NCBI GenBank assembly: GCA_001801685.1
Contig: MGYJ01000055.1
Location: 1-62,124, forward strand
DNA: 62,124 bases
Reading direction: 5' to 3'
DNA from: Gammaproteobacteria bacterium RIFCSPHIGHO2_12_FULL_63_22
GTDB taxonomy: Bacteria; Pseudomonadota; Gammaproteobacteria; Xanthomonadales; Xanthomonadaceae
A program made the translations under genes and the position numbers. This document shows, piece after piece, positions 1 to 62,124 of the stretch (positions are counted from its first letter, which is position 1; each line of letters begins with the position of its first letter). The notes under the pieces were generated by a model. That model had not been told where the DNA came from and ran no database searches. It was given only the letters and a program-made list of their open reading frames with translations.

Positions 1-84
1 GACGCATCGTCCAGCGACGCTCGCCTCAGCGACGCTCGCCTCAGCGACGCTCCGTTCAGCGACGCTCCGTTCAGCGACGCTCCG
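1..84. repeat. Terminal redundancy, left copy
   Basis: Bases 1-84 are identical to 62041-62124, including the distinctive order of repeat variants (one CATCGTCC unit, two CTCGCCTC units, then CTCCGTTC units). This indicates a circular contig cut inside the repeat array, with circle length 62,040 if the overlap is true. It may instead be an assembly overlap forced by the repeat, so it does not prove a physical terminal repeat. Confidence 0.8.
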
Positions 85-240
85 TTCAGCGACGCTCCGT
101 TCAGCGACGCATCGTCCAGCGACGCTCCGTTCAGCGACGCATCGTCCAGCGACGCTCCGTTCAGCGACGCTCCGTTCAGCGACGCTCCGTCCAGCGACGC
201 ATCGTCCAGCGACGCATCGTCCAGCGACGCATCGTTCAGA
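1..240. repeat. Tandem 15-bp repeat, left part (16 units)
   Basis: Sixteen contiguous 15-bp units, mainly GACGCTCCGTTCAGC, GACGCATCGTCCAGC and GACGCTCGCCTCAGC. They are coding on the minus strand (five codons per unit). Differences are confined to a few positions inside each unit, which suggests recent expansion by slippage or unequal exchange, with codon identity kept. The same array occupies 61936-62124 at the other end. Confidence 0.95.
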
Positions 241-380
241 ATTGCACGCCGGCCCCCTTCCCGTCCCAGTAGCCACGCCCGATGCTCGGTGAGCACATTC
301 GCCAATTCCTCCGGTGTCGGCTTCCAGCCCGGTTCGCCGCGTTGCGGTTTGCGGTCAGCTATCTGTGATTCGCTGCTCAT
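1..380 (-). CDS. Pentapeptide-repeat protein, 5' part (continues at 62040)
   Basis: This is the N-terminal part of a gene that crosses the window ends. ATG at 380 overlaps the TGA of the upstream paralog gene (ATGA). About 46 non-repeat residues come first, with a W-P-T-P-E-E-L stretch, followed by 16 pentapeptides (bases 1-240) of the form A-S-L-x-x (ASLNG, ASLDD, ASLDG, ASLRR). This matches the A(D/N)Lxx pentapeptide rule with Leu inward-facing. Joined to 62040-61797 across the 84-bp overlap, the frame stays open and gives about 207 residues with 23 repeats, nearly six coils of a right-handed quadrilateral beta-helix. Some family members (Qnr, MfpA) mimic DNA and bind gyrase; no such role is shown here. 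Assembly through the repeat makes the copy number uncertain. Confidence 0.85.
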   Translation of the reverse strand, partial: MSSESQIADRKPQRGEPGWKPTPEELANVLTEHRAWLLGREGGRRAILNDASLDDASLDDASLDGASLNGASLNGASLDDASLNGASLDDASLNGASLNGASLNGASLNGASLRRASLRRASLDDA

Positions 381-631
381 GATTTCGCGCTCCTAATTTG
401 CCACTTCTTCCTCTGATTTTCCGCCCACCTACTCACGCTGTCGAGCGGCCCGTGCACATTGATCTGCGGCCGCGCGCCGTTCGTCCGTGGTAACCGCTCG
501 ACCAGTGCCCGTCGTAGCAGGCAGTCGCAACGCTCGACGATTTCTAGCAGCCGTAGCTCACGCTCGATTCGCTGGGCGTGGTCGATAACGCGGCGACGTC
601 GGCGGCGTTCGTAGATGGCTTCTGGTATCAT
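377..631 (-). CDS. Small protein, paralog of the 61534-61800 product
   Basis: 84 residues from ATG at 631 (a TTG at 649 would add six). Basic, helical N-terminus, then I-E-R-E-L-R-L-L-E-I-V-E-R-C-D-C-L-L and a P-Q-I-N-x-x-G tail before W-x-x-x-Q-R-K-K-W. The gene at 61534-61800 has the same core (RELNRLEIVERCECLLWRS, then RPQIN, then AEQRRKW). The two copies lie on either side of the pentapeptide gene in the same orientation; this one overlaps its start codon by ATGA. No known function recognised. It is transcribed divergently from 722-934, and the shared intergenic region carries an inverted repeat. Confidence 0.75.
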   Translation of the reverse strand: MIPEAIYERRRRRRVIDHAQRIERELRLLEIVERCDCLLRRALVERLPRTNGARPQINVHGPLDSVSRWAENQRKKWQIRSAKS

Positions 632-652
632 GGTTTCAAAGAATATCAAATT

Positions 653-674
653 TACTATTGCACAGTCAATAGTA
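653..674. promoter_or_regulatory. Inverted repeat, candidate operator in divergent promoter region
   Basis: TACTATTG (653-660) and its exact complement CAATAGTA (667-674) are separated by six bases. The repeat lies in the AT-rich gap between the minus gene ending its 5' side at 631 and the plus gene starting at 722, which encodes a helix-turn-helix protein. TATATT at 681-686 could be a -10 box for the plus direction. Binding by the adjacent HTH protein is inference from position. Confidence 0.5.
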
Positions 675-721
675 GATTGATATATTTATTTCCGTCGATA
701 CGAAACAGGAGCCAAAAACGA

Positions 722-934
722 ATGGCCGCAACAAAAAAACCAGGACTGAAAGGCCATATGACCGCAACGCAAATCGCAGACCGGTATGGCATTAGCCACC
801 AGCTAGTAGCCCAGTGGCGACGAGCCGGGAAGCTGCCATTCCGTCGCGACGAGGACGGTCGTTATTACTATCCGGTGCCGAGCGTGAAGCAGGTGGTTGG
901 ATGGTTTTTGTGGCGGAAGGGTATCAAAATATGA
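722..934 (+). CDS. Small helix-turn-helix DNA-binding protein
   Basis: 70 residues. ATG at 722 has AGGAG about nine bases upstream, which decides this start over the longer open frame. The core T-A-T-Q-I-A-D-R-Y-G-I-S-H-Q-L-V-A-Q-W-R-R-A-G-K-L-P is a MerR/excisionase-like winged-helix pattern, followed by a basic beta-hairpin-like stretch (F-R-R-D-E-D-G-R-Y-Y-Y-P). Likely a transcription regulator of the plus-strand arm, possibly acting at the inverted repeat 653-674. Its stop overlaps the next start (ATGA), so it heads an operon. Confidence 0.75.
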   Translation: MAATKKPGLKGHMTATQIADRYGISHQLVAQWRRAGKLPFRRDEDGRYYYPVPSVKQVVGWFLWRKGIKI

Positions 935-1623
935 AGCGAGACATGGGCAGCGACGTGACGAACAGCGGGCCGGTCGACGGCCAGGATGATTGCCTGGAAT
1001 CGCAACTGGAGACGGCATTGCAGGCGGGTGACGCGGCGGACGCGCAACCCACGGCGGAACCGGTCGAATCCGAACCGGCCAAGGAACCGGCGACGCCCGT
1101 GCAGCCCGAGGCGAAGGTGCCGCTCACGGACGGCGAACTCTTGGCGGAGATCGAGGCCGCGGCGAAGGTGGCACGTGAACGGGAGCGGGAATTGCAGGCT
1201 GCGGAATCGGGGCTGAAGGTCGCCAAGGAACATGTCAAGGCGTGCGAGGGGAACCTGCACGCGGCGTTACGCAAGGTGTGCCAACTTTCGCTCCACGAGG
1301 ACATGCCGCTCTTCTCACAGCACGCGAACGGAACCGGCGAGTGCGCGGCTTCCGCCACCCTGGACGGAGAGACGGTGCCTATGCAGTCGGCCAACGACTC
1401 CTGGCGGTCCGTGCGGCTCGACTCGCTGGACGATCCCGATTTTACGCCGAGCCTGCTGAAGAAGCTGGCGGCAGCGGAGATTGAGACGATCGGGCAACTG
1501 GTCGACTATCAGGCGACGGGCAAATGGATCACTTCGATTCACGGCATCGGCCAGGCGGCGGGAGACAAATTGGCCGATGCGATGGAGCGGTTTTGGGCGG
1601 CGCACCCAGAGTACGCTCGCTGA
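931..1623 (+). CDS. Coiled-coil protein with C-terminal helix-hairpin-helix
   Basis: 230 residues. Acidic, Pro/Ala-rich N-terminus to about residue 70, then a long charged helix (A-K-V-A-R-E-R-E-R-E-L-Q-A-A-E, predicted coiled coil) and a C-terminal domain with L-K-K-L-A-A-A-E-I-E-T-I-G-Q-L and G-I-G-Q-A-A-G-D-K-L-A. The last part resembles helix-hairpin-helix DNA-binding units such as the RNA polymerase alpha C-terminal domain. Coupled to the HTH gene by a 4-base overlap. Function unknown; nucleic-acid binding is inferred from the HhH pattern. Confidence 0.65.
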   Translation: MKRDMGSDVTNSGPVDGQDDCLESQLETALQAGDAADAQPTAEPVESEPAKEPATPVQPEAKVPLTDGELLAEIEAAAKVARERERELQAAESGLKVAKEHVKACEGNLHAALRKVCQLSLHEDMPLFSQHANGTGECAASATLDGETVPMQSANDSWRSVRLDSLDDPDFTPSLLKKLAAAEIETIGQLVDYQATGKWITSIHGIGQAAGDKLADAMERFWAAHPEYAR

Positions 1624-1640
1624 GGGACAAGGAGGTTGGA

Positions 1641-2999
1641 ATGGATTACGCATCATTTATTGCAGGCAAATGCCAGTCGCGTTCACATGGATTCGACCCG
1701 ATTTGGATTCCCGATTTTCTTTTCGATTTCCAGGTGTCGCTCGTCGAATGGGCTATCGGCAAAGGCCGAGCGGCTATTTTTGCCGAGTGCGGTCTCGGAA
1801 AAACTCCGATGCAGCTCGTCTGGGCTGAGAATGTAATTCGCCACACAAACAAACCTGTACTCCTGGTGACGCCGATCGCGGTCGGATCACAGGCAGAACG
1901 CGAAGCCGTCAAGTTCGGCATCGAGGCAAAACGAACCCGTGATGGCAAGATGGCCGGCGATAAGTGTATATGGATCACGAACTACGAACAATTGCATAAG
2001 TACGATCCGGCGATGTTTGGCGGATGCGTGTGCGACGAATCGTCAGCGATCAAAGACTTTAAGACGGATCGAAAAAAGGTAGTGGTCGAGTTTATGCGGA
2101 CAATACCGTATCGCCTGTTATGCACAGCGACGGCCGCACCGAATGACTACTGGGAACTCGGCACTTCCAGCGAAGCGTTGGGGTATCTCGGCTATCGTGA
2201 TATGCTAACGCACTTTTTCAAAGAGGAAGTAAAAAAGGATTATCTAGGGTGGGGTCGAACGAAATACCGTTTTCGTGGACACGCGGAGCAACCATTCTGG
2301 CAGTGGGTCTGTTCATGGGCACGTTCACTACGCAATCCGTCCGACCTTGGATTCGACGATAGCCGGTTCGCTCTTCCTGATTTGATTGAACATGAAATTG
2401 TCGTCAAACTCGATTCTCCGCGCAATGGCCTGCTGTTCGATATGCCGGCTAGCGACATGCGGGAAGAGCGTGCCGAACGGCGGCGAACGATCAAGGAACG
2501 CTGTGAACGAGCGGCGGCCATCGCCAATGAATGCACGGATGCGTCGGTTGTTTGGTGCGACCTGAACCCAGAAGGGGACTTGCTGGAGTCGCTGCTCGAC
2601 GATTGCGTTCAGGTCAAGGGTAGCATGTCTGACCAGGCGAAAGAAGAGGCGTTGCAGGCGTTCTCTTTTGGCCAGATCAGGCAGATGGTAATCAAACCGA
2701 AAATTGGAGCATGGGGACTAAACTGGCAGCACTGTGCTAATGTCGTTGAGTTCCCCACGCATTCGTTCGAACAACACTATCAGCTAGTTCGCAGATGTCA
2801 TAGGTTCGGCCAGACACGGCCGGTCCATGTATCGTCAGTGATTTGCGACAGCGAACAGGGAATCGTGGCTAACCGACGACGCAAAGCTAATCAGGTCGAC
2901 ACGATGTTTACCAGTATCGTTCGCCATATGGGCGATGAGTTGCATCTTGTTTCGCATGATAATTTCCCCGTAAAAGAGGATTGCCCGGCATGGCTGTGA
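1641..2999 (+). CDS. SNF2-like superfamily 2 helicase/ATPase
   Basis: 452 residues; GGAGG eight bases before ATG 1641. Motif I A-E-C-G-L-G-K-T at 48-55, motif II C-D-E-S-S at 131-135, motif III T-A-T-A-A-P-N-D near 162, and motif VI Q-x-x-R-R-C-H-R-F-G-Q-T-R-P near the C-terminus, typical of SNF2/DEXD phage helicases. DESS replaces the usual DEAH. It overlaps the next gene, a DNA methyltransferase, by ten bases. This pairing is common in phages and may serve DNA modification or anti-restriction, but the substrate is not visible here. Confidence 0.88.
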   Translation: MDYASFIAGKCQSRSHGFDPIWIPDFLFDFQVSLVEWAIGKGRAAIFAECGLGKTPMQLVWAENVIRHTNKPVLLVTPIAVGSQAEREAVKFGIEAKRTRDGKMAGDKCIWITNYEQLHKYDPAMFGGCVCDESSAIKDFKTDRKKVVVEFMRTIPYRLLCTATAAPNDYWELGTSSEALGYLGYRDMLTHFFKEEVKKDYLGWGRTKYRFRGHAEQPFWQWVCSWARSLRNPSDLGFDDSRFALPDLIEHEIVVKLDSPRNGLLFDMPASDMREERAERRRTIKERCERAAAIANECTDASVVWCDLNPEGDLLESLLDDCVQVKGSMSDQAKEEALQAFSFGQIRQMVIKPKIGAWGLNWQHCANVVEFPTHSFEQHYQLVRRCHRFGQTRPVHVSSVICDSEQGIVANRRRKANQVDTMFTSIVRHMGDELHLVSHDNFPVKEDCPAWL

Positions 3000-3967
3000 T
3001 CGACCAGGAAGTCACGGACAGATATGCGATTTACAACGGTGATTCTGCGGAAGTGCTGCAATCTATTCCGGATGAATCCGTAGGGTTGAGTATCTACTCC
3101 CCTCCGTTCGCGACGGAGAATGGAGGGGCACTGTACAATTACAGTTCGTCGCTCCGTGACTTGTCGAACTCGCGAACGTACAAGGAGTTTTTCGATCATT
3201 ACCGCTTTATTGTCGAGCACATTGCCCGCGTCACGAAACCCGGTCGCATCTCGGCAGTGCATTGCATGGACGTTCCGAAACAGGGAGCGAACATCTGCGG
3301 ATACTCCGACTTTCCCGGCCACATTATCGCTCTTCATGAATCGCTAGGCTTCGACTACTTACCGCGTATCTGCATATGGAAAGAACCGCTTGCCGTTCGA
3401 AATCGGACGATGGCAAAAGCTCTTGCCCATCGCCAGATCGTAGAGGATTCTACGAAGACGAACGTCGCGGCCGCCGACTACCTTATTCCGTTTCGCAAGC
3501 GAGGGGACAATCCGGAGCCGGTAGTGCATCCGACCGGACTATCTGAGTATGCCGGAGAGCGTACCGTTCCGGCCGAACTCCATCGCTATCGCAACTGGAA
3601 AGGAAACCAGATAGAGAACCGGTATTCACATTGGATTTGGCGGAACTATGCTTCGTGCTTTTGGGACGATATTCGTTTGGGTCGCGTGCTCCCCTACGAA
3701 GAGAGTAAGGACGAAGGTGACGAGCGGCATATGCACCCGTTGCAGTTGGATGTAGTGGAACGAGCAGTCATATTATGGAGCAATCCCGGCGACGTGGTAT
3801 TGACCCCATTTATGGGTGTTGGCAGCGAAGTGTACGGGGCGGTGACGGCCAGAAGAAAAGGCATCGGTATCGAACTAAAGCCATCGTTCTATCGTCAGGC
3901 AGTAAAGAATCTTCACAAAGCCGTTGAAGAGTCGTCGACCCACAAGGAGCAATTATTGTTTTCATAA
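2990..3967 (+). CDS. Beta-class DNA methyltransferase (N4-cytosine or N6-adenine)
   Basis: 325 residues from ATG 2990. The catalytic motif S-P-P-F lies at residues 37-40, and the SAM-binding F-M-G-V-G-S-E motif lies near the C-terminus, the motif order of beta-class enzymes. S-P-P-[YF] is more usual in N4-cytosine methylases and D-P-P-Y in N6-adenine ones, so m4C is the better guess. The region between (W-K-G-N-Q-I-E-N-R and the Trp-rich S-H-W-I-W-R-N-Y) probably holds target recognition. Overlaps and probably works with the SNF2-like helicase; no restriction nuclease is adjacent. Confidence 0.88.
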   Translation: MAVIDQEVTDRYAIYNGDSAEVLQSIPDESVGLSIYSPPFATENGGALYNYSSSLRDLSNSRTYKEFFDHYRFIVEHIARVTKPGRISAVHCMDVPKQGANICGYSDFPGHIIALHESLGFDYLPRICIWKEPLAVRNRTMAKALAHRQIVEDSTKTNVAAADYLIPFRKRGDNPEPVVHPTGLSEYAGERTVPAELHRYRNWKGNQIENRYSHWIWRNYASCFWDDIRLGRVLPYEESKDEGDERHMHPLQLDVVERAVILWSNPGDVVLTPFMGVGSEVYGAVTARRKGIGIELKPSFYRQAVKNLHKAVEESSTHKEQLLFS

Positions 3968-3992
3968 TCCACCAACAGGAAAGGAATCCACC

Positions 3993-4172
3993 ATGTTAGT
4001 TCTCTCACGCCACACCAACGAAAAGATCATCATAGGCGACGACGTCGTTATTACGGTCGTCGAGATTCGCGGCGAAAAAGTGAAGATCGGGATTGAGGCT
4101 CCGAGGTCGACCAGCGTACATCGTGAAGAGGTCTGGCTGTCGATCCAGGGGCATCGGGAGGCGGCGGAATGA
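3993..4172 (+). CDS. csrA: CsrA-family RNA-binding translational regulator
   Basis: 59 residues, family length about 60. M-L-V-L-S-R-H-T-N-E-K-I-I-I-G-D-D at the start and G-I-E-A-P-R-S-x-x-V-H-R-E-E-V at 34-48 are the hallmark CsrA strands; the conserved L4, R6 and the V-H-R-E-E core (R44) are present. CsrA binds GGA motifs in leaders. ATG 3993 has AGGAAAGGAA upstream. A phage copy could redirect host post-transcriptional control; this is inference. The next gene overlaps by ATGA. Confidence 0.93.
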   Translation: MLVLSRHTNEKIIIGDDVVITVVEIRGEKVKIGIEAPRSTSVHREEVWLSIQGHREAAE

Positions 4173-4687
4173 CGTTCGACGAACTCCTCTCCGTGGTCCC
4201 TGGATTGCGGAAAGCCAGACGACTTAATGCCGCACTACTCCGAATCCTGCTCGATCGCCGACGACGCGAATGTACATGGTGTGGCATGACGGTGCCACGT
4301 GGCCGTATCGCGTGGTGTTCAGATAAATGCGTCGCTGATTTTCGTGAACGATGCGACCCGGCGGCATCTGTTAAGGCGGTATTTCGTCGCGATAATGGCC
4401 GGTGCCGACGTTGTGGCCGTGACGTAGAAAAATCAAAACGAGTGTATGTAGCCTACCTGCGTGACTGGCCGGGCAACTGGCGATATCCAGAACAGCATAA
4501 TAAGGTAAAGGTGATGCTAGGGTTTGGTCGCGGGGGATGGTGGGAGATTGACCACACGATACCGGTATGCGAGGGTGGCGGACTGTGCACGATCGATAAT
4601 CTGCGACTGATGTGTGGGGCGTGCCATGATGATGAGACTCGGAATCTATCGCGACGACAACGGCGACAGCGGGAGTTGAGCAAATGA
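4169..4687 (+). CDS. HNH endonuclease with zinc-binding cysteines
   Basis: 172 residues. N-terminal C-x-x-C...C-x-x-x-C knuckle (C-T-W-C-G, W-C-S-D-K-C), then C-R-R-C-G and the HNH core E-I-D-H-T-I-P-V...G-G...D-N-L-R-L-M-C-G-A-C-H. This is the McrA/HNH type with structural zinc. Embedded in the operon (ATGA overlap with csrA, four-base overlap with the next gene), so probably a resident phage nuclease. Free-standing homing is less likely because no interrupted gene is seen beside it. Confidence 0.85.
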   Translation: MTFDELLSVVPGLRKARRLNAALLRILLDRRRRECTWCGMTVPRGRIAWCSDKCVADFRERCDPAASVKAVFRRDNGRCRRCGRDVEKSKRVYVAYLRDWPGNWRYPEQHNKVKVMLGFGRGGWWEIDHTIPVCEGGGLCTIDNLRLMCGACHDDETRNLSRRQRRQRELSK

Positions 4688-4893
4688 AACTCGAATCGAA
4701 ATGGGGCGAGTCTGGCCCGTTGCGGCCGAACGAAGTCGAATCGGTGGAGGTCGACCTGACGATAGAGTACGGCTGCACCGGCTCCTGTGAGATGAGCTTT
4801 ATCTACGTTTACGGCTGCGATGTATTCGGCGCAGTAATTCTCGGTCGCACGATCGACTTTTGGTGGCCGCCCGAACTCGGCGGGGAGTGGTGA
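4684..4893 (+). CDS. Small protein of unknown function (69 aa)
   Basis: Overlaps the HNH gene by four bases and the next ATG by three (TGATG). Acidic, with a Y-G-C-T-G-S-C pattern and a Trp-rich C-terminus (F-W-W-P-P). No family recognised. Support comes from tight translational coupling on both sides. Confidence 0.6.
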   Translation: MKLESKWGESGPLRPNEVESVEVDLTIEYGCTGSCEMSFIYVYGCDVFGAVILGRTIDFWWPPELGGEW

Positions 4894-5054
4894 TGAAGAA
4901 ACGACGTTATTGGCCCGTGTCAGTGAAGTGGCGCTGGCACGAACGAAATTACACACGCCTCTACGGAATCCGGACGCACGCGTGCCTTACCCGTGACGGC
5001 ACGGTCGGCGGATGGGTGCTGCACTTGTGGGCCGTGAAAGTGGTGTTTGGATGA
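4893..5054 (+). CDS. Small basic protein of unknown function (53 aa)
   Basis: Starts M-K-K-R-R-Y-W-P, with many Arg, Trp and His residues and no recognised domain. The start overlaps the preceding stop and the stop overlaps the next ATG (ATGA), so it sits in a chain of coupled genes. Confidence 0.55.
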   Translation: MKKRRYWPVSVKWRWHERNYTRLYGIRTHACLTRDGTVGGWVLHLWAVKVVFG

Positions 5055-5245
5055 ACGGCATGGCTCGCAAAAAGGCACGAAAGGCACATGAGGCAAAGTA
5101 TTCCGATGGTGTGCCGCGTGACCCAAGAGATTGGACGGTAGAGGATTGGAATGATCTGTATAAGGCGATGGAATGGTTGAAGCGTCGAGTCGCCAAACGG
5201 CATGCTGAGAAATGCAAAGAATCGGAACTCGGTGGGGAGGGGTGA
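5051..5245 (+). CDS. Small charged helical protein (64 aa)
   Basis: M-N-G-M-A-R-K-K-A-R-K-A-H-E start, then D-W-T-V-E-D-W-N-D-L-Y-K-A-M-E-W-L-K-R-R-V, a probable amphipathic helix. ATGA overlap with the preceding gene. Function unknown. Confidence 0.55.
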   Translation: MNGMARKKARKAHEAKYSDGVPRDPRDWTVEDWNDLYKAMEWLKRRVAKRHAEKCKESELGGEG

Positions 5246-5249
5246 GGGG

Positions 5250-5597
5250 ATGAATGGAGCGGACACGGACAACATTCTTTTGAGACTCGAAGCGATCGAA
5301 CGCACGAACGGCGTCATTCTGGCCGACATGAAGCGGCTCGCTGACGCGGACGTGGTACGACGGATCGACGACATGAAATGCGCCATCTGCATCTTGTCTA
5401 CCAACGTCGACAACCTCACGACGCTGGCCGAGCGGGCAGGGCATTCGCCACAGATGAGCGTGCGATTGCAGGTCGCGGCGCAGATAGCATCCGGAATCAA
5501 TGTAGCTCATTGGCACATTGAAACTGTCGCTGACATGGCACTAGCTACCGCCGACGCTCTGATCGCGGCGAGCAAGGAGGATCGCGACAATGGCTGA
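5250..5597 (+). CDS. Unknown helical protein (115 aa)
   Basis: ATG 5250 is preceded by GGGGAGGGGTGAGGGG. Mostly alpha-helical with L-E-A-I-E-R-T-N-G-V-I-L-A-D-M-K-R-L-A-D near the start and a C-terminal A-D-M-A-L-A-T-A-D-A-L-I-A-A-S helix. No known domain. Overlaps the next gene by eight bases. Confidence 0.55.
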   Translation: MNGADTDNILLRLEAIERTNGVILADMKRLADADVVRRIDDMKCAICILSTNVDNLTTLAERAGHSPQMSVRLQVAAQIASGINVAHWHIETVADMALATADALIAASKEDRDNG

Positions 5598-5829
5598 CGA
5601 ACTGTCGCAGAAAACATGCCGGTTCTGTGGTGCGACCATCCTGGTCGCACCGTACTGGCCGCATGACCGGATATCCGAGTCGACAGGTTGGCATGTGACG
5701 ATGTGGGACGAAAGGAAACAGTACGACCGTCACTACGCTTGGACGTGCGGTCCGTGCATGAACGAGAAATACGCAAATGGTGCGAGGATCAGTGGTGACG
5801 ACGGTTACATGGAACTTCATTTGCCCTAG
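5590..5829 (+). CDS. Small zinc-ribbon protein (79 aa)
   Basis: C-R-F-C-G at 10-14 and C-G-P-C at 53-56 form a likely four-cysteine zinc site. Trp- and His-rich between. GAGGATCGCG upstream of ATG 5590, inside the preceding gene. Function unknown; many such ribbons occur in this phage. Confidence 0.6.
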   Translation: MADELSQKTCRFCGATILVAPYWPHDRISESTGWHVTMWDERKQYDRHYAWTCGPCMNEKYANGARISGDDGYMELHLP

Positions 5830-6051
5830 GCGGCGGGCAGGGCCTGCTAATCCTCCCACAAGGCCGACGCAGGTTCCCGCCCGACCGCTGTTATCGAGGC
5901 GGCGAGCATTGCCATGCCGGTGTTGGACGTATCGCAGGATGCCAGGACGCTGGCTACCCCTTGCGGGGCGATACGGATGCAGCGTGCGGAGAGCTACGCA
6001 TGTGATGGGTTCGACTCCTGTCGTCGCCAGTTACCGAAAGGAGGTGATACT
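5830..6051 (+). other. Noncoding stretch with a tRNA-like segment
   Basis: No convincing gene in these 222 bases. Bases 5967-6029 can form an imperfect acceptor stem (GGCGATA with CGTCGCC, one mismatch, one G-U), an anticodon-like hairpin (5984-5988 with 5997-6001, 8-base loop) and a T-arm with GGGTTCGACTCC, which fits the tRNA B-box. A D-arm is missing, so this is at most a degenerate tRNA or mimic. The segment 6039-6048 is a perfect ribosome-binding site for the relic gene at 6052. Confidence 0.3.
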
Positions 6052-6141
6052 GTGAGATTTCTTTCTTTGTTCTCAGGTATCGGTGGATTTCGATCTTGGC
6101 CTTGAGCGTGCCGGCTGGCAATGCGTCGGCCAGTGCGAGTC
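6052..6141 (+). pseudogene. 5' relic of a cytosine-C5 DNA methyltransferase
   Basis: GTG 6052 follows AAAGGAGGTGAT, a full anti-16S complement. The frame reads V-R-F-L-S-L-F-S-G-I-G-G and then, after one extra T near 6085, F-D-L-G-L-E-R-A-G-W-Q-C-V-G-Q-C-E, the SAM-binding motif I of C5 methylases. Homology stops at about 6139, exactly where the oppositely oriented HNH gene ends. The fragment is not a copy of the adjacent 6652-7500 gene at DNA level (many silent differences), so it is the remnant of a second enzyme. Confidence 0.75.
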
Positions 6142-6625
6142 AGGCCAAAAACTTGTATTGCTTTCCGTCAAAGATAATTCGGCCTTCTTCCATAAGTTTG
6201 TAGCAGATTTTTTCGAGTTGAAAATGGATGCTTTTGTGTTCAACACGAGTACAAATCAAGAGATTTTCTATTCGGTTATCATCTTTGATTCCATTGATAT
6301 GGTTAACTACCTCGTTAGGCTTCAATCGCCTTTTTGCGTTTCTCTCGGCAACCAAGACATGCTCAGGAACATATTTGTTGTAGCCTCGACCTGGAGCGTA
6401 GACCATGACGTATCCCCATCGGTCAATAAATCGCCCGCCGTTCCAAGATGGATGGTCCTTACCTCTGAGTATCGGCCGGCAAGGCAATGGTCCGCACCCT
6501 GCCTTGCGGCGGTGGTATTGGAGCGTCTGATAGTACGCTCCAACAGATTTGGCGATCGCTCTAAGGCTTTCGCCGTCAGCCAGTCTCTGCTCGATTTCAT
6601 CTACAGTAATCGTAGTTTTTGTCAT
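6140..6625 (-). CDS. HNH homing-type endonuclease
   Basis: 161 residues from ATG 6625 (TTG 6640 possible). N-terminal helix-turn-helix-like segment (T-V-D-E-I-E-Q-R-L-A-D-G-E-S-L-R-A-I-A) and an HNH_3 core, V-P-E-H-V-L-V-A-E...V-N-H-I-N-G-I-K-D-D-N-R-I-E-N-L. More AT-rich than its neighbours and opposite in orientation. It lies between the methyltransferase relic at 6052 and the methyltransferase at 6652, which suggests a homing insertion. Confidence 0.85.
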   Translation of the reverse strand: MTKTTITVDEIEQRLADGESLRAIAKSVGAYYQTLQYHRRKAGCGPLPCRPILRGKDHPSWNGGRFIDRWGYVMVYAPGRGYNKYVPEHVLVAERNAKRRLKPNEVVNHINGIKDDNRIENLLICTRVEHKSIHFQLEKICYKLMEEGRIIFDGKQYKFLA

Positions 6626-6631
6626 ACAGGT

Positions 6632-6660
6632 ATTATACAAATAAATCTGCCATGCAACAA
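6632..6660 (-). promoter_or_regulatory. Sigma70-like promoter for the HNH gene
   Basis: On the minus strand TTGTTG (6660-6655), 17 bases, then a perfect TATAAT (6637-6632). The -10 box ends six bases before ATG 6625, so the transcript would start at or next to the start codon, giving a leaderless message. Confidence 0.55.
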
Positions 6661-7500
6661 CTAACTGTACTTAGTCTGTTTAGCGGAATTGGTGGACTCG
6701 ATCTGGGGTTAGAGAGGGCGGGTATGCGGATCGTTGCCCAAGTCGAGATTGACGACTTCTGTCGTCGCGTGCTGGCCAAACACTGGCCGGACGTGCCGCG
6801 GTGGGACGACGTGACGACGTTGGATTGTGACGAGGTGTTGCTGAAGTGCGGGCCGATCGACGCTGTTGTCGGCGGAGTACCGTGCCAGCCGGCGAGCGTG
6901 GCAGGGAGGCGCAAAGGTGGGACTGACAGCCGCTGGCTCTGGCCAGCTGTTTTGCGAGTTGTGCGGGAGATCAACCCCGTGTGGGTGCTGGCAGAGAACG
7001 TGCCTGGACTCGTTAGTCTGCCAGGTGGAGCGTTTGACGGGATTCTCTCCGCCATCGAGACAATGGGTTACGAAGTCCAGACGTACTGTTTTGGTGCTGG
7101 ACATGCCGGCTCGCCCCACCAGCGGAGGCGAATATGGTTGGTTGCCCACACTGACCGTGTGTCAACGGGGGAATCGGAGCAGTTACCACAATGCGAAGTA
7201 TCGTCCGTCGTTGCAGCAGATCGCTCGTCGTGGCTGGCTCCCGATGCTGCAAGCACAAGACGCAACGGGCGGACCGAACAAGATAACAGCGGACAGGAAA
7301 CGCAACACACGCGGATTCTCACTGATGATGAAGGACATAGCTGGGGGCTGTCTATGCCCCCGCTTCTGCGAGGCGTACATGGGGCTCCCCGATTGTTGGA
7401 CCGAACTGCGAGAGTCAAAGCCCTAGGCAACAGCGTAGTGCCAGCCTGTGCCGAGATGATCGGCCGGGCGATATTGGAGGGGGAACGCAATGAGCGATGA
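6652..7500 (+). CDS. Cytosine-C5 DNA methyltransferase
   Basis: 282 residues. Motif I L-S-L-F-S-G-I-G-G-L-D-L-G-L at 7-20, catalytic G-V-P-C-Q-P (Cys78), motif VI E-N-V-P-G-L, motif VIII H-Q-R-R-R-I-W-L-V-A, and motif X L-G-N-S-V-V-P near the end. Between VIII and X this frame looks poor, while the +1 frame (about 7130-7426) carries family-like sequence such as C-E-A-Y-M-G-L-P-D-C-W-T-E-L just before motif X. A pair of compensating indels is therefore likely, and activity is uncertain. Overlaps the next gene by 11 bases. Confidence 0.8.
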   Translation: MQQLTVLSLFSGIGGLDLGLERAGMRIVAQVEIDDFCRRVLAKHWPDVPRWDDVTTLDCDEVLLKCGPIDAVVGGVPCQPASVAGRRKGGTDSRWLWPAVLRVVREINPVWVLAENVPGLVSLPGGAFDGILSAIETMGYEVQTYCFGAGHAGSPHQRRRIWLVAHTDRVSTGESEQLPQCEVSSVVAADRSSWLAPDAASTRRNGRTEQDNSGQETQHTRILTDDEGHSWGLSMPPLLRGVHGAPRLLDRTARVKALGNSVVPACAEMIGRAILEGERNER

Positions 7501-7747
7501 CCTGCCGCCGCTGCTGGACGACGACATCGACGAATGGCTACTCATATTAAAGGAGTCATCCTACGGCCAGATAAATCACCATCTGTTGACGCGGGACTGT
7601 GTACGAGTATTCGCCGAACTCCGTTGCCTACGTGTGGAGTTGGCAGCGGCTCTCGAAGTGCTGCAATCAATTGTTGCGTCCGACGGTGTTGTGTCGTTTC
7701 CATTGTTCGAGGAAATCGAAGGGGTACTTAAAAGACATGGCCGTTGA
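7490..7747 (+). CDS. Small acidic protein (85 aa), member of a local family
   Basis: Starts M-S-D-D-L-P-P-L-L-D-D-D; the following gene starts with a similar D-N-L-P-P-L-T-D-E-E. Helical C-terminal half (L-R-V-E-L-A-A-A-L-E-V-L-Q). Overlaps both neighbours. Function unknown. Confidence 0.6.
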   Translation: MSDDLPPLLDDDIDEWLLILKESSYGQINHHLLTRDCVRVFAELRCLRVELAAALEVLQSIVASDGVVSFPLFEEIEGVLKRHGR

Positions 7748-8114
7748 CAACCTGCCGCCGCTGACGGACGAGGAATTTGCGATCCTACAGGGATTCCCCG
7801 CGTTTGTTCGTAGCAGCAAAACGTCTGCAAATATGCAAAAACTGGCTAACCATATCGAAAAAGCTGTAGCCGAACTCCGCCGCCATCGCGCGACGCTCCC
7901 GTGCGGGCATCCTGCTGGGTGCGTGCGAGGCGAGACTACGCTTTACTGCGGCTGGTGTGCGGACATGGTACGTCAGGCTGTAGTGGCGATCCACCAGGAG
8001 AAGCTGCCATGCGGGCATCCGGCGGGGTGCGTCGGCGATGATGGATCGTGCGGCTGGTGTAAGGATGCGGCTGATGCGGAAATCTATCGGTACTCGTTGA
8101 GGGCAAAAGGATGA
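7737..8114 (+). CDS. Protein with duplicated CGHPAGCV...CGWC zinc motif
   Basis: 125 residues. Two copies of L-P-C-G-H-P-A-G-C-V followed by C-G-W-C, about 37 residues apart, so two zinc knuckles from an internal duplication. N-terminal similarity to the preceding gene. Overlaps the next by ATGA. Function unknown; binding of nucleic acid or protein is possible. Confidence 0.65.
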   Translation: MAVDNLPPLTDEEFAILQGFPAFVRSSKTSANMQKLANHIEKAVAELRRHRATLPCGHPAGCVRGETTLYCGWCADMVRQAVVAIHQEKLPCGHPAGCVGDDGSCGWCKDAADAEIYRYSLRAKG

Positions 8115-8512
8115 GCGACAAAATCGACTGGGACGCGGTGCAGGCCGCGTGCGATGCGGCGACAAAAACGCCTTGGTATCTTGACGAAATTGACAACATT
8201 GGCAACGAGTTGACTGTCGATCTAAGCCGGGTGTCATACTCTGGCGACGTCGTTATCGATACGTTGCAGCATCACGATGCCGTATTTGTCCATCTCGCCC
8301 GCACCGCACTCCCCGCCGCGTTGGCGGAGCGGACGCGTCTACGGGAGTTGCTGCGATCGCTCGAATGGAGCGGTATCTACAGCTATTGCACCGGTTGGCC
8401 GTGCTGTCCGGTGTGTAAAGGAATCAAGCCCGGAGTCGGTGAAGACAATCCGCCCACGTACCAACGCCATCATGTGAATTGCCGGTTAAAGGAGGCTCTC
8501 CGCGATGACTGA
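8111..8512 (+). CDS. Unknown protein (133 aa) with RLRELL helix and CxxC
   Basis: Alpha/beta N-terminal half, then E-R-T-R-L-R-E-L-L-R-S-L, a motif shared with the next two genes, and C-C-P-V-C plus H-H-V-N-C, a possible zinc site. Part of a tandem series of related small genes. Confidence 0.6.
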   Translation: MSDKIDWDAVQAACDAATKTPWYLDEIDNIGNELTVDLSRVSYSGDVVIDTLQHHDAVFVHLARTALPAALAERTRLRELLRSLEWSGIYSYCTGWPCCPVCKGIKPGVGEDNPPTYQRHHVNCRLKEALRDD

Positions 8513-8705
8513 CGACGAGTATCTTGCGATGGCGAAGAACATTGCCTTTATGGGAATGCCAGATATGTCTGACAAGCTGCAAGAGTTGCTGGACGATCGG
8601 AAGCGGCTGCGGGAACTGCTTAGTCGCGTCGTGTCTAACGGCAACGAAGATTTGCTTCCGCTTGAGATTTACAACGACATTGGCAGGGAGTTAGGCTATG
8701 AGTGA
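8505..8705 (+). CDS. Small protein (66 aa) with RLRELL helix
   Basis: Contains L-L-D-D-R-K-R-L-R-E-L-L-S-R-V-V and an acidic tail P-L-E-I-Y-N-D-I-G, matching the I-F-Q-E-I-G tail of the next gene. Overlaps neighbours on both sides. Function unknown. Confidence 0.6.
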   Translation: MTDDEYLAMAKNIAFMGMPDMSDKLQELLDDRKRLRELLSRVVSNGNEDLLPLEIYNDIGRELGYE

Positions 8706-8958
8706 ACCAACCCGCGAAGAGATCGTGCAGGCGGTATGCGAGATGCTCGCCATCGACAACAACAGCACAATGCCCTTGACGGCAGTGACGACCCGAATGG
8801 AGCTGATTGAGGCCGCGGCGATCCGCTATCGTGACGTGTGCCGGGAGCAGGCGCGGTTGCGGGAGTTGCTGCGACGAACTGTTGACCATTTGTGCTCGCT
8901 AGATGACGAGGGTGCGCAGCTACAGGATGACATATTCCAGGAGATTGGTAATGCCTGA
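8698..8958 (+). CDS. Small protein (86 aa) with RLRELL helix
   Basis: M-S-E-P-T-R-E-E-I-V-Q-A-V-C start, E-A-A-A-I-R-Y-R-D-V-C-R-E-Q-A-R-L-R-E-L-L middle. The next gene repeats this plan (M-P-E-P-T-R-D-E-V-V-A-A-V, E-S-A-A-L-R-Y-R-D-V-C-A-E-R). Tandem duplication is evident. Function unknown. Confidence 0.65.
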   Translation: MSEPTREEIVQAVCEMLAIDNNSTMPLTAVTTRMELIEAAAIRYRDVCREQARLRELLRRTVDHLCSLDDEGAQLQDDIFQEIGNA

Positions 8959-9445
8959 ACCAACCCGCGACGAGGTTGTAGCGGCGGTGTGAGCGCTGCT
9001 ACCGTGCTGTTATCCAGTGTTCCTGGATGGCTACCCGGCATATGCTACAGATCGTTCTGGCAGTGATCTTCTCAGTGCCATCGAATCCGCCGCCCTCCGC
9101 TACCGCGACGTGTGCGCGGAGCGGGACGAATTGACACGAAAACTGGAAGTGATGCGTGCGGCTCTTGGATATAGCGTCGACGAACAGATTTTGTTGGCTG
9201 ATGAACTCGCCGCCACCCGCGCGACGATCGCGAAGCTGTTGGCAGTGCCGGACCAGCTTTCCGAGTGCGACCGGTTGCGACCTATCGCCTGCTACCGGAC
9301 GGCCTGGCCGAAATGCTGTGCGATTTTCAGGGAAGCCCTTCTCTCCATCGTTGACGATCCAGTCCACGGCCAGACGCACGGCGATTCCGCCGCGTGCGCG
9401 ACGGCGAACGCGGCGGATGAGCTGCGGCGGAAGGATGGGGAACGA
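8951..9445 (+). pseudogene. Paralog of 8698-8958 with in-frame TGA
   Basis: Frame from ATG 8951 reads M-P-E-P-T-R-D-E-V-V-A-A-V then TGA at 8990-8992 and continues without shift into the family core (A-A-L-R-Y-R-D-V-C-A-E-R). In the paralog the equivalent codon is TGC (Cys), so a single C-to-A change explains the stop. A GTG at 9017 could restart translation. No stop separates it from the next start at 9446. Pseudogene, readthrough or restart are all possible. Confidence 0.55.
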
Positions 9446-9739
9446 ATGAGCGATTATGGCGAGCCTTGGAGCGTAGACAAATGTTATGATCTGGTCGACC
9501 GCGACCAGAAAGAAGTAGCATTGGAGCATACTTCTTCGGAGCGATTCCGCCGTGCAGCCACTTGCGTCAATGGATGTTGTGGCATCGAGTCACCGGAGAC
9601 GACCGTGCCGGAGCTGGTGCGGCTGGTGCGACAAATGCTAGGTTTTATGACGGTTCCGCCAACCAATTTCGATCCCACTTTGCCACCTCCAGGAAAAATT
9701 GAAATACTGCTAGCAAAGTGCAAAATGGTGCCGGAATGA
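9446..9739 (+). CDS. Small conserved-type phage protein (97 aa)
   Basis: ATG 9446 has AGGATGGGGAACG upstream. M-S-D-Y-G-E-P-W-S-V-D start and A-A-T-C-V-N-G-C-C-G-I-E-S-P-E-T resemble a widespread small phage protein type with a V-N-A-C-x-G motif; function unknown. It is in the same frame as the broken gene before it, so it may also be produced as a fusion. Confidence 0.55.
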   Translation: MSDYGEPWSVDKCYDLVDRDQKEVALEHTSSERFRRAATCVNGCCGIESPETTVPELVRLVRQMLGFMTVPPTNFDPTLPPPGKIEILLAKCKMVPE

Positions 9740-9798
9740 ATCGAATCATCCACATTGGATGAGTTGAGTGTTTCGAATGTTTTTAAGGGGATTGCGTC

Positions 9799-10623
9799 AT
9801 GGCGAAGAAATCAGAGTCATTGGAACTTCAGATTGTCCGCGTCGATCGCGGGCAGGTCTCGTTCTGCATCTTGGGGACGACGCCGATCATATTGAATCGG
9901 ATGTCGGAAAAGGCCATGCACGAACTGTTGATGCCGCGGAAGAAAACGGCGGCGGATAAGGCGCAGAATCTCAAGCACGATCCGATGGCGGAGTTTCTGG
10001 CGTCACCGTACCTTGATCTGTCCGACGATGGGCCGACGTACATTCAGCACCTATCGTCTGCGTTCGGAGCGGCATTGCGGAACGCGGCATTGGACGTGCC
10101 GGGTTCATCAAAGGCACAAATCGGCCGGCTCGCATGGGTCGAGGGTGAGCGGGTGTCGATCTATGGTGTGCCACAGATGCTGATGAGCGTGACGCGATCG
10201 GCTGACATGAACAAAACGCCTGACGTTCGGACGCGCTGCATCGTGCCGAGGTGGGCTGCGTATATCACGGTCAGCTTCGTGATTCCGCAATTGAATGCGA
10301 CGGCAATCACGAATCTGTTGTGCAGCGCCGGCATGTCGCAAGGCATCGGCGATTGGCGACGGGAAAAAGGAAAAGGCAACTACGGATCGTTTGAACTTGT
10401 TTCCCAGGATCATCCGGAGTTTGCCAAGATCATCGCGACTGGCGGCCGTGCGGTACAGATCGATGCGATGGCGAAGCCGGAAAGTTACGATCGCGAAACG
10501 CAGGAACTTTTTTCGTGGTTCCAGGAGGAACTTCAGCGACGTGGTCGTGAAGTTGCTGTTGGGAACGGCAAAGCTGCACGGCGGACGAAGGCGACATTGC
10601 CGATTCCAGCTTCTGAGGAATAG
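9799..10623 (+). CDS. Unknown protein (274 aa) preceding the 5-nt-phased tract
   Basis: AAGGGGAT upstream of ATG 9799. Features: I-L-G-T-T-P-I-I-L-N-R-M-S-E-K-A at 24-39, a middle domain with L-S-S-A-F-G-A-A-L-R-N-A-A, and a glycine-rich G-I-G-D-W-R-R-E-K-G-K-G-N-Y-G-S-F at 182-198. I recall similar uncharacterised proteins in other phages but cannot name a family. The Gly-rich basic loop could bind nucleic acid (inference). It is immediately followed by the repeat tract 10624-11040, with no intervening gene. Confidence 0.75.
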   Translation: MAKKSESLELQIVRVDRGQVSFCILGTTPIILNRMSEKAMHELLMPRKKTAADKAQNLKHDPMAEFLASPYLDLSDDGPTYIQHLSSAFGAALRNAALDVPGSSKAQIGRLAWVEGERVSIYGVPQMLMSVTRSADMNKTPDVRTRCIVPRWAAYITVSFVIPQLNATAITNLLCSAGMSQGIGDWRREKGKGNYGSFELVSQDHPEFAKIIATGGRAVQIDAMAKPESYDRETQELFSWFQEELQRRGREVAVGNGKAARRTKATLPIPASEE

Positions 10624-11040
10624 TCGCGGCTGGGCTTGTCACGGCGAGTTGAGTCCTGTTGCGGCCGGTCCGGGCGGGGCAAGGAGAGGCGAGTTACGGC
10701 TGGCAAGTCGGGTCCTGTTGCATCACGTCCCGTAGCGTTGAGTCGTGGCAAGTCCGGATCAGGCATGGTTTCGCTGGCGTGTTCCGTCTGGTCCGGACAA
10801 GATCCGGCGGATTAAGTCGCGGTTGATCTTGGTGTGTCCATGCACGGCTGGCGAGTCGAGACTTGTCGCTGCGGGGCTGGTCCTGGTGGTTTTCGTTTTG
10901 GCACGGCTGGCATGGTCTGTCCTGTCCCGTCGGGGCAAATCATGGCTAGATGAGTTTAGGCAAGGCTGGCGTGGCCGGTTATCTCACGTCGGGGCATGAA
11001 GCGGCAAGTAAAGTCATGGCACGGTTTCCTTTTTTAGGAG
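10624..11040 (+). repeat. Noncoding tract of degenerate 5-nt words, first block
   Basis: Read on the plus strand, the sequence falls into 5-base words of the form N-G-(G/T)-(C/T)-N, for example AGTCG, TGGCA, AGTCC, TGGCG, CGTCC, TGTCC, AGGCA. The phase is reset now and then by a 4-base word, typically at GGC-TGGC. The phrase GCACGGCTGGCGAGTC occurs at 10842-10857. No start/stop-supported gene with a ribosome site is present; the period is not a multiple of three. This differs sharply from the gene-dense surroundings. Role unknown. Confidence 0.75.
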
Positions 11041-11046
11041 TCATCA

Positions 11047-11571
11047 ATGAACGACAAACGAAAAGCGATTGTCGCGAGGCTCGAAAATATCGCAGCACGA
11101 ACTGGCGGGCGGATTACTCCGTCCGCCGTCGTTGAGGACGCACGATCAGCGACAAGTCCGCTGCATGGTCTGTTTGACTGGAGCGACAAATCCGCCGCGG
11201 CGAAGCACCGGCTCGACATCGCGCGGCGGATCATTCGATCCGTTCGGGTTGAAGTCCATACGTCGATTACCGATATTTCGGTTCCGAGTTACATTCGTGA
11301 TCCGCGACTTTCGGAAAGCGAGCAGGGATACTGCCCGACGGTCAGCATCAAGGACGATGCCACGATGGCAAGCGACGTGTTGCAGCGTGAGCTAACGGCA
11401 ATGATCGGATTGCTGACACGCTCGTATGGTATCGCGGAAGTAATCGGCGTTTCGGCAGAAATGTCCACCATCCTTCACCGAACGCGGTTGCTGCGCGAGT
11501 TGCTCGTTGAGCGTGCGGCGAGTCGCAAAAACGCTGGTAAAGCGGCTTCGGCCGCGGTGCCGGCGGGGTAA
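11047..11571 (+). CDS. Unknown protein (174 aa) between the two 5-nt-phased tracts
   Basis: TTTAGGAGTCATCA before ATG 11047. Basic N-terminus (M-N-D-K-R-K-A-I-V-A-R-L), an A-A-R-T-G-G-R-I-T-P-S-A-V-V-E-D-A pattern, then R-R-I-I-R-S-V-R-V-E-V and a helical C-terminus with L-L-R-E-L-L-V-E-R-A-A. No known domain. Its isolation between two unusual noncoding tracts suggests a functional link, unproved. Confidence 0.7.
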   Translation: MNDKRKAIVARLENIAARTGGRITPSAVVEDARSATSPLHGLFDWSDKSAAAKHRLDIARRIIRSVRVEVHTSITDISVPSYIRDPRLSESEQGYCPTVSIKDDATMASDVLQRELTAMIGLLTRSYGIAEVIGVSAEMSTILHRTRLLRELLVERAASRKNAGKAASAAVPAG

Positions 11572-12094
11572 TTGGCGCGGCATGGCGGGGCTTGGTTGAG
11601 TCCCGTCTCGTTTTGGCGTGGCGCGGCTGGTGATGTTAGGCAAGGCGTTTCCTGGTTTGTCGCGGAGAGGCTGGCGAGTCAGTACCGGTTCTGTTTCGGC
11701 ACGGTGGGGTAAGGCACGGCTGGCTTGATTAGTCGTGTCTCGGCTCGGAGAGTTATGGCTGGCGAGTCAATCCCGGCAAGTCAGATCCGGGCGCGTCGCG
11801 TTTAGGCACGGCTGGCGAGTCCGGGCTAGTTCGGGTGCGGCATGTTGTGGCAAGGCGCTACTGGCTAGTCCCGGCATGTCCAGTATCGTCTGGTCAGGAT
11901 ATGGCACGGCTGGCGAATCACGTCTTGTTGGGGCTGGGCGGGATTTGGCAGGGCACGGATTGGCAGGCGTGGTGCGATTAGTCTAGTCGCGATAGGTCGC
12001 GGTAAGTTCTGGCAGGGCTGGTCTTGGCTGGCGTTGCAAGTTCGGGCTGGTCGGGTCTTGATATGACATGTCGCAGCAGGATAAGGCACGGTTA
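11572..12094 (+). repeat. Noncoding tract of degenerate 5-nt words, second block
   Basis: Same style as 10624-11040: words such as TGGCG, CGGCA, AGTCA, AGGCA, AGTCG with occasional 4-base slips at GGC-TGGC. The phrase (GGCAC)GGCTGGCGAGTC recurs at 11669-11680, 11757-11768 and 11805-11821, with near copies at 11713-11724 and 11903-11919. It separates the end of the plus-strand arm from the convergent minus-strand block. No gene seen. Confidence 0.75.
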
Positions 12095-12523
12095 TTATTT
12101 GTCTCCGTCCGGAAGATCATCCCGGCTAGTTCCAGCAGGCGGTACGTAAAACAGGCACGTATCGCACGCGGTCCGCGTTGTTCGGCCGCCGTTTAGCTTC
12201 GCTGCATCAACGCTATCGCATTGGTACACGATCAGTTTTTCACAACACGCATTTTTTAATATCGGTCCAATGTCATCACATGCCGGCCTCCCTTGTTTGG
12301 GTTTTTCTTCTACCTGTACCCATTCCACCGGCTGCGGCCGCGCGATCGCCAAAAATCCTCGCAACGTCGGCGTCAAGCTCGTTTCAGTCGGTGGCTGGCC
12401 GTCGATCCATTCGGCCTGGCAGCGGGGACACGGCCAGTTCGGGTTGCCGGGTCCGGCAATGCGCGTGATGCCGTGCGGGAGCAGAAGGGAGCAGGTCGAG
12501 TTTTGCCAGTGGGGACAGGTCAT
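12095..12523 (-). CDS. Cysteine-rich protein of unknown function (142 aa)
   Basis: C-P-H-W-Q-N-S-T-C near the start, C-P-R-C-Q-A-E-W at 32-39, then further pairs (N-A-C-C, A-C-D-T-C-L-F-Y). Likely one or two zinc sites. Last gene of the long minus-strand block; starts four bases inside the upstream gene. May be a virion-associated or late protein by position. Confidence 0.6.
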   Translation of the reverse strand: MTCPHWQNSTCSLLLPHGITRIAGPGNPNWPCPRCQAEWIDGQPPTETSLTPTLRGFLAIARPQPVEWVQVEEKPKQGRPACDDIGPILKNACCEKLIVYQCDSVDAAKLNGGRTTRTACDTCLFYVPPAGTSRDDLPDGDK

Positions 12524-13134
12524 GGATTAGATGTAACTGTGAGTGTAGCTCCTGCCGTATCTATGCAAGGGCCAGACGTAACTGTGTATGTCGTCCCATT
12601 ACAATCAAACAGCCCACCGTAACTATTACTCAACGCTCCGCCATATCGCGTGATCGTTGCCCTAGCGCCCTGCAATGAGAATAACCCCATTGTGCCGCAC
12701 GTCGGCGAACCACCATGCAAGGCTGCATAAGCAGCTTTTTTGGTCGGAACTTGTACATACACGCCCGTTTCCGCAGGACTGATAAATCCGCAAAGTGGCA
12801 CCGCAGGATCGCCCCACGGATTCGACAAAAAGTATTGGTGATATTCTTCGTCGACAGCGCAGCCAATCAATTGGCATTGAGGCTTTGATATAAAAAAAGG
12901 AACAATGTACGTTCCGTTCATATCTGGCAATGTGCCGAGATCACATGGCCCGCCGGGAGAGCATCCCGGTAGAGACAGCGGAGTTGTCGACAATCCGCTG
13001 AGTGTAACCGTGATAGTAGTTGCTGTCGGATCGGCACCCAAGTCCCACACGTAATCGCATGATTCAGAACAATCCTCATCACAACAGCACCCGCTCGGAT
13101 TCCACTCCCACGGCTTCTTTCTCATCACTGCCAT
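12520..13134 (-). CDS. Probable virion protein, Cys/Gly/Thr-rich (204 aa)
   Basis: Start ATG 13134 overlaps the upstream TAA (TAATG); ATG 13125 is possible. N-terminus G-C-C-C-D-E-D-C-S-E-S-C, then beta-rich Thr/Ser/Gly sequence (T-A-T-T-I-T-V-T-L-S-G-L) and a Tyr/Gly-rich C-terminal half, typical of tail or fibre proteins. No family recognised. Confidence 0.6.
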   Translation of the reverse strand: MAVMRKKPWEWNPSGCCCDEDCSESCDYVWDLGADPTATTITVTLSGLSTTPLSLPGCSPGGPCDLGTLPDMNGTYIVPFFISKPQCQLIGCAVDEEYHQYFLSNPWGDPAVPLCGFISPAETGVYVQVPTKKAAYAALHGGSPTCGTMGLFSLQGARATITRYGGALSNSYGGLFDCNGTTYTVTSGPCIDTAGATLTVTSNP

Positions 13135-14654
13135 TACGGACACTCCGGCGACGTAGCCGCGAACGCGATCCACTTCCCCGCCTCGTCGTCCCAGTAGGCG
13201 AGCACCTTACTGCCTGACGCCAAGCTCTCCGTCAAGCCGAGCCAATCGTAGACCGTCAGGTCGACGCCTGCCGACGCATCGGCGAACGTCTTGACGGCCA
13301 TCGTGGCGGACCCGCCGTCGGCCAGCGCCCCGGAGAGCGTGCCCTTCGCGACCCGGAACGGCCAGCGAGGCCGCGGTTTCATCGGCGGGTTGACGTTCGC
13401 TTGTGACGCCATGTGGATCGCAGGCAACGGCCAGCCGACCGACAGGTCTATCAGCGTTTCCTGAGCGACGATTTCGGTAACGAACCCGTTCCCGATCCCT
13501 TCCCACCGGACGGCCGTTACGTTCGCTCCCGGCAGAATCGTGTCGATGATGCCAGTGTACTTCCGCCAGATTCGCAACCCGACCAGTACGGCACTGTCCG
13601 CGAACTCCTGAGCGATTTCCGTTGCCCGCGTCTGGAGCGTGCTTTCGTTCGTCGGGGTTGTGCTGTCCGTCGTCTTGAATACCGCCACGGCGTCCGACCA
13701 AACGGGCATGATGGTCCCGGCGAGCGTCACGTCGTCATCCACGTCCGGCACCGTCTTGTCGATCGTGTAGGCCGGCTCCGTCAGGCTGTTGTCCTGTGCG
13801 GTCGCTTCGTCGTCCTCCGACCCGACCTTGCCCGTCACGCGATGGAAGAATACCCGAACGGACTTCGGCACGCGGCCGACGTAGCCATCCACCACGTCGC
13901 AATCGTAGATCAGCTTGTCGCGAATCTGCGAGAACTTGCCGTCGACTTCGGAGAAGTCCTCTTGCTCGCCGATCTGGACAAGCGAAAACGTGTTCTCGGT
14001 CGGGTCTAACGCGAATGCACAACCGGCCGCGTCCGCCACGGCGTTGATGGCTGACCAGGCCGATACGCCCACGAAAGAGAAATCGTTCGGCTCATTCGCC
14101 GGCGTCGACGGCAACGACGGCGCCGTGTCTCCGGCCAGTCCGCCAAGGTCCGTCCACAGGTCGTCGATGATCCCTTGCCACGTCCAGGACGATCCGCTGT
14201 TCAACGTCGCCTTGTAGTATTTCGTGGCCGACGCCGCCAGTGCGTCCGGCCGCAAGAGGTTGTACTGCTTGTTGGTCGCCGTGAACCGCTCCAGGATATG
14301 CCGCCGATCCGCGAACTCGACCAGGTAGACGGAGTTGGGATCGGCCTCTTTGCCATGCACGATTCGCAATGCGCCGATGAAGTACGTCTCGGCAAAGAAC
14401 AGGCTCTTCGTCGATGTGGCCATTTCGAGCGGCTGGGCGATATCGAGATTGATCTGGTCAAGTTGCGAGCGGCGGAGCAGGACGTAGCCGCGGCCGGCGG
14501 ACGGGCCGAGCGGCAACGTGAACGAGTTGGCCTTGCCGTCAAACAGCTTGACCAGATCGTCCATGCCGGCGCGGAGCATTTGCCGCTTGAGCATGATGGG
14601 GTCGGTACAGAACTCCGATCCCCAATTGAACGAAATGCGACGTTCAAACGGCAT
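13134..14654 (-). CDS. Probable tail/baseplate protein (506 aa)
   Basis: M-P-F-E-R-R-I-S-F-N-W-G-S start; N-terminal 200 residues resemble baseplate or distal-tail type beta domains, the middle has V-F-F-H-R-V-T-G-K-V and many acidic turns, and the C-terminus has a beta-rich A-T-S-P-E domain. No catalytic motif seen. Structural role inferred from composition and from being in the tail gene run. Confidence 0.6.
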   Translation of the reverse strand: MPFERRISFNWGSEFCTDPIMLKRQMLRAGMDDLVKLFDGKANSFTLPLGPSAGRGYVLLRRSQLDQINLDIAQPLEMATSTKSLFFAETYFIGALRIVHGKEADPNSVYLVEFADRRHILERFTATNKQYNLLRPDALAASATKYYKATLNSGSSWTWQGIIDDLWTDLGGLAGDTAPSLPSTPANEPNDFSFVGVSAWSAINAVADAAGCAFALDPTENTFSLVQIGEQEDFSEVDGKFSQIRDKLIYDCDVVDGYVGRVPKSVRVFFHRVTGKVGSEDDEATAQDNSLTEPAYTIDKTVPDVDDDVTLAGTIMPVWSDAVAVFKTTDSTTPTNESTLQTRATEIAQEFADSAVLVGLRIWRKYTGIIDTILPGANVTAVRWEGIGNGFVTEIVAQETLIDLSVGWPLPAIHMASQANVNPPMKPRPRWPFRVAKGTLSGALADGGSATMAVKTFADASAGVDLTVYDWLGLTESLASGSKVLAYWDDEAGKWIAFAATSPECP

Positions 14655-14656
14655 AG

Positions 14657-14842
14657 TCAGTCATCCGCCAGTGCAATCAGGGCAAGGATCGTGGCAATCT
14701 CTTTCTCTTCACGTCGCCGGCGCAGCTCCAGCCGGCCCGGCTCCGCACGCGACAGGACGCCCGGCACGCCGGCCGGTTCGTCCGTTTCGGTGCGGAACAG
14801 CAGGAACCAACCCGGTCCTTTGCGGGTCGTCACGACGGCCAT
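14657..14842 (-). CDS. Small unknown protein (61 aa)
   Basis: Starts M-A-V-V-T-T-R-K-G-P-G-W-F-L-L-F, ends with R-R-R-R-E-E-K-E-I-A-T-I-L-A-L-I-A-L-A, a probable helix. Tightly spaced in the tail operon. Function unknown. Confidence 0.55.
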   Translation of the reverse strand: MAVVTTRKGPGWFLLFRTETDEPAGVPGVLSRAEPGRLELRRRREEKEIATILALIALADD

Positions 14843-14853
14843 GCGGACCCCTG

Positions 14854-15384
14854 TTAGCTGCTACTGAAGGTCACGTCGATCTGGTATGTGATGCTAAACG
14901 TCAATCCAACGAGGTCTATGGTAAAGCCGCTGATCGCGTTGTAGAGCGTGCTGGTCCCGTCCGTGGTCCCATTCAGCATCCCGATCTTGCGATGAACGAA
15001 ATTGGCGTTCGCCTGCGTGAACGTCCGGGCGGCAGAGACAACTTGCCCCGACCGCGTGGCGGTCGCGTCGAATGCCAGTACGGTCACGTCGTCATCACCG
15101 CCAATATCGAGCCGGGTATCGCCGGCCGCAGCCGCGCCGGCGTCGGACGTGACGCCCATTGCCGAGACGGCCGCAGGTGGTCCGCCGATCCCGAATGTCC
15201 TGTCTGCCGACAATTGCAGCCCGACGTTGACCACGAGGTTGTGGCCGACGATCATTTCGATCTCGTCATCGGTCCATTTTAGGATTCGCTCTACGTCGAG
15301 CTTGGCGGCGAGCAGGCCCCGGCCGTGAATCTTCGCGGTCAGGATGCCGCCCTGTTGCTGGCGATCTTTTGCTGATTGGCGCAT
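14854..15384 (-). CDS. Probable tail structural protein (176 aa)
   Basis: N-terminal D-R-Q-Q-Q-G-G-I-L-T-A, then mostly beta-rich Ala/Gly/Thr sequence ending T-Y-Q-I-D-V-T-F. No known family recognised. Placed between small tail genes; structural role inferred. Confidence 0.55.
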   Translation of the reverse strand: MRQSAKDRQQQGGILTAKIHGRGLLAAKLDVERILKWTDDEIEMIVGHNLVVNVGLQLSADRTFGIGGPPAAVSAMGVTSDAGAAAAGDTRLDIGGDDDVTVLAFDATATRSGQVVSAARTFTQANANFVHRKIGMLNGTTDGTSTLYNAISGFTIDLVGLTFSITYQIDVTFSSS

Positions 15385-15398
15385 GGTTACTCAGGCTC

Positions 15399-15578
15399 CT
15401 ATTGGGGCAATGTCGGCATTCGGTCCGATTCGTGGGAAAGCGATATCGTCTTGGTCACGACGTTATCGAGACGGCTTTCGTATCCAAGCGACGTGTTGGC
15501 ATCGAGGTACGCGACCCACGAATTGTATTCCTCAATCGTGTCGAACGTGAGCGTAAGAGATACGACCATACTGGCCAT
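15399..15578 (-). CDS. Small tail-region protein (59 aa)
   Basis: ATG 15578 with AAAGAGGAA upstream, TAG at 15401. Reads M-A-S-M-V-V-S-L-T-L-T-F-D-T-I-E-E-Y-N-S, then W-V-A-Y-L-D-A-N. A small alpha/beta protein that would be missed by length cut-offs. Good ribosome site and codon-like composition support it. Function unknown. Confidence 0.65.
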   Translation of the reverse strand: MASMVVSLTLTFDTIEEYNSWVAYLDANTSLGYESRLDNVVTKTISLSHESDRMPTLPQ

Positions 15579-15590
15579 GATGTTCCTCTT

Positions 15591-15710
15591 TCAGAATCGC
15601 TTGATTTCTTTGACGAACAGGTCCAGGTAGCTCCACCAGCGATAGTAGAAGGCCCAGTTAGCGACGTAGAGCGGAGCCAGAATCGCATCGACGTTATTCG
15701 TGCTTTTCGT
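15591..15710 (-). other. Open extension after a TGA: readthrough domain or small gene without ATG
   Basis: Directly after the TGA of 15711-16040, the same frame stays open for 39 codons and ends at TGA 15593-15591. The encoded stretch is aromatic-rich (A-P-L-Y-V-A-N-W-A-F-Y-Y-R-W-W-S-Y-L-D-L) and ends K-E-I-K-R-F. It has no ATG and no clear ribosome site. It fills an otherwise empty gap in a gapless operon, so it may be made by stop-codon readthrough or from a rare start codon. Confidence 0.4.
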
Positions 15711-16040
15711 TCAGGTGAACTTTCCAAGGTCCAGTGCTTCGTCATTGTTTTTGAACTTGCATACCAGCGTTGTCGCCGTATGGTTGAGCGTCAGGATGCA
15801 CTTGCCGGGAGCGACCTTGCTCAAGTTCAGGCGACTGTTGACGACGGATACGAAGTCTCCCATGCTGTTGACGAAGGTTTCAAAATCCGCCAATGATGCC
15901 GAATAGATCGGCACGATCGCTGTAATTGTCACATTGCCTGCCGCTAGCAAATGCTGACTCAGCAAGGTCACGCCGTCGTAGAAATCGCAATAGCCAGTCG
16001 CTAAATAAGCATTCAGTCCTATCGTAGCATTGTGACTCAT
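15711..16040 (-). CDS. Probable tail protein (109 aa)
   Basis: M-S-H-N-A-T-I-G-L-N-A-Y-L start; beta-rich with F-E-T-F-V-N-S-M-G-D-F-V-S-V-V. The start overlaps the upstream gene by ATGA. Ends G-K-F-T then TGA followed by an in-frame open extension. Function unknown; structural by position. Confidence 0.6.
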   Translation of the reverse strand: MSHNATIGLNAYLATGYCDFYDGVTLLSQHLLAAGNVTITAIVPIYSASLADFETFVNSMGDFVSVVNSRLNLSKVAPGKCILTLNHTATTLVCKFKNNDEALDLGKFT

Positions 16041-16876
16041 GGTAAAGTGAACTCCACGACAAGTTCCGGCGCGTTCGTTCCTTCCTTGCTGTCGAACGTG
16101 CGATCAGTTCCGTTCACCGCATCCGCCCCAACTTCAATTTCAGCGCGGAATGTGAAATCTGCCGTCGCCTTGTTGGCGGACACGACGGCCGTTACGTCGA
16201 ACTCCACGTAGCCACTGGTCACGACCGGCCAAACTTGCAGGCTGGCGATCGCCGTCTCACCGGCCAGAGACGGTTGGTTGTTCCAAGTGAGCGTCCCTTC
16301 ATCCAATCCTGTTGCCGGATTGAATAAGAGATTCCATGTCACGACGCCAACCGCTGCGTTCTGCCACAGTCTGAGCGTGGCGCTCACGACTGTCGCGTCC
16401 GCCAGCAGGCCGTCCGCTTCGAAGATTAACCAGCCGTACTTGTCCGAACCTCCTACCGTGCCGTTCTCGCCGATCGTGACCGTCGCGCCGGCCCCGTGAG
16501 CCGCGTCCGCGTCTTCCGCGTCCGTGTAGGCATCCTCTTTCGTCTCCATCGTGGCGTCGCCGACGATATCGCCTTCCGTGTGGGACTGCGATTCCGGACG
16601 CGAGAAGTCGATCGCCATGACCGTCGCGTGCGATTGCGTATCCAGCAGCGTCGCTGAGCCGGCCGTGTCGGCGATCGCGTCCGCCGCATCCTCCACGTCG
16701 GCCAACGTCACGGCGAACGTATCGGCTGCGTCCCCGGCCGTCTGGCTGTCGGTCATCGGCAAGTCGATCAGGAGCGTATCGGCCGCATCCTGTGATTCCG
16801 CGAACGTCGCATCCGTGGCTCCCGGAGCGGCCCCGGCGCCGGTCCCCTTCGTGCGTATCCGCCGTCGCGCCGTCAT
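16037..16876 (-). CDS. Virion protein with DNRLRE/CBM96-like domain
   Basis: 279 residues from ATG 16876 (overlaps upstream stop). First 110 residues are Asp/Ala/Thr-rich repeats (D-A-A-D-T, E-D-A-A-D-A). From about 125 the sequence follows the DNRLRE type: V-V-S-A-T-L-R-L-W, then G-T-L-T-W-N-N-Q-P, then Y-V-E-F-D-V-T-A-V-V, then F-D-S-K-E-G-T-N-A-P-E-L-V-V-E-F. That beta-sandwich binds polysaccharide in other proteins. Probably a tail fibre or decoration that contacts host glycans. Confidence 0.75.
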   Translation of the reverse strand: MTARRRIRTKGTGAGAAPGATDATFAESQDAADTLLIDLPMTDSQTAGDAADTFAVTLADVEDAADAIADTAGSATLLDTQSHATVMAIDFSRPESQSHTEGDIVGDATMETKEDAYTDAEDADAAHGAGATVTIGENGTVGGSDKYGWLIFEADGLLADATVVSATLRLWQNAAVGVVTWNLLFNPATGLDEGTLTWNNQPSLAGETAIASLQVWPVVTSGYVEFDVTAVVSANKATADFTFRAEIEVGADAVNGTDRTFDSKEGTNAPELVVEFTLP

Positions 16877-17319
16877 GGGGAGACCTCCATGACGCACAGC
16901 GTTTGCGAGCCGCTGTCCGCGATCGCGTAGATGGCTTGCCCCGGCGACAGGTCGATCTCGACCGACTCCGAAGCGTCCAGGGGGAAACTGTTCGCATCCG
17001 TCGCGGGCGTAACGCTGCTTATCCAGATCGTCGCCGTGTTGTCCGGATGGGCCTTCAGGCTGATCGTGCGCCGGCCGGCCAGCCCGCTTGCCACGATCTG
17101 TCCGCTGGTCCCCGTGACGGTCTCTTGCGAAGTCGCAAACGTGGCCAGTGCCGTCACGTCGGCCGGCATCGGATTCGTGGCCGATACCGGCCCGTCGTCC
17201 GCGTCCATCGCGCCGAGGACCAACTTGAAGCCCGGAACGTGGACGCCCGATACGTCATCGGTCCATACCACGATGGTCCCCGCTCCGCTGTCCGGCTTGA
17301 TCCGCGTGTTATCAGCCAT
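16873..17319 (-). CDS. Probable virion structural protein (148 aa)
   Basis: Beta-rich with T-I-V-V-W-T-D-D-V-S-G, I-S-L-K-A-H-P-D-N-T-A-T-I-W-I-S-S-V and V-E-I-D-L-S-P-G-Q-A-I-Y-A-I-A-D, the kind of jelly-roll accessory protein often found near tail genes. Overlaps the portal gene end and the following gene start. Confidence 0.6.
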   Translation of the reverse strand: MADNTRIKPDSGAGTIVVWTDDVSGVHVPGFKLVLGAMDADDGPVSATNPMPADVTALATFATSQETVTGTSGQIVASGLAGRRTISLKAHPDNTATIWISSVTPATDANSFPLDASESVEIDLSPGQAIYAIADSGSQTLCVMEVSP

Positions 17320-20300
17320 CGCTGCCTTCTTCCACGATCTCGGCAGACTGAATCTCGCCCATCGTGCCGCGGTTCAGCTTGACCGTCTTCGTCTTCGGCT
17401 TCGCGGCCGGCGCGGCCTCGACCGTGACGGTTGGGTTGATCGTCACGTTAGCCGGCGGGGGCGGGTCTACCTGGACGTTCACGACGGCTGGGGGCGGCGG
17501 GTCGATATGGACGTCGATCTTTGCAGGAGGCGGAGCTTCTACAGTCACGTTTGCCGGCGGCGGCGAATCAATATGCACGTCCACGTTCGGAGCGGGAGCG
17601 GCCTGGACGTTGATCGTCGGCTGGACATTGACGACGATCGGCTCGACTTTCTTCGCTTCTTCCGTGACTGTTTCCGCTCCCAGCGACAACCGGACGCCGC
17701 CCCGCTTCTCAGGAAACATCATCTTTGCCAGTTCCGGCGGTGGCGGCGACATGCGGTACGGATTCTCCGGCGGCTGTCCCGTCCGGATCCATACCTGGGC
17801 CTCCAGGACGCCGCGTGCGGCTGCATCGGAGATAGAAAGAGGCGTCTTTCCTGTTCTGCACGAAAAATGACGAGGGGGCGACATCTGCCGGTACAGCGGA
17901 TCGTCGCGCCGATATATGTTCGATCCGCCGATGCCGGCCGTTGCAAACCATTCACAGATCGGCGTTCGCCGGCCGTCATGGATCGACGAATCGGAAACGT
18001 AGGGGAACTCGTCCGACACCATCGGGTTGTCGAGGATATCATCCAATCCGCGGGCGTAGGCGGTCTGGACGTTCGTGCGGAAGACGGTCTCGACTCGTGC
18101 CGGGTGCAACGGGGTCGCGCCGCCGAATACGTCCCGGTCGAGCTTCTCGCGGAAATCTTCCAGCGTATCGCCTTGCGTGATCGCTTCCAGGACCGCGTTG
18201 CGGATCGCCCCGATGGATTCCACGTTGTCCACGTCCGATACCGTGAACGCGAACCGGCGAGCTTCCGCCGACAAGGAATCGAACTGGTCCCGCGTGACAA
18301 GCGTGCGGTCCGCGATATCCTGCGCGGCCTTGTCGATCAGCGGCAAGCGGATTCGTGGCTCGCCCTCGGGGAAGAGCGATCCCATCGCGTCGACGGGCGG
18401 CGCCCCACCGATTCCGGCCGGTGGACGGGCGATTCGCTCCAGGAGTGCCGGCGGGAGCGTTTGGTGGATATCGTCCGCGCCGAATACCCAAGCGGCCAAC
18501 GTGGCGTCGGACAAGTTCCCGGCTGCGATCGGCAGGTACTCGTCCATGACGGCTCGCACTTCCGCCATGATGGTGTCGACGTCCCGCGTCGGCAGCAGCG
18601 GACCGACCCGGTTAAGGATTTGCTCCCGCACGTTCGCGATGGCCTCGACCGAATGGCCGACGGACTGCTCGATGATTGCGTCGACGATCGGGAGTTTCGC
18701 TTGCGACCGGTCCGGCAAGTCGGCAATGGCCATCTGGATGGAATCATTCTTCGCTGGCCGGCCGCGTTTCGGACGCTGGACGAATCGGTAATCCCCGGCG
18801 TCCCGGACACGCTTGGGCAATTGCTCTACGTGATCGCAGCGGCGGACGGAACCGGTCGGGGTGATGTATTCCAGGGCCATGCGGACGGAATCGGGCGTTG
18901 GTTCCACGGGGGCCATTGGTTCCGCTGGCGGTATCGGTGGTTGCGTAGGCTTGTCGGTGGTTGTCGGTGGTACGACAGGGGATGTCGGTATCGCCATCCG
19001 CGTCGTCTTCGTTCGCCGCTTCGGCATCATGACATAGCTCGTATACTCCTTCCCGTTCTTCGCCCGCACTGTCACTGCCCGCATGCGGCCGTTGCCGAGT
19101 GACATTCGCTGTTGCGATTGCCCGCCGCCGAACAACCCCGCCAGCGGATTGCCGCCCGGACTACTGCCGTTCGTCCCGCCCCCCGGCCCGCCGGGACTGC
19201 CGCCTGCCATCCCCTGTCCTTGTCCGGGGTCTTCCGGTAACAACGACGCCGAATTGATTGCGTACTCCGGGATCTCGCCAAAGTTCAACTCGATCAACGG
19301 ATCGGCGATCATCTTCCGGAAGTCGCGCAGGATTTCCAGCAGCACGATCTCCAGCCCGGAGTAGAACGCGGCCGCCGGCACGCCGCGACCGAATGTCCCG
19401 GTTCCCTGCGATTGCACCACTTCAGGTGGGATGCCAAGCCCCTTGATGATGTCAATGTCGAGGTCTTTCGGATACTCGCGCAGTTCCTGCCCACTGCCGT
19501 TGATGGTCGGCTCCTTCAAGTCCCATGTCGGCTTGCCGGAATCGTCCAGGTCGTTCGGCAGCGTCAGGACGCCGCCCGTCTTCCACAGTTCCAAGATTTG
19601 CCTCGCCACGTCCTGGTAGTCGACGAACGAGCCATCCGGCATCGTGCGACCGCCAGGCGGATGGCGCAGGATACCGCCCCAAAATGCGTTTTTGTGGAAC
19701 CACAGTTTGCGGATATCGACCGCGCCGCCCCGGCTCCACTTCTCGTACCACGGGTCGTAAGCGGATCGCAGCCGCGAGCGGCCGAACCAACTGCTGTAGC
19801 GGGCATCATGCCGGTTCCACCATGCTTTCGGCGTCATGATGTCGACCGCCCCGCTCGTGTTGCCCGTCACGCGGATTCCGGCAAAGTCGCCATCCTGCGT
19901 CAATGGCTTGGCGTCCAACGGATGGAAGTCGGCCACCATGTCAAACTCGACATGCGGCCCGGACCTGCGGTACAGGATCTCGCCAGCCGATACGCCGTAC
20001 TCGATCGACCGCAGCACTTTCGCGAGCGACGTTTCCCAGAAGCGTTTCAGTTGATCCGTGACGAACTTCGCGACCCGCTGATCCTTGCTCTCGACCTTGA
20101 TTTTGTCGATTGCGTTGAACATCGGTCCCTTGATGATCGCCAGCCCGAGCGATACTTGCGGATCGTACAGCATCTTCTCAAGCCAGTAGATGCTGAACAT
20201 CGGCTTGTCGGCCTGGAACATCAGCACGGACGGGAGCCACGTCGGCTTGTAGGCGGTCGTCTGCCGTTCGATGAGCTGTTGCTTCTTCTGCTCTGAATTG

Positions 20301-20335
20301 TGCGAGCGTTTGCTACGCGGGCGTGGCATGGCCAT
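17312..20335 (-). CDS. Portal protein (DUF935-like) fused to Mu-F-like head morphogenesis protein
   Basis: 1007 residues. Residues about 30-370 match a Mu gp29-type portal (F-S-I-Y-W-L-E-K-M-L-Y-D-P-Q-V, W-F-H-K-N-A-F-W-G, G-I-P-P-E-V-V). A Gly/Pro linker follows. About 560-830 holds the Mu F/SPP1 gp7-like minor head domain with T-V-F-R-T-N-V-Q-T-A-Y-A-R-G and C-E-W-F...H-F-S-C-R-T. The last 100 residues are repeats of P-P-P-A-x-V-x-V, an extended proline-rich tail. In most phages these are two genes; the fusion fixes stoichiometry. DNA channel plus internal minor head protein is the expected role. Confidence 0.85.
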   Translation of the reverse strand: MAMPRPRSKRSHNSEQKKQQLIERQTTAYKPTWLPSVLMFQADKPMFSIYWLEKMLYDPQVSLGLAIIKGPMFNAIDKIKVESKDQRVAKFVTDQLKRFWETSLAKVLRSIEYGVSAGEILYRRSGPHVEFDMVADFHPLDAKPLTQDGDFAGIRVTGNTSGAVDIMTPKAWWNRHDARYSSWFGRSRLRSAYDPWYEKWSRGGAVDIRKLWFHKNAFWGGILRHPPGGRTMPDGSFVDYQDVARQILELWKTGGVLTLPNDLDDSGKPTWDLKEPTINGSGQELREYPKDLDIDIIKGLGIPPEVVQSQGTGTFGRGVPAAAFYSGLEIVLLEILRDFRKMIADPLIELNFGEIPEYAINSASLLPEDPGQGQGMAGGSPGGPGGGTNGSSPGGNPLAGLFGGGQSQQRMSLGNGRMRAVTVRAKNGKEYTSYVMMPKRRTKTTRMAIPTSPVVPPTTTDKPTQPPIPPAEPMAPVEPTPDSVRMALEYITPTGSVRRCDHVEQLPKRVRDAGDYRFVQRPKRGRPAKNDSIQMAIADLPDRSQAKLPIVDAIIEQSVGHSVEAIANVREQILNRVGPLLPTRDVDTIMAEVRAVMDEYLPIAAGNLSDATLAAWVFGADDIHQTLPPALLERIARPPAGIGGAPPVDAMGSLFPEGEPRIRLPLIDKAAQDIADRTLVTRDQFDSLSAEARRFAFTVSDVDNVESIGAIRNAVLEAITQGDTLEDFREKLDRDVFGGATPLHPARVETVFRTNVQTAYARGLDDILDNPMVSDEFPYVSDSSIHDGRRTPICEWFATAGIGGSNIYRRDDPLYRQMSPPRHFSCRTGKTPLSISDAAARGVLEAQVWIRTGQPPENPYRMSPPPPELAKMMFPEKRGGVRLSLGAETVTEEAKKVEPIVVNVQPTINVQAAPAPNVDVHIDSPPPANVTVEAPPPAKIDVHIDPPPPAVVNVQVDPPPPANVTINPTVTVEAAPAAKPKTKTVKLNRGTMGEIQSAEIVEEGSDG

Positions 20336-20864
20336 GTTCCCTGATTAGCTGTTCGTGCTTCTTCCGGATCGCTTCCGTCGCCATCTGCTGCGCCCGTTCC
20401 TCGTCATACGCCAACCGACCCAAGCGGTACGCTTTGCCCGCATCGTCCGGAACATCGCCCTCAAAGATGATCTGCCTAGCTTTCTGACGTTCCAGGTTTG
20501 CCAATAGTCCAATCTTCTGCTCCGTCGTCAGGCCGAACGGATCAATCTTGTACCACCATGCTATTTCGGCGTCGTGGTCATGTTTTTTTTTTAACTCCAG
20601 GTAGCGGTCACGAACCGCGTCCCGAAGCTGGCTCGCCATCCAGGGCGTACAGTTCACTATCCCGATCTCTTGGTAAGCGGAAGCCAGGTCCGCAAAGAAC
20701 GCCGCCGTAATCCAGTCCATGTTCTCATCGGTCGCACCGTGCTTCAGCTCGACCCGTTCGCACGCGATTTCGGCAATCAGCACGTCGACAGAGAACGTCG
20801 TTCCGGCCATCGGTCCATCGGTCAAAGAAATCTCGATTGCTCCGCTCGAAAGCGACAATGCCAT
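20313..20864 (-). CDS. Probable tail assembly-type protein (183 aa)
   Basis: ATG 20864 overlaps the upstream TAA (TAATG). N-terminal beta strand region, then helical sequence with W-I-T-A-A-F-F-A-D-L-A-S-A-Y and a basic C-terminus. Contains a run of ten A on the coding strand (about 20583-20592, Leu-Lys-Lys-Lys), but neither shifted frame stays open, so programmed slippage is not supported. Function uncertain. Confidence 0.6.
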   Translation of the reverse strand: MALSLSSGAIEISLTDGPMAGTTFSVDVLIAEIACERVELKHGATDENMDWITAAFFADLASAYQEIGIVNCTPWMASQLRDAVRDRYLELKKKHDHDAEIAWWYKIDPFGLTTEQKIGLLANLERQKARQIIFEGDVPDDAGKAYRLGRLAYDEERAQQMATEAIRKKHEQLIREHGHATPA

Positions 20865-22600
20865 TATTCGCCGTCCTCTTCTAGCTTGCCTTTGTTCGCT
20901 GCCGGGTCGTAGGGGAACTCGATCAACTGGTCGGGTGGCTTGTCGATGACGTAACCGATCGTCCACTTTGCTGCATAGATTGCGCAGCCTTTGTTTTCGA
21001 TGATCTTTTGCGATACGTCTTGCGTCGTCTCCGTCACTTCCCGACCGGCGATTTTCTTGATCCGCGGCAACGGGATCTTGTGGCCAACCCGAACCGCATG
21101 GCCTGTGATGAACACCTCGTATTTCGGTCCGCCCGTTTGCTGAACATACATGCTTGGTTGAGTACCATCAAAGAACAACCCCGCCTCCTGTCCAGGGTCG
21201 AAACCGTCAGGTACGTTCTCTGATGTCTTTGGAAGGTCATCTTGCTCAAGGACGCGATGGACGATCGTTCCGTTATCCGACTTGATGTTCAGCTCCAGGC
21301 TGTATTCCATCCAGCTTGATTCGGGTTCCGGGCATTTGTTGAGCGGAAACGCTACCAGGAAGTCAGACGGCTCCGTTTTGGTAGAAAACATCTCGATTGG
21401 TGGGATATCCTGATTGCCGCACAGGTCGATGATGATAACGTCCGACTCGTCATGAAACAGGTTGGCGAATCCTCTTGCGCCGAACACGTCTGACATGGTA
21501 GCTTGCCATTCGCTGAACGAGCCGGGCGGCCGCCGCCACAAGCCGGACTTGACAAAAATTTCCTCCAGCTTTGCCCCGTAGATCGTGTAGCCGACCGAAA
21601 AGCGTGTCACGAACGAGTAAATATCTTCGGAAATCGACACCGAAGTAATCAGGTATTGCGACTTCTTTGGCTTCTCGCCGTCATCTTCGTTTTGCGTTTG
21701 CGTCAAGGCGTTCTCGCCAACGCGGCGAATGCGATCGCCAAGCACGGATTGGATTGCCGTCCAGGCGATCGACTTGGGAAGATTGAACGGCGTCTTGACT
21801 GTTCCCGATAGCGTGCAATTCCAGTTCTGGAATGCCGCCCCTCGCGTACTCGATGAAATCGTGTGCGTCGCCTGCATGTCGACCACGTTCGTAGGGAATC
21901 CGAACGGGCTGGGAATCTCCGTATCGGTGATCGTCCACGTCAACTTGCGATAGTCGGCGGAAAGCGAATACGTCTGCGAACGCCTGAACCCAGGCAATGA
22001 CGAAATCAATATCCGTTCTCGATAACTGTCCGCCGACTCAAAGATACCATCGCCGTTTCGGCTTCCCGCAATCTCCAGATAGCCGTTGATGGTACGGGTC
22101 GTCATTCCTTCCGTGTCGAGCGCCCACGTCACGCCGTACCCAAATGCGGCCAGTCCTTCGTCCGCACTGTTGAGGCAACGGGCAAGATGCACCACGATTT
22201 GCCAGACGATTCGACAGGCGCGGTTGTTGCCGATCGGCTGGTACTCCAGCATTTGCGGCAACGGCCCATATACTACGTCAAACGCATCGGAGCCGGTGTT
22301 GATCGTGAAATCGCGAAAACCTTTGTCCACGTAGTAAAGCGGCTTTCCAGGATCGAGCAATCGCGAATAGGCGTTGTTGAGCAGCACGCCAGTCCCACGC
22401 GAATCGCTCTCCGCTTCCGCGTCCGTCACGGCCAATACGTCCTCGACCGTCAACGAGTACCGGACGTACTTGACCTCCGTGGTGTTGTCGTTGTAGACCG
22501 GGACGGCCGACACGTTGCGCACGAGCATGGTTGACCCGAACGTGTAGCCGTTATAGGTCAGTTCGCCAGTCGCAGCAGGTAGTCCAACGTCAGCGGCCAC
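20864..22600 (-). CDS. Large tail protein (578 aa)
   Basis: Beta-rich, with Y-N-G-Y-T-F-G-S-T-M-L, a central block around residues 160-240 (R-T-I-N-G-Y-L-E-I-A-G...S-Q-T-Y-S-L-S-A-D-Y-R-K-L-T-W-T-I-T-D) that is repeated in the short gene 23377-23607, and an acidic C-terminus. It lies next to the tape-measure-like gene; distal tail or baseplate role inferred. No enzymatic motif seen. Confidence 0.65.
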   Translation of the reverse strand: MAADVGLPAATGELTYNGYTFGSTMLVRNVSAVPVYNDNTTEVKYVRYSLTVEDVLAVTDAEAESDSRGTGVLLNNAYSRLLDPGKPLYYVDKGFRDFTINTGSDAFDVVYGPLPQMLEYQPIGNNRACRIVWQIVVHLARCLNSADEGLAAFGYGVTWALDTEGMTTRTINGYLEIAGSRNGDGIFESADSYRERILISSLPGFRRSQTYSLSADYRKLTWTITDTEIPSPFGFPTNVVDMQATHTISSSTRGAAFQNWNCTLSGTVKTPFNLPKSIAWTAIQSVLGDRIRRVGENALTQTQNEDDGEKPKKSQYLITSVSISEDIYSFVTRFSVGYTIYGAKLEEIFVKSGLWRRPPGSFSEWQATMSDVFGARGFANLFHDESDVIIIDLCGNQDIPPIEMFSTKTEPSDFLVAFPLNKCPEPESSWMEYSLELNIKSDNGTIVHRVLEQDDLPKTSENVPDGFDPGQEAGLFFDGTQPSMYVQQTGGPKYEVFITGHAVRVGHKIPLPRIKKIAGREVTETTQDVSQKIIENKGCAIYAAKWTIGYVIDKPPDQLIEFPYDPAANKGKLEEDGE

Positions 22601-23373
22601 TAACGAATCCCCAGGAATGCGTCGATCTGTTTGCCAAGTCCCTCTTGGTCAATGTCTTGGTCTTGATCGCCGAGCCATTTACGGATTGCATCCGCGAGGC
22701 CAGAAAACTCTTTGATAATCAGCCCAATTCCTGGAAGAGCCTCCAATTCTTTGATGCGGTCGTTCATCCATGAAGAAACGAACTCGAAAAAATCCCGCAA
22801 GTTTGCTGTTCCCGTTTCTACTGCGTCAGCCATTTTTGCGATCAACCGCAAACCATCGTTGATTGTTGCAAGAACTGGCTCCATGATCGTCGCCATCGAA
22901 GTCGAAATAGATTCAGCAATCCGTGATGTTTGGCGAAGAAAATCCGCTTGTTCGTCGCCAATAATTCCAGCCCTCTTGATCCCCCCCCGGATGGCCCGCA
23001 CGTCCGCTTCCGCTTTGGCTGCCTGGACTTCTCCGGAGAAGTCTTCGACGCCGCGAGTCGCGACCTTGAATGCGGCATATAGGCTGCCAAGAGCAACGGT
23101 AGCTACGCCTGCCGCCGTCCCCATCGCGAGCATCGCTCCCCCGGCCTTGCCGATCGTCGAAGTGATCGCCGCGAACTTATCGCCTGTTTCGGCAACCGCG
23201 CCGGATTGCTCGGCTCCCATCACTGACGATGCCGCCGCTCGCAACGCTGGCGATATCCCTTTCGACAATGACGCACCAGCACCACCAGTAGCGACGGCAG
23301 AAGGTTTCGGCGACGGTCCCCCGCCCCCGCCGCCTTCCGTCACTTCAATCCTGATCGTTGCTGCGTCAGCCAT
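22600..23373 (-). CDS. Short tape-measure-like protein (257 aa)
   Basis: Gly/Pro/Ser-rich N-terminus (five Gly in a row), then Ala/Gly-rich hydrophobic helices (G-G-A-M-L-A-M-G-T-A-A-G-V-A-T-V-A-L-G-S-L) and amphipathic helices to the end. The composition fits a tail length/tape-measure protein, but it is far shorter than in siphoviruses, suggesting a short tail or an alternative assembly factor. Confidence 0.55.
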   Translation of the reverse strand: MADAATIRIEVTEGGGGGGPSPKPSAVATGGAGASLSKGISPALRAAASSVMGAEQSGAVAETGDKFAAITSTIGKAGGAMLAMGTAAGVATVALGSLYAAFKVATRGVEDFSGEVQAAKAEADVRAIRGGIKRAGIIGDEQADFLRQTSRIAESISTSMATIMEPVLATINDGLRLIAKMADAVETGTANLRDFFEFVSSWMNDRIKELEALPGIGLIIKEFSGLADAIRKWLGDQDQDIDQEGLGKQIDAFLGIR

Positions 23374-23376
23374 GCG

Positions 23377-23607
23377 TTACCTACGTGGGATTTCCATGTC
23401 CGTGATCGAAAACTTTAATGTCTTCATGTCTTTCGACATTGCATAGGTTTGTTCGCGTCTGTTGAATCCGTATGGCAGAATCGGCACAACATGATTCCGG
23501 TAGGCGTCGGCAATTCCTTCGAAGGATATCGCCAAAACACCTGATATGGTACGCTGTGCTAGCCCTGCGTCATTCAGAGACCAAACTTCATGGCTGTCAA
23601 TCGTCAT
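23377..23607 (-). CDS. Partial paralog of the 20864-22600 tail protein (76 aa)
   Basis: Reads W-S-L-N-D-A-G-L-A-Q-R-T-I-S-G and R-E-Q-T-Y-A-M-S-K-D-M-K-T-L-K-F-S-I-T-D-M-E-I-P, aligning with W-A-L-D-T-E-G-M-T-T-R-T-I-N-G and S-Q-T-Y-S-L-S-A-D-Y-R-K-L-T-W-T-I-T-D-T-E-I-P in the large tail protein. It covers only that domain. Either a duplicated single-domain protein or the remains of a larger copy. Confidence 0.65.
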   Translation of the reverse strand: MTIDSHEVWSLNDAGLAQRTISGVLAISFEGIADAYRNHVVPILPYGFNRREQTYAMSKDMKTLKFSITDMEIPRR

Positions 23608-23618
23608 GCGTCACCGCC

Positions 23619-24083
23619 TTACGTCGTCGTGAACCAATTGCCGCTACCGTCCGGCAGAATCTGAAACATGATCGGCACGATCCGCAATCGGGGAGCGAAC
23701 AGCAATTCCGTTTGCTGACCAGGGGCAAGGATCGCTCGCGCGAACGTGACGGTAGCCGGCGTCGATGCCGCCGGCGTCCCGGCCACGGCCGTCATGACGA
23801 TCTGCTTGGCGAGTGCCGTTTGCAGACGGCCGATGACTCCCAACGTCCCGAACGTCCCGTAAGGCCACATGGCCGTCTGGATCGCGGCCGCGTTGTACTC
23901 CAGCAGGTCCATTTGCAGGAAGCACGAGCCGCCACGGTAGACGCCATCCTGGACCGTGTCGCCATAGTTGTCGCCCGTGATTTCCTCGACGGCGGGCGAA
24001 ACGCGGAGCCGGTAGCCGTCCCGTGCCTGTCCAAGTGCCAGCGCGTTGTACGTGACCGTGTAGGCACCAGCGATGAACGACAT
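23619..24083 (-). CDS. Probable major tail tube protein (154 aa)
   Basis: M-S-F-I-A-G-A-Y-T-V-T-Y-N-A-L-A-L-G-Q-A-R-D-G-Y start and E-I-T-G-D-N-Y-G-D-T-V-Q-D-G-V-Y are typical of tail-tube beta-sandwich proteins that begin with a short insertion signature. Position just before the tape-measure-like gene fits. Confidence 0.65.
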   Translation of the reverse strand: MSFIAGAYTVTYNALALGQARDGYRLRVSPAVEEITGDNYGDTVQDGVYRGGSCFLQMDLLEYNAAAIQTAMWPYGTFGTLGVIGRLQTALAKQIVMTAVAGTPAASTPATVTFARAILAPGQQTELLFAPRLRIVPIMFQILPDGSGNWFTTT

Positions 24084-24098
24084 TTTCCGATCTCCTCA

Positions 24099-24617
24099 TT
24101 ACGTTGCCGGCAAAGTCTGATACCTGATCGCACCGCCGAACCGGATCGTGCGCAGCAGTCCCGCGAACGATTCTGATTGAGCGTAAAAGTAATCGCCCGT
24201 CACGACTTGCGGAGCGCTGCATCCCTGGAACCGCAGCGGATGATGGAAGCCCGTCGCGGACGGCAACAGCAGATCGTTGGCCGCGTCCATGACGGCGTAG
24301 TTCATGTGGATCGCCAGCATGATGGCCCGGCATCGCACGTTCACCGACGCCTTTGCGTCCAGCAGCAGGTTCCGGCTCCGATCGCGGGGAACCTTTGGGG
24401 CACGCAGATAGACGTTCACCTGGACGCCGTGCCGCTCATCAAGGAAGTGTTCCGTCTGGCCGTCGTTCGACCACTCGCCCGGCCAGACTGCGATGTAGGT
24501 TTCGCCGGCGATCGCCAGCGGCCGGCCGTCAAACTCAACATCGCATTCGCTCGGCTTGTACTTCAGGCTCGTGCGAATCTCGTTGCGGACGGCCAGCAAG
24601 AGGGATTCTTCGCTCAC
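24099..24617 (-). CDS. Tail terminator/completion-type protein (172 aa)
   Basis: GTG 24617 overlaps the preceding TGA (GTGA); an upstream GTG at 24626 is also possible. Alpha/beta with helical N-terminus (E-E-S-L-L-L-A-V-R-N-E-I) and T-Y-I-A-V-W-P-G-E-W. Position between the gpG-like gene and tail tube suggests tail completion. Family not recognised. Confidence 0.55.
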   Translation of the reverse strand: MSEESLLLAVRNEIRTSLKYKPSECDVEFDGRPLAIAGETYIAVWPGEWSNDGQTEHFLDERHGVQVNVYLRAPKVPRDRSRNLLLDAKASVNVRCRAIMLAIHMNYAVMDAANDLLLPSATGFHHPLRFQGCSAPQVVTGDYFYAQSESFAGLLRTIRFGGAIRYQTLPAT

Positions 24618-24838
24618 AGTATCCACTCCACGTCGGGAATAGAATCAAGATATCCCCGTCGTTCTGTGCGACTACCATTGGCATCTTCTACGGTAATTTC
24701 ACGATCGCAAAATACGTTTCCGTCAGATTCCAGTGCTTTCCTTATGTCTTCCGTCGCAATGGCATATTTCAACGGCAAACCGCATATTGCCATGCTTTCT
24801 TCGTTTGCTTTTTTGATAAAATCAATCATGTTGCTCAT
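24614..24838 (-). CDS. Small connector-region protein (74 aa)
   Basis: M-S-N-M-I-D-F-I-K-K-A-N-E-E-S-M-A-I-C-G start; beta C-terminus with R-R-G-Y-L-D-S-I-P-D-V-E. More AT-rich than neighbours. ATGA overlap with the upstream gene and GTGA overlap with the downstream one. Function unknown; head-tail joining by position. Confidence 0.6.
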   Translation of the reverse strand: MSNMIDFIKKANEESMAICGLPLKYAIATEDIRKALESDGNVFCDREITVEDANGSRTERRGYLDSIPDVEWIL

Positions 24839-25680
24839 TCGGAGAACCCCCCACGCTGCATCACGAGAGCGAACGCACGAGCCACGCCGCGCGAGGCCGC
24901 GCCGGCGATATCGTCCCACGCGGCTTGCGGCCACTTCGACGGTTCCGGCCACAGGCGGCGTTTGCCATCATGGTGGAACGCCGCGTACTTGACGTTCGTG
25001 CCGACGATGACGCTATTCTGGCCAACCGCGAACTCTTGTTCGTCAACAGATTCTCGCTGAAATACGTCCATCGTCGCCAAATCTTCGTCGTCATCAATTC
25101 CAGGCGACAGCGAATTTAACAGCCGGCCGGTGTCGCGAAGGATTTTCAACTTGCGTTGGCCCAGTGTGCCAAGCAGCGTCTTGGCTCCCTGCTCTTTCAG
25201 GACGTTCCACGCGCGGCCAGCCGCAACGCCTTTTGCAGCCTTTACCGTGTCCCCCTTAGCGATTCTCCAGCCAAGCGTGTCGTGGTAGATTTTCCACCAT
25301 CGCTCTCGCTGACCTTCGTCTAAAGTTGGGAGCCTATCAATGTTTGTTCCTGGTTTTCGCTTTACTTTACGTCCTTGATCCATGACGTTGGTCGGCAATC
25401 CAAGAGCCTTGACTTCATCTTCGGTAGTCCGACGCCCATACGCCTTGTACTCCGGTGTCAGGTCCGGCCACGACTCCCCGGCTGGATCTGTCCCGCCGTC
25501 GGCCTTGATTTCGTACCACTGCTTGACCTTCGACAGTGCCGCCATGCCGATCCGCAACAGGAACCCCTCGCGAATCTGCCCTTCGTCCGCCGTCTGGCCG
25601 GTCAAGATATCGCGCAGCCGGTCGATGTGCTGAGCGACATCGGCACGCGAACCACGGAAGATAACGCGATGATCGGCCAC
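24835..25680 (-). CDS. Mu gpG-like virion morphogenesis protein (281 aa)
   Basis: C-terminal pattern G-R-L-L-N-S-L-S-P-G-I then V-G-T-N-V-K-Y-A-A-F-H-H-D-G is the signature of phage virion morphogenesis/tail completion proteins of the Mu gpG group. N-terminal 80 residues helical. Position after the gp36-like gene matches the usual order. Confidence 0.75.
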   Translation of the reverse strand: MADHRVIFRGSRADVAQHIDRLRDILTGQTADEGQIREGFLLRIGMAALSKVKQWYEIKADGGTDPAGESWPDLTPEYKAYGRRTTEDEVKALGLPTNVMDQGRKVKRKPGTNIDRLPTLDEGQRERWWKIYHDTLGWRIAKGDTVKAAKGVAAGRAWNVLKEQGAKTLLGTLGQRKLKILRDTGRLLNSLSPGIDDDEDLATMDVFQRESVDEQEFAVGQNSVIVGTNVKYAAFHHDGKRRLWPEPSKWPQAAWDDIAGAASRGVARAFALVMQRGGFSE

Positions 25681-25689
25681 GCGGTTCCT

Positions 25690-26202
25690 TTACTTCGGCA
25701 AATCCAACCCAAGCTCCGTCACGTCCGTATTCTGACCCAACGTGCTTTCGCCGCCGGTCGAAATGGTCTTCTGTACCCGGACCTTCGCATTCTGAAATCT
25801 TCCGTCGATTCGCACGTTCGACAATGCTGGCAACTGATTCGACCGCTCCGGCGAGTTCGGCAGCGTCAGGTCGCCGTCCTTGATCTTCTTCAGTTCCTCC
25901 AGGAACTCCTTGCATTGCTCGTTCAACGATTCCGGGCACGGGTTGCCGCGCCGCTTACAGAACTGGCACGATGCGAAGTGAGCCGTCACGTCGTTGATGA
26001 ACGTCGACGTAGCCAGGTCCGCGACCGTGTACCGCTGGGAGACGTAGAGGTTGACCCGATCGGTTGCCCATTGGATGACGAGCGTGATGAGTGCCGTCTC
26101 GCCCGCGAGGTCTTCGCTGTCGTCCGTGCGGTCGACCAGCCCTTCTGCGCTCAGGATCGCCTCAACGTCGGCTTGCGTGCAATAAACGGTAGAAACAGCC
26201 AT
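25690..26202 (-). CDS. Mu gp36/DUF1320-like head-tail adaptor (170 aa)
   Basis: Y-C-T-Q-A-D-V-E-A-I-L-S start and I-Q-W-A-T-D-R-V-N-L-Y-V-S-Q-R-Y-T-V match the DUF1320 head-tail connector type. A C-x-x-C pair (C-Q-F-C-K-R-R-G-N-P-C) is an addition. Role: completes the head neck to receive the tail (family knowledge). Confidence 0.75.
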   Translation of the reverse strand: MAVSTVYCTQADVEAILSAEGLVDRTDDSEDLAGETALITLVIQWATDRVNLYVSQRYTVADLATSTFINDVTAHFASCQFCKRRGNPCPESLNEQCKEFLEELKKIKDGDLTLPNSPERSNQLPALSNVRIDGRFQNAKVRVQKTISTGGESTLGQNTDVTELGLDLPK

Positions 26203-26241
26203 GACGTAAATTCTCCGCAGAATTATTCAAACTGATCGCAT

Positions 26242-26268
26242 GCGCCGGAATAAAACGTTTTCCGGCGC
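26242..26268. terminator. GC-rich hairpin between glycosyltransferase and connector genes
   Basis: GCGCCGGAA (26242-26250) pairs with TTCCGGCGC (26260-26268) over a 9-base loop. Two more TTCCGGCGC copies lie at about 26271-26279 and at the end of the glycosyltransferase gene (about 26286-26294), so alternative hairpins can form. No long T-run. Could slow or stop transcription between the blocks, or protect mRNA. Confidence 0.5.
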
Positions 26269-26282
26269 GATTCCGGCGCGAT

Positions 26283-28565
26283 TTATTCCGGCGCAATCGC
26301 CATATCTTTCGACAGGTGTTCGGCTTCCGCCTCCCAGCACATGCGGAATTTCATCGTCCGATTCGTAGGCGTCTTTTTTCTGTGCAACGCCAGATAGAAA
26401 GCGATGTCGAAATCCGGCGACGTTTGCGGCGTGTTGTCGCCAGTGAAACGGTAGACGTGATTCCGCACCAGTTGGGTGCGAATTAGCGTGCAGCCGAACC
26501 CGTTGCCGTCCAGGTAGTCATAGCCCTCGCCGCGGTCGACGAAGTGGATTCGCTGGCCGGCGTCGTTCAACCGCCATGCGACGTACCCTTTGTGGAATCG
26601 CGACAGGTACGGGCCGGCCACGCTTCCCACGTCATGATCGAAGCCACGCATCAGCAGGTCGATCCCGTCGTCTGGCGGAATACAGTCGTCCTCCAGCGAC
26701 AGGACGTAAGGCGAGTCGATCGACAGCCGGATCTGTTGCCACATGTCTGCCATCGCGGTACGGACGGCCGTACCAGCCTTCTTCCGGGGTGCGTCGGCCA
26801 GATCCCGCTCGCCGACTCGCATGGCCCGTACCCGAACGTCGGGATAGCCGCACCGGATCAACCACTCCCGAACCATTGCGGAAAACTCGGCATCGTGCGA
26901 CGTATTGACCAGCAGGATAGCTACCTGCTCTCGCGGCCACGTTTGGCGGTCGAGCCACGCGGAGTACGGTCCCCACGCCCACATGCGGCCAGCAAGCGGC
27001 GTCACGATCGTCACCCGCTCATACGCCAGCCCAGCCCGGTGGTAGTAATCGGTCTGCTTGAGCACCTTGGACCGCTGTGGCTGCTCGCCTGCCAATCCGT
27101 GCTTACGATAGCGGTAGACGGTCTGCTGCTTGGCAGCCTTCCATCCGCGTTGCACGATCCGGCGCCACCAGTCCCAGTCTTCTGTAATCAGCGGATCCTC
27201 ACGGACCAGCGGGCCGATCAGGTCCAACGCCTCGCGGCGGACGATCGCCCCCGCATGGATGTAGTTGTCCCATTCGATATGGTCGGGGTCGAAGGTCGGC
27301 ATTTGCAAAATGCGCGTCTCTTCCCCAAAGCAGTGCATGTCAGAGTAAACCAGCCCTATGCCTGGGTCTTTGAACATCGCATAGCCGTTATCGAGATATG
27401 CGGCCGGCAATTCGTCGTCGGCGTCCAGGAAGCATACCAGCGGGGCCGACGTTGCGTGCAAGCCGGCCGCTCGCGCCGTCGCCACGGACCCGGCGTTGAT
27501 CCGCATGTACCGCACGCCAGCGAACGATCTGGCTACCTCCTGCGTGTTGTCCGTTGACGAATCGTCTACGACTACGATTTCATCAGGCCGGACCGATTGA
27601 TTGATTACCGATCGGATCGCGTCGCCAAGGAACCGGCCGTAGTTGTGGCAGGGGATCACGATGGCGATAGGAACATCACGGTGTCCGCGTTCGGCTATCT
27701 TCTGCCGCCGTTTTCGTGGCAATAGTTCCGTCGCGTCGAACTCTTCACCGCGGAATGAGTCCGACTTGCGCGAACCGTTCGCTTTCCATGTCGGCGATAT
27801 CGTGCTCTCTTCCCCGACGTGCTGGGCAAGGCTCGGCGTGTGGTAGTAGACGAGCCGGTGTTCGTTCTGTGCCCATGTACCAATCGCCATTTCGACGTTT
27901 CGCTTGCGGTCCCACTCGGCAATGACCTTCGCGTGAAGCAATTCCTTCGCCACGTCTGGCGGGAACACCCACGCACATGCCCCCCATAGGTTCTCGCCCC
28001 GGTTCGTGATGAACCAACCATTGCCGGTGTCGTAGGTCGCGGGCGTGTAGATGGAGCAAAGCCCGACTCGCCCCGGTGGCCAGAGCGATGCTTCCAGGTA
28101 TTGCCGAACGCAATGCGAGAATACCACGTCATCTTGAACGATCAGGTAGGCATCCGCGTTCGGTTCGCGGATCGTCATTTCCGACAGTGCCCGATGCCAG
28201 TTCTTCCAGATGCCGCGAGCGGGCGGATCGTCGCGAAACACCAGCGGGTTCCGCCAGCCGGCGGACGCCAAGGAATCGACGGTCTTGTGGAAGTAGTCCT
28301 CGCGTGTCGGAATCGTCGTGATCCCGACACACCACGTATTGACCCGCTGCTGGCCGGACACGCGGACCTCTTCAATGATCCGTTGCGACGGCGGCGGCGG
28401 AATGTTGTCCCCTGGATCGAACGGCCGGCGGTACTCGCACTTGGCGCAATGCTTGGCGGTCGTCTCCGGGAACATCGGGTGCGAGCAACTGTAGATTTCG
28501 GTTGGCGATCCGCCCTCATTGCGAAGGGCGATCAGGTCTCCGAGGTGAACGCAATGGCCGTGCAA
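26283..28565 (-). CDS. Three-domain glycosyltransferase
   Basis: 760 residues from TTG 28565, chosen because GGGAGGG lies four bases upstream and earlier ATGs fall inside the capsid gene. N-terminal glycosyltransferase-like domain (V-G-I-T-T-I-P-T-R, V-Q-D-D-V-V), a central GT2 domain (I-V-I-P-C-H-N-Y-G-R-F-L-G, V-V-D-D-S-S-T-D-N-T, L-D-A-D-D-E at about 313-405), and a third domain (V-T-I-V-T-P-L-A-G-R, S-L-E-D-D-C-I-P-P-D-D). Each has a DxD-type metal site. Probably glycosylates a virion or host surface molecule; linked to the head operon. Confidence 0.85.
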   Translation of the reverse strand: MHGHCVHLGDLIALRNEGGSPTEIYSCSHPMFPETTAKHCAKCEYRRPFDPGDNIPPPPSQRIIEEVRVSGQQRVNTWCVGITTIPTREDYFHKTVDSLASAGWRNPLVFRDDPPARGIWKNWHRALSEMTIREPNADAYLIVQDDVVFSHCVRQYLEASLWPPGRVGLCSIYTPATYDTGNGWFITNRGENLWGACAWVFPPDVAKELLHAKVIAEWDRKRNVEMAIGTWAQNEHRLVYYHTPSLAQHVGEESTISPTWKANGSRKSDSFRGEEFDATELLPRKRRQKIAERGHRDVPIAIVIPCHNYGRFLGDAIRSVINQSVRPDEIVVVDDSSTDNTQEVARSFAGVRYMRINAGSVATARAAGLHATSAPLVCFLDADDELPAAYLDNGYAMFKDPGIGLVYSDMHCFGEETRILQMPTFDPDHIEWDNYIHAGAIVRREALDLIGPLVREDPLITEDWDWWRRIVQRGWKAAKQQTVYRYRKHGLAGEQPQRSKVLKQTDYYHRAGLAYERVTIVTPLAGRMWAWGPYSAWLDRQTWPREQVAILLVNTSHDAEFSAMVREWLIRCGYPDVRVRAMRVGERDLADAPRKKAGTAVRTAMADMWQQIRLSIDSPYVLSLEDDCIPPDDGIDLLMRGFDHDVGSVAGPYLSRFHKGYVAWRLNDAGQRIHFVDRGEGYDYLDGNGFGCTLIRTQLVRNHVYRFTGDNTPQTSPDFDIAFYLALHRKKTPTNRTMKFRMCWEAEAEHLSKDMAIAPE

Positions 28566-28583
28566 GATACCCTCCCTAAACAA

Positions 28584-28615
28584 GCAAGGCCGGCCAAGTG
28601 ATTGGCCGGCCTTGC
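28584..28615 (-). terminator. Terminator hairpin after the major capsid gene
   Basis: Perfect 14-bp stem: GCAAGGCCGGCCAA (28584-28597) with TTGGCCGGCCTTGC (28602-28615), 4-base loop. On the minus strand it follows the capsid stop at 28651 and is followed by CTTGTTTAG, a weak T-tract. Likely reduces transcription into the glycosyltransferase, leaving capsid mRNA most abundant. Confidence 0.75.
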
Positions 28616-28650
28616 GAGGCGACGCGACGGAACAGCAGGAGGCGAACTGC

Positions 28651-29790
28651 TTACGATCCGAAAACGACCGTGCCATAGGCCGACGCATTCGGCACGTACA
28701 GGGCCGGCATGGCGTTGTCAATCGCGTACAGGACGTGGGCGGTCGGATCGTCCATCCACTTGGCGTAGCTGTACAGACCCATTTGCACGACCGGCGGACG
28801 GTTCGGACCGTCGCTGATCGGCTCGGAACCTTCGAGCATCTCGAAGACTTCGCTCGTCGGCTTCGGACCGAACCACGCCTTGTTCTCTTCGACGAACTTC
28901 GTGTAGGTCTCGGAACCAGGGGCCCCGACCTCCATGCCCTCGTCCGTGATGATCCACTCGACCCACGGTACGGCCATCAACCGGCCGCGGAACTCGTTGA
29001 TCGGCGCTCCGGCCGAATCGGTCCCGATCTGGCGTTCATAGATGTCGAACACTTTGTTGCTGGAGCCGGCCCGGTTGCGCAAGCCAGTGTTGTTCGTGAC
29101 GTAGCCCCAAATGGCTGCGTTCGTCACGACTTGCTCCAGGCGTTGGCCGCAAAGCTGTTGGAACGCGGCATTGATCGCCGACAGATCGCCGAAGATGTCG
29201 GCGGCGGCATCGTCCCAACTCGTGCCGATGATATCGCCGGCTCCCAGCATGTTGAGCTGGTCTTTGTTGCCGGCCGGCATCCGGAAGTTGATCTGCTGGC
29301 CGGTCGAATCGGTGAAAGCGTAATACCATTCGCTCCCGTTCGGGATCATATAGAGCGAATCCCGCATCATGCCAACCGTGAGCATGGTGCGGAAGTTCGC
29401 CGCCTCTTGCCCGAGGACGCGAAGCTGCTTCTTGATGTAGCTTTCGCCGGCTTCGTCGAACTCGCCGGCCGTGCCGCCGATCCGGCGAAAGTTGTGAACC
29501 TCTTCCGCCAGCAGCCAAACCGATTCGGCCATGCGGGGGAAGGTGCCGTCGACCCGGCCGACCTTCTTCCGCGTCACGCGAGCGGCCGGCGTGCCCGGAG
29601 CCGTCGCACGGCCGACCTTGCGGCTGGCGTCGAAGATATCGTAACCGAACTGGCGATGGCCGATCCGGGAGACGTTCGGTCCGCCCGGCTGGAAGCCAAA
29701 CGCATTGAGAAGGGAGGACGAAGTGGCGGCGACGCGCTGGACGACTTTCGTCGTTACTTCTGCCCTCAGGAGGGTGTCGATGGAAGCCAT
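28651..29790 (-). CDS. Major capsid protein (lambda gpE-like)
   Basis: 379 residues, within the usual size. N-terminal helix, then G-H-R-Q-F-G-Y-D-I-F-D-A-S-R-K-V-G, then a charged arm (T-R-K-K-V-G-R-V-D-G-T-F-P-R-M), a G-Q-R-L-E-Q-V-V-T-N-A segment, and a C-terminal half with E-F-R-G-R-L-M-A-V-P-W-V-E-W-I-I-T-D-E. It resembles the major capsid protein E family (HK97 fold). Preceded by a structured RNA leader and followed by a strong terminator, as expected for the most expressed gene. Confidence 0.75.
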   Translation of the reverse strand: MASIDTLLRAEVTTKVVQRVAATSSSLLNAFGFQPGGPNVSRIGHRQFGYDIFDASRKVGRATAPGTPAARVTRKKVGRVDGTFPRMAESVWLLAEEVHNFRRIGGTAGEFDEAGESYIKKQLRVLGQEAANFRTMLTVGMMRDSLYMIPNGSEWYYAFTDSTGQQINFRMPAGNKDQLNMLGAGDIIGTSWDDAAADIFGDLSAINAAFQQLCGQRLEQVVTNAAIWGYVTNNTGLRNRAGSSNKVFDIYERQIGTDSAGAPINEFRGRLMAVPWVEWIITDEGMEVGAPGSETYTKFVEENKAWFGPKPTSEVFEMLEGSEPISDGPNRPPVVQMGLYSYAKWMDDPTAHVLYAIDNAMPALYVPNASAYGTVVFGS

Positions 29791-29823
29791 TGTATTCTCA
29801 CCACAACACCCCCGCTCCGGTGG

Positions 29824-29889
29824 CTTCCGCGTATACTGATCGGTCAGCCTGTCGCGGTAACAGGTTTTCGGGAGCTACCCTAGACCGAT
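29824..29889 (-). ncRNA. Structured leader RNA upstream of the capsid gene (copy A)
   Basis: On the minus strand: stem ATCGGTC/GACCGAT (29889-29883 with 29845-29839), a conserved box CTAGGGTAGCTCCCGA inside it (29883-29868), an inner hairpin CCTGT/ACAGG (29864-29860 with 29852-29848) whose loop holds CCGCG, and a downstream CGCGG (29831-29827) in the conserved CGCGGAAGCC that can pair with the loop as a pseudoknot. The second copy at 30731-30795 has the same boxes but different stem sequences that still pair. The CGCGG ends 36 bases before the capsid ATG. Confidence 0.75.
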
Positions 29890-29916
29890 AGTTTCCAAAG
29901 CTCCAAACTCCGCCGC

Positions 29917-30696
29917 TTACGTGGCGGTCGTGATCGTGTTGCCCGGCGACAGATTGCGAACGTACCACTTCGTGCCGGCATCGTTCGAATGAACGATGAC
30001 GTGCCCGCCGATCTTCTGGCTGCCGGTGGAAAACGCGATCGAATCGGCCGATGCGTCGTTGATCGAAACCATGTCGTCACCGGCCGCGCTGGCAACCGTC
30101 ATGTTGAAGTCAACGACGTTGAGAAACTCGAACATCAGGCCGCGGGCGATCGTCGGCAACGTGAAGACGACGTTGCCGGCCGCCGCGGTGGTGGTGAACA
30201 GCGTGCCGTTGTCGGCCGCGACCACGGAGTAGTCGGCCGTCTTCGCGACTTCTTTGAGCGGACCGCCAAGGAACTGACGGCCCGGCAGGTCATCGTCGAA
30301 AAGGAAGTTGTTGGCAAGCTGGCGACGCGCCAGGCTGTCGAGGCCGATCAAGTTCGCGGCCTTGATCGGCCCGCCAACCGCAATCGGCATCAAGCGATTC
30401 TGGTTGTTGCCGTCGATGTCGGTCGCCCGGCATTCGAGCAACGCGATCGCTCGCGCGACCGCCGTGCCGTCCGTCGCGGTCGGACTGTACTGAGCGTACA
30501 GGTTGCTGGCCGTGATGAGGCCGAGCACCAGGCCTGGACGCAGGACAGTCGTTGGCGAATTGGCGGTATCGCGGGCCGCGCCGGAAATCAACCCGTTATG
30601 CAGGTGCCGCAGTTCCAGCGGACCCCAAAAAATCTCGGCTTCCGAGTTTTCGCGGGCGGTCGTGAAGCCCGGTACGGCGAATCCCATTTGGCTCAT
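29917..30696 (-). CDS. Head decoration protein (lambda gpD-like N-terminus)
   Basis: 259 residues. L-R-P-G-L-V-L-G-L-I-T-A-S-N-L-Y and D-G-T-A-V-A-R-A-I-A-L-L-E-C-R-A-T-D match the decoration protein D type; lambda D is about 110 residues, so the C-terminal 120 residues are an added beta-rich domain (V-F-T-L-P-T-I-A-R-G, W-Y-V-R-N-L-S-P). That domain may project from the capsid. Has its own copy of the structured leader. Confidence 0.78.
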   Translation of the reverse strand: MSQMGFAVPGFTTARENSEAEIFWGPLELRHLHNGLISGAARDTANSPTTVLRPGLVLGLITASNLYAQYSPTATDGTAVARAIALLECRATDIDGNNQNRLMPIAVGGPIKAANLIGLDSLARRQLANNFLFDDDLPGRQFLGGPLKEVAKTADYSVVAADNGTLFTTTAAAGNVVFTLPTIARGLMFEFLNVVDFNMTVASAAGDDMVSINDASADSIAFSTGSQKIGGHVIVHSNDAGTKWYVRNLSPGNTITTAT

Positions 30697-30730
30697 GTTT
30701 CATTCTCACGAGCCTCCCCGCGAAAGGCTT

Positions 30731-30795
30731 CCGCGTGTGTTGTGTGCGGCTGACGGACGCGGTTGCCGTCTGGTCGGGAGCTACCCTAGCCGCAC
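30731..30795 (-). ncRNA. Structured leader RNA upstream of the decoration gene (copy B)
   Basis: On the minus strand: stem GTGCGGC/GCCGCAC (30795-30789 with 30750-30744), box CTAGGGTAGCTCCCGA (30789-30774), inner hairpin GACGG/CCGTC (30770-30766 with 30756-30752) with CCGCGT in its loop, and a downstream ACGCGG (30736-30731) for a 6-bp pseudoknot. Every stem differs from copy A by compensating changes while boxes are identical. Distance to ATG 30696 is 34 bases, matching copy A. Confidence 0.75.
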
Positions 30796-30809
30796 GTTCG
30801 ATGATCGTC

Positions 30810-32432
30810 TTAAATCAGCCGCTTCACCGCGGCATCGATCTCCTCTTGCGAGAGCTTGCCGCTCCCGTCGTGGTCCTTGAACTCGTTCGGATGATCGACG
30901 GCCCGGAGGCTCATCTTCGTAGCCCGCTCGCCCGGCTCCCAGCACGCGCCGGCCGGTAGCTTCTTCGCGAACTCGATCAAGCGGTCCACGTCTTGCGGGA
31001 CCGTCTCGCCGTTCGCGTTCAGCGACATGCGATACGATGTCGCCTGTGGCTTGAGGAACTCGTTCGCGAGAGCCGGCGAGATACGGCCGGAACTCACCAG
31101 TTCGTCGATATCGCGGCTGATGCGGGCTTTCTCCGTCTTTTCGAGCCGGTTGTAGACTGACTTCATGAGCGGATTCGCCTTGAGCGACATGGCAATCTGC
31201 TCTTCGGCGTTCGGCTGCTCGACGTTCATGTCCGCGCTGTCCATGTCGGCCATGTCGTCTTCGTCCTCTTCCTCTTCGCCGTCCGCCTGGGCCTCGACTG
31301 CTTCCTTGGTATCGAGCGCGACCATGAGCAAGTCGGGAAGCTCTTCGAGGGTCGCGTCTTCGGGGAGCATGAAGCCATGCTTGGCGAGCTTGGCGAGCAG
31401 GTCGGCCATGCCGGTTTCTTCCGGCTCGTCGTCCGCCCCCTCTTCGACAGCGTCCGTGTCGGGGATTTCCACGTCCTGAACGTCGTCGAGGACTTCTTCG
31501 TCGGTGTCGGTGGCCATGCGGGTTACCTCGTAAAGAGACATGCGTGATTTACGTTTGGTTTTGGCGGCGGCGATATTGGCCTTGCCTTGTTGCTTCGCCT
31601 TCTTTTTGTCGACCGACTGATACGGACCCGGCGATGCTAACCCGGTCGTTTTCGCCGACTTCATGCCCGCCTTGCGAGACTCCGCCGCCTTCTTTGCCGA
31701 CGCGGAACGCTTCTTCGCGGCCTTTGCTTTGTCCTGCTTGTCCGCAGCCTTGACGGCTTTCTTTTCCGTCGCTTTCTTTTCCGTGCTGCGGACCCCGACG
31801 CCCTTGATTTCTTCGAACTTCCCGCTGGCCAGAACGCCCTTGGGAATCTGGCTCTTGCTGCCAACCACACGGGACTTGCCGCTGCGCGGACCGACGAAGC
31901 GAAACGCTAACTGGTCGGTCGTGACAGCCATGCCAAGCGACAGGTGCATGAGATCGGCTCCGTCGGTTCCGGCGGACGCGACCAACGGCGTCCCGGCCGG
32001 TTCGAAGTTCTCTTGACCGGCCGCGACCGGCATATTGACCAGCGCGACGTGCGTAATCACGTCCTCCCACACGTTGCCGGATCCGTCGCGGAACCGATCG
32101 CAGATTTCCGGCGAGACTTCGCGGACTACGGTCCCGACCCGGCGAGCATCTTCTTCGAGTGGGATTTCCAGTTCGGCAAGGAGCCTGCCCGCTTCATCCG
32201 TCTTGAGCGACTTCACGAAACCAGCGTTGTACTTGCTCGACCAGAACTCTTCTTCGTCCGGCGTGCGCGGCGTCGAATTGACGTGACCCCACGGGACGGG
32301 AATTTGCAGGCCCGCTTGCGACATGCGGTCAAATTGCTCGCACCAATGGCGAATCCGCTCCGGCGTAATCCGGATCGTCCGCTTGGGTGCCCGGTAGGTT
32401 CCGGCGTTCAGAATGTGCTTGCGAAACTCCAT
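30810..32432 (-). CDS. Mu gpI-like head maturation protease with scaffold and C-terminal EF-hand
   Basis: 540 residues. Residues 1-150 match the Mu gpI-type protease (P-E-R-I-R-H-W-C-E-Q-F, I-P-V-P-W-G-H, A-L-V-N-M-P-V). Residues 175-210 hold a module shared with 33937-34950 (F-R-F-V-G-P-R-S-G-K). Then a Lys/Ala-rich linker, an acidic helical scaffold-like part, and D-H-D-G-S-G-K-L-S-Q-E-E near 518-529, a canonical calcium-binding EF-hand loop. An internal ATG at 31517, preceded by GAGG, could give a free scaffold, as in Mu gpI/Z. EF-hand suggests calcium dependence (inference). Confidence 0.75.
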   Translation of the reverse strand: MEFRKHILNAGTYRAPKRTIRITPERIRHWCEQFDRMSQAGLQIPVPWGHVNSTPRTPDEEEFWSSKYNAGFVKSLKTDEAGRLLAELEIPLEEDARRVGTVVREVSPEICDRFRDGSGNVWEDVITHVALVNMPVAAGQENFEPAGTPLVASAGTDGADLMHLSLGMAVTTDQLAFRFVGPRSGKSRVVGSKSQIPKGVLASGKFEEIKGVGVRSTEKKATEKKAVKAADKQDKAKAAKKRSASAKKAAESRKAGMKSAKTTGLASPGPYQSVDKKKAKQQGKANIAAAKTKRKSRMSLYEVTRMATDTDEEVLDDVQDVEIPDTDAVEEGADDEPEETGMADLLAKLAKHGFMLPEDATLEELPDLLMVALDTKEAVEAQADGEEEEDEDDMADMDSADMNVEQPNAEEQIAMSLKANPLMKSVYNRLEKTEKARISRDIDELVSSGRISPALANEFLKPQATSYRMSLNANGETVPQDVDRLIEFAKKLPAGACWEPGERATKMSLRAVDHPNEFKDHDGSGKLSQEEIDAAVKRLI

Positions 32433-32458
32433 AAGGCCAATTAGATGCGGTGTATTTC

Positions 32459-32492
32459 AAAAAAACCGCCTATTATGGAAAAAAATCGGCGG
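32459..32492 (-). terminator. Candidate terminator between the protease gene and the plus-strand island
   Basis: On the minus strand CCGCC (32492-32488) pairs with GGCGG (32470-32466) and is followed by seven T (32465-32459). Short stem with a 17-base loop, so modest strength. It would stop antisense transcription arriving from the terminase side across the plus-strand genes. Confidence 0.4.
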
Positions 32493-32545
32493 GTCGCTCC
32501 CGCGTCTCCTGTGCCCGTCGCGGTCGGGCCGGTCACGTTGCACAC

Positions 32546-33937
32546 ATGGCGATCGACTACGACGGCGCAAATAATGGCCTTTTCACACATATCGGCTCGA
32601 TCATCCAACGTATCAACGCCTACGAAATCTACTCCGACACGACATTCCCCGCCGATCTACAGGTAGTCATCGAGAAATTCCAGGCCGGCGACAAAGACAA
32701 AGAGATTGAGGGGATCGTCGCCGCCTATGAGGGTTTCAAGTCCAACGTCGACGGCTGGGCGTCATCGCTGGCCGGATTCATCACTCGCCGGATCACCGCC
32801 GAAGAAATCGTCCGCGAATTAAAGATGGAAACAAACGGGATCGCAGCCGTTCTGGCGGAACTCATCCGCCGCATGAACGAAGACAACGAGACTGTGGAGC
32901 CGTGCGCCGTCACGCTTTCGTCCGTATCGGCCGACGCGATAAACAACGGCAACGGGGTGGTTATCACAACCCGCCGCCTCGATGGCTACACCAAGCCCGG
33001 ATCGAACATGGCGGCCCACCAGCAATACAACGAGCTGCCGACGGAGCTTGCAGTCCCCGGCGAAACCATGACGTTGGAATGCGTGGCCGATTCCCAGCGT
33101 GACGGCCGGCCCGAGGGTCAGGAGTCGTTCCGCTGGCATGGCGAACTGGAGAATCTGTCGCTGGCCCATCCCACGGAAGGGAGCGGCAACGGTCCGACCC
33201 TGCAGACGTTGAACGCTTCGTCGTTGGTCAATAACCGCGACTTCGAGACGTTCAGCAGCAACGCGCCGAGCCGGTGGGATATCGACAGCGGGACGGCCGG
33301 AACGCACATTTTCCAGGACACAAGCGCAGGCGACTTCTTCCGCGGCGAGTCGGCCTTGCGGTTCGACGGCCAGCTTTCGCAGACCACGATCCAGATTTCG
33401 CAATCGCTCTCCGTGTCGGCATTGCGGCCGCTGCGTCGCTACGTCGGAGCCGTCTGGTACAAGGCGAGCGAAGAACCGGCTTCCGGCGACGCATCGACCC
33501 TGACGATCCAGCTCCAGGGGACCGGCCTCACGCTTTCGTCTACGGAGAAAATCGTCATCCAGTCGATCAACTACGCGACCGTCTGGACGCTCGCGTACTT
33601 CAAGATCAACTTGCCGGCCGTCATTCCGGACGATATCGAGCTGGCCATCAAGACGACTAACCTTACCAGCGGCATGTCGATCTGGATTGATTCGCTCGCA
33701 TTCGGTCCCATGACATACCACGGCGGCGTCGGGGCGGTCATCGTGGCCGGCGACGATCGGTTCATGCGCGGGGATCGGTTCACCTTCACCGTCGCCAATG
33801 ACCAGCTTGGCACGTTTCAGGATTTCTTCCGTCGTCATTACGGGATTCAGTTGCCGTCGAATGCAACGTCGACGATTTCAGATACGCTCGCCGGCGGAAT
33901 CGCTGGCGACGGCGACGGAGCCAGCCCGGTCAGCTAA
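32546..33937 (+). CDS. Probable virion protein with jelly-roll sugar-binding-like domain (463 aa)
   Basis: ATG 32546 begins M-A-I-D-Y-D-G-A-N-N-G-L-F-T-H-I-G-S, a start seen in phage structural proteins. The N-terminal 110 residues are helical. The middle (N-N-R-D-F-E-T-F, S-R-W-D-I-D-S-G-T-A, G-E-S-A-L-R-F-D-G) resembles carbohydrate-binding CBM4/9-like jelly rolls. C-terminus: G-G-V-G-A-V-I-V-A-G-D-D-R-F. Orientation is opposite to all other structural genes around it, so it forms a separate unit with the next gene. Confidence 0.65.
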   Translation: MAIDYDGANNGLFTHIGSIIQRINAYEIYSDTTFPADLQVVIEKFQAGDKDKEIEGIVAAYEGFKSNVDGWASSLAGFITRRITAEEIVRELKMETNGIAAVLAELIRRMNEDNETVEPCAVTLSSVSADAINNGNGVVITTRRLDGYTKPGSNMAAHQQYNELPTELAVPGETMTLECVADSQRDGRPEGQESFRWHGELENLSLAHPTEGSGNGPTLQTLNASSLVNNRDFETFSSNAPSRWDIDSGTAGTHIFQDTSAGDFFRGESALRFDGQLSQTTIQISQSLSVSALRPLRRYVGAVWYKASEEPASGDASTLTIQLQGTGLTLSSTEKIVIQSINYATVWTLAYFKINLPAVIPDDIELAIKTTNLTSGMSIWIDSLAFGPMTYHGGVGAVIVAGDDRFMRGDRFTFTVANDQLGTFQDFFRRHYGIQLPSNATSTISDTLAGGIAGDGDGASPVS

Positions 33938-34950
33938 TGAGGTCATCCATGCCAACGGTCAAAACTCGTTATCGCGTCAAGGTCATGACTCCTGTCAAGG
34001 CGTCCCGCATGTCGCTGTCGCCCGATCGCTGCATCCGCCTGTTCCTGCGTCACGCCCCTGACGCGGAGCAGCGGATGATTCACGGCCAATTGCACGATCC
34101 CAAAGGTTTGGCTCGCGAGATCCTCCAATTCGCGTTCCGGTTCGTCGGTCCGCGATCCGGCAAACCACGTACCGTCGCGTCGCGGTCGCAGGTGCCGAAA
34201 GGCATCTTGGCGTCTGGCAAGTTCGAAGAGATCAAGGTCGAGCGGAAGAAGCGGGAAGCGAAACCGAAGAAGGAACCGACAAAGAAGCTGGCAAAATCCC
34301 CCGCTGCGGACGCCGCGAAAGAACCGTCGCACGCGGAGGCCCACGCGAACGAACAGGCGAAAGCCCTCGGACACCTAAAGCGGCTCGGGGTAGACGTGAC
34401 GCACAATCCGAACGCGAATCCAGGCGAGTTGGAGTACCAGATTTCCAAATTCTCGAGGCAATTGACGGAGCCGCAGTTGACCCGCGTCAATTCCATCGTG
34501 GCGTCGCAGGCCCTTAACAAGCGAATCCCGCCACGCGGTGAACGCAAGGCCCCGGCCACGATCGCCGCTGCCGACCAAAAGAAAGTCGACGCATTGATTG
34601 AACGTATCCACAAGAGCTTGCCAGCCAACCAAGCCGAGTTGCTGGAAAAGTATGCCCCGCTCTTGGCACCGAAACGGACCTACGCCAAGCACACGTCGCT
34701 ACCTACCATGCCGAAAGCGGATGAGACGCTGATCCAAAAAGAGATGGCGTTTATCCCACGCGACCACGATTTCAACCTGGCAATGGAACGTCTCGGCTCT
34801 CGGCACGAACTGCCAAGCGATCGCCGCAAGGCTCGGCTGTTCCGCGCGGAAGCCATCAAGCGGGTCCGGAACCGGTTCGATTCCTCGAAGGACCGCGGGG
34901 AATGGACACGGTGGAACGATCTGTATTCGCAGATCACTCAAGGTGTCTAA
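33937..34950 (+). CDS. Unknown basic protein carrying the FRFVGPRSGK module (337 aa)
   Basis: ATG 33937 overlaps the previous TAA. Residues 65-100 repeat the module of the head protease (A-F-R-F-V-G-P-R-S-G-K, S-R-S-Q-V-P-K-G-I-L-A-S-G-K-F-E-E-I-K), followed by a Lys/Ala/Pro-rich linker, as there. The C-terminal 200 residues are helical and charged (E-L-L-E-K-Y-A-P-L-L-A-P-K-R, E-W-T-R-W-N-D-L-Y). Convergent with 34947-35336 (four-base overlap). Function unknown; an association with the head is inferred from the shared module. Confidence 0.65.
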   Translation: MRSSMPTVKTRYRVKVMTPVKASRMSLSPDRCIRLFLRHAPDAEQRMIHGQLHDPKGLAREILQFAFRFVGPRSGKPRTVASRSQVPKGILASGKFEEIKVERKKREAKPKKEPTKKLAKSPAADAAKEPSHAEAHANEQAKALGHLKRLGVDVTHNPNANPGELEYQISKFSRQLTEPQLTRVNSIVASQALNKRIPPRGERKAPATIAAADQKKVDALIERIHKSLPANQAELLEKYAPLLAPKRTYAKHTSLPTMPKADETLIQKEMAFIPRDHDFNLAMERLGSRHELPSDRRKARLFRAEAIKRVRNRFDSSKDRGEWTRWNDLYSQITQGV

Positions 34951-35336
34951 AGTTTCCTCTCTTTGAATTTATCGCTTCTGCCGCACGATAGACATACCGG
35001 CCAATGCGACAGATGGATCTTCATGCACCTTGTGCAATACGTTACTTTTGTCGCTAGCGTCCATTCGCGATTCGTGACCGGTTCGGTATTGTCTGGTGTG
35101 AGTGAGTAGTCAAATTGATCGTCAGCTCTCTTGATCGCTTCGCGATACTCCACTTCGATGCGATCCACTTCCGCCGCAAGCATTTGGTCATCCGGCCGAC
35201 AATACTGAAACCCAGACAGCCCGATCGCTTCGAGCGCTTTCGCTCGTTTGATTTCCGCATTGCCAATGAGCCGGTGCCAGTCCGTGACTTCGGATTTTCT
35301 GATCTGTTCGAATGCCCGTATCGTAGCTTCCTTCAT
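34947..35336 (-). CDS. Zinc-ribbon protein (129 aa)
   Basis: Helical N-terminal 75 residues with E-V-D-R-I-E-V-E-Y-R-E-A-I-K, then C-T-R-C (100-103) and C-L-S-C-G (114-118), a zinc ribbon. Lies downstream of the terminase. Function unknown. Confidence 0.65.
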   Translation of the reverse strand: MKEATIRAFEQIRKSEVTDWHRLIGNAEIKRAKALEAIGLSGFQYCRPDDQMLAAEVDRIEVEYREAIKRADDQFDYSLTPDNTEPVTNREWTLATKVTYCTRCMKIHLSHWPVCLSCGRSDKFKERKL

Positions 35337-35348
35337 TGATTTCCTTCG

Positions 35349-37592
35349 TTACTTCACCACGTAAGGCATGAATGAACTCGTGCCGACGTTCGACGCGAGA
35401 CGGCAAGCGTAGGAAATTGCGTCGCAATTATGAACGAGTATGCCTGAAGAGAAGTATTCGTGATTGCCTTCAATCGTTAGATTGTAAACGACATGCCGCC
35501 CTGGCAAGATTGCTGGCAATTCTACCGCATGCACGCGAACAATTCTTTTGCTTTGCATACCGGCTGACAGAAAACACTTTTCCGCATGTTGCGCATATTC
35601 TGTTTTCGTTGTCGATCTTTGATTTACGACGTGACCTGAGACTGCATTTTCCTGAGCAAAACTTGCTCTTGCCAACATATTCATGACAGTAGTCTTTTCC
35701 GCATTCTGAGCATATGGCGCAACGACGTATTGCTTTTCCAAATCCGTGTTGTTTTGCATGACGCCGATGCCATTCTTTTCCCTCTGCTGATTGATGCCAT
35801 GCGACAGTAAGGTGACGTATCTTAGCAAGATGCTGCAAAGCTTTTGTTGTGGCGTAGTCTCCTCGCTCGCCATGAACCTTATGATGTTTTTCCGACGATA
35901 CACATTCAAGATTTGATATATCGTTGTTAAGGAAGTCTCCATCTTTATGATGGATATGGCATCCGTCAGGAATAGGGCCGTAATGAGATTTCCAGATTTC
36001 CTGATGAAGGTGCTGAATGCCTCTTTTAACGTGCCCGCCATGCGGCCGATAATATCTTCGATATGCCTCTTGTTTTGCTTCGGGATATCTCCGGAAGACA
36101 ATGCCGTTAAAAACGATTGATTCTGATTTAGCTCCTGATTTCCACATGGCACCATTGTATCTTCGTAAGAGATAGCGTCGAGTGGTATCCATCCACGATC
36201 AAGAGAAAATACGGGATGGTTTCTGGTCCCAACAAGTTCCATGCCGTTTGATAGTCGCACGCGACACACGGTTGCAGAATGGCTAGTTATTCCAGATGCG
36301 ACTACCTTTCTTGTTCCTGATCTTGTCGTAACAAAATCCCCTACGCGAATCGTGTCGATGCGACGTGGACCGCTCGGCGTACTGATTAGTGTATCCGCTA
36401 CAAAACATTGGTCATCGTGTGATCCGTCCGGAAACGCCAACAACTCCCTCTCAAATTCTGGCACCCACGCGGCATCTTTTGGTAGCCATACCTTCCCCTG
36501 CTCAAACTTTACCGACGCCGCCTGTGCCCGCACGATCTTGTCGCCCTTCGGATGGATCGGCCGGACCTGAACGCCCTGCCGATTAAGCAACTGAATCATG
36601 GCCCGCTGGTACGCCACGTCCTCGACCCCGACCCATTGCAGCCCGTACTCATTGACCAACGCCTTGATTCTCTCCAGCGTCTCCGGTGCCCCGATGCGGC
36701 CGCGGTAGCAGTGCCGGATGATGAGCGTCCCGGTACTGTCGTGCTCGCAGCACAGGATAACCGTGTAATCCGCCGACGTCGATTCGCTCACAGCCAGATC
36801 GACTACGCCGAACGGCAGGAACGAGCGTTGCGGGACGATGTTCGGACCAAGGATGTATTGCTGTTCCTGTGCCCGCCATGATTGGAACCATTCGCGCTTG
36901 AAAATGTTGCCGTCCGCCACCACGTCCCAATCGCCGTCGAGCAATTGCGCCCGCGTGATGTGGTCGAGGTGGCCCAGAGCCTGGACGTATTCCTCTTGGT
37001 CAAGGAACGGATTGTCACGCAGGCCGGCGGGAACGAATGTTCTCTTTAGACCAGGGTCAACGATGAATCGCTGTTTCACCCAGTCGTTGCCAATACCTCC
37101 AGGATTGCTTGCTGACAACATCCTGATAGGTATGCGACTCCCTTCAAGGCGACGGAGCCGACTGAACAAATATAGGTAATCCTCTTCTTTGAACTGCGTT
37201 AGCTCATCAAACACAACGGTCTGACATTCCATGCCTTGATAGCGGTAACGGTCGTTTCGCTGGTCGAGGTATCCGAACGTGATCGTTGCTCCGCTTGGGA
37301 ACCGCCAACGCTTGTCTGTCCCATTCCATGTCGCTCCGGACCCTTGCAGCCAATCGTGCGAGCGATCCATCAATGCCCCTGGCAATGCCAAGTCTGCATA
37401 AGTACGACGGAAGAGAATTGCGGAGTAATTAGGATGATGAACGTACTGCAAAACAGACATTAAAAGAACATCACTTTTCCCGGAACCTGCTGAACCTCCG
37501 TACAGTATTTCAGTGCTGTCCGTTCTTAGGAATGCCGTTTGCTTTGCCGTTGGTCGGTGTGGGCAGAATGGGATGATCGGCCGCGTGTCCAT
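35349..37592 (-). CDS. terL: Large terminase subunit, interrupted by an intein
   Basis: 747 residues from ATG 37592, which gives a usual-length N-terminus before Walker A (L-Y-G-G-S-A-G-S-G-K-S); a longer frame reaches into the small-terminase gene (ATG 37727 possible). Walker B V-V-F-D-E-L, motif III-like S-A-S-N-P-G-G-I-G, nuclease domain with V-V-D-L-A-V-S-E, V-G-V-E-D-V-A-Y-Q, and D-G-S-H-D-D-Q. After that Gln comes a 327-residue intein, then C-D-A-I-S-Y-A to the end. The spliced protein would be about 420 residues. It packages DNA into the procapsid. Confidence 0.92.
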   Translation of the reverse strand: MDTRPIIPFCPHRPTAKQTAFLRTDSTEILYGGSAGSGKSDVLLMSVLQYVHHPNYSAILFRRTYADLALPGALMDRSHDWLQGSGATWNGTDKRWRFPSGATITFGYLDQRNDRYRYQGMECQTVVFDELTQFKEEDYLYLFSRLRRLEGSRIPIRMLSASNPGGIGNDWVKQRFIVDPGLKRTFVPAGLRDNPFLDQEEYVQALGHLDHITRAQLLDGDWDVVADGNIFKREWFQSWRAQEQQYILGPNIVPQRSFLPFGVVDLAVSESTSADYTVILCCEHDSTGTLIIRHCYRGRIGAPETLERIKALVNEYGLQWVGVEDVAYQRAMIQLLNRQGVQVRPIHPKGDKIVRAQAASVKFEQGKVWLPKDAAWVPEFERELLAFPDGSHDDQCFVADTLISTPSGPRRIDTIRVGDFVTTRSGTRKVVASGITSHSATVCRVRLSNGMELVGTRNHPVFSLDRGWIPLDAISYEDTMVPCGNQELNQNQSFLTALSSGDIPKQNKRHIEDIIGRMAGTLKEAFSTFIRKSGNLITALFLTDAISIIKMETSLTTIYQILNVYRRKNIIRFMASEETTPQQKLCSILLRYVTLLSHGINQQREKNGIGVMQNNTDLEKQYVVAPYAQNAEKTTVMNMLARASFAQENAVSGHVVNQRSTTKTEYAQHAEKCFLSAGMQSKRIVRVHAVELPAILPGRHVVYNLTIEGNHEYFSSGILVHNCDAISYACRLASNVGTSSFMPYVVK
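35427..36407 (-). mobile_element. Intein in the terminase nuclease domain
   Basis: Begins with Cys (C-F-V-A-D-T-L-I-S-T-P-S-G, block A), has block B G-T-R-N-H-P-V-F, and ends V-V-Y-N-L-T-I-E-G-N-H-E-Y-F (block F) and G-I-L-V-H-N before the +1 Cys (block G). It sits between D-G-S-H-D-D-Q and C-D-A-I-S-Y-A, the conserved nuclease metal site. Residues 90-300 have no LAGLIDADG motif; instead another frame encodes an HNH protein there. AT-rich compared with the exteins. Confidence 0.9.
35470..36192 (-). CDS. HNH endonuclease in an alternative frame of the intein
   Basis: 240 residues, same strand as terL but in another frame, fully inside the intein. HNH_3 core: C-H-I-H-H-K-D-G-D-F-L-N-N-D-I-S-N-L-E-C-V, then two or three zinc knuckles (C-A-I-C-S-E-C-G, C-S-G-K-C, C-A-T-C-G). 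Composition and motifs show this is the real coding frame of the middle of the intein; the terL frame there looks like shadow sequence kept open. Likely the homing nuclease that spreads the intein. Confidence 0.85.
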   Translation of the reverse strand: MDTTRRYLLRRYNGAMWKSGAKSESIVFNGIVFRRYPEAKQEAYRRYYRPHGGHVKRGIQHLHQEIWKSHYGPIPDGCHIHHKDGDFLNNDISNLECVSSEKHHKVHGERGDYATTKALQHLAKIRHLTVAWHQSAEGKEWHRRHAKQHGFGKAIRRCAICSECGKDYCHEYVGKSKFCSGKCSLRSRRKSKIDNENRICATCGKVFSVSRYAKQKNCSRACGRIASNLARAACRLQSND

Positions 37593-38136
37593 TGCTCGGA
37601 GCAACGTCGATAGTCTGTCCGTGTTGCCCGTCTTCAAGCAGGAGTCGATCGAGTTCCTCAAGAGCGATCGCTGCTTGCTCGGCAACGCCTTCAACGCTTC
37701 CCGGAGTTCCCGCCTCAACGTGGACATGGCTGTGGACGTGCTGGTGGAGTTCTGGTTGTTCACCTTTACCCGCCTTTTCCTTGTCGAGTTCCAGCCGCTC
37801 GCGGTCCATTTCGAGTTTTGCGATCGCGGCCGGAACCCGCATGGCCGCCCCGTAGTCGCGTGCCGATCCGTCCTGGACCGCCTGGGCGCCGAGCCGGAAC
37901 GCACCGGCCAGAACTTTCGCCGCCTGTTCCTCCGTCACGACGCCGCAAGAGAGAATCCGGGCCGCCAGCCGGGCGTCCTGTTTGGTTCTGTGCGGGTCGA
38001 ATAGCTCGCCCGTCCCGCCCATGCCGTCTGGCATCGGCGGCGGTTTCGGCAATGCCGCCAGTTCGGCCGCGTGCGGCGCGTTCACCTTCTGGTGCGCGGC
38101 TTTCTTGTTGCGGCGTTTTTGGCGTTTAGATGCCAT
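37510..38136 (-). CDS. terS: Probable small terminase subunit (208 aa)
   Basis: Basic N-terminus (M-A-S-K-R-Q-K-R-R-N-K-K), helical middle (A-R-L-A-A-R-I-L-S-C-G-V-V-T-E-E-Q-A-A, A-K-L-E-M-D-R-E-R-L-E-L) and a His-rich linker H-Q-H-V-H-S-H-V-H-V. Overlaps the start of terL by 83 bases. Identification rests on position and HTH-plus-helix layout, not a clear family match. Confidence 0.6.
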   Translation of the reverse strand: MASKRQKRRNKKAAHQKVNAPHAAELAALPKPPPMPDGMGGTGELFDPHRTKQDARLAARILSCGVVTEEQAAKVLAGAFRLGAQAVQDGSARDYGAAMRVPAAIAKLEMDRERLELDKEKAGKGEQPELHQHVHSHVHVEAGTPGSVEGVAEQAAIALEELDRLLLEDGQHGQTIDVAPSNGHAADHPILPTPTNGKANGIPKNGQH

Positions 38137-38278
38137 TGGTCTTTGCCTTATCGAGTATGTCCGTCTTGATTACTTCCGCAATCGCCATCATCATTACGGG
38201 CGGAACACTATTACCGAGTCGTTCCCATTGCTGTGCGAAATCATAAAACATGCGACCATCCTCCATTGGTATCAGCAT
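38126..38278 (-). pseudogene. 3' relic of a cytosine-C5 DNA methyltransferase
   Basis: Encodes F-A-Q-Q-W-E-R-L-G-N-S-V-P-P-V-M-M-M-A-I, the motif X region (L-G-N-S-V-P-P) and terminal helix of C5 methylases, with no catalytic part upstream. The region before it is the end of an HNH gene. ATG 38278 could still start a 50-residue peptide. Reads as a methyltransferase whose body was replaced by the HNH insertion. Confidence 0.65.
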
Positions 38279-38771
38279 TGACGACGCGACCAACAGTTGA
38301 TTTCCCGACTCCAACTGCTGCGGCAATATCTTCATACTTCTGTCCTTCAGCCCGTCGCTTCCTGATCTCCCGTACCTTTTCGTCCGTGAGCCTAGAAAGA
38401 TGATGAGACTCTCCGACAGGTGGCCGTTTTCTGACTCTAGCGATTCTTGCCGCAGCTTCGGTACGATGATTTTGTGACCATGAACGAACCTTGGCGCTCA
38501 TATCCTTCATGTTGTTAGTCTGTGTACCGATGAATAAGCATGACGGATTGACACATGCAGGGTTGTCGCATTTGTGGAGAACGTACAGATTATCGGGTAT
38601 TGATCCTACAAACAATTCCCATGACACCCGATGAGCGCTTCGGTAACGCCCGCCGCTAAGATAAACCATACCGTAACCGCTTTTGGATTTTTTCCCCCGC
38701 CAGATCCAACAGCTATCCGTTTTAAGAATCTTGTCGAGAAATCTTTCCGCAAACGGCTTGAATCTTGGCAT
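38241..38771 (-). CDS. HNH homing-type endonuclease with C-terminal HTH
   Basis: 176 residues. S-C-W-I-W-R-G start of the fold, H-R-V-S-W-E-L-F, H-K-C-D-N-P-A-C-V-N-P-S-C-L-F-I-G-T (HNH with Cys zinc site), and a C-terminal helix-turn-helix (K-Y-E-D-I-A-A-A-V-G-V-G-K-S-T-V). AAGGAGG six bases before ATG 38771 and its own promoter. Overlaps the methyltransferase relic. Confidence 0.88.
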   Translation of the reverse strand: MPRFKPFAERFLDKILKTDSCWIWRGKKSKSGYGMVYLSGGRYRSAHRVSWELFVGSIPDNLYVLHKCDNPACVNPSCLFIGTQTNNMKDMSAKVRSWSQNHRTEAAARIARVRKRPPVGESHHLSRLTDEKVREIRKRRAEGQKYEDIAAAVGVGKSTVGRVVNADTNGGWSHVL

Positions 38772-38791
38772 AATGTCCTCCTTAAAAGTAC

Positions 38792-38820
38792 ACTATACCA
38801 TAGTTTCCCATTTGTGTCTA
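38792..38820 (-). promoter_or_regulatory. Sigma70-like promoter for the HNH gene
   Basis: Minus strand TAGACA (38820-38815), 17 bases, TATAGT (38797-38792), each five of six matches to consensus. Lies just upstream of the ribosome site and ATG 38771, making the HNH gene a self-contained expression unit. Confidence 0.65.
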
Positions 38821-38853
38821 GGTGCCGTTCGTTCCTGCCAGTTACGGAAACCG

Positions 38854-39411
38854 TCACTTGCCACCACTCCATTGGAACCCACAATGCGGGCAAGTATGCT
38901 CCACCTCGATATTCTCGTCAACTTTCTTGAAGTCCTCCGGAGCATACTTAGCATCTGGCGGCACGATCCCCGCATCTTCCGCCATCCCCGCGACCAATTC
39001 CGCCAACGCCTCATCGCCCGTGTCGATCTCGCGAATCAGCGCATCGAGTTCCGCCGCGCCCGTCTCGGCCAGCGCAGCGATCGGGTCGAACGTGGCCAGC
39101 ACAAGATCCGCTTCCGCCTGCGTCAGGTCGACCACCAGGACCGGCACTTCCTGGTCCGGTGTCGTCTCGGCGCGGAGGTGTCCGTCCAGGAGAACATAAC
39201 CAGCGTCCGTCTCGCGAACCATCAGTGCATCGACGTAGCCGACTTCGCGAAGGATTCCGGCCATCGCGGCCCGTTGCTTCTCTCCGTGCTTCCTCCAGTT
39301 CTTTTCGTTGGGAATCAGCATCCCAGCCTTGACCCGCCGGAAGTCGACAATCCGGTCCCGGATGGCCGGGACGGTAGGATCGGCCGGCTCGGGTTGCTTC
39401 TTCTTCGCCAT
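38854..39411 (-). CDS. ParB/Srx-domain protein with C-terminal zinc ribbon
   Basis: 185 residues from ATG 39411 (overlaps upstream stop). I-P-N-E-K-N-W-R-K-H-G-E-K-Q, G-Y-V-D-A-L-M-V-R-E and L-L-D-G-H-L-R-A-E match the ParB N-terminal domain common in phages near terminase genes. C-terminal H-T-C-P-H-C-G-F is a partial ribbon. ParB domains can hydrolyse nucleotides and bind DNA; role here unknown. Confidence 0.8.
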   Translation of the reverse strand: MAKKKQPEPADPTVPAIRDRIVDFRRVKAGMLIPNEKNWRKHGEKQRAAMAGILREVGYVDALMVRETDAGYVLLDGHLRAETTPDQEVPVLVVDLTQAEADLVLATFDPIAALAETGAAELDALIREIDTGDEALAELVAGMAEDAGIVPPDAKYAPEDFKKVDENIEVEHTCPHCGFQWSGGK

Positions 39412-39860
39412 CACTTCGCCCCCACCGCGTTCCCACTCGCCTCTTGCACCGTATCCGCCTGCGTCGCCCCGCACCGCTTGCACTTCCCGCACCGGTCCCA
39501 GCGATGCCGACCCACGCACCGCGGCGGTTGTTCCTTGATCTTGGATTCGCCGAACTCGTGGCAACCACACCAGCAATGCGATGGGACGACCGGAAACGAA
39601 ACCAATGGCTCACCGATCTGGGCCGCGATCATCCCGTTACGGTACATGCTGTCCGGCTCGTCATGATCGCGTCGGCCGGGGTTGCGTCCTTCGAGCAATA
39701 CGAACATTTGCGGCGACGTGGCCCGGCATTCGCCGAGTTTGCTATCGACGTTCGCATTGATGAACTTTGCATTTTCATTGTAGACCGGCTGCCAGAAGCG
39801 GCAGTTGCCGCACGTCGGCTTGCGTTCGCTGCCGTTGCTGTTGGGTTCCGCTGTCACCAT
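39411..39860 (-). CDS. Cysteine-rich zinc protein (149 aa)
   Basis: C-G-N-C-R-F-W at 17-23, C-R-A-T-S, H-C-W-C-G-C-H-E-F, and C-G-K-C-K-R-C-G near the C-terminus: two probable zinc sites. N-terminal motif C-G-N-C-R-F is frequent in small phage proteins of unknown role. Coupled to the ParB-like gene. Confidence 0.65.
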   Translation of the reverse strand: MVTAEPNSNGSERKPTCGNCRFWQPVYNENAKFINANVDSKLGECRATSPQMFVLLEGRNPGRRDHDEPDSMYRNGMIAAQIGEPLVSFPVVPSHCWCGCHEFGESKIKEQPPRCVGRHRWDRCGKCKRCGATQADTVQEASGNAVGAK

Positions 39861-39871
39861 GTACCGCCTCC

Positions 39872-40669
39872 CTACGAACTCCGCTTCGTCGCCCTAAACC
39901 GCGTCTGCGTGAACAATTTCCGGACGATCCCGACCTCCTGGTCCCATTGCTTTTCCGGCCCGATCGCTTGGACCCGCTCCGTACATGTCTCACCGCAAAG
40001 CTCGTGCGTCATCCAATAATACGCATCATCCAGGTGCCGGCAGAAATGGAACGGGTAGACGTAGCATGACGGGAACCCCTTCGATCCGAGCAGGAGTTGG
40101 TAGTCCGTCCAGCCGGAACGCATCTTGCCGGACACCTGCAAGAATCCATGCTTGCGCACCAGCCCCAACGGCAACAGGTAGCAGCATCCGCCGACGTGCG
40201 TTTGGATCAGGACGCCATACGGCCAGCCGTTGTGGATGTTGTGCCGGTACTCGCCGATCGGCATTCGGTCGATCGTCTTGGGCGAGAAGTGCAACGCCGA
40301 CACGGCCCCAAGCTGTAACGGAAACGACTCGTGGATTCGCCGTGCGTGCCACCAGAAGCCATGAGGGATGATCGTGTCGTTGTCGACCTTGCCGACGAAT
40401 TGGTAGTTCTCTGCGATCGCCCATTGCCAAAACGTGTTCGTCACTTCGGAGAGCGTATCGTTGTGGTCATTACGGACCACGATCGTCCGGCAACGCAGCT
40501 TCGTGGCCGTCTCCAGAAACAGGTCATGTATCTCCGTCCCGTCGCTCGCGTTGTCGACCAGGTACAGGTCGATCCGTTCGGTAAGCGATTCGACCAGGGC
40601 CGCGAGCGATTGCCGCGTGAACCCCGGCCGGCCATGAGCGATGAACAGGATTGCGGAACGTCCGTTCAA
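39872..40669 (-). CDS. GT-A-type glycosyltransferase (265 aa)
   Basis: TTG 40669 overlaps the upstream TGA (TTGA), which sets the start. F-I-A-H-G-R-P-G-F-T-R-Q-S-L near the N-terminus, L-Y-L-V-D-N-A-S-D-G-T and V-G-K-V-D-N-D-T (DxD metal site) are typical of family 2-like enzymes. Belongs to a cassette with a PRTase-HAD fusion and a SAM methyltransferase, suggesting production of a modified sugar or nucleotide for surface decoration. Confidence 0.75.
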   Translation of the reverse strand: MNGRSAILFIAHGRPGFTRQSLAALVESLTERIDLYLVDNASDGTEIHDLFLETATKLRCRTIVVRNDHNDTLSEVTNTFWQWAIAENYQFVGKVDNDTIIPHGFWWHARRIHESFPLQLGAVSALHFSPKTIDRMPIGEYRHNIHNGWPYGVLIQTHVGGCCYLLPLGLVRKHGFLQVSGKMRSGWTDYQLLLGSKGFPSCYVYPFHFCRHLDDAYYWMTHELCGETCTERVQAIGPEKQWDQEVGIVRKLFTQTRFRATKRSS

Positions 40670-41490
40670 GCGACAGCCTCCATTCCCTCCAGGCAAATGA
40701 CCGGCTTTCCGGCCAACCGCTTGATCTCTTTCGCTTGCGGCCGACTCGATTCGACGAACAACTTCGCGGCATCCAGTTCGCGGTAAATCCCGCCCTTCCA
40801 TGTCCCGTGGCCGGCTGCCCACAGTTCCGCCTTGCGCTCGAAGGGAGCCATGATGAGCTGCGTGAACTTGACGCCGTGCTGACGCAGCCATTCCGCTGTT
40901 GCGGTCCGATAGCGTTCCAGCCGAGCCGTCACAATCGCATAAATCGGCACGGTCGGAAGGTGGAACGGCGTCGCGTTCGGCAACCATGCCTCGTACTTAG
41001 CGTCATCGGCAATCGCGGCCGGCGGCGGATCAAGGCACAAGATGCCGTCCATATCGAGGCACGCCGTCGCCATGTTGCCAGCATGGAACAGGTTCCACTC
41101 GAAGGCCCGCGGACCCTGGACCACGCGATACCAGCGGTCGACTTTCGTGACGCGCGACTCGTGCGACGGATAGACTGCCGCATACTCGAAGCGGATCGTC
41201 GATCCAGAGTAGCGGGCATGAATCCACGACTTCATCCGCTCCATCGACTTGCCGCTGTCCAGCGAATCGTCGACGACCAGAACCCGCTCCAACAGCCTCT
41301 TGCTGCAACGGTTGCTCGTGCCTGATTCGAGTCCGGAATACAGGATCGGGATGTTCCGCTGCAAGGCGATCATTGACGCGGGAATGATGCCGCTGCGTGG
41401 CACGCCGATTACCGCGTCGATATCACGCGGCAATCGTGAGCACCAGTCGGTCACGTCCTTCGCAAGCTGGGCGTAGGAGACGAAGTTCAT
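40666..41490 (-). CDS. Phosphoribosyltransferase fused to HAD-like hydrolase
   Basis: 274 residues. N-terminal PRTase: I-G-V-P-R-S-G-I-I-P and the PRPP loop R-V-L-V-V-D-D-S-L-D-S-G-K-S. C-terminal half: C-L-D-M-D-G-I-L-C (HAD motif I, DxDG) and a T-A-R-L-E-R-Y motif II. The two activities could salvage a base and then dephosphorylate the product. The order and spacing resemble a known PRTase-HAD architecture; substrate not visible. Confidence 0.8.
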   Translation of the reverse strand: MNFVSYAQLAKDVTDWCSRLPRDIDAVIGVPRSGIIPASMIALQRNIPILYSGLESGTSNRCSKRLLERVLVVDDSLDSGKSMERMKSWIHARYSGSTIRFEYAAVYPSHESRVTKVDRWYRVVQGPRAFEWNLFHAGNMATACLDMDGILCLDPPPAAIADDAKYEAWLPNATPFHLPTVPIYAIVTARLERYRTATAEWLRQHGVKFTQLIMAPFERKAELWAAGHGTWKGGIYRELDAAKLFVESSRPQAKEIKRLAGKPVICLEGMEAVA

Positions 41491-41804
41491 TTGTCCTCCA
41501 TGAAGGGAGGACCTAAAACGCAATGATCCGTCAACGGCTGATCCCATACCATGCGGGTGATGATGTCCCGGCAGCTATCGCAGACAGGATGATCGGTCGG
41601 CAAGCGTTCGGTCTCGCGGCAGATAAGGCAGGGACGATTGAGTGTTCTCTTAACCTCTCGCAGTCGCTGGTTTTCGCAACGTAGATCGTCGATATATGCG
41701 ATGATTTGTCCCATCATCGAGTTTGGTTGGTTGTGATAACGCAAGTCATCAAGCGTCAACTGTGCGTCACCGAACACCCGCTCGCCTTTGCTGTTCCTCG
41801 CCAC
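41487..41804 (-). CDS. Small zinc-ribbon protein (105 aa)
   Basis: Helical N-terminal half with L-R-C-E-N-Q-R-L-R-E-V-K, then C-L-I-C (58-61) and C-D-S-C (74-77). ATGA overlap with the following gene. Function unknown. Confidence 0.6.
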   Translation of the reverse strand: MARNSKGERVFGDAQLTLDDLRYHNQPNSMMGQIIAYIDDLRCENQRLREVKRTLNRPCLICRETERLPTDHPVCDSCRDIITRMVWDQPLTDHCVLGPPFMEDK

Positions 41805-42334
41805 TACTTTACCCCCTTTATCCCTAAGTTAATCCACCCATGATTTTCCGCTCGCGGCGTCGTCAATGGCTTGATCTCCGAGAACTCCGCCCGCCGCAAG
41901 CATTTCTCCAGGTGCTCTGCCGAAAACGCGGCCCGATGCCAATTCTGTTGATCGGGCTTCGAATACGCGAACAACCGTCCCTGCATCCACGTCCAAGGGT
42001 CGTTGTCCGGGTTCGACTCCCGCCATTTCTCCTCAACGGGAATAAAACCTTGTATGGCGCAACGAATGATCTTGCGAGCATCCGGCACCCATACCTCCAG
42101 CGATCCGCCGAACCGCAAGATTCTCCTCAAGTCCTTCAGGACCGCAACTGTTTTTCGCCAGTCTACATGCTCCAAAATGTGAGAGGCGTAAATCAGATCG
42201 AATGACCCATCCGGGAACGGCATCCGCTGTTCGATATCGTGAACATGATCGACGTTCGGGCGCTTCACGCAATCAAGCGTGACCCATTCCGGGCCGATGC
42301 GGTCCTTGCCGGGTCCGATCTCAAGACATTGCAT
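41804..42334 (-). CDS. SAM-dependent methyltransferase (class I)
   Basis: 176 residues from ATG 42334 (TAATG overlap). L-E-I-G-P-G-K motif I at 4-10, F-P-D-G-S-F-D-L-I-Y-A-S-H-I-L-E-H-V (motif IV of Methyltransf_11), and L-R-F-G-G-S-L-E-V-W-V-P-D. Small-molecule or glycan methylation is more likely than DNA methylation, as no base-flipping motif is present. Next to the glycosyltransferase cassette. Confidence 0.85.
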   Translation of the reverse strand: MQCLEIGPGKDRIGPEWVTLDCVKRPNVDHVHDIEQRMPFPDGSFDLIYASHILEHVDWRKTVAVLKDLRRILRFGGSLEVWVPDARKIIRCAIQGFIPVEEKWRESNPDNDPWTWMQGRLFAYSKPDQQNWHRAAFSAEHLEKCLRRAEFSEIKPLTTPRAENHGWINLGIKGVK

Positions 42335-42642
42335 TATGTGCGATACCTCGCCACGCATGGCATCCGCCACGCCCCATTGATTCCCGACTGGTCGAGCGTG
42401 ATCTCCAGGAAGTAATTCTCCCGATCGACCAGGGCGAGCGTCTCCGGCAAGTGCCCGCTGTACGTTCCGCTTCCGTCATGGCTCAGTGCAACCGGCGAGC
42501 CTACCGCTACGTCATCCGCGTCGTAAAGCTGCATCGAAACGGTTGCGATCGTCAAGGCTGCGCCGCCCGGTCCGTTCGTCGCGTCCTCGACGATGACCGT
42601 GGTATCGTTGTCGATGTAGAGGACATCCTTTTTCTTTTCCAT
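42334..42642 (-). CDS. Small virion-type protein (102 aa)
   Basis: Beta-rich immunoglobulin-like pattern: D-T-T-V-I-V-E-D, L-T-I-A-T-V-S-M-Q-L-Y-D and G-S-G-T-Y-S-G-H-L-P. Such small proteins often accompany tail fibre genes. Function unknown. Confidence 0.6.
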   Translation of the reverse strand: MEKKKDVLYIDNDTTVIVEDATNGPGGAALTIATVSMQLYDADDVAVGSPVALSHDGSGTYSGHLPETLALVDRENYFLEITLDQSGINGAWRMPCVARYRT

Positions 42643-42654
42643 GCAGCAGTCCTC

Positions 42655-42852
42655 TCAATCGCACTCGTTGATTTCGATGGTCGCTGATACGCGCGGCCTG
42701 ATCGTCACGCCCGATACGTCGACGCGCGGCCGGATCGTGATATCCGCTGAGACTCGCGGCCGGATGATGATAGTCGCGCAGACGCCGCCAGGGGGCTTGC
42801 CACCCATGATCCGGTATAACCACCATGCAATCGATCCGAACCCGCCAGGCAT
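42655..42852 (-). CDS. Small protein with repeated TIRPRV motif (65 aa)
   Basis: I-I-R-P-R-V-S-A-D, then T-I-R-P-R-V-D-V-S, then T-I-R-P-R-V-S-A-T: three near-identical 12-residue beta repeats after an aromatic Gly/Pro N-terminus. Start overlaps the upstream stop. Possibly a membrane-anchored or virion peptide; function unknown. Confidence 0.6.
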   Translation of the reverse strand: MPGGFGSIAWWLYRIMGGKPPGGVCATIIIRPRVSADITIRPRVDVSGVTIRPRVSATIEINECD

Positions 42853-44810
42853 TATGAAATACCTTTCACCAGATCAAGGTCAGTATCGGTTGTTGCCGTC
42901 TTCGTAGCGTGCGGCGTACTTCCGTCCGTGCGGTAAATCGTCAGCGTCGTTCCTGACAATGTCCAATGCAATGCAGCAAGGACAATTGTACAGAGTGAAT
43001 CTTCCGCAGCCGTCGCCTCGACATTCGACACGTTACGAATCAGCAAGGCGTCGGCGTTCTCGATTGCGGTTGGCAATGCCGCAATGTCCGTGATGATCGT
43101 CGTCTGATTCGCGGCCGTCGCGTAGTTGGCGGCCACGAGCGTCCTGGCTTCCATTTGTGCGTTTGTCGGCAAGGCGTCAATGAGCAGGTCAAGGCGTCCG
43201 CCGTCCGTCCAATCGCCCTGGAGTTCATTGGTGTCATTGTAGATATCGTTGACGATCTTGCCGAACGTCCCGACCGTCAAATGCGTTCCTGTGCTTTCGT
43301 CCCACACGGCATCGGCGATAGACGAATTGGACGGCAATGACGTGATCGCATCCCGAACCGCTTCGAGGCTGTCGCTGGTGTTGACGAAGCTGTCCCAGTC
43401 GGCTGGAGCTGTCTTGCTAGCGAGCTTGGCAAAAATGGAATCATTGGCAATGTCCGTGCCGGCAACGCTCGCAGATACCAAGTGGTCGAGCCCGTAGGTT
43501 TCGATCGCGGCATCGACTTCCGCTCTTACCTGAGCGGCCGACAGGTTGTTGAGAGCGGCGATACTTGCCGCTGTCGCCAAACCGACTTGAATTTCCGTCA
43601 CGGCGTCCGCCGCTAACGCCGATGCCGTCAAGGTGTTCACAGCCATCGCTCCCACGCTGGCGTCGATCCGGCCGGATACCAGAGCGGCCGGCAATCGCGA
43701 TTGAATATCCTGCGTGTCGGTCTCGATGGCGTCGGCCGTCGTCTGGCTCGCCCGGCTGCTGACCGTGGCATTGAGGTTGTCGCCGACGATCTTGCCAGCC
43801 GAGCCGGCCCCGTAAGCTCCTGGCAATGCCGTAATCCACGGATCGCCCGCTGAGCCGGCCGCTGCCAATGCTTCCGCCGTCGATCCGGCCGTGCCGCTGT
43901 GATCGGCGATCGCCTCCTCCCACACCTGATCGGCGATCGCTCCAGCCGTAATCGAGAACGTCGATGTGATCCATGCTGCGTCGCCGCGGTCGCGGATCGC
44001 TTCTTGGCTGTCCGTCGTGCTGGCGTAGGATCCCGCTCCGCTGCCAAGATCGGCGTTGAGAGTCGTCAACAATGCCGCAAGGTCCGTCGCCAAAGCCGCG
44101 TCCTTCCGAAGCGATACGCGAATCAGATTGAGCAGTTCCGTGTACGTCGGCGGATCGTAGGCGTTGAGGGCGTCGGTCACTTCGCTTTCGACTTCCGCAT
44201 CCCACGCGGCATTCCAGGGAACGGCCGTCAATCCTGCTCCGGCCGTTCCAATATCATCGGTTTGACCCTCGATATCGACAAGGTTCGCCCCGATCGTCGC
44301 ACCGCCTCCGAGGTCTACGATCGTGCCGAGCTTCGGTTGCATGTCCGCCGTGTCGGCCAAGATCGCATCCAGGTCCAGTCCGCCCGCGTCGCTGATCGGC
44401 AACCCGCCCGCGGCATCCGCCGCCGCGTTAGGCAGCGCCGTCAACCCAAGCCGAACGCCGTCGGCCGGATCATAGGCGACAATCGGATGGTAGTCGCCAA
44501 TCACAATCATGTCGGTGACGGTGCCAAACACGAGCACGCCGGTCACGCCAGCCGTGAAAGCAGCGTCAGGCAAGTCGATCCGATAGTAGCCGGCCCCGAT
44601 ATGCAACATTCCACCGTCCGAATGTGCGTCAGTCAGGGCCGACAGATCGGATTCCGTGATGCTGACGGCCACCGCACCCTCACGACGATACTTGAGGTCG
44701 AGGCCGGTCGTGGCCGACGTGACGCCCGTCTCCGGCAGGAACGTGGTCGAGTCGATGATACGGATGACCGTCGATTGGTCGGCCGTCCCGCCTTTTACTG
44801 CGCGTCCCAT
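42852..44810 (-). CDS. Large tail fibre-type protein (652 aa)
   Basis: N-terminal beta domain (residues 1-120, S-T-T-F-L-P-E-T-G-V) like BppU-type adaptor domains, then long Ala/Thr/Asp-rich helical and coiled-coil repeats (A-V-W-D-E, A-D-Q-V-W-E-E, A-A-L-N-N-L-S-A), then a beta C-terminus (L-T-I-Y-R-T-D-G-S). Fits a trimeric fibre or its connector. No enzymatic motif seen. Confidence 0.65.
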   Translation of the reverse strand: MGRAVKGGTADQSTVIRIIDSTTFLPETGVTSATTGLDLKYRREGAVAVSITESDLSALTDAHSDGGMLHIGAGYYRIDLPDAAFTAGVTGVLVFGTVTDMIVIGDYHPIVAYDPADGVRLGLTALPNAAADAAGGLPISDAGGLDLDAILADTADMQPKLGTIVDLGGGATIGANLVDIEGQTDDIGTAGAGLTAVPWNAAWDAEVESEVTDALNAYDPPTYTELLNLIRVSLRKDAALATDLAALLTTLNADLGSGAGSYASTTDSQEAIRDRGDAAWITSTFSITAGAIADQVWEEAIADHSGTAGSTAEALAAAGSAGDPWITALPGAYGAGSAGKIVGDNLNATVSSRASQTTADAIETDTQDIQSRLPAALVSGRIDASVGAMAVNTLTASALAADAVTEIQVGLATAASIAALNNLSAAQVRAEVDAAIETYGLDHLVSASVAGTDIANDSIFAKLASKTAPADWDSFVNTSDSLEAVRDAITSLPSNSSIADAVWDESTGTHLTVGTFGKIVNDIYNDTNELQGDWTDGGRLDLLIDALPTNAQMEARTLVAANYATAANQTTIITDIAALPTAIENADALLIRNVSNVEATAAEDSLCTIVLAALHWTLSGTTLTIYRTDGSTPHATKTATTDTDLDLVKGIS

Positions 44811-44909
44811 TTACCCGACCTCCGACACGTACAGATCGAACAGCAGCATGGGCGAGCCAGCAGGAGCGGCCGCAATCGGTGCCACGACGAACACCCAGAA
44901 CGTCTCCAT
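44811..44909 (-). CDS. Very small hydrophobic protein (32 aa)
   Basis: Reads M-E-T-F-W-V-F-V-V-A-P-I-A-A-A-P-A-G-S-P, ends L-L-F-D-L-Y-V-S-E-V-G. The start overlaps the upstream stop by close packing and the stop abuts the fibre gene ATG. Too short for usual gene calling, but it fills the gap exactly. Function unknown. Confidence 0.5.
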   Translation of the reverse strand: METFWVFVVAPIAAAPAGSPMLLFDLYVSEVG

Positions 44910-44910
44910 A

Positions 44911-45672
44911 TCACGCCCTCAACTTGTACAGTTCGTCGCCGTGCAAGTACAGTTCGTTGACCCACGCCGTCGTCGGGATGCGGTTATACCACCGCACGTC
45001 CCAGATCGTGCCGTCCCATGACGCGGCCGAATATAGCCCGTCGATCTGCACCTGGCCGATCGTCAGATGTTTCGGCGCCGTCACGACCGCGGCCCCGTAC
45101 CAGATCCCCGAATTGGCAACGCTCGTGGTGAGCGTCTCAGCATGGCCGTTGACCCAAATGGCCCAGCCGTTCGCCGCTCCCGTCGCTGATGCGACTACGT
45201 GATAGACGTTGCCGGCCGTCATCACGGTGTCGCCTGTCACTGACGGCAGGCTACTTGTGTTTTGGTCCCGTTTGCGAATCTGAACCTTTCCGGTCGTCAG
45301 CGCGTGTAGCTGGAGAAATCCGCCGTTGCCTGTATCGGCCGCTCCGCCGAACCCAATCAATTGGATCTGTGCAGCCAACGAATCCGGTATGCACCATAAT
45401 GAAACGCAGCCGGACGTAGCTGCGTGGAGCGTTGGCAACGCCACGTCGATTCGCTCGTTCGACGTAGCGACGAACTCTGCCCCGAATCCCGCCGGCGTCT
45501 TGCGCCAACCGTGTGTCGTGCCCGTCCCAATCGACCCGCGTGGGTAGCCGTTCGTTATCTTCCCGCTCCCCTCGTTGAGCGGAAACGCGACTACTAGCCC
45601 GCCCGGCATCCCCTGCGTCGGATGATGGGCGTTTATCATCGGCAGCCGCGGGCGAGGAACGTGGTACGTCAT
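44911..45672 (-). CDS. Concanavalin A/LamG-like lectin domain protein (253 aa)
   Basis: V-V-A-F-P-L-N-E-G-S-G-K-I start, A-E-F-V-A-T-S-N-E-R-I-D-V, C-V-S-L-W-C-I-P, V-Y-H-V-V-A-S-A-T-G, W-A-I-W-V-N-G and I-W-D-V-R-W-Y-N-R are the successive strands of the LamG/laminin-G-3 fold. Likely binds a host glycan on the virion surface. Confidence 0.8.
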   Translation of the reverse strand: MTYHVPRPRLPMINAHHPTQGMPGGLVVAFPLNEGSGKITNGYPRGSIGTGTTHGWRKTPAGFGAEFVATSNERIDVALPTLHAATSGCVSLWCIPDSLAAQIQLIGFGGAADTGNGGFLQLHALTTGKVQIRKRDQNTSSLPSVTGDTVMTAGNVYHVVASATGAANGWAIWVNGHAETLTTSVANSGIWYGAAVVTAPKHLTIGQVQIDGLYSAASWDGTIWDVRWYNRIPTTAWVNELYLHGDELYKLRA

Positions 45673-46058
45673 GTCACCGTCACTACGGATTGTCGGTAAT
45701 TCACTGTCGCGGTCACATCCTGCGCTCCCGGATTCGCGACCAGAATCTCAAACTTCCGAACCTCAAAAGCGTCGACCGGAATCGTGATCCCGGCCAGGTT
45801 GCCGGCATCAAGCGGAACAACATAGTGATCCGGGTTGTCGTTCACGTCTTGGTACGCGGAGCCGCTATGCCGCAACAGGTACACGTCCACATCAAGGTCC
45901 GACGACGCATGGAACGTGATCTCTACTAACACCTCCGCCGACATTTTGCTGTTGTTGTCGATCTCGCCCGTCGTGGCCGTGCCGCCGCCGCTCGTCACGG
46001 TCGACGCGGCAATGCTGGTCGTTTGGTCGGTGCCCCATGTGGTCGTGGCCGTGCTCAA
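45669..46058 (-). CDS. Virion protein paralogous to the N-terminus of 46380-47543 (129 aa)
   Basis: Contains Y-L-L-R-H-S-G-S-A-Y-Q-D-V-N-D-N-P and A-T-V-N-Y-R; the larger neighbour has Y-L-L-H-H-S-G-T-A-Y-Q-D-V-S-D-N-P and A-T-V-N-Y-R at the same spacing. A beta-sandwich module, duplicated within the cluster. ATGA overlap with the upstream gene. Confidence 0.65.
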   Translation of the reverse strand: MSTATTTWGTDQTTSIAASTVTSGGGTATTGEIDNNSKMSAEVLVEITFHASSDLDVDVYLLRHSGSAYQDVNDNPDHYVVPLDAGNLAGITIPVDAFEVRKFEILVANPGAQDVTATVNYRQSVVTVT

Positions 46059-46387
46059 GCGTCGTCCTCCTCGGGGTCGACGCCAAAGCCGGCTAGAATC
46101 GTCTTGGCTCGCCGGGGATGAGTTATGATCCAGTCGAGCATCACTTCATTGACGAACGCCGTGCGGATCGCTGCCGCCTGTCCCGTCGCCTGGATGGCGT
46201 CAATGATCTGTTGCCGCGTCCGTTGGCGTTTGGGAGTGACGGCCAACAACTCCGCCTCCGTAGGTTGGGGACCAACGTCGGGAGGCCAGTAGGCAATTTC
46301 ATTATTGGCAAGGACGACCACACCAGGTGCCTGAATCGGCCCGACGGTGAATCCAAGCGACTGTAATCGCGCGGCCAGTTTATCCAT
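46055..46387 (-). CDS. Small tail-associated-type protein (110 aa)
   Basis: N-terminal alpha/beta part (L-A-A-R-L-Q-S-L-G-F-T-V), then R-T-R-Q-Q-I-I-D-A-I-Q-A-T-G and a helical acidic end. Resembles small proteins located next to tail fibres (XkdW-like size), but the match is weak. Overlaps both neighbours. Confidence 0.55.
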   Translation of the reverse strand: MDKLAARLQSLGFTVGPIQAPGVVVLANNEIAYWPPDVGPQPTEAELLAVTPKRQRTRQQIIDAIQATGQAAAIRTAFVNEVMLDWIITHPRRAKTILAGFGVDPEEDDA

Positions 46388-47543
46388 GACCTAGCCACCT
46401 TGCTGTGAAATAGGATACAACTGCCCCGCCGACTACCGTTACTGTGCCTGACGCCACGTTGCCATATGTGATCGCATGGAGGTAATCGGATTTGACGAGT
46501 GACATCGTGGCATCCACCGCCCCGTATCCATTCGCTGATCCAACCACAATTAGCGGTGATTGCCGCGTTGGTCCGCCGCTGCTCGTATTGAGCCACAGGC
46601 CGGCCCACCCTTCCGTTAGCGTTGTGCCTGCGATATTTACCTGATGCCTGATTTGCCACGATCCGGGCCGATTTGCCGTAAAACGATAGTTTGTTGCCGC
46701 ATCGAATATCGCAAATGGATCTGTGCCTGGGTCAGTAGAATCATCGTTGTATTCAACTTTCGTCCAAGTCACGTCGGAGATGCCTGTCTGATTTACGCTA
46801 TTTCGGTGAGCAAAAAATTCGGGATACACGAGCGACTCGAACGAGTTCCAAATCCCGCCGCCCACCTGCATCACCGCCGATTCGTCAGGGATGTAGCTGC
46901 GGGTCAGGTTTGTCCCGATCGTCTCCGAGCCGTTGCCGTCGATCGTGATTAGTACGCCAGCGTTTTGATTGAAAATAAACTCGATTGCCTTTTGGTCATT
47001 GCTGCTGACGGCCGGCAGTGTGATTGTGTAATCGCTCGACCCCGTGCAGACGTGCCGCTTGCCGAACGCAGAAGACGTGAGCGTCGTTGCCCCCGTGATC
47101 GACACGTCAGCATTGATGAGCGTCGCCAGCATGTCCCCGGCCGTCGCCGCGCTCGTATCGGTGGAATTGACCGTGGATGTTCGGTAATTGACCGTCGCCG
47201 TGACCGTCGCACCGCTGTTATTCGTCAGGTGGACTTTGTACTTTCCCGCCGCTAGCCCGGTGACGGTCCACGAAAAATCATGCGTGCCCGAGACGGAGTA
47301 AGGAAGCTCAATCGCCGGCGGGTTGTCGGACACGTCTTGATATGCCGTGCCAGAATGATGGAGCAGATACGCCTTGACGCCCTGCGTCGCCGTGCCGCCG
47401 TAGACGATCTGGAAGCCGAACTCGATGGATGCTGCGTCGCCGCTGATCTCGCCAGTTGTGTCTGTCGCTGTGTTCGCGATCGACGACGCGGCGATCGACG
47501 TAGCGTTGTCGGCGGACCATGCGGAAGCGTACTCGATTGTCAT
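46380..47543 (-). CDS. Tail fibre/spike-type protein (387 aa)
   Basis: N-terminal 125 residues are the beta module also found in 45669-46058. The middle (D-Y-T-I-T-L-P-A-V, A-G-V-L-I-T-I-D-G-N-G-S-E-T-I) looks like a beta-helical or fibre shaft connector, and the C-terminal 130 residues (W-T-K-V-E-Y-N-D-D, G-S-W-Q-I-R-H-Q-V-N-I-A-G-T) a C1q/TNF-like jelly-roll tip. Probable receptor-binding part. Confidence 0.7.
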   Translation of the reverse strand: MTIEYASAWSADNATSIAASSIANTATDTTGEISGDAASIEFGFQIVYGGTATQGVKAYLLHHSGTAYQDVSDNPPAIELPYSVSGTHDFSWTVTGLAAGKYKVHLTNNSGATVTATVNYRTSTVNSTDTSAATAGDMLATLINADVSITGATTLTSSAFGKRHVCTGSSDYTITLPAVSSNDQKAIEFIFNQNAGVLITIDGNGSETIGTNLTRSYIPDESAVMQVGGGIWNSFESLVYPEFFAHRNSVNQTGISDVTWTKVEYNDDSTDPGTDPFAIFDAATNYRFTANRPGSWQIRHQVNIAGTTLTEGWAGLWLNTSSGGPTRQSPLIVVGSANGYGAVDATMSLVKSDYLHAITYGNVASGTVTVVGGAVVSYFTARWLGHG

Positions 47544-47770
47544 TCGTCCGCCTCCGACTCGTCAATCCACACGCCAACTCGCCGCAAACTGTGCTCGAAG
47601 CTGGCCCGGTACGTCCCGACGGTTGCGTCCATCGTGTAGGACGTTGCGACGTTCACCGCCCGCACGCCGCCGACCGCGTTTACCGTCACCTGCCACGTCT
47701 CGCCCGTGTGGGCGCGGAGCCAAGCTGCGATGACGGCGGAGTTGCTAGCATGCGGGTATTTTCGACTCAT
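47540..47770 (-). CDS. Small unknown protein (76 aa)
   Basis: ATG 47770 overlaps the upstream TGA. A-S-N-S-A-V-I-A-A-W-L-R-A-H-T-G-E-T-W-Q-V and a helical charged C-terminus. Function unknown. Confidence 0.55.
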   Translation of the reverse strand: MSRKYPHASNSAVIAAWLRAHTGETWQVTVNAVGGVRAVNVATSYTMDATVGTYRASFEHSLRRVGVWIDESEADE

Positions 47771-47907
47771 CGCCAGTACGCCCCCCACATGAGCAGCCCG
47801 ACCAACGCCACGGCCAGCCCGATCCAAATGGCGAAGTCCCACCAGTACGGGCCGCGCGGTTGCGGAGCGGGAGCGGGCGGGCGATAGCGTGGTTGGTAGC
47901 TGTTCAT
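47767..47907 (-). CDS. Single-pass membrane protein (46 aa)
   Basis: ATG 47907 overlaps the stop of the 25-residue peptide gene (ATGA); ATG 47913 is an alternative. Pro-rich cytoplasmic-type start (R-P-P-A-P-A-P-Q-P) then one membrane helix W-I-G-L-A-V-A-L-V-G-L-L-M-W-G. Candidate lysis accessory protein by position. Confidence 0.6.
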   Translation of the reverse strand: MNSYQPRYRPPAPAPQPRGPYWWDFAIWIGLAVALVGLLMWGAYWR

Positions 47908-47981
47908 TTCCATGCGTCCCGGATCGCCATGATCGACAGCGTTATGACCACGGCAATGCCGGCCAAAAGAATGTCGGTCAT
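47904..47981 (-). CDS. Very small membrane peptide (25 aa)
   Basis: M-T-D-I-L-L-A-G-I-A-V-V-I-T-L-S-I-M-A-I, then R-D-A-W-K. Both ends overlap neighbours by ATGA, so it is translationally coupled. One membrane helix with a basic C-terminus, as in tiny holin-like or regulatory peptides. Function not established. Confidence 0.55.
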   Translation of the reverse strand: MTDILLAGIAVVITLSIMAIRDAWK

Positions 47982-48244
47982 TTACCGTCGCACTCCTGTA
48001 TTGCCGCAACCGACTTAGCATGTTTCGCGATAAGAGCCTTTGCCCCTTCGAGCGAAGATGCGAACATGATGGCTTCCGGGGCCGGTTCGCCTCGACGATC
48101 GAACCGAAGCATTTTCGTTTGCCCCCAATCCGATTTGTACAGGTGAAACGAACATTTCGGCGATCGCGTCTCGACACAGAAACCAGCCTCAACTACCGCA
48201 GCGATCTGCTCACAGAGACCTTGCAGGTTTACAGACTTCGCCAT
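47978..48244 (-). CDS. Small unknown protein (88 aa)
   Basis: M-A-K-S-V-N-L-Q-G-L-C-E-Q-I-A-A-V-V, then C-S-F-H-L-Y-K-S-D-W-G and a helical end A-L-I-A-K-H-A-K-S-V. Alpha/beta, soluble. Upstream coupled to a 29-residue peptide gene that overlaps its start. Confidence 0.6.
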   Translation of the reverse strand: MAKSVNLQGLCEQIAAVVEAGFCVETRSPKCSFHLYKSDWGQTKMLRFDRRGEPAPEAIMFASSLEGAKALIAKHAKSVAAIQECDGK

Positions 48245-48299
48245 ACTTCCACCACCACGAGAGACGCCAAACGAGATAGAGCAGGCCGACGCGGGTCAT
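48210..48299 (-). CDS. Very small Trp-rich peptide (29 aa)
   Basis: M-T-R-V-G-L-L-Y-L-V-W-R-L-S-W-W-W-K-Y-G then E-V-C-K. Its ATG overlaps the TGA of the upstream gene and its end overlaps the next start by 35 bases. Coupling suggests it is translated; membrane-active composition. Low certainty. Confidence 0.4.
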   Translation of the reverse strand: MTRVGLLYLVWRLSWWWKYGEVCKPARSL

Positions 48300-48664
48300 T
48301 CCATCGACGGTTCCACGTACAGCGTCACGTTCAGCCGGACCGCAATAGCCGTCGCGCGGTAAATGTGCTGTGCCTCTTTCTCCTTGTCTTTCACGAGCAA
48401 CAGCACGGCCGGCTTCTTTCCAGTCACGATCGAGTACCACGTCGCTTGCCCGAACGCTTCGTAATGTTTGTGGCTCCAGTCCGCCTCGATGGCGTACTCG
48501 TCGTTGAGCAGATCAACCCGCGTGCCGTCCCACAGGCGATGCTCCGCTACCGCGTGATACTTCGGCGCCAGCCGGCGACACGCGGCCAGTTCGTCCTCCG
48601 CCTGGAGCGGTTGCTGAACGAACCACAGGATTACGCCGGCGATCATGGCAACGTGAAACGGCAT
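48296..48664 (-). CDS. Exported protein of unknown function (122 aa)
   Basis: ATG 48664. Signal-peptide-like start (M-P-F-H-V-A-M-I-A-G-V-I-L-W-F-V-Q-Q-P-L-Q-A then E-D). The mature part has C-R-R-L-A-P-K-Y, L-W-D-G-T-R-V-D-L-L and Y-E-A-I-E-A-D-W, an alpha/beta fold. The E-A-D-W / D-G-T-R-V-D pattern vaguely recalls small nuclease-like folds, without proof. Confidence 0.6.
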   Translation of the reverse strand: MPFHVAMIAGVILWFVQQPLQAEDELAACRRLAPKYHAVAEHRLWDGTRVDLLNDEYAIEADWSHKHYEAFGQATWYSIVTGKKPAVLLLVKDKEKEAQHIYRATAIAVRLNVTLYVEPSME

Positions 48665-48665
48665 G

Positions 48666-49031
48666 TCACGGCCTCCGCCCGAACAACGCCCGGCCCAGCG
48701 CATGCAACGGTCCCCGTCTCCGGGCCGTCCCGTCCGCGCGAATCGCCCCGTAGTACGCCGGGTAGCCGGCCGCGTTCATCAACACGGGCGCCGATGAGTA
48801 GGTGTAGACGACCGGCTCGGCTAGCGAATACTCGACCGTCGGCGTGAACGACCACACGGCCGGCTGTGCTTCCATGATGACACCGGTTGCCGGCACAAAG
48901 GAGAACACGTCCACGAGCCGGCAACGGCCGCCCTCGCAAATCGAGACGTATCCGGCAGGTGTTGCAAATTGTGCAACAAGTGGCGAGACGAGCAGCAGCA
49001 ACGCGACGCAAACGAACAATGCACGTTTCAT
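48666..49031 (-). CDS. Secreted protein (121 aa)
   Basis: ATG 49031 with GAGGGAAGAG upstream. Clear signal peptide: K-R, hydrophobic core F-V-C-V-A-L-L-L-L-V-S-P-L, cleavage near V-A-Q. Mature part Tyr/Ala/Val-rich (V-Y-T-Y-S-S-A-P-V) and a basic Arg end (L-F-G-R-R-P). Role unknown; possibly cell-envelope disruption. Confidence 0.6.
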   Translation of the reverse strand: MKRALFVCVALLLLVSPLVAQFATPAGYVSICEGGRCRLVDVFSFVPATGVIMEAQPAVWSFTPTVEYSLAEPVVYTYSSAPVLMNAAGYPAYYGAIRADGTARRRGPLHALGRALFGRRP

Positions 49032-49039
49032 CTCTTCCC

Positions 49040-49972
49040 TCACACAAAGTCCCAAAGTTGTTCCGGGAACCCCTCGAATTGGCTATAGGCGAACGAATCA
49101 TTCTGCCGCAGCATGTAGTCGGCCACGTCAGCATCGACCCAGAACCCTCCGGGTGGCTCGTCTCCAGCCGGCGGACCGTGCGCATCCGCACTCCAACTAT
49201 TTTGGCAGTAGACTGCCGGCCGTTGGGGATCATCATCCACGCCGATGAACGTCATGGCATGGTGCCACGTCCCACGCGGCACGCCGAACTTCTTTCCCGC
49301 CTTGCGGTCAAGCTGTGGGTCCATCGTAAAGCCACGATCGGAGCAGACGCCGACTGGATAGCCATTCGCTAGTGCGTCGCGGGCCTGCGTATAGCTCTGG
49401 ACAGGCGCTGCCGACTTGATCGGGTGCAATTTGCCAAGCTCAATCCATTTGTCCTCAATACGAGCACCGTCGGACCACTTCATTTCAACTTCCGCGCCCC
49501 ATGTCAGTCCGCTGTCGCCGCCCGAAGGTTGCGGCAATCCGGACAGGTCGGAGCGAATCACGCCATCCTGTACGATCGCTTTCGCCTGACCTGATCCGGT
49601 CGACCCTTCGCCCCGGCCGCGAATACCACTATGCAGCCGCCCACGGCCGTAGCCATAGGGCATGAAAATCGGGTGGAACTGTTCCGCGTCGCCGTTGGCG
49701 ATCTCGACGACCGCCACATAGTCCACGACGTTCTTTCCCATTTCGCCCACGCAGCAACCGGACTTTTGCAACAGCGTCGGCAAGTGCTTACCAAGCACCT
49801 GCTTCGCCGCATCCCACAAGACGACCCGCTTGCGGTCCGTCTCCTGCGTCTGGCCGAAAATGAAGAAACGCGGCATCGACGACAAGATGCTCTCGCACAT
49901 GCGGCGCACGGCCAGCGATCGCTGATCCGGCGGAACCCATCCCATGCGTGCGTTCGTCGGCGTTACTGGCAT
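49040..49972 (-). CDS. Papain-like (C1 family) cysteine protease
   Basis: 310 residues from ATG 49972. S-G-C-C-V-G-E-M-G at 71-79 (catalytic Cys), T-W-H-H-A-M-T-F-I-G-V at 235-245 (catalytic His) and Q-N-S-W-S at 257-261 (Asn of the triad) match papain-type enzymes. Gly-rich insert at 110-155. No signal peptide. Could process virion proteins or act in lysis; neighbours are exported proteins. Confidence 0.82.
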   Translation of the reverse strand: MPVTPTNARMGWVPPDQRSLAVRRMCESILSSMPRFFIFGQTQETDRKRVVLWDAAKQVLGKHLPTLLQKSGCCVGEMGKNVVDYVAVVEIANGDAEQFHPIFMPYGYGRGRLHSGIRGRGEGSTGSGQAKAIVQDGVIRSDLSGLPQPSGGDSGLTWGAEVEMKWSDGARIEDKWIELGKLHPIKSAAPVQSYTQARDALANGYPVGVCSDRGFTMDPQLDRKAGKKFGVPRGTWHHAMTFIGVDDDPQRPAVYCQNSWSADAHGPPAGDEPPGGFWVDADVADYMLRQNDSFAYSQFEGFPEQLWDFV

Positions 49973-50541
49973 CGCTTCAGCCCCTCCGCGATCTGTTCCC
50001 AGGCCTTGACTTGCTGTTCCACCGTCCGCACTTCGCCGCGGAGGTAGCCGGCCGCGAGCGTCTTTTCCCACTCCTGCCATGCGGCCGACAGTCCAAGCGG
50101 GGCGAGCCGCTCCTTCGTCGTGGCCGACATCTCCTCTCGCGTCGGCGGCGTCCCTGCCGCTATTGCCGCCTGGACGCTCCTGGCGACCGACGCGAAGACT
50201 TCTGCCGCTTCAGGCGTCTTGTCCAGTTTCAACCGCTCCGCCTCATCGCACGCGAGCTTTGCCAACCCGGTCAGTTCCGGTTGCGGCGGCGGTACGGGCG
50301 GAGCGGGCGGCCGAGGCGGAACCGGAACCGGAGCGGGACCAGGCCCAGGGGATGGAGGTACTGGTCCCGGCTCCGGCGGTCCCGGTAGCGGGACGGGTGC
50401 GACGTGATCGACATTGGAAAGGCGAACATCGACCTGGAGCCAGCCTCCGTACAGCAGCAGACACGCGACGGCGGCGGCGAGCGTGGGACGCCAGTTCAGG
50501 CCGGCGATGGATTTCAGCAGGTTACGCCAGTCGTCGTGCAT
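49963..50541 (-). CDS. Membrane-anchored proline-rich protein (192 aa)
   Basis: ATG 50541. N-terminal cytoplasmic segment, one membrane helix (A-A-A-V-A-C-L-L-L-Y-G-G-W-L), then a Pro-rich stretch P-P-S-P-G-P-G-P-A-P-V-P-V-P-P and helical C-terminal domain (A-E-V-F-A-S-V-A-R-S-V). Architecture as in spanin- or TonB-like periplasm-spanning proteins; lysis role inferred. Confidence 0.65.
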   Translation of the reverse strand: MHDDWRNLLKSIAGLNWRPTLAAAVACLLLYGGWLQVDVRLSNVDHVAPVPLPGPPEPGPVPPSPGPGPAPVPVPPRPPAPPVPPPQPELTGLAKLACDEAERLKLDKTPEAAEVFASVARSVQAAIAAGTPPTREEMSATTKERLAPLGLSAAWQEWEKTLAAGYLRGEVRTVEQQVKAWEQIAEGLKRCQ

Positions 50542-50623
50542 GTTGTCCCCCTGACCCCGCGTAAACCGCCGACCGACCGGCCACAGCAGGCCACGCCCCC
50601 GCGACCGGCCGGCCAGCAGTAGA

Positions 50624-50971
50624 TCACCCGAGTTCGTCACGCAGATTGTCAATCAACTTGTTGACGAGCCACGACAGAAACGCGCTCATCAGCACCGGCC
50701 CCAACGGAAAGAAGCCGTAGACCGGCCCCTCCGGCGTCGTCACGCGGGCGATCAGGTCGCACGCGGCATCGTCGTCCAGCGGATCGCACGGACATGCGGC
50801 GGACGCGGCCATGAGCCGTCCCGGCTCGCCGAACACCTGTCCCTGCACGTAGCCCTGGACGTGCCAGATCGACGCAGCGAACAGTTGCCGCTCGGAGGCG
50901 ATCGTTTTGTTTTTGACGATACGGTAAATCGTCTGGAGTTCGGCGAGCGGCATTTCGGTTGGGTAGGTCAT
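50624..50971 (-). CDS. Unknown membrane-associated protein (115 aa)
   Basis: N-terminal helical part (L-A-E-L-Q-T-I-Y-R-I-V-K-N-K-T-I), C-P-C-D-P-L-D-D-D-A-A-C in the middle, C-terminal hydrophobic F-F-P-L-G-P-V-L-M-S-A-F-L-S-W-L-V. Start overlaps the upstream gene by ATGA. Confidence 0.55.
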   Translation of the reverse strand: MTYPTEMPLAELQTIYRIVKNKTIASERQLFAASIWHVQGYVQGQVFGEPGRLMAASAACPCDPLDDDAACDLIARVTTPEGPVYGFFPLGPVLMSAFLSWLVNKLIDNLRDELG

Positions 50972-51348
50972 GGCGTGCGTTCCCCTTGTTTGACAAGCTG
51001 CTGGAGTGAGCGGTTGAGTTCTTTTGTCGTCTCGATCGCCTGGTCATACTGGGTGAATTGCTTCTCGACGACGCGAGCATGGGCCTCGATCATCGCCTTG
51101 TTGTCGCTGGCGATCTTCTCGTAGCCGGATTGGATCTGCTGAAGGTGGGCCGGGACGGCGGTCCGCATGGCGTAGTCGGCAAAATAGTAGATGCCGTAGA
51201 GAATCCCGCACAAGACGACGAACGAAGGACCTTGTTTGATTGCGGCTGAAAGGAGTTCGGCTTTGAGCGAGCCGTTGCCGTTGGATGTGGTTGCTTCGGC
51301 GGTCAATGTAGGCACCCTCCCCTTGCGATTTAGGGGAGCAGGTGCCAT
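50968..51348 (-). CDS. Membrane protein with coiled-coil tail (126 aa)
   Basis: N-terminal flexible Thr/Asn part, one membrane helix (F-V-V-L-C-G-I-L-Y-G-I-Y-Y-F-A), then a long charged helix (I-Q-S-G-Y-E-K-I-A-S-D-N-K-A, E-L-N-R-S-L-Q-Q-L-V). Size and layout fit phage holin/antiholin or Rz-like proteins. Confidence 0.6.
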   Translation of the reverse strand: MAPAPLNRKGRVPTLTAEATTSNGNGSLKAELLSAAIKQGPSFVVLCGILYGIYYFADYAMRTAVPAHLQQIQSGYEKIASDNKAMIEAHARVVEKQFTQYDQAIETTKELNRSLQQLVKQGERTP

Positions 51349-51405
51349 AGCGGCGGCGACAGATCGGGCAACGTGGCCCGCTTCGCCCTGCTCACGCGAT
51401 TTAAT

Positions 51406-51651
51406 CTACGGACCAGGGCGGCGGCATGTCAAGAGGATTTTTGCAGCAGTCGGGTCGGCCGGCGCTAGGTGCATCCCAAGCACCGCCGCCAATTTGCCGG
51501 CGACTGACAGGTTGATGTCACCGTCGCCGTTGGCGAATTTATATACCACCGGATTCGCGACGCCGGCCCGTTTGGCGATCTCGTATCGGGAGAGATCGCT
51601 GGCCGCGATGGCGGCGCGGAGTTGGTCGGAAATGGTAGGTGGTAATTTCAT
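51406..51651 (-). CDS. Xre/Cro-type helix-turn-helix regulator (81 aa)
   Basis: ATG 51651. L-R-A-A-I-A-A-S-D-L-S-R-Y-E-I-A-K-R-A-G then V-A-N-P-V-V-Y-K-F and L-S-V-A-G-K-L-A-A-V-L-G is a five-helix HTH_3 domain. Located just downstream of a strong promoter, so it may autoregulate that promoter. Confidence 0.82.
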   Translation of the reverse strand: MKLPPTISDQLRAAIAASDLSRYEIAKRAGVANPVVYKFANGDGDINLSVAGKLAAVLGMHLAPADPTAAKILLTCRRPGP

Positions 51652-51717
51652 CCCTCTTCCCCTTCTCTCTCCAACTCCCATCGCCCCCGCGAGTGCAGGG
51701 GCGTTCGGGAGGGGATG

Positions 51718-52044
51718 TTAGGTTGTCGGCAACGGGAACGGCGACTCGACGCAGTACGACGGCGATGGTAGTGATGGATCATGATGGTGCTTCAGACTCA
51801 ATTGTTCGATGATACGCGATTCGAATTGGTCGATGTTCTCGCCGTTCCGCCGGTCCGCACTTACTAATTGATCGACGTTCACCGGCTCGCGCCGCAGACC
51901 GATGACGGCGTTGCAGTATCGCCCCCCCTGTCGTCGATAAACGGCCCACCAGCCGTCGCCGGTCGGTTCCGCCGTGAGGCTATTGCTCCGGATCGTCAAC
52001 GGTCCATGACACGAATCATGGCGATATACGTTCCAATCGCTCAT
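51718..52044 (-). CDS. Unknown protein (108 aa), first gene after the 52.1-kb promoter
   Basis: ATG 52044 with AGAAGGGGAAGAG upstream. M-S-D-W-N-V-Y-R-H-D-S-C-H-G-P-L-T-I-R start; W-W-A-V-Y-R-R-Q-G-G-R-Y-C middle; helical end. Function unknown. Confidence 0.6.
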   Translation of the reverse strand: MSDWNVYRHDSCHGPLTIRSNSLTAEPTGDGWWAVYRRQGGRYCNAVIGLRREPVNVDQLVSADRRNGENIDQFESRIIEQLSLKHHHDPSLPSPSYCVESPFPLPTT

Positions 52045-52106
52045 CGTCTCTTCCCCTTCTCTCTCGTTCCCATCTTCGTGGCCGCGTCCCCCGCGTCCAC
52101 ACCTAT

Positions 52107-52135
52107 ATACTATCACGCGATCGCTAGTGTGTCAA
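52107..52135 (-). promoter_or_regulatory. Strong sigma70-like promoter
   Basis: Minus strand: TTGACA (52135-52130, perfect), 17-base spacer, TAGTAT (52112-52107), followed by an A/T-rich TATAG. Lies in a 128-base gap and points toward the Xre gene and the long minus-strand block. Likely drives the region from 52 kb downward. Confidence 0.7.
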
Positions 52136-52172
52136 GTGGTCGAGAGATAATTTGGGGAATCTTTTTGCGAGG

Positions 52173-52364
52173 TCAGCCGACGGGTTCGGGCGCGGGCGCT
52201 CCCGGTGGAATGGCCGGCTCCACGAACCGCCAGCCCGGCGGCGCATTGACCGTGATCCGCGCCTGATCTCGCCGCGTGCGGTGGACCCGGACGCGGATTT
52301 GCTCGCCGTCCCGCTCGATCACGATTTCTTCCCCCTCGCTCACGTCGCGCGTCCTGGCGTTCAT
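52173..52364 (-). CDS. Small CsrA-like protein (63 aa)
   Basis: E-G-E-E-I-V-I-E-R-D-G-E-Q-I-R-V-R-V, then R-R-D-Q-A-R-I-T-V-N-A-P-P, then E-P: spacing follows CsrA (E-x-I-x-I...I-x-V...R-I-x-V-x-A-P). It lacks the V-H-R-E-E RNA-contact core (here R-F-V-E-P), so binding may be altered. ATGA overlap upstream. Assignment tentative. Confidence 0.45.
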   Translation of the reverse strand: MNARTRDVSEGEEIVIERDGEQIRVRVHRTRRDQARITVNAPPGWRFVEPAIPPGAPAPEPVG

Positions 52365-52912
52365 GGGGTTCCTCCCTTCGCATGGGGTTGTCCTTTCGTC
52401 CGATCGTCGATCCTGTGGCATTCTGGGGCCTCTCGTGGGCATCCTGGTGCCTCTCGCGGATATTCCAGCCGGCCCTGGAGCCACTGGTCGTAATCGCAGA
52501 CCGGCCAGTCGACGTAGCCGAGGTGACCGGGCAGCAGGTGTGCCACGAGCGCGGCTTTGTGCTGCGCGACCAGTGGGCGGAATCTCGCGATATCCTCTTG
52601 ACGGCCGGCGAGTCGGATGCGAAAGTAGGCGGTGTCGGGGATGTATTCTGTTGGTGCTGCAGATGATGGCGGCTCAGAAACTCGAGTTTGTACAGTAGTG
52701 AACAAGTGTCTCTTGACAGTTTGTCCGGCATCCAGCCGCTCCATCTCCGGGCCGTCCGCAGGACCCCCCTCCGCGACCTCCCCCGATGGGGTGGCCACGA
52801 GGGAGCAGGTGATACCGCGAGCCGCGAGCAGATTGACGACCATCTGCGGCGTCATGGTCGCTGTCGGAGTTGCCGGGTTCTCCGGAGTCGCCGGAGTCAT
52901 TTTGCGACCCAT
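52361..52912 (-). CDS. Unknown replication-linked protein (183 aa)
   Basis: N-terminal Thr/Pro repeats (P-A-T-P, continuing the primase C-terminal repeat style), then a compact helical domain (M-V-V-N-L-L-A-A-R-G-I-T-C, L-V-A-Q-H-K-A-A-L-V-A-H-L) resembling TubC-type small domains found with primases. C-terminus basic and Gly-rich. Role unknown. Confidence 0.5.
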   Translation of the reverse strand: MGRKMTPATPENPATPTATMTPQMVVNLLAARGITCSLVATPSGEVAEGGPADGPEMERLDAGQTVKRHLFTTVQTRVSEPPSSAAPTEYIPDTAYFRIRLAGRQEDIARFRPLVAQHKAALVAHLLPGHLGYVDWPVCDYDQWLQGRLEYPREAPGCPREAPECHRIDDRTKGQPHAKGGTP

Positions 52913-55912
52913 CTAAACCCAGTCCTCCACGATCTCGGTTGCCGGAGTCGCCGGAGTCGCCGGAGTCATTCCCCCTCCTACCCGTTTTTCATCCCCCTTA
53001 CCCCCCTCCCTTGAAAAACTCTGGTTAAGTGAAACGACTCCGGCGACTCCGGCGACTCCGGCGCTGTCTTTTACATACCAGATCGCAGTCTTTTTGGTGT
53101 TAGTTGTTTGTAGTAAACATTTTCCGTTCAATTTCCTGCCAGAGTATCTACGAAACATCCTTCCGAGTGCATGGATTCCAGGCAATCCGCGTGATTTCGA
53201 CGACTGTAGCTCCTCGATCGCCTCTCGCATCGCGCCAAGGTACTGTTGAGCCGCCGGCAGGAACTCGTCCTCGTGCAAAATCTCGATCAGTTGGGCCGCC
53301 GTAAACCCGATTTGGTTGTTCGGTGGGGTCGGTAGATCGGCCCATCCGGCTAGCAATTTCCGTAGTGCGTTCGTGTCGCTATCTGCCGCCTCGGCCAGTC
53401 CCGCTCGAGTCTCTCCGGGATCCGGTTGGCCGGCCCAGATCAACGCCTGCCTGACCAGATTCGACCAGCCCTCGAACGACCCCCACGGGGCGACGCCGGG
53501 GATGGCTGGCCGGCCGGCTGTACAGTATGCCCTGAGGATCGTTAAGGCGGCCGGAACGAGCCGGTGGCGGTTGTCGTGGGCGTACTGGCGGATGTTCGCG
53601 TGGGCGAAGTCCTGCCGTTCCTCGGGGTTCTCCTCGGGCGATTCCAGGCGGATATGCAGCGTCCGCCGCGCGAGATCGCCGCGGACCTCAACATTGTTGC
53701 CGGTGGCGTACCAGACGGTCAGGAGCGGCAGGGCGTTGGTGTTCTCGGATTTTCCGAGGACGCGATCGACCCAGACTGTGGAAGTGAGGGCGGCGTCGAG
53801 GGATGGGCAGCCGAGCGGGCCGGAGACGTTGTCGATCATTACGGTACGATCGCCGGCTAAAGCTATGGCTGTTATCCGTTTACGCATTTCGTCGTCGAGT
53901 GCCGTGTTGACCGTCCGGGCCATCTCCCGGCCGGTGCAGATGATGCCGGCGATATCGCAGAGTAAGGACTTGCCGGCCCCTCGCACGTTCGCGTCGACCA
54001 GGAAGAGCGGGGCCGGGCCGGTGAATCCGAACCTGGCAAGCGGGGTGAGTACGCTGGCCAGCCATGCGGAGGCGTGGGCCGTGGTCGAAAACGGGAAGTC
54101 GCCCACCACGTCAAGGATGGCCTGGCACGCGGCCGCGGCGTCGGTCTGGGTCGGCGCGTGCGGGACCGGATCGAACTCCTGCGACGGCTGGTAGAGCAGC
54201 CCGGTGTCGTCGTGGTATCCGGCATCGTTCAGGATTGACCCGTCCGGCGTGATGACGGGCGTCTCGACGATCGCCTCCAGGTGTCGGACGGGCCACTCGC
54301 CGCGGTGCATGACGGCCCGGATTGCCCACACTGGCGGGTGGGCTGGGATGGTCTGGAACTCGCCTGGGTCGTCGCGGGCCGGGAGTTGCTTGAGCCAATC
54401 TGCTACCAGGGTGAGCCGCTCGCGTAATCGTGGCTCGGGGAGCGGCACGATTTTGGGGGCGTTGGCCGGCCGGACGATCTTGCGATTTTCGGCCGACTCG
54501 CGGATCACGCCGACCAGGGCGCCGCCACGCTGGTAGACCGCCTCGTCGGCGACCAGGGCAAGCACGGCCTCGTCGATTGTCAGGTGTTCAGCGGTGCGGA
54601 TCGTGACGGTGGGCCGCTCTCCGGCCGGGCGGGAGTAGGGAATGGCGGTGATGCGCGCGTCGCGGATCGCCTGCTCGCCGGCCTCTTGGCTGATCTCGCG
54701 AGTGAGTTTGACCAGAACATCGAGCCAATCGGAGCAGCCGGTCAGGTGGGCCGGCGGCGAGACGATTACTACCTCGATGGCGGCTGGGCCGGATCGCAGC
54801 GAGGCGTTGGCGGCGGCGCACTCCAGAGCCTTGGTGTGCCCCACGTCGCCGGCGTCGGCGTAGATTTCGAGGCGACGGCATCCGGCCGGGGCCTCGAAGG
54901 ATCCCATGCCGCCGGCGGAGACGGTCGACCAGACGGGCAGGTCTGGGCACGCTTGGCGGATCGCAAGGGCGGTCTCGATGCCTTCGGTGATTGCCAGCGT
55001 GGTTCCGGTGGTCTGGGAGAACGGGTACAGGTGGATGGCGGCGCCGGACGCGGAGCCAGGGAAGATCGGCGTTGATAGCTTTTTTGGCGATGGGACCGCG
55101 GCCTTGCCGGGTTGGTAGGGTGAGCCGTCCAGGTAGGTCCGGTGCAGGGCGGCGAGTCCGTGCCGCTCGTGGATGATCTTGGCGACGATCGCAGGGAAGT
55201 CGCCAACGTGCGTGGGTGGGGCGTCCGGGTTGTCGGGCGTCTTCGCCTCCTCGTAGTAGCCGAGCGACTGATGCAGGCGGAGCGTCGGCGGCACTGGGAG
55301 TTTGACTGATAGGCCGCGGTGTTGGAGGTAGGCCGCGATTCGCCCGTTGTCGGGGATGCACTCCGACCAGCGGCGGTTGAGTGCGGCCCGCTTATTGTCG
55401 ACGTCTTTGGTGTCGGCGAGAGCGGCGGCGGACTTCTTTTGGCGGCGTGGTCGCCGTGGTTGACTGGCCCGCTTCGGCGTGGTGCCGTTTTTGCCCGTGG
55501 TTCCCGGCTGGAGTTGCAGGTACTCCGCAACCGCCGTGCGGGCCATCTCGCGATCAGGCCAGTCGTTCAACCAGCACAGCAAATTGAACCCGTCGGACGC
55601 CTCTCCGCACGAATTGCAGACCGCGCCGCCGGTTTCGTTCGCGTCGTCGAACAACCGAAAAGCGTCCGCGTGCTTGCCGCCGTGGACGGGGCATTCGTGG
55701 TGTTTGGTCGATCCCACGGTTGCGATCGCGTCTTTGATCTGCGGGGCGAGCGCGGAGAGGATTTGCAGCCAACGGCCGCGCGCGGCGTCGATGACCTCGC
55801 GCCACGGGACGCGGCAATGTGGTGAAGGAAGGTTACTTCGAGTAGATTCCGCCCCGGATGATTCGTTGACTATGTTTGGCTCCGGCAGATCGGTCGGGAG
55901 ATTGATCGGCAT
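52913..55912 (-). CDS. DNA primase-helicase (Toprim plus SF3/AAA domain)
   Basis: 999 residues. Zinc-binding part C-P-V-H-G-G (Cys74, His77) and C-N-S-C-G (99-103). Toprim fold about 300-400 with I-T-E-G-I-E-T-A (Glu310) and Y-A-D-A-G-D (351-356). C-terminal helicase-like domain about 640-800 with V-R-G-A-G-K-S as P-loop and V-M-I-D-N-V. Ends with P-A-T-P-A-T repeats. It combines priming and unwinding for replication, as in phage fused primase-helicases. Confidence 0.85.
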   Translation of the reverse strand: MPINLPTDLPEPNIVNESSGAESTRSNLPSPHCRVPWREVIDAARGRWLQILSALAPQIKDAIATVGSTKHHECPVHGGKHADAFRLFDDANETGGAVCNSCGEASDGFNLLCWLNDWPDREMARTAVAEYLQLQPGTTGKNGTTPKRASQPRRPRRQKKSAAALADTKDVDNKRAALNRRWSECIPDNGRIAAYLQHRGLSVKLPVPPTLRLHQSLGYYEEAKTPDNPDAPPTHVGDFPAIVAKIIHERHGLAALHRTYLDGSPYQPGKAAVPSPKKLSTPIFPGSASGAAIHLYPFSQTTGTTLAITEGIETALAIRQACPDLPVWSTVSAGGMGSFEAPAGCRRLEIYADAGDVGHTKALECAAANASLRSGPAAIEVVIVSPPAHLTGCSDWLDVLVKLTREISQEAGEQAIRDARITAIPYSRPAGERPTVTIRTAEHLTIDEAVLALVADEAVYQRGGALVGVIRESAENRKIVRPANAPKIVPLPEPRLRERLTLVADWLKQLPARDDPGEFQTIPAHPPVWAIRAVMHRGEWPVRHLEAIVETPVITPDGSILNDAGYHDDTGLLYQPSQEFDPVPHAPTQTDAAAACQAILDVVGDFPFSTTAHASAWLASVLTPLARFGFTGPAPLFLVDANVRGAGKSLLCDIAGIICTGREMARTVNTALDDEMRKRITAIALAGDRTVMIDNVSGPLGCPSLDAALTSTVWVDRVLGKSENTNALPLLTVWYATGNNVEVRGDLARRTLHIRLESPEENPEERQDFAHANIRQYAHDNRHRLVPAALTILRAYCTAGRPAIPGVAPWGSFEGWSNLVRQALIWAGQPDPGETRAGLAEAADSDTNALRKLLAGWADLPTPPNNQIGFTAAQLIEILHEDEFLPAAQQYLGAMREAIEELQSSKSRGLPGIHALGRMFRRYSGRKLNGKCLLQTTNTKKTAIWYVKDSAGVAGVAGVVSLNQSFSREGGKGDEKRVGGGMTPATPATPATEIVEDWV

Positions 55913-56471
55913 TTGAGGCGTTCCCTCGCTGCTGTGCGTGCATCTGTCCTGACGACTTTCGTTCTTCTTGGCGGTCCTTCCAGAAGCGTTCCAGTATCCG
56001 GAAGGTGGTAATTTCGGCTAGCCGGCGCCCGTCCATCGCGAACCAGTGGACCCGTGGGAACCGCTGCGAATAGGCGATGATCGACCGGTAAACGCTCTTG
56101 GGAGGCAACTTCGTGTGGGGCGGCGGCGAGTTGATAATTTCACGCCAGTCGGCCTCGATCACGACGGCGGCGAATCGCATGGCATCGAGGCGGACGATCT
56201 CGCGATCGAACCGCTCCCGCTCCCGGCCCAGTGTGCCGTAGAGATCCTCGATTGACTTCCGCTCGACCGAGACGAGCAACTCCATTCCCTCGATCGAGTA
56301 GTCGCCGGTGGCCAGCGTGCGGGTGACGACCGGGATGATGAGCGGCCGGTTGCGGTCCCGCGCGTCGCCGTGAATGCCGTCGAACGACCAAGGGGCTTGC
56401 TCGCGAGTGTCCGTTACCACGCGGAAAGGGCAGATATCCGGCTCGTTTGGATCGCGTTTCTTTCTCGCCAT
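55833..56471 (-). CDS. ERCC4-type (XPF-like) nuclease
   Basis: 212 residues from ATG 56471. V-T-D-T-R-E-Q-A-P-W at 19-28, L-A-T-G-D-Y-S-I-E-G and V-S-V-E-R-K-S-I-E-D-L carry the ERKxxxD-type active site (here E-R-K-S-I-E-D). Then F-D-R-E-I-V-R-L. Processes branched or flap DNA in recombination (family role). It overlaps the primase start by 80 bases, which is unusual. Confidence 0.85.
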   Translation of the reverse strand: MARKKRDPNEPDICPFRVVTDTREQAPWSFDGIHGDARDRNRPLIIPVVTRTLATGDYSIEGMELLVSVERKSIEDLYGTLGRERERFDREIVRLDAMRFAAVVIEADWREIINSPPPHTKLPPKSVYRSIIAYSQRFPRVHWFAMDGRRLAEITTFRILERFWKDRQEERKSSGQMHAQQRGNASNADQSPDRSAGAKHSQRIIRGGIYSK

Positions 56472-58723
56472 CACACAAGAACCTCCTGTTCTTTCGGAAT
56501 CAATACCGGCGCGTTTTCCGCCAGCATTTCCACGAGGAAAGTTTTCCGGTCACGAAGCGAAATCCGCTTGCACTGGCGGGACACGGTGTCCGACCTTCCA
56601 AGGATGATGCACCGCTCCGATGCACGGCTCGCGGCGGTGTACCAAAGTTCTCGGCTGGCTACTCTGCCGGCCGCTTCGTCGGCGATGACGACCACTACGG
56701 GCCATTGGCTGCCTTGAGATTTGTGGACCGTGATCGCGTAGCCGAGCGTGAATGATTTGGCTTTGTCCCCCTTCACGGGGATCTTCAATTCGCGCGGTCC
56801 TTCGCCGGTGTCCGGAAATGAAAACTCGACGTGTGAGACTGAGATAGCGGAGACTCGCCCCTGCTCGCCGTTATAGACCGCCGCCTTGACTTGCGCGGAC
56901 TCGCGCGTCGGGTAGTGGCCATTGTCGAGGCAAATCACTTTGTCGCCGACGCGGTACTCTGATCCATTGACGGTCTCGCCTGTGGGATTACATAGCCGCT
57001 GGAGGAACGTGTTGAGTTTCTCACGCGAGACGGGCGACTGCTTGTTGAGCGGCGTCAATACCTGGATGTCTTCAAACACGTTCCGCCGCCCGCCGGCGAT
57101 CGCCGCCTGATAGATCCGCTGCAACTCGTTCACGACTGCCGCCCCGTCGCTGGCCGGCGTCAGCACGAGATTAACTTCCGGGCCGTCGAATCGCTGGGCA
57201 AACATCGGCCGCGTTCCCTCTTTGATCGCGCGGCACGCGAAGACGATCAGCCCGGAGTTGCGGCGGATCTCGGTGAGCAGCCCGCACGGGACGCCTGCCT
57301 GGATCATGTCGCGCAGCGGCGCCCCGTGGCCGACCGGAGGTAACTGGTACGGATCGCCGACTAGGAGTATGTGCGTCGACGGCCGGCAGGCGCGGAGCAG
57401 GGATGCAAACAGGTCGACGTCCAACATGCTTGCCTCGTCGACGATGATGAATTTTTCATCCAGCGGACTGTTCTCGTCGTGGGCGAATCCCCACTCGCCA
57501 GACCCGTGGCCGTTCTCAGGATCGCGCGGCTCTAGGAGCCGGTGAATCGTCCGGCCGCGCAGAGCCAGCCCTTTGGCGATCATCGTCTCTGTGGTCCGCA
57601 CTGCCGCTTTACCGGTCGGCGCGACGATCGCAATATCGCCGTCCGTGTAGGCCGCGACGATGGCCTGGATGACTGCTGCGGCGGTGTAGGTTTTGCCGGT
57701 CCCCGGAGTCCCGGCGAGAATCGCGATCTGGCCGGTGAGCGCCTGTGCGAGTTGCTCTTGCTGGTGGAGAGACAGGTTCATATCGTGGACCGCCGGCCAG
57801 TTACTGGGAGAGTGCATCATCCGACCGACGATCCTTGCAACGATCCGCTCGTTCTTCGCTTTGGTCGCGTCGGCCAGCCAGGTGTTTCCGTTCTCGCGGT
57901 GGACCGCCAGCATCCCCGCCCGGCGTGCTAGCCGCATTGCCTTGATTGGATTGATCTTGTTTGTGCCGGCGATCTTCGCCCGGATCGCCTTGACCGCCAC
58001 TTCGGGCCGGTGCCAGGTGTGGCCGGCCCCGTCGTTCCGAAGCCCCCACCAGGCGCACAAGGCTTGCCGTTTGAGCCGGGCCGGATCGCCTCCCAGCTTG
58101 AGGTAGAGTGTGTCACAGCGAGAGAACCCAGATCCTTTGATCCCCTGCGTCATTAACAGGAATGCGTCACGGCGGACCAATGACGGAGCCTTGATGCCCC
58201 AGCGGTCGATCGCCTCTTGGATGGTCGCACCGTGGAAGCCGCCGCCGGCGAAGAGGCCCATGAGTTCGATCTTGGAATCTTCGAGTCGCGCGTCACGCTG
58301 GAGTATTTCCGCTGCTTTGGTCGCGCCGGCCAGATCACAGCCGATCTCCGCCGCCACCATGGCCGGTTCCATGCGCAACTTGCGAACCGCGTCGGCATGG
58401 TACTGGTCGAACATCCGGCCGGCGGTGACTTCGCCTATCCCGGTCCTGTGGCCGGCGATGGCACGGAGGATGTATTGAACAACCGCCTCTCGCGAGTGAG
58501 GCAGGTCCTTGACGTGGCAGATGAACGCGAATTGCTGGCCGTAATTTGGATCGTTGACCCACTTGCCGAAGAACCGGTACGCGATCCCTGGCTGCAATTC
58601 GGCTGGCTCTGCGGACCCCTTGACCACGGTGCCGGACTCGAGGAACCCGATCACGTAGTCGCCATCGGCGCTCACCCAGCGGGTGCGATCGAACACGCCG
58701 GACAGTTCTTCGTGGGTCGCCAT
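56471..58723 (-). CDS. RecD2-like helicase
   Basis: 750 residues. N-terminal RecD2-type region (Y-G-Q-Q-F, G-I-G), Walker A A-G-T-P-G-T-G-K-T at 337-345, I-I-V-D-E-A-S-M-L at 426-434, G-D-P-Y-Q-L-P-P-V-G-H-G, and the C-terminal I-T-V-H-K-S-Q-G-S-Q-W motif with V-V-V-I. 5'-3' SF1 helicase for replication or recombination. Stop overlaps the ERCC4 nuclease start. Confidence 0.9.
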   Translation of the reverse strand: MATHEELSGVFDRTRWVSADGDYVIGFLESGTVVKGSAEPAELQPGIAYRFFGKWVNDPNYGQQFAFICHVKDLPHSREAVVQYILRAIAGHRTGIGEVTAGRMFDQYHADAVRKLRMEPAMVAAEIGCDLAGATKAAEILQRDARLEDSKIELMGLFAGGGFHGATIQEAIDRWGIKAPSLVRRDAFLLMTQGIKGSGFSRCDTLYLKLGGDPARLKRQALCAWWGLRNDGAGHTWHRPEVAVKAIRAKIAGTNKINPIKAMRLARRAGMLAVHRENGNTWLADATKAKNERIVARIVGRMMHSPSNWPAVHDMNLSLHQQEQLAQALTGQIAILAGTPGTGKTYTAAAVIQAIVAAYTDGDIAIVAPTGKAAVRTTETMIAKGLALRGRTIHRLLEPRDPENGHGSGEWGFAHDENSPLDEKFIIVDEASMLDVDLFASLLRACRPSTHILLVGDPYQLPPVGHGAPLRDMIQAGVPCGLLTEIRRNSGLIVFACRAIKEGTRPMFAQRFDGPEVNLVLTPASDGAAVVNELQRIYQAAIAGGRRNVFEDIQVLTPLNKQSPVSREKLNTFLQRLCNPTGETVNGSEYRVGDKVICLDNGHYPTRESAQVKAAVYNGEQGRVSAISVSHVEFSFPDTGEGPRELKIPVKGDKAKSFTLGYAITVHKSQGSQWPVVVVIADEAAGRVASRELWYTAASRASERCIILGRSDTVSRQCKRISLRDRKTFLVEMLAENAPVLIPKEQEVLV

Positions 58724-58781
58724 CGCCGCCGCTCCGTGCCGCTCAGTCGTTACCGTCTCTACTGCCGTTGCCGATAGAGGG

Positions 58782-58817
58782 GGCCGGCGACCAGGGAGTA
58801 AGGTCTGATCGCCGGCC
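58782..58817. terminator. GC-rich hairpin between RecD-like and SSB-like genes
   Basis: GGCCGGCGA (58782-58790) pairs with TCGCCGGCC (58809-58817), 18-base loop, no T-run. In the 128-base gap between the two genes. Could be a weak terminator or mRNA processing/stability element. Confidence 0.45.
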
Positions 58818-58851
58818 GGGAAAGGACTTCGTTACCTACGTCGACAGTCGG

Positions 58852-59532
58852 TTAGATGTCGTCGTAGGCTGACTTGCCGGCAGCAGCGGTTGCGGCTGCT
58901 GTTGCTGGTTGACGGGCCGGTGTCGCAGATTTTGCAGTGGACGGCTTCTTCGCTGTGCCCCCGTTGCCGTTGGTCGCGGCCTTTGCTGGCGGCGTTGCGA
59001 GTGCTGCCGCATCGTTTGGCGTGATCCCCAGCAAAGTGAGATGGTCGGCAGACATGACAGCGTTTTTGGATTGTTCGCTCATCACGTCGTAAATGCGGAA
59101 GAAAATCTCCGGATACCGTCCCTTCTCGCCGGTGGATTTGTTGGTTCGCTCCTTGCCGAGCTTCCATTCCACGACAGCCTGCCCGACTCCGATCGCCTGG
59201 GCGAAGTCCAGGGAGATGTTCTCGCCATCCTCTTTCGCCGCCCGGTAATCCTCCCTGGTCAGCATTCGCAACGCAAAGGCATAGTGGTAGAGTTTTTTGA
59301 CGGCCGTGCCGTCCTTTTCGGCGTCGTCGCCTTTCGGATACCACAGACGCTCGTAGCAGTTCTTCCCGGCGTTTTCACTTGGTGAGACGACCACAAATTT
59401 CAGGTTGCAACTATTTCCGTCCTCGGCTTCATCTGCCGATACAAGTTGGACATGGTGCCAGCCAGGATCGGCCGTGCCGCCGTGATTGTCGAAATCGTCC
59501 TCTTCAAATTCGGTGGGTAGATCAACTGCCAT
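58852..59532 (-). CDS. Single-strand DNA-binding-like protein (DUF669 type)
   Basis: 226 residues from ATG 59532. H-H-V-Q-L-V-S-A-D-E, L-K-F-V-V-V-S-P-S, Y-H-Y-A-F-A-L-R-M-L and V-E-W-K-L-G-K follow the DUF669 order seen beside Sak4/RecT recombinases in phages. The C-terminus is Ala/Thr/Lys-rich and ends K-S-A-Y-D-D-I, an acidic tail like that of SSBs. Confidence 0.75.
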   Translation of the reverse strand: MAVDLPTEFEEDDFDNHGGTADPGWHHVQLVSADEAEDGNSCNLKFVVVSPSENAGKNCYERLWYPKGDDAEKDGTAVKKLYHYAFALRMLTREDYRAAKEDGENISLDFAQAIGVGQAVVEWKLGKERTNKSTGEKGRYPEIFFRIYDVMSEQSKNAVMSADHLTLLGITPNDAAALATPPAKAATNGNGGTAKKPSTAKSATPARQPATAAATAAAGKSAYDDI

Positions 59533-59563
59533 TGTGCTTTCCCTTTCCCAAAGAAACACGGAA

Positions 59564-59764
59564 CTAACGAGACTGCTTGGAACGCTTCTGGACTTCTGCC
59601 ATCACACGATTACTCTCGCCAACCTGATGGCAAAGGGTCGGCGGATACCCGAGAACTTCGAGGCCGATGGCGTAAATGACATCGGCACCATACGCCTGTA
59701 CTGCCCCCCGGAGAACCAGCGGCCATGATTTGTCGTCCGCTGCGTCGGCCGGGGGGCCGGTCAA
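59564..59764 (-). CDS. Small unknown protein (66 aa)
   Basis: TTG 59764 overlaps the upstream TGA (TTGA). S-W-P-L-V-L-R-G-A-V-Q-A-Y-G-A-D-V-I-Y-A is helical. Placed between two recombination genes. Function unknown. Confidence 0.5.
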   Translation of the reverse strand: MTGPPADAADDKSWPLVLRGAVQAYGADVIYAIGLEVLGYPPTLCHQVGESNRVMAEVQKRSKQSR

Positions 59765-61167
59765 AAAGGGGGATCGTCCGGCCCGTCCGGCGCCGTCTGC
59801 CGATCCACGGCTGCCATGAGCGCGTCGATCAGTTCCGCCGCCTGTTCCGGCGTCAACTCCTTGGCGGACTTCACCCCACGTTTCGCGAGGATCTTCTCGC
59901 GGTAGGTTTCTCGCGGCATGCCGCCGGTCACCAGGTCGTTGACCAGTGCGACGATCTGGTCGAGTTGGTCTGAGTGTGGGCCGACGCCGGGAGTGATAGG
60001 TACGTTCAACGGGTCGGTCAGTTCAGAGGGAACGGCCGGCTCTGTGATGGCCGATGACGTGTCCGCTTCCGTCGTAGTTGTCGATTCTACTGTGGCCGGC
60101 TCCGCTGCGTCGTGCTGGCCGTTGCCATTGGCCTCCACGGGCGCAGTCGTCGCCGCGGCCGCTCCCCGTGGCTTCCGTGCCGGCTTCTTGTTGGCCGCGA
60201 GCCGGACCTGCCCCTCCAGCCAAGTGATCGTCTCATCAGCCTCGGTCGCCTTGAGTTGGTAGAGAGCGTCGCAACCGAATTTTTTCACGGTCTCAACTGT
60301 CACGCGGCCGATCTTCCACGAGAGTTGCTCTGCCAATTCCACGATTCGATTGCACTGGTCGTCGGTGCATTTCGGGGCGATCCGCGGCGGATCGGTGACG
60401 GTTCCGGTGTCGAGCCAGTCGATGATCGGAGCCATGAACCCGGCTCCCGCTTTGACGACTGTCAATCCATCGACGGACGGGCAGCGGGTTTTGGTCACGG
60501 TCAGGATGTGGGACCAGTCGAGCGATCCGTAAATGTCGAACTCGTACTCCATCCCCTGCCGCTGGATCGGGGCCATGCCGACTTTTCGAGGAACCTGTTT
60601 TGGTTTGCCGTCCTTGCCGGCCTGCTCTTCAAGGATGTACTCCGTCTTACTTCGCATCGTGCAGATGACGTGCGCGGTCGAATTGAGGATCGCGTCGACC
60701 ATCCGCCGGTGCATGGGCGTCACGTCCTTCCAGGCGGTGTAGCTGTTCCCTGGTGTCCTGCCCACCAACTCCAGGGAGCCGTCCTTCCCTTCCCACGCAT
60801 GGGAGAGGCTATCAACGATCACAACCTCGTACCCAGCACGGCACGCTTCCTCGATCGCCGCGGTGTACTCGGTCGGACTGAACGACGACAGGTGCAGAAT
60901 GTCGAACTCCCACGTCTGGCCGGCGTGGTCCGGGTCCGGCAGCCCGACGTACTTTTCCGCCGCGTCGTCGTCCTGGCTTCCCTCGGTGCCGATGACAGCG
61001 ACCTTACGAGACGGTGATAGCGCGAACGCGCATCGCAGAGCCGTGTACGTCTTGCCGCTGCCGCTCGGCCCGTCGATAGCCATGCGGAGCTTGAGTTGCC
61101 GCCTGGTCCCTTTGCGGAATCGTTTGCTGGCCACTGTGGCCGTTGCTGTTGCCGTTGCTGTTGCCAT
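59761..61167 (-). CDS. Sak4-like RecA-fold ATPase
   Basis: 468 residues. Starts M-A-T-A-T-A-T-A-T-A-T (codon-level tandem repeat), Walker A D-G-P-S-G-S-G-K-T at 32-40, V-V-I-V-D-S-L-S-H-A-W (Walker B) near 110, then A-H-V-I-C-T-M-R-S-K. AAA_24/Sak4-type single-strand annealing recombinase core. C-terminal 150 residues are disordered Thr/Pro/Glu-rich with a final helical part. Works with the neighbouring SSB-like protein in recombination (family knowledge). Confidence 0.82.
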   Translation of the reverse strand: MATATATATATVASKRFRKGTRRQLKLRMAIDGPSGSGKTYTALRCAFALSPSRKVAVIGTEGSQDDDAAEKYVGLPDPDHAGQTWEFDILHLSSFSPTEYTAAIEEACRAGYEVVIVDSLSHAWEGKDGSLELVGRTPGNSYTAWKDVTPMHRRMVDAILNSTAHVICTMRSKTEYILEEQAGKDGKPKQVPRKVGMAPIQRQGMEYEFDIYGSLDWSHILTVTKTRCPSVDGLTVVKAGAGFMAPIIDWLDTGTVTDPPRIAPKCTDDQCNRIVELAEQLSWKIGRVTVETVKKFGCDALYQLKATEADETITWLEGQVRLAANKKPARKPRGAAAATTAPVEANGNGQHDAAEPATVESTTTTEADTSSAITEPAVPSELTDPLNVPITPGVGPHSDQLDQIVALVNDLVTGGMPRETYREKILAKRGVKSAKELTPEQAAELIDALMAAVDRQTAPDGPDDPPF

Positions 61168-61199
61168 GTCCTCTCCCCTTTCCTTTTCCCTTGAAATTC

Positions 61200-61235
61200 G
61201 GCCCCGGACGGAAAACATCCTGATCCGCCGGGGCC
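61200..61235. terminator. GC-rich hairpin upstream of the ATPase gene
   Basis: GGCCCCGG (61200-61207), bulged A, CGG pair with CCG and CCGGGGCC (61225-61235) over a 13-base loop: an 11-bp bulged stem. Lies in the 100-base gap between the zinc protein and the ATPase. Attenuator or processing site possible. Confidence 0.5.
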
Positions 61236-61267
61236 GGTCCCAACGCCGGCCTCGTCGCCGTGCAATT

Positions 61268-61537
61268 TCAAACGTACTCGTCGATGTCCCGTGATCGCTC
61301 CTCTTCGCACTTACGGCAGTAGTGGGCACCATAGGCGTCCTCGCCGCAACTCAGGCAGTGCCACGGAGCAGTATCGGTTTCCTCCGACGGCCCCTCTTGC
61401 GCGAGAGCGATGAGCCGATTGCGTTCCTCCCAATCCGCCATGTCTCGCGCTCGGCAGGTTTCGCAGCATCCCGGCTGAAAAACACCGGCGGCCAATCGCG
61501 TCTCGCGGTGGCACACGCAACAGATAAACGTCGTCAT
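61268..61537 (-). CDS. Zinc-ribbon protein (89 aa)
   Basis: C-C-V-C (6-9), C-C-E-T-C (24-28), C-L-S-C-G (59-63), C-R-K-C (71-74): two probable zinc ribbons. ATG 61537 overlaps the previous TGA. Function unknown. Confidence 0.7.
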   Translation of the reverse strand: MTTFICCVCHRETRLAAGVFQPGCCETCRARDMADWEERNRLIALAQEGPSEETDTAPWHCLSCGEDAYGAHYCRKCEEERSRDIDEYV

Positions 61538-61800
61538 CGTCCTGCCTCCGCTGCCAGTCGTTTGCCGTCCGCCGTTACCGGGTGCCACTTCCGCCGTTGT
61601 TCCGCCAGCCAATCAGTCAATGTGCCGAGCTTGCCGGCCGGGTTGATCTGCGGCCGCGTGCCGCGTGCCCGCTTGGCTCCGAGCGATCGCCAGAGCAGGC
61701 ATTCGCATCGTTCGACGATTTCGAGCCGGTTAAGTTCCCGATCGATCCGCTGCGTGTGGTTCAGGACGCGGCGGAATTGGCGTGCTTCGTCGATGGTCAT
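61534..61800 (-). CDS. Small protein, paralog of the 377-631 product (88 aa)
   Basis: ATG 61800 overlaps the TGA of the pentapeptide gene (ATGA). R-V-L-N-H-T-Q-R-I-D-R-E-L-N-R-L-E-I-V-E then R-C-E-C-L-L-W, R-P-Q-I-N, A-E-Q-R-R-K-W. The same order of motifs is found in the gene upstream of the pentapeptide gene. Function unknown; duplication brackets the pentapeptide gene. Confidence 0.75.
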   Translation of the reverse strand: MTIDEARQFRRVLNHTQRIDRELNRLEIVERCECLLWRSLGAKRARGTRPQINPAGKLGTLTDWLAEQRRKWHPVTADGKRLAAEAGR

Positions 61801-62124
61801 TGGCTGCGTCCTTTTTTGATCGTCTCCCACTCCGCGTCGGTCAGGGCGCAGAGGATGTGCCCCGGCCCGCCAAGTGCGGCTGGCGAGAGGATTGCGCCGT
61901 CGATGTTAGCACCGCACCAGGAGCAAGCAATCAGCGACGCTCCGTTCAGCGACGCATCGTCCAGCGACGCTCCGTCCAGCGACGCTCCGTTCAGCGACGC
62001 TCCGTTCAGCGACGCTCCGTCCAGCGACGCATCGTCCAGCGACGCATCGTCCAGCGACGCTCGCCTCAGCGACGCTCGCCTCAGCGACGCTCCGTTCAGC
62101 GACGCTCCGTTCAGCGACGCTCCG
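61797..62124 (-). CDS. Pentapeptide-repeat protein, 3' part (continued from position 1)
   Basis: C-terminal part of the junction-spanning gene: A-S-L-x-x repeats from 62124 to about 61936, then a capping region with C-S-W-C-G-A-N-I-D-G-A and L-C-A-L-T-D-A-E-W-E-T. The C-x-x-C looks like a small zinc knuckle or cap. The stop TGA 61799-61797 overlaps the next ATG. Bases 62041-62124 repeat 1-84, so 62040 follows position 1. Confidence 0.85.
   Translation of the reverse strand, partial: GASLNGASLNGASLRRASLRRASLDDASLDDASLDGASLNGASLNGASLDGASLDDASLNGASLIACSWCGANIDGAILSPAALGGPGHILCALTDAEWETIKKGRSQ
61936..62124. repeat. Tandem 15-bp repeat, right part
   Basis: Seven unique 15-bp units (61936-62040) plus the 84-bp copy of the window start. 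Same variants as on the left; with the left block this gives 23 units in a 62,040-bp circle. Read length limits could hide additional copies. Confidence 0.95.

Follow-up and report, generated by a model that had tools for sequence, protein, structure and literature searches.

In the window, i.e. the whole analysed stretch of 62,124 nucleotides, two genes alternate with two noncoding tracts on one strand (Table 1). The first gene, at 9799, encodes a Vipr homologue, a RAMP-type protein with a glycine-rich loop. A profile of its family was built from 49 relatives (46 sequences comprising the window and viral contigs, and three from phage records) and matched the PDB entry 36pp_D, 'SUSP1 Vipr protein', with an E-value of 3.8e-8. 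The match spanned the region of the glycine-rich loop, and 36pp_D was the sole PDB protein found with this profile at E ≤ 1. Residues G182, G184, R187, G191 and G196 of the loop were invariant in the 46 sequences; the reading frame is open in the window and the invariant residues are kept. The predicted structure of the product (pLDDT 80.3, pTM 0.78) matched 75 PDB chains at E ≤ 0.001, the best with an E-value of 1e-5. Among the 50 matches listed, all were CRISPR effector entries (Csm/Cas7 subunits), with query-normalised TM-scores of 0.30 to 0.43; the likeness of the predicted model to these subunits is distant.

Table 1. Features of the locus between the vipr gene and the ORF adjoining the second tract, with positions in the window
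Feature	Position	Strand	Evidence
vipr, 274 aa RAMP homologue, phrog_4652	9799..10623	+	phrog_4652 E 1.6e-9; 36pp profile match
Putative vrRNA array 1	10624..11046	+	lag-5 z 7.2, word-model z 16.0; 81 units, 5 one-base junctions
One-base junctions of array 1	after triplets at 10698, 10772, 10846, 10905, 10964	+	segment parse
AGGAG	11037-11041	+	past array 1, ahead of vap start
Candidate vap (vipr-accessory), 174 aa, phrog_15946	11047..11571	+	phrog_15946 E 1.2e-16
Putative vrRNA array 2	11572..12094	+	lag-5 z 7.6, word-model z 20.4; 106 units, 10 one-base junctions
ORF adjoining array 2	12095-12523	-	ORF list

The product of the second gene, at 11047, was predicted to be mostly helical (model pLDDT 86.6, pTM 0.48), and no PDB fold match was obtained with its model at E ≤ 0.001. 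Phage records with relatives of this gene numbered 33, matching the vipr gene in both number and genera, and the gene at 11047 fits the role of the accessory gene vap. The minimal VIPR locus, consisting of a vipr and a vap gene, is accordingly present in the window.

Both noncoding tracts, together 946 bp in length, had been described in the initial annotation as about 940 bp running in a five-nucleotide rhythm, with words of the type N-G-(G/T)-(C/T)-N and occasional four-base resets at GGC-TGGC. The rhythm, and its excess over shuffled sequence, was recovered in both tracts, where the lag-5 autocorrelation was compared with 300 dinucleotide-preserving shuffles each (Table 1). Autocorrelation at lags 5, 10, 15 and 20 was far above that of the shuffles, and the lag-5 signal was absent from genes 9799 (z -0.4) and 11047 (z -0.8). 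A word model consisting of the triplet G-(G/T)-(C/T), i.e. GKY, and a free two-base spacer was fitted by dynamic programming and divided the tracts into 187 units, located at 10628-11025 and 11574-12092. The scores of 280.8 and 370.1 compare with 131.4 +/- 9.3 and 170.3 +/- 9.8 for the shuffles (300 each; maxima 159.5 and 196.3), while the reverse strand, with scores of 111 and 139, did not fit the model. The proposed words were borne out by an exact GKY in 148 of the 187 triplets, the remaining 39 deviating from it. Position 1 of the triplet was G in 89% and 92% of units in the two tracts, and the dinucleotides between the triplets were near-random, with an entropy of 3.75 and 3.87 of 4 bits. 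The four-base resets proved to be one-base spacers, which occurred 15 times (T in 12 cases, A in three) and in 10 cases as exactly GGC-T-GGC; one 3-base spacer was also present.

Between the one-base junctions, the segments of array 1 comprise 14, 14, 14, 11, 11 and 16 dinucleotides, the sixth running beyond the array end at 11025 with about 11 of its dinucleotides inside. The segments of array 2 comprise 4, 7, 6, 9, 7, 1, 8, 9, 9, 10, 12 and 12 dinucleotides. Counted in this way, between junctions and not between mapped transcript ends, all six segments of array 1 hold 11-14 and six of the 12 segments of array 2 hold 9-12 dinucleotides. In the remaining contig, scanned in 500-base windows with 250-base steps, the best word score was 184.5 (mean 114), below both tracts. 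The lag detector gave signals elsewhere in the contig at the contig ends only; these were rejected as further arrays, being a 15-nt tandem repeat without this word pattern. A cruder lag-5 scan weakly flagged positions 39294-39684 (0.370, threshold 0.36). A protein-coding repeat was likewise rejected as an explanation of the tracts, no ORF of 100 aa lying wholly within either of them. Rfam yielded no hit at gathering scores for the whole window and none at E ≤ 1 for 10600-12150, so that no Rfam hammerhead is placed between the putative guides. Predicted promoters (3 vs 1.7 +/- 1.3) and predicted terminators (4 vs 3.8 +/- 1.8) showed no excess over shuffles.

The absence of similar tracts from related genomes had been named in the initial annotation as an outcome that would refute its reading; such tracts were found in most relatives. 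Matches to the vipr gene were obtained in 113 stretches of viral contigs, and the best 80 of these 113 were used. The first two were the window's own contig and one identical to it over 8,024 nt, leaving 78 others. In 75 of these the lag detector located an array tract, and the distance from the gene match to the nearest one had a median of 105 bases and did not exceed 577. Two of the three loci without a detected tract lie on contigs that end within the gene, and the third (L041) was missed by the detector and has array segments in common with another locus (L042). The 76 control loci (661,737 bases), a non-random set assembled by pattern searches, contained no tract. Every one of the 108 parsed tracts, three phage records being among their sources, lay on the same strand as vipr. 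The relatives differ in their words, with GGC-NN, GTT-NN or GAC/GGC-NN among the examples printed, and 8 to 12 dinucleotides were the commonest segment lengths when very short ones at the edge of a parse were excluded. In bacterial genomes, 26 of 31 vipr loci, belonging to Alphaproteobacteria, Binatia, Selenomonadaceae, Chloroflexi and others, had a tract within 3 kb, the weaker of these vipr matches having E-values up to 7e-4. In the ten phage loci that were read, from Mycobacterium, Gordonia and cyanobacterial phages, vipr, vap and array occurred together; the arrays were very clear, and the gene pair was annotated as hypothetical proteins, often close to an excisionase. A contig from a second metagenome (L010) was identical over 8,024 nt, including array 1 and a portion of array 2. 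Some annotated 'hypothetical proteins' of Mycobacterium phages lie on or across guide arrays (L203 893-1081, L204 926-1168 and L201 780-1166; Pippy 47, Florinda 59 and Donkeykong 48) and are probably not genes.

Tracts of this appearance had been thought to correspond to no described system. They match, however, the Viral Interference Programmable Repeat (VIPR), posted in April 2026 (PMC13142463). VIPR combines Vipr, a RAMP protein of phages, with an accessory gene, vap, for which six families are published, and with vrRNAs of 9-16 YNNGG repeats in which GGY and NN alternate (PMC13142463). The vrRNAs are described there as reading double-stranded DNA with one base skipped between dinucleotides, and the system, which is CRISPR-like, as silencing genes of competing phages (PMC13142463). 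The same paper mentions seven types, staggered arrays with overlapping vrRNAs, and the copurification of RNA with Vipr of phage SUSP1 (PMC13142463). A literature search yielded no account of VIPR other than PMC13142463. We consider it very probable from this comparative analysis that a phage VIPR locus occupies 9799-12094, with vipr, array 1, vap and array 2 on one strand and a role in RNA-guided silencing. The tracts are a striking and real feature, but one that belongs to a system described in 2026.

As a positive control, the vipr profile located SUSP1 Vipr at 28474-28653 of the SUSP1 genome (E 2.7e-10), and the lag detector, with its threshold lowered from 0.15 to 0.12, revealed two tracts (peaks 0.22 and 0.17) flanking vipr and vap. 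A Vipr RAMP gene, a vap gene and flanking intergenic GGY/NN tracts are thus shared by both loci. SUSP1 Vipr has 195 aa compared with 274 aa in the window, and the guides of SUSP1 stand apart from one another, with a tail recurring in the gaps as seen by eye, whereas the array in the window runs on without interruption, its segments set off by one-base junctions and its triplets of the GKY form. A SUSP1-like vap was not found in the window locus by profile comparison, the profile of the 174-aa protein missing SUSP1 vap (0.3 bits). Given the differences from SUSP1 in vap and in the continuity of the array, the system in the window is regarded as VIPR, yet not as SUSP1-like. Going by its description, the likeliest published match for the uninterrupted array is the staggered type with overlapping vrRNAs (fig. 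S18 of PMC13142463). Some features count against the VIPR assignment: the middle triplet base is T rather than G in about 41% of units, half of the 12 segments in array 2 fall short of nine dinucleotides, the window arrays show no constant 3′ tail after each guide as in SUSP1, and searches with seven segments in between 1 and 41 genomes, and with six of these in viral contigs, yielded no convincing natural target.

Class 1 CRISPR-Cas systems, with their Csm3/Cas7 backbone, share the RAMP-like fold (predicted here) and the reading of a guide RNA by lined-up subunits. They differ by a disruption at every sixth position, as described in PMC13142463, compared with a five-nucleotide step here. No CRISPR-like repeats were found in 10600-12130 and no cas genes among seven window proteins (PADLOC), with a weak Cas8b match of gene 11047 (E 0.019). 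Triplets spaced by two bases are also known from TRAP, in which (G/U)AG triplets wrap a protein ring; the triplet in the window is not (G/U)AG, however, and the protein resembles CRISPR RAMPs.

Judging from the published VIPR work, the arrays would be transcribed into vrRNAs, along which Vipr subunits would align, each gripping one GKY triplet and exposing two bases. The exposed pairs of letters would jointly read double-stranded DNA, with one base skipped per dinucleotide, and one stretch from junction to junction would correspond to approximately one guide. Once bound to DNA, the complex would silence one of the genes of a rival phage or prophage, assisted by vap. Two of the functions suggested in the initial annotation, a repeated protein footprint and a regulatory RNA, would be combined in such a guide RNA, because each pentamer would be held by one protein subunit; nothing pointed to the recombination or replication site also suggested there.

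Target patterns of 9 or 10 dinucleotides per segment with a one-base skip were searched for seven of the 18 window segments. Segment T1.4 gave no match with up to three mismatches in its own genome (0/1), T1.5, T2.11, T2.12 and T1.3 gave none with up to two mismatches in 25 genomes each, and T1.2 gave none in 41 genomes. Matches of T2.10 with two mismatches were obtained in four of 41 genomes, compared with two for a reversed control pattern. In viral contigs, exact seeds of eight dinucleotides were found in 9 (T1.4), 16 (T2.11), 2 (T1.5), 26 (T2.12), 6 (T1.3) and 13 (T2.10) stretches, none of which extended convincingly into the positions not used for the seed. The best viral match, of T2.12 in L140, agreed at 22 of 24 positions; by our own estimate about one such match is expected by chance in a collection of this size, so that it counts as no more than a possible target. 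DNA copies of the region in relatives of the host were also rejected: all 41 genomes, the window's own included, gave a match at E ≤ 10, the best outside the window having an E-value of 0.00128, and these short matches, many of them inside gene 11047, are taken as chance. When 610 guides were compared all against all, 18, 32, 14 and 23 had a best E-value below 0.1 at skips of 0, 1, 2 and 3, in a pool that included loci fetched with one-base-skip patterns of the window and in which the skip-3 matches include array copies; no conclusion on the skip is based on these counts. With 556 guides the skips showed no clear difference. Support for the one-base skip from codon phase (z 2.74) was dropped, as rotated controls reached z 1.8 to 2.5, and this test did not separate the one-base skip from other skips. 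The vipr gene was found in one of 250 genomes drawn from the host's order, that one being the window's own, so that true rivals may be missing from the collections; for the same reason the infection may be a rare one, or the contig may have strayed into the bin.

The lack of a target, together with the irregular segments of array 2 (4, 7, 6, 7, 1 and 8 dinucleotides among the 12), could also indicate that the VIPR locus is inactive in this phage, the gene being intact and the array eroding. We regard this as improbable, since vipr is open with its invariant residues kept, the 8,024 nt shared with the second metagenome show no mismatch, and tolerated word variants can give irregular parses as well.

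The choice among the scaffold triplets was analysed within the arrays. In the window, which base stands second in a triplet depends on the base following that triplet (mutual information 0.135 bits, with 0 of 1000 permutations as high), the sole clear link of nine associations tested. Away from the junctions, GTY was used in 15 of 16 units before C and GGY in 16 of 21 units before A. The 32 relatives with mixed words did not follow this second-base rule: the frequency of T before C agreed with expectation (z -0.06), and before A there was a slight excess of T (z 2.03), the reverse of the pattern in the window. In the relatives the third triplet base shifts instead, with raw GGC:GGT counts of 48:164 before C, 142:92 before A, 223:133 before G and 74:106 before T. 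Across 88 tracts, GGCC was scarcer than in triplet-permuted versions (217 vs 339.5 expected; 2 vs 10.0 in the window). Predicted folding was also less stable for the natural tracts than after permutation of their triplets (mean z 0.90, above 0 in 63 of 88) or of their dinucleotides (mean z 0.72, above 0 in 65 of 88); in the window, z with permuted triplets was 0.01 for array 1, i.e. no effect, and 1.59 for array 2. Because the 88 tracts are mutually related, were cut at 420 nt in the relatives and were permuted 30 times each, these folding and GGCC counts overstate the independent evidence. The suggestion in the initial annotation of a structured RNA is thus not favoured, the arrays being on average predicted to be less self-paired than their permuted versions.

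The scarcity of GGCC and the weak folding read as selection keeping the RNA open for Vipr, and avoidance of a restriction site is another possible cause of the former. The choice of GGC, GGT, GTC or GTT might follow the next base such that GCC, the complement of GGC, is avoided, which would make the scaffold an anti-folding code instead of a constant filler, allowing one uninterrupted transcript to carry many single-stranded guides. Such a code might also permit neighbouring or overlapping guides with one-base junctions to do without separate tails. This reading of the scaffold as a code is tentative and rather doubtful, our already low estimate having been reduced slightly because the relatives contradict the second-base rule. 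The scarcity of GGCC in the arrays is the new finding here, and a small one.

The regular short words adjoining the gene of a small helical protein could alternatively act at the level of double-stranded DNA, as sites of a centromere, iteron or packaging kind which a phage protein would cover in steps of 5 bp. Such sites have no obvious need of hypervariable spacer bases or of the reduced self-pairing of RNA predicted in 63 of 88 tracts. All 108 parsed tracts lie, moreover, on the strand of one RAMP-fold gene, and the solved homologue is named Vipr and described as RNA-guided in PMC13142463, which makes DNA sites very unlikely. Least likely of all are relics, left by a pentanucleotide microsatellite that has degenerated or by a repeat-protein gene that has broken down. 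The 39 deviating triplets and the short segments of array 2 would speak for relics. Decay, however, should blur the five positions equally, contrary to the G at position 1 and the near-random NN; the tract is kept in 75 of 78 relatives, the words and dinucleotides of the examples shown being different; and a frame of 100 aa inside the tracts is lacking.

The analysis indicates VIPR with long uninterrupted arrays in the pair phrog_4652/phrog_15946, which is of unknown function in PHROGs and occurs in Mycobacterium and Gordonia phages, a cyanophage and many uncultured phages. The Mycobacterium smegmatis phages Saal, Brocalys and Florinda offer laboratory hosts for this type of array, and the pattern of scaffold choice is a concrete, testable statement on how guides remain readable.

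VIPR loci are mostly found in phages or prophages, and carriage by a phage is indicated here by a terminase and a Mu-like portal in the window and by relatives in IMG/VR and in phage records. The contig start recurs at 62041 (50 bases tested), which would give an 84-base end overlap (1-84 and 62041-62124). The phage genome may thus be circular or circularly permuted; the overlap may also be an assembly artefact, because it lies within the 15-nt tandem repeat. This repeat occupies 1-240 and 61930-62124 with variants, and its translation would give a pentapeptide-type repeat. Two DNA methyltransferases, of the N6/N4 and cytosine types, are encoded upstream of the VIPR genes at 2981-3967 (+) and 6619-7500 (+). 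Within the large terminase subunit, at 35349-37904 (-), the part from about residue 500 onwards carries an intein-like Hint domain, with Hint_2 above the cut-off and Intein_splicing just below. A single frame of 1007 aa at 17312-20335 (-) combines a Mu-like portal domain with a minor head domain of the Mu gpF type, which falls just under the Pfam cut-off but is supported by PHROGs. At 26283-28721 (-), a family 2 glycosyltransferase domain occurs in a protein of 812 aa.
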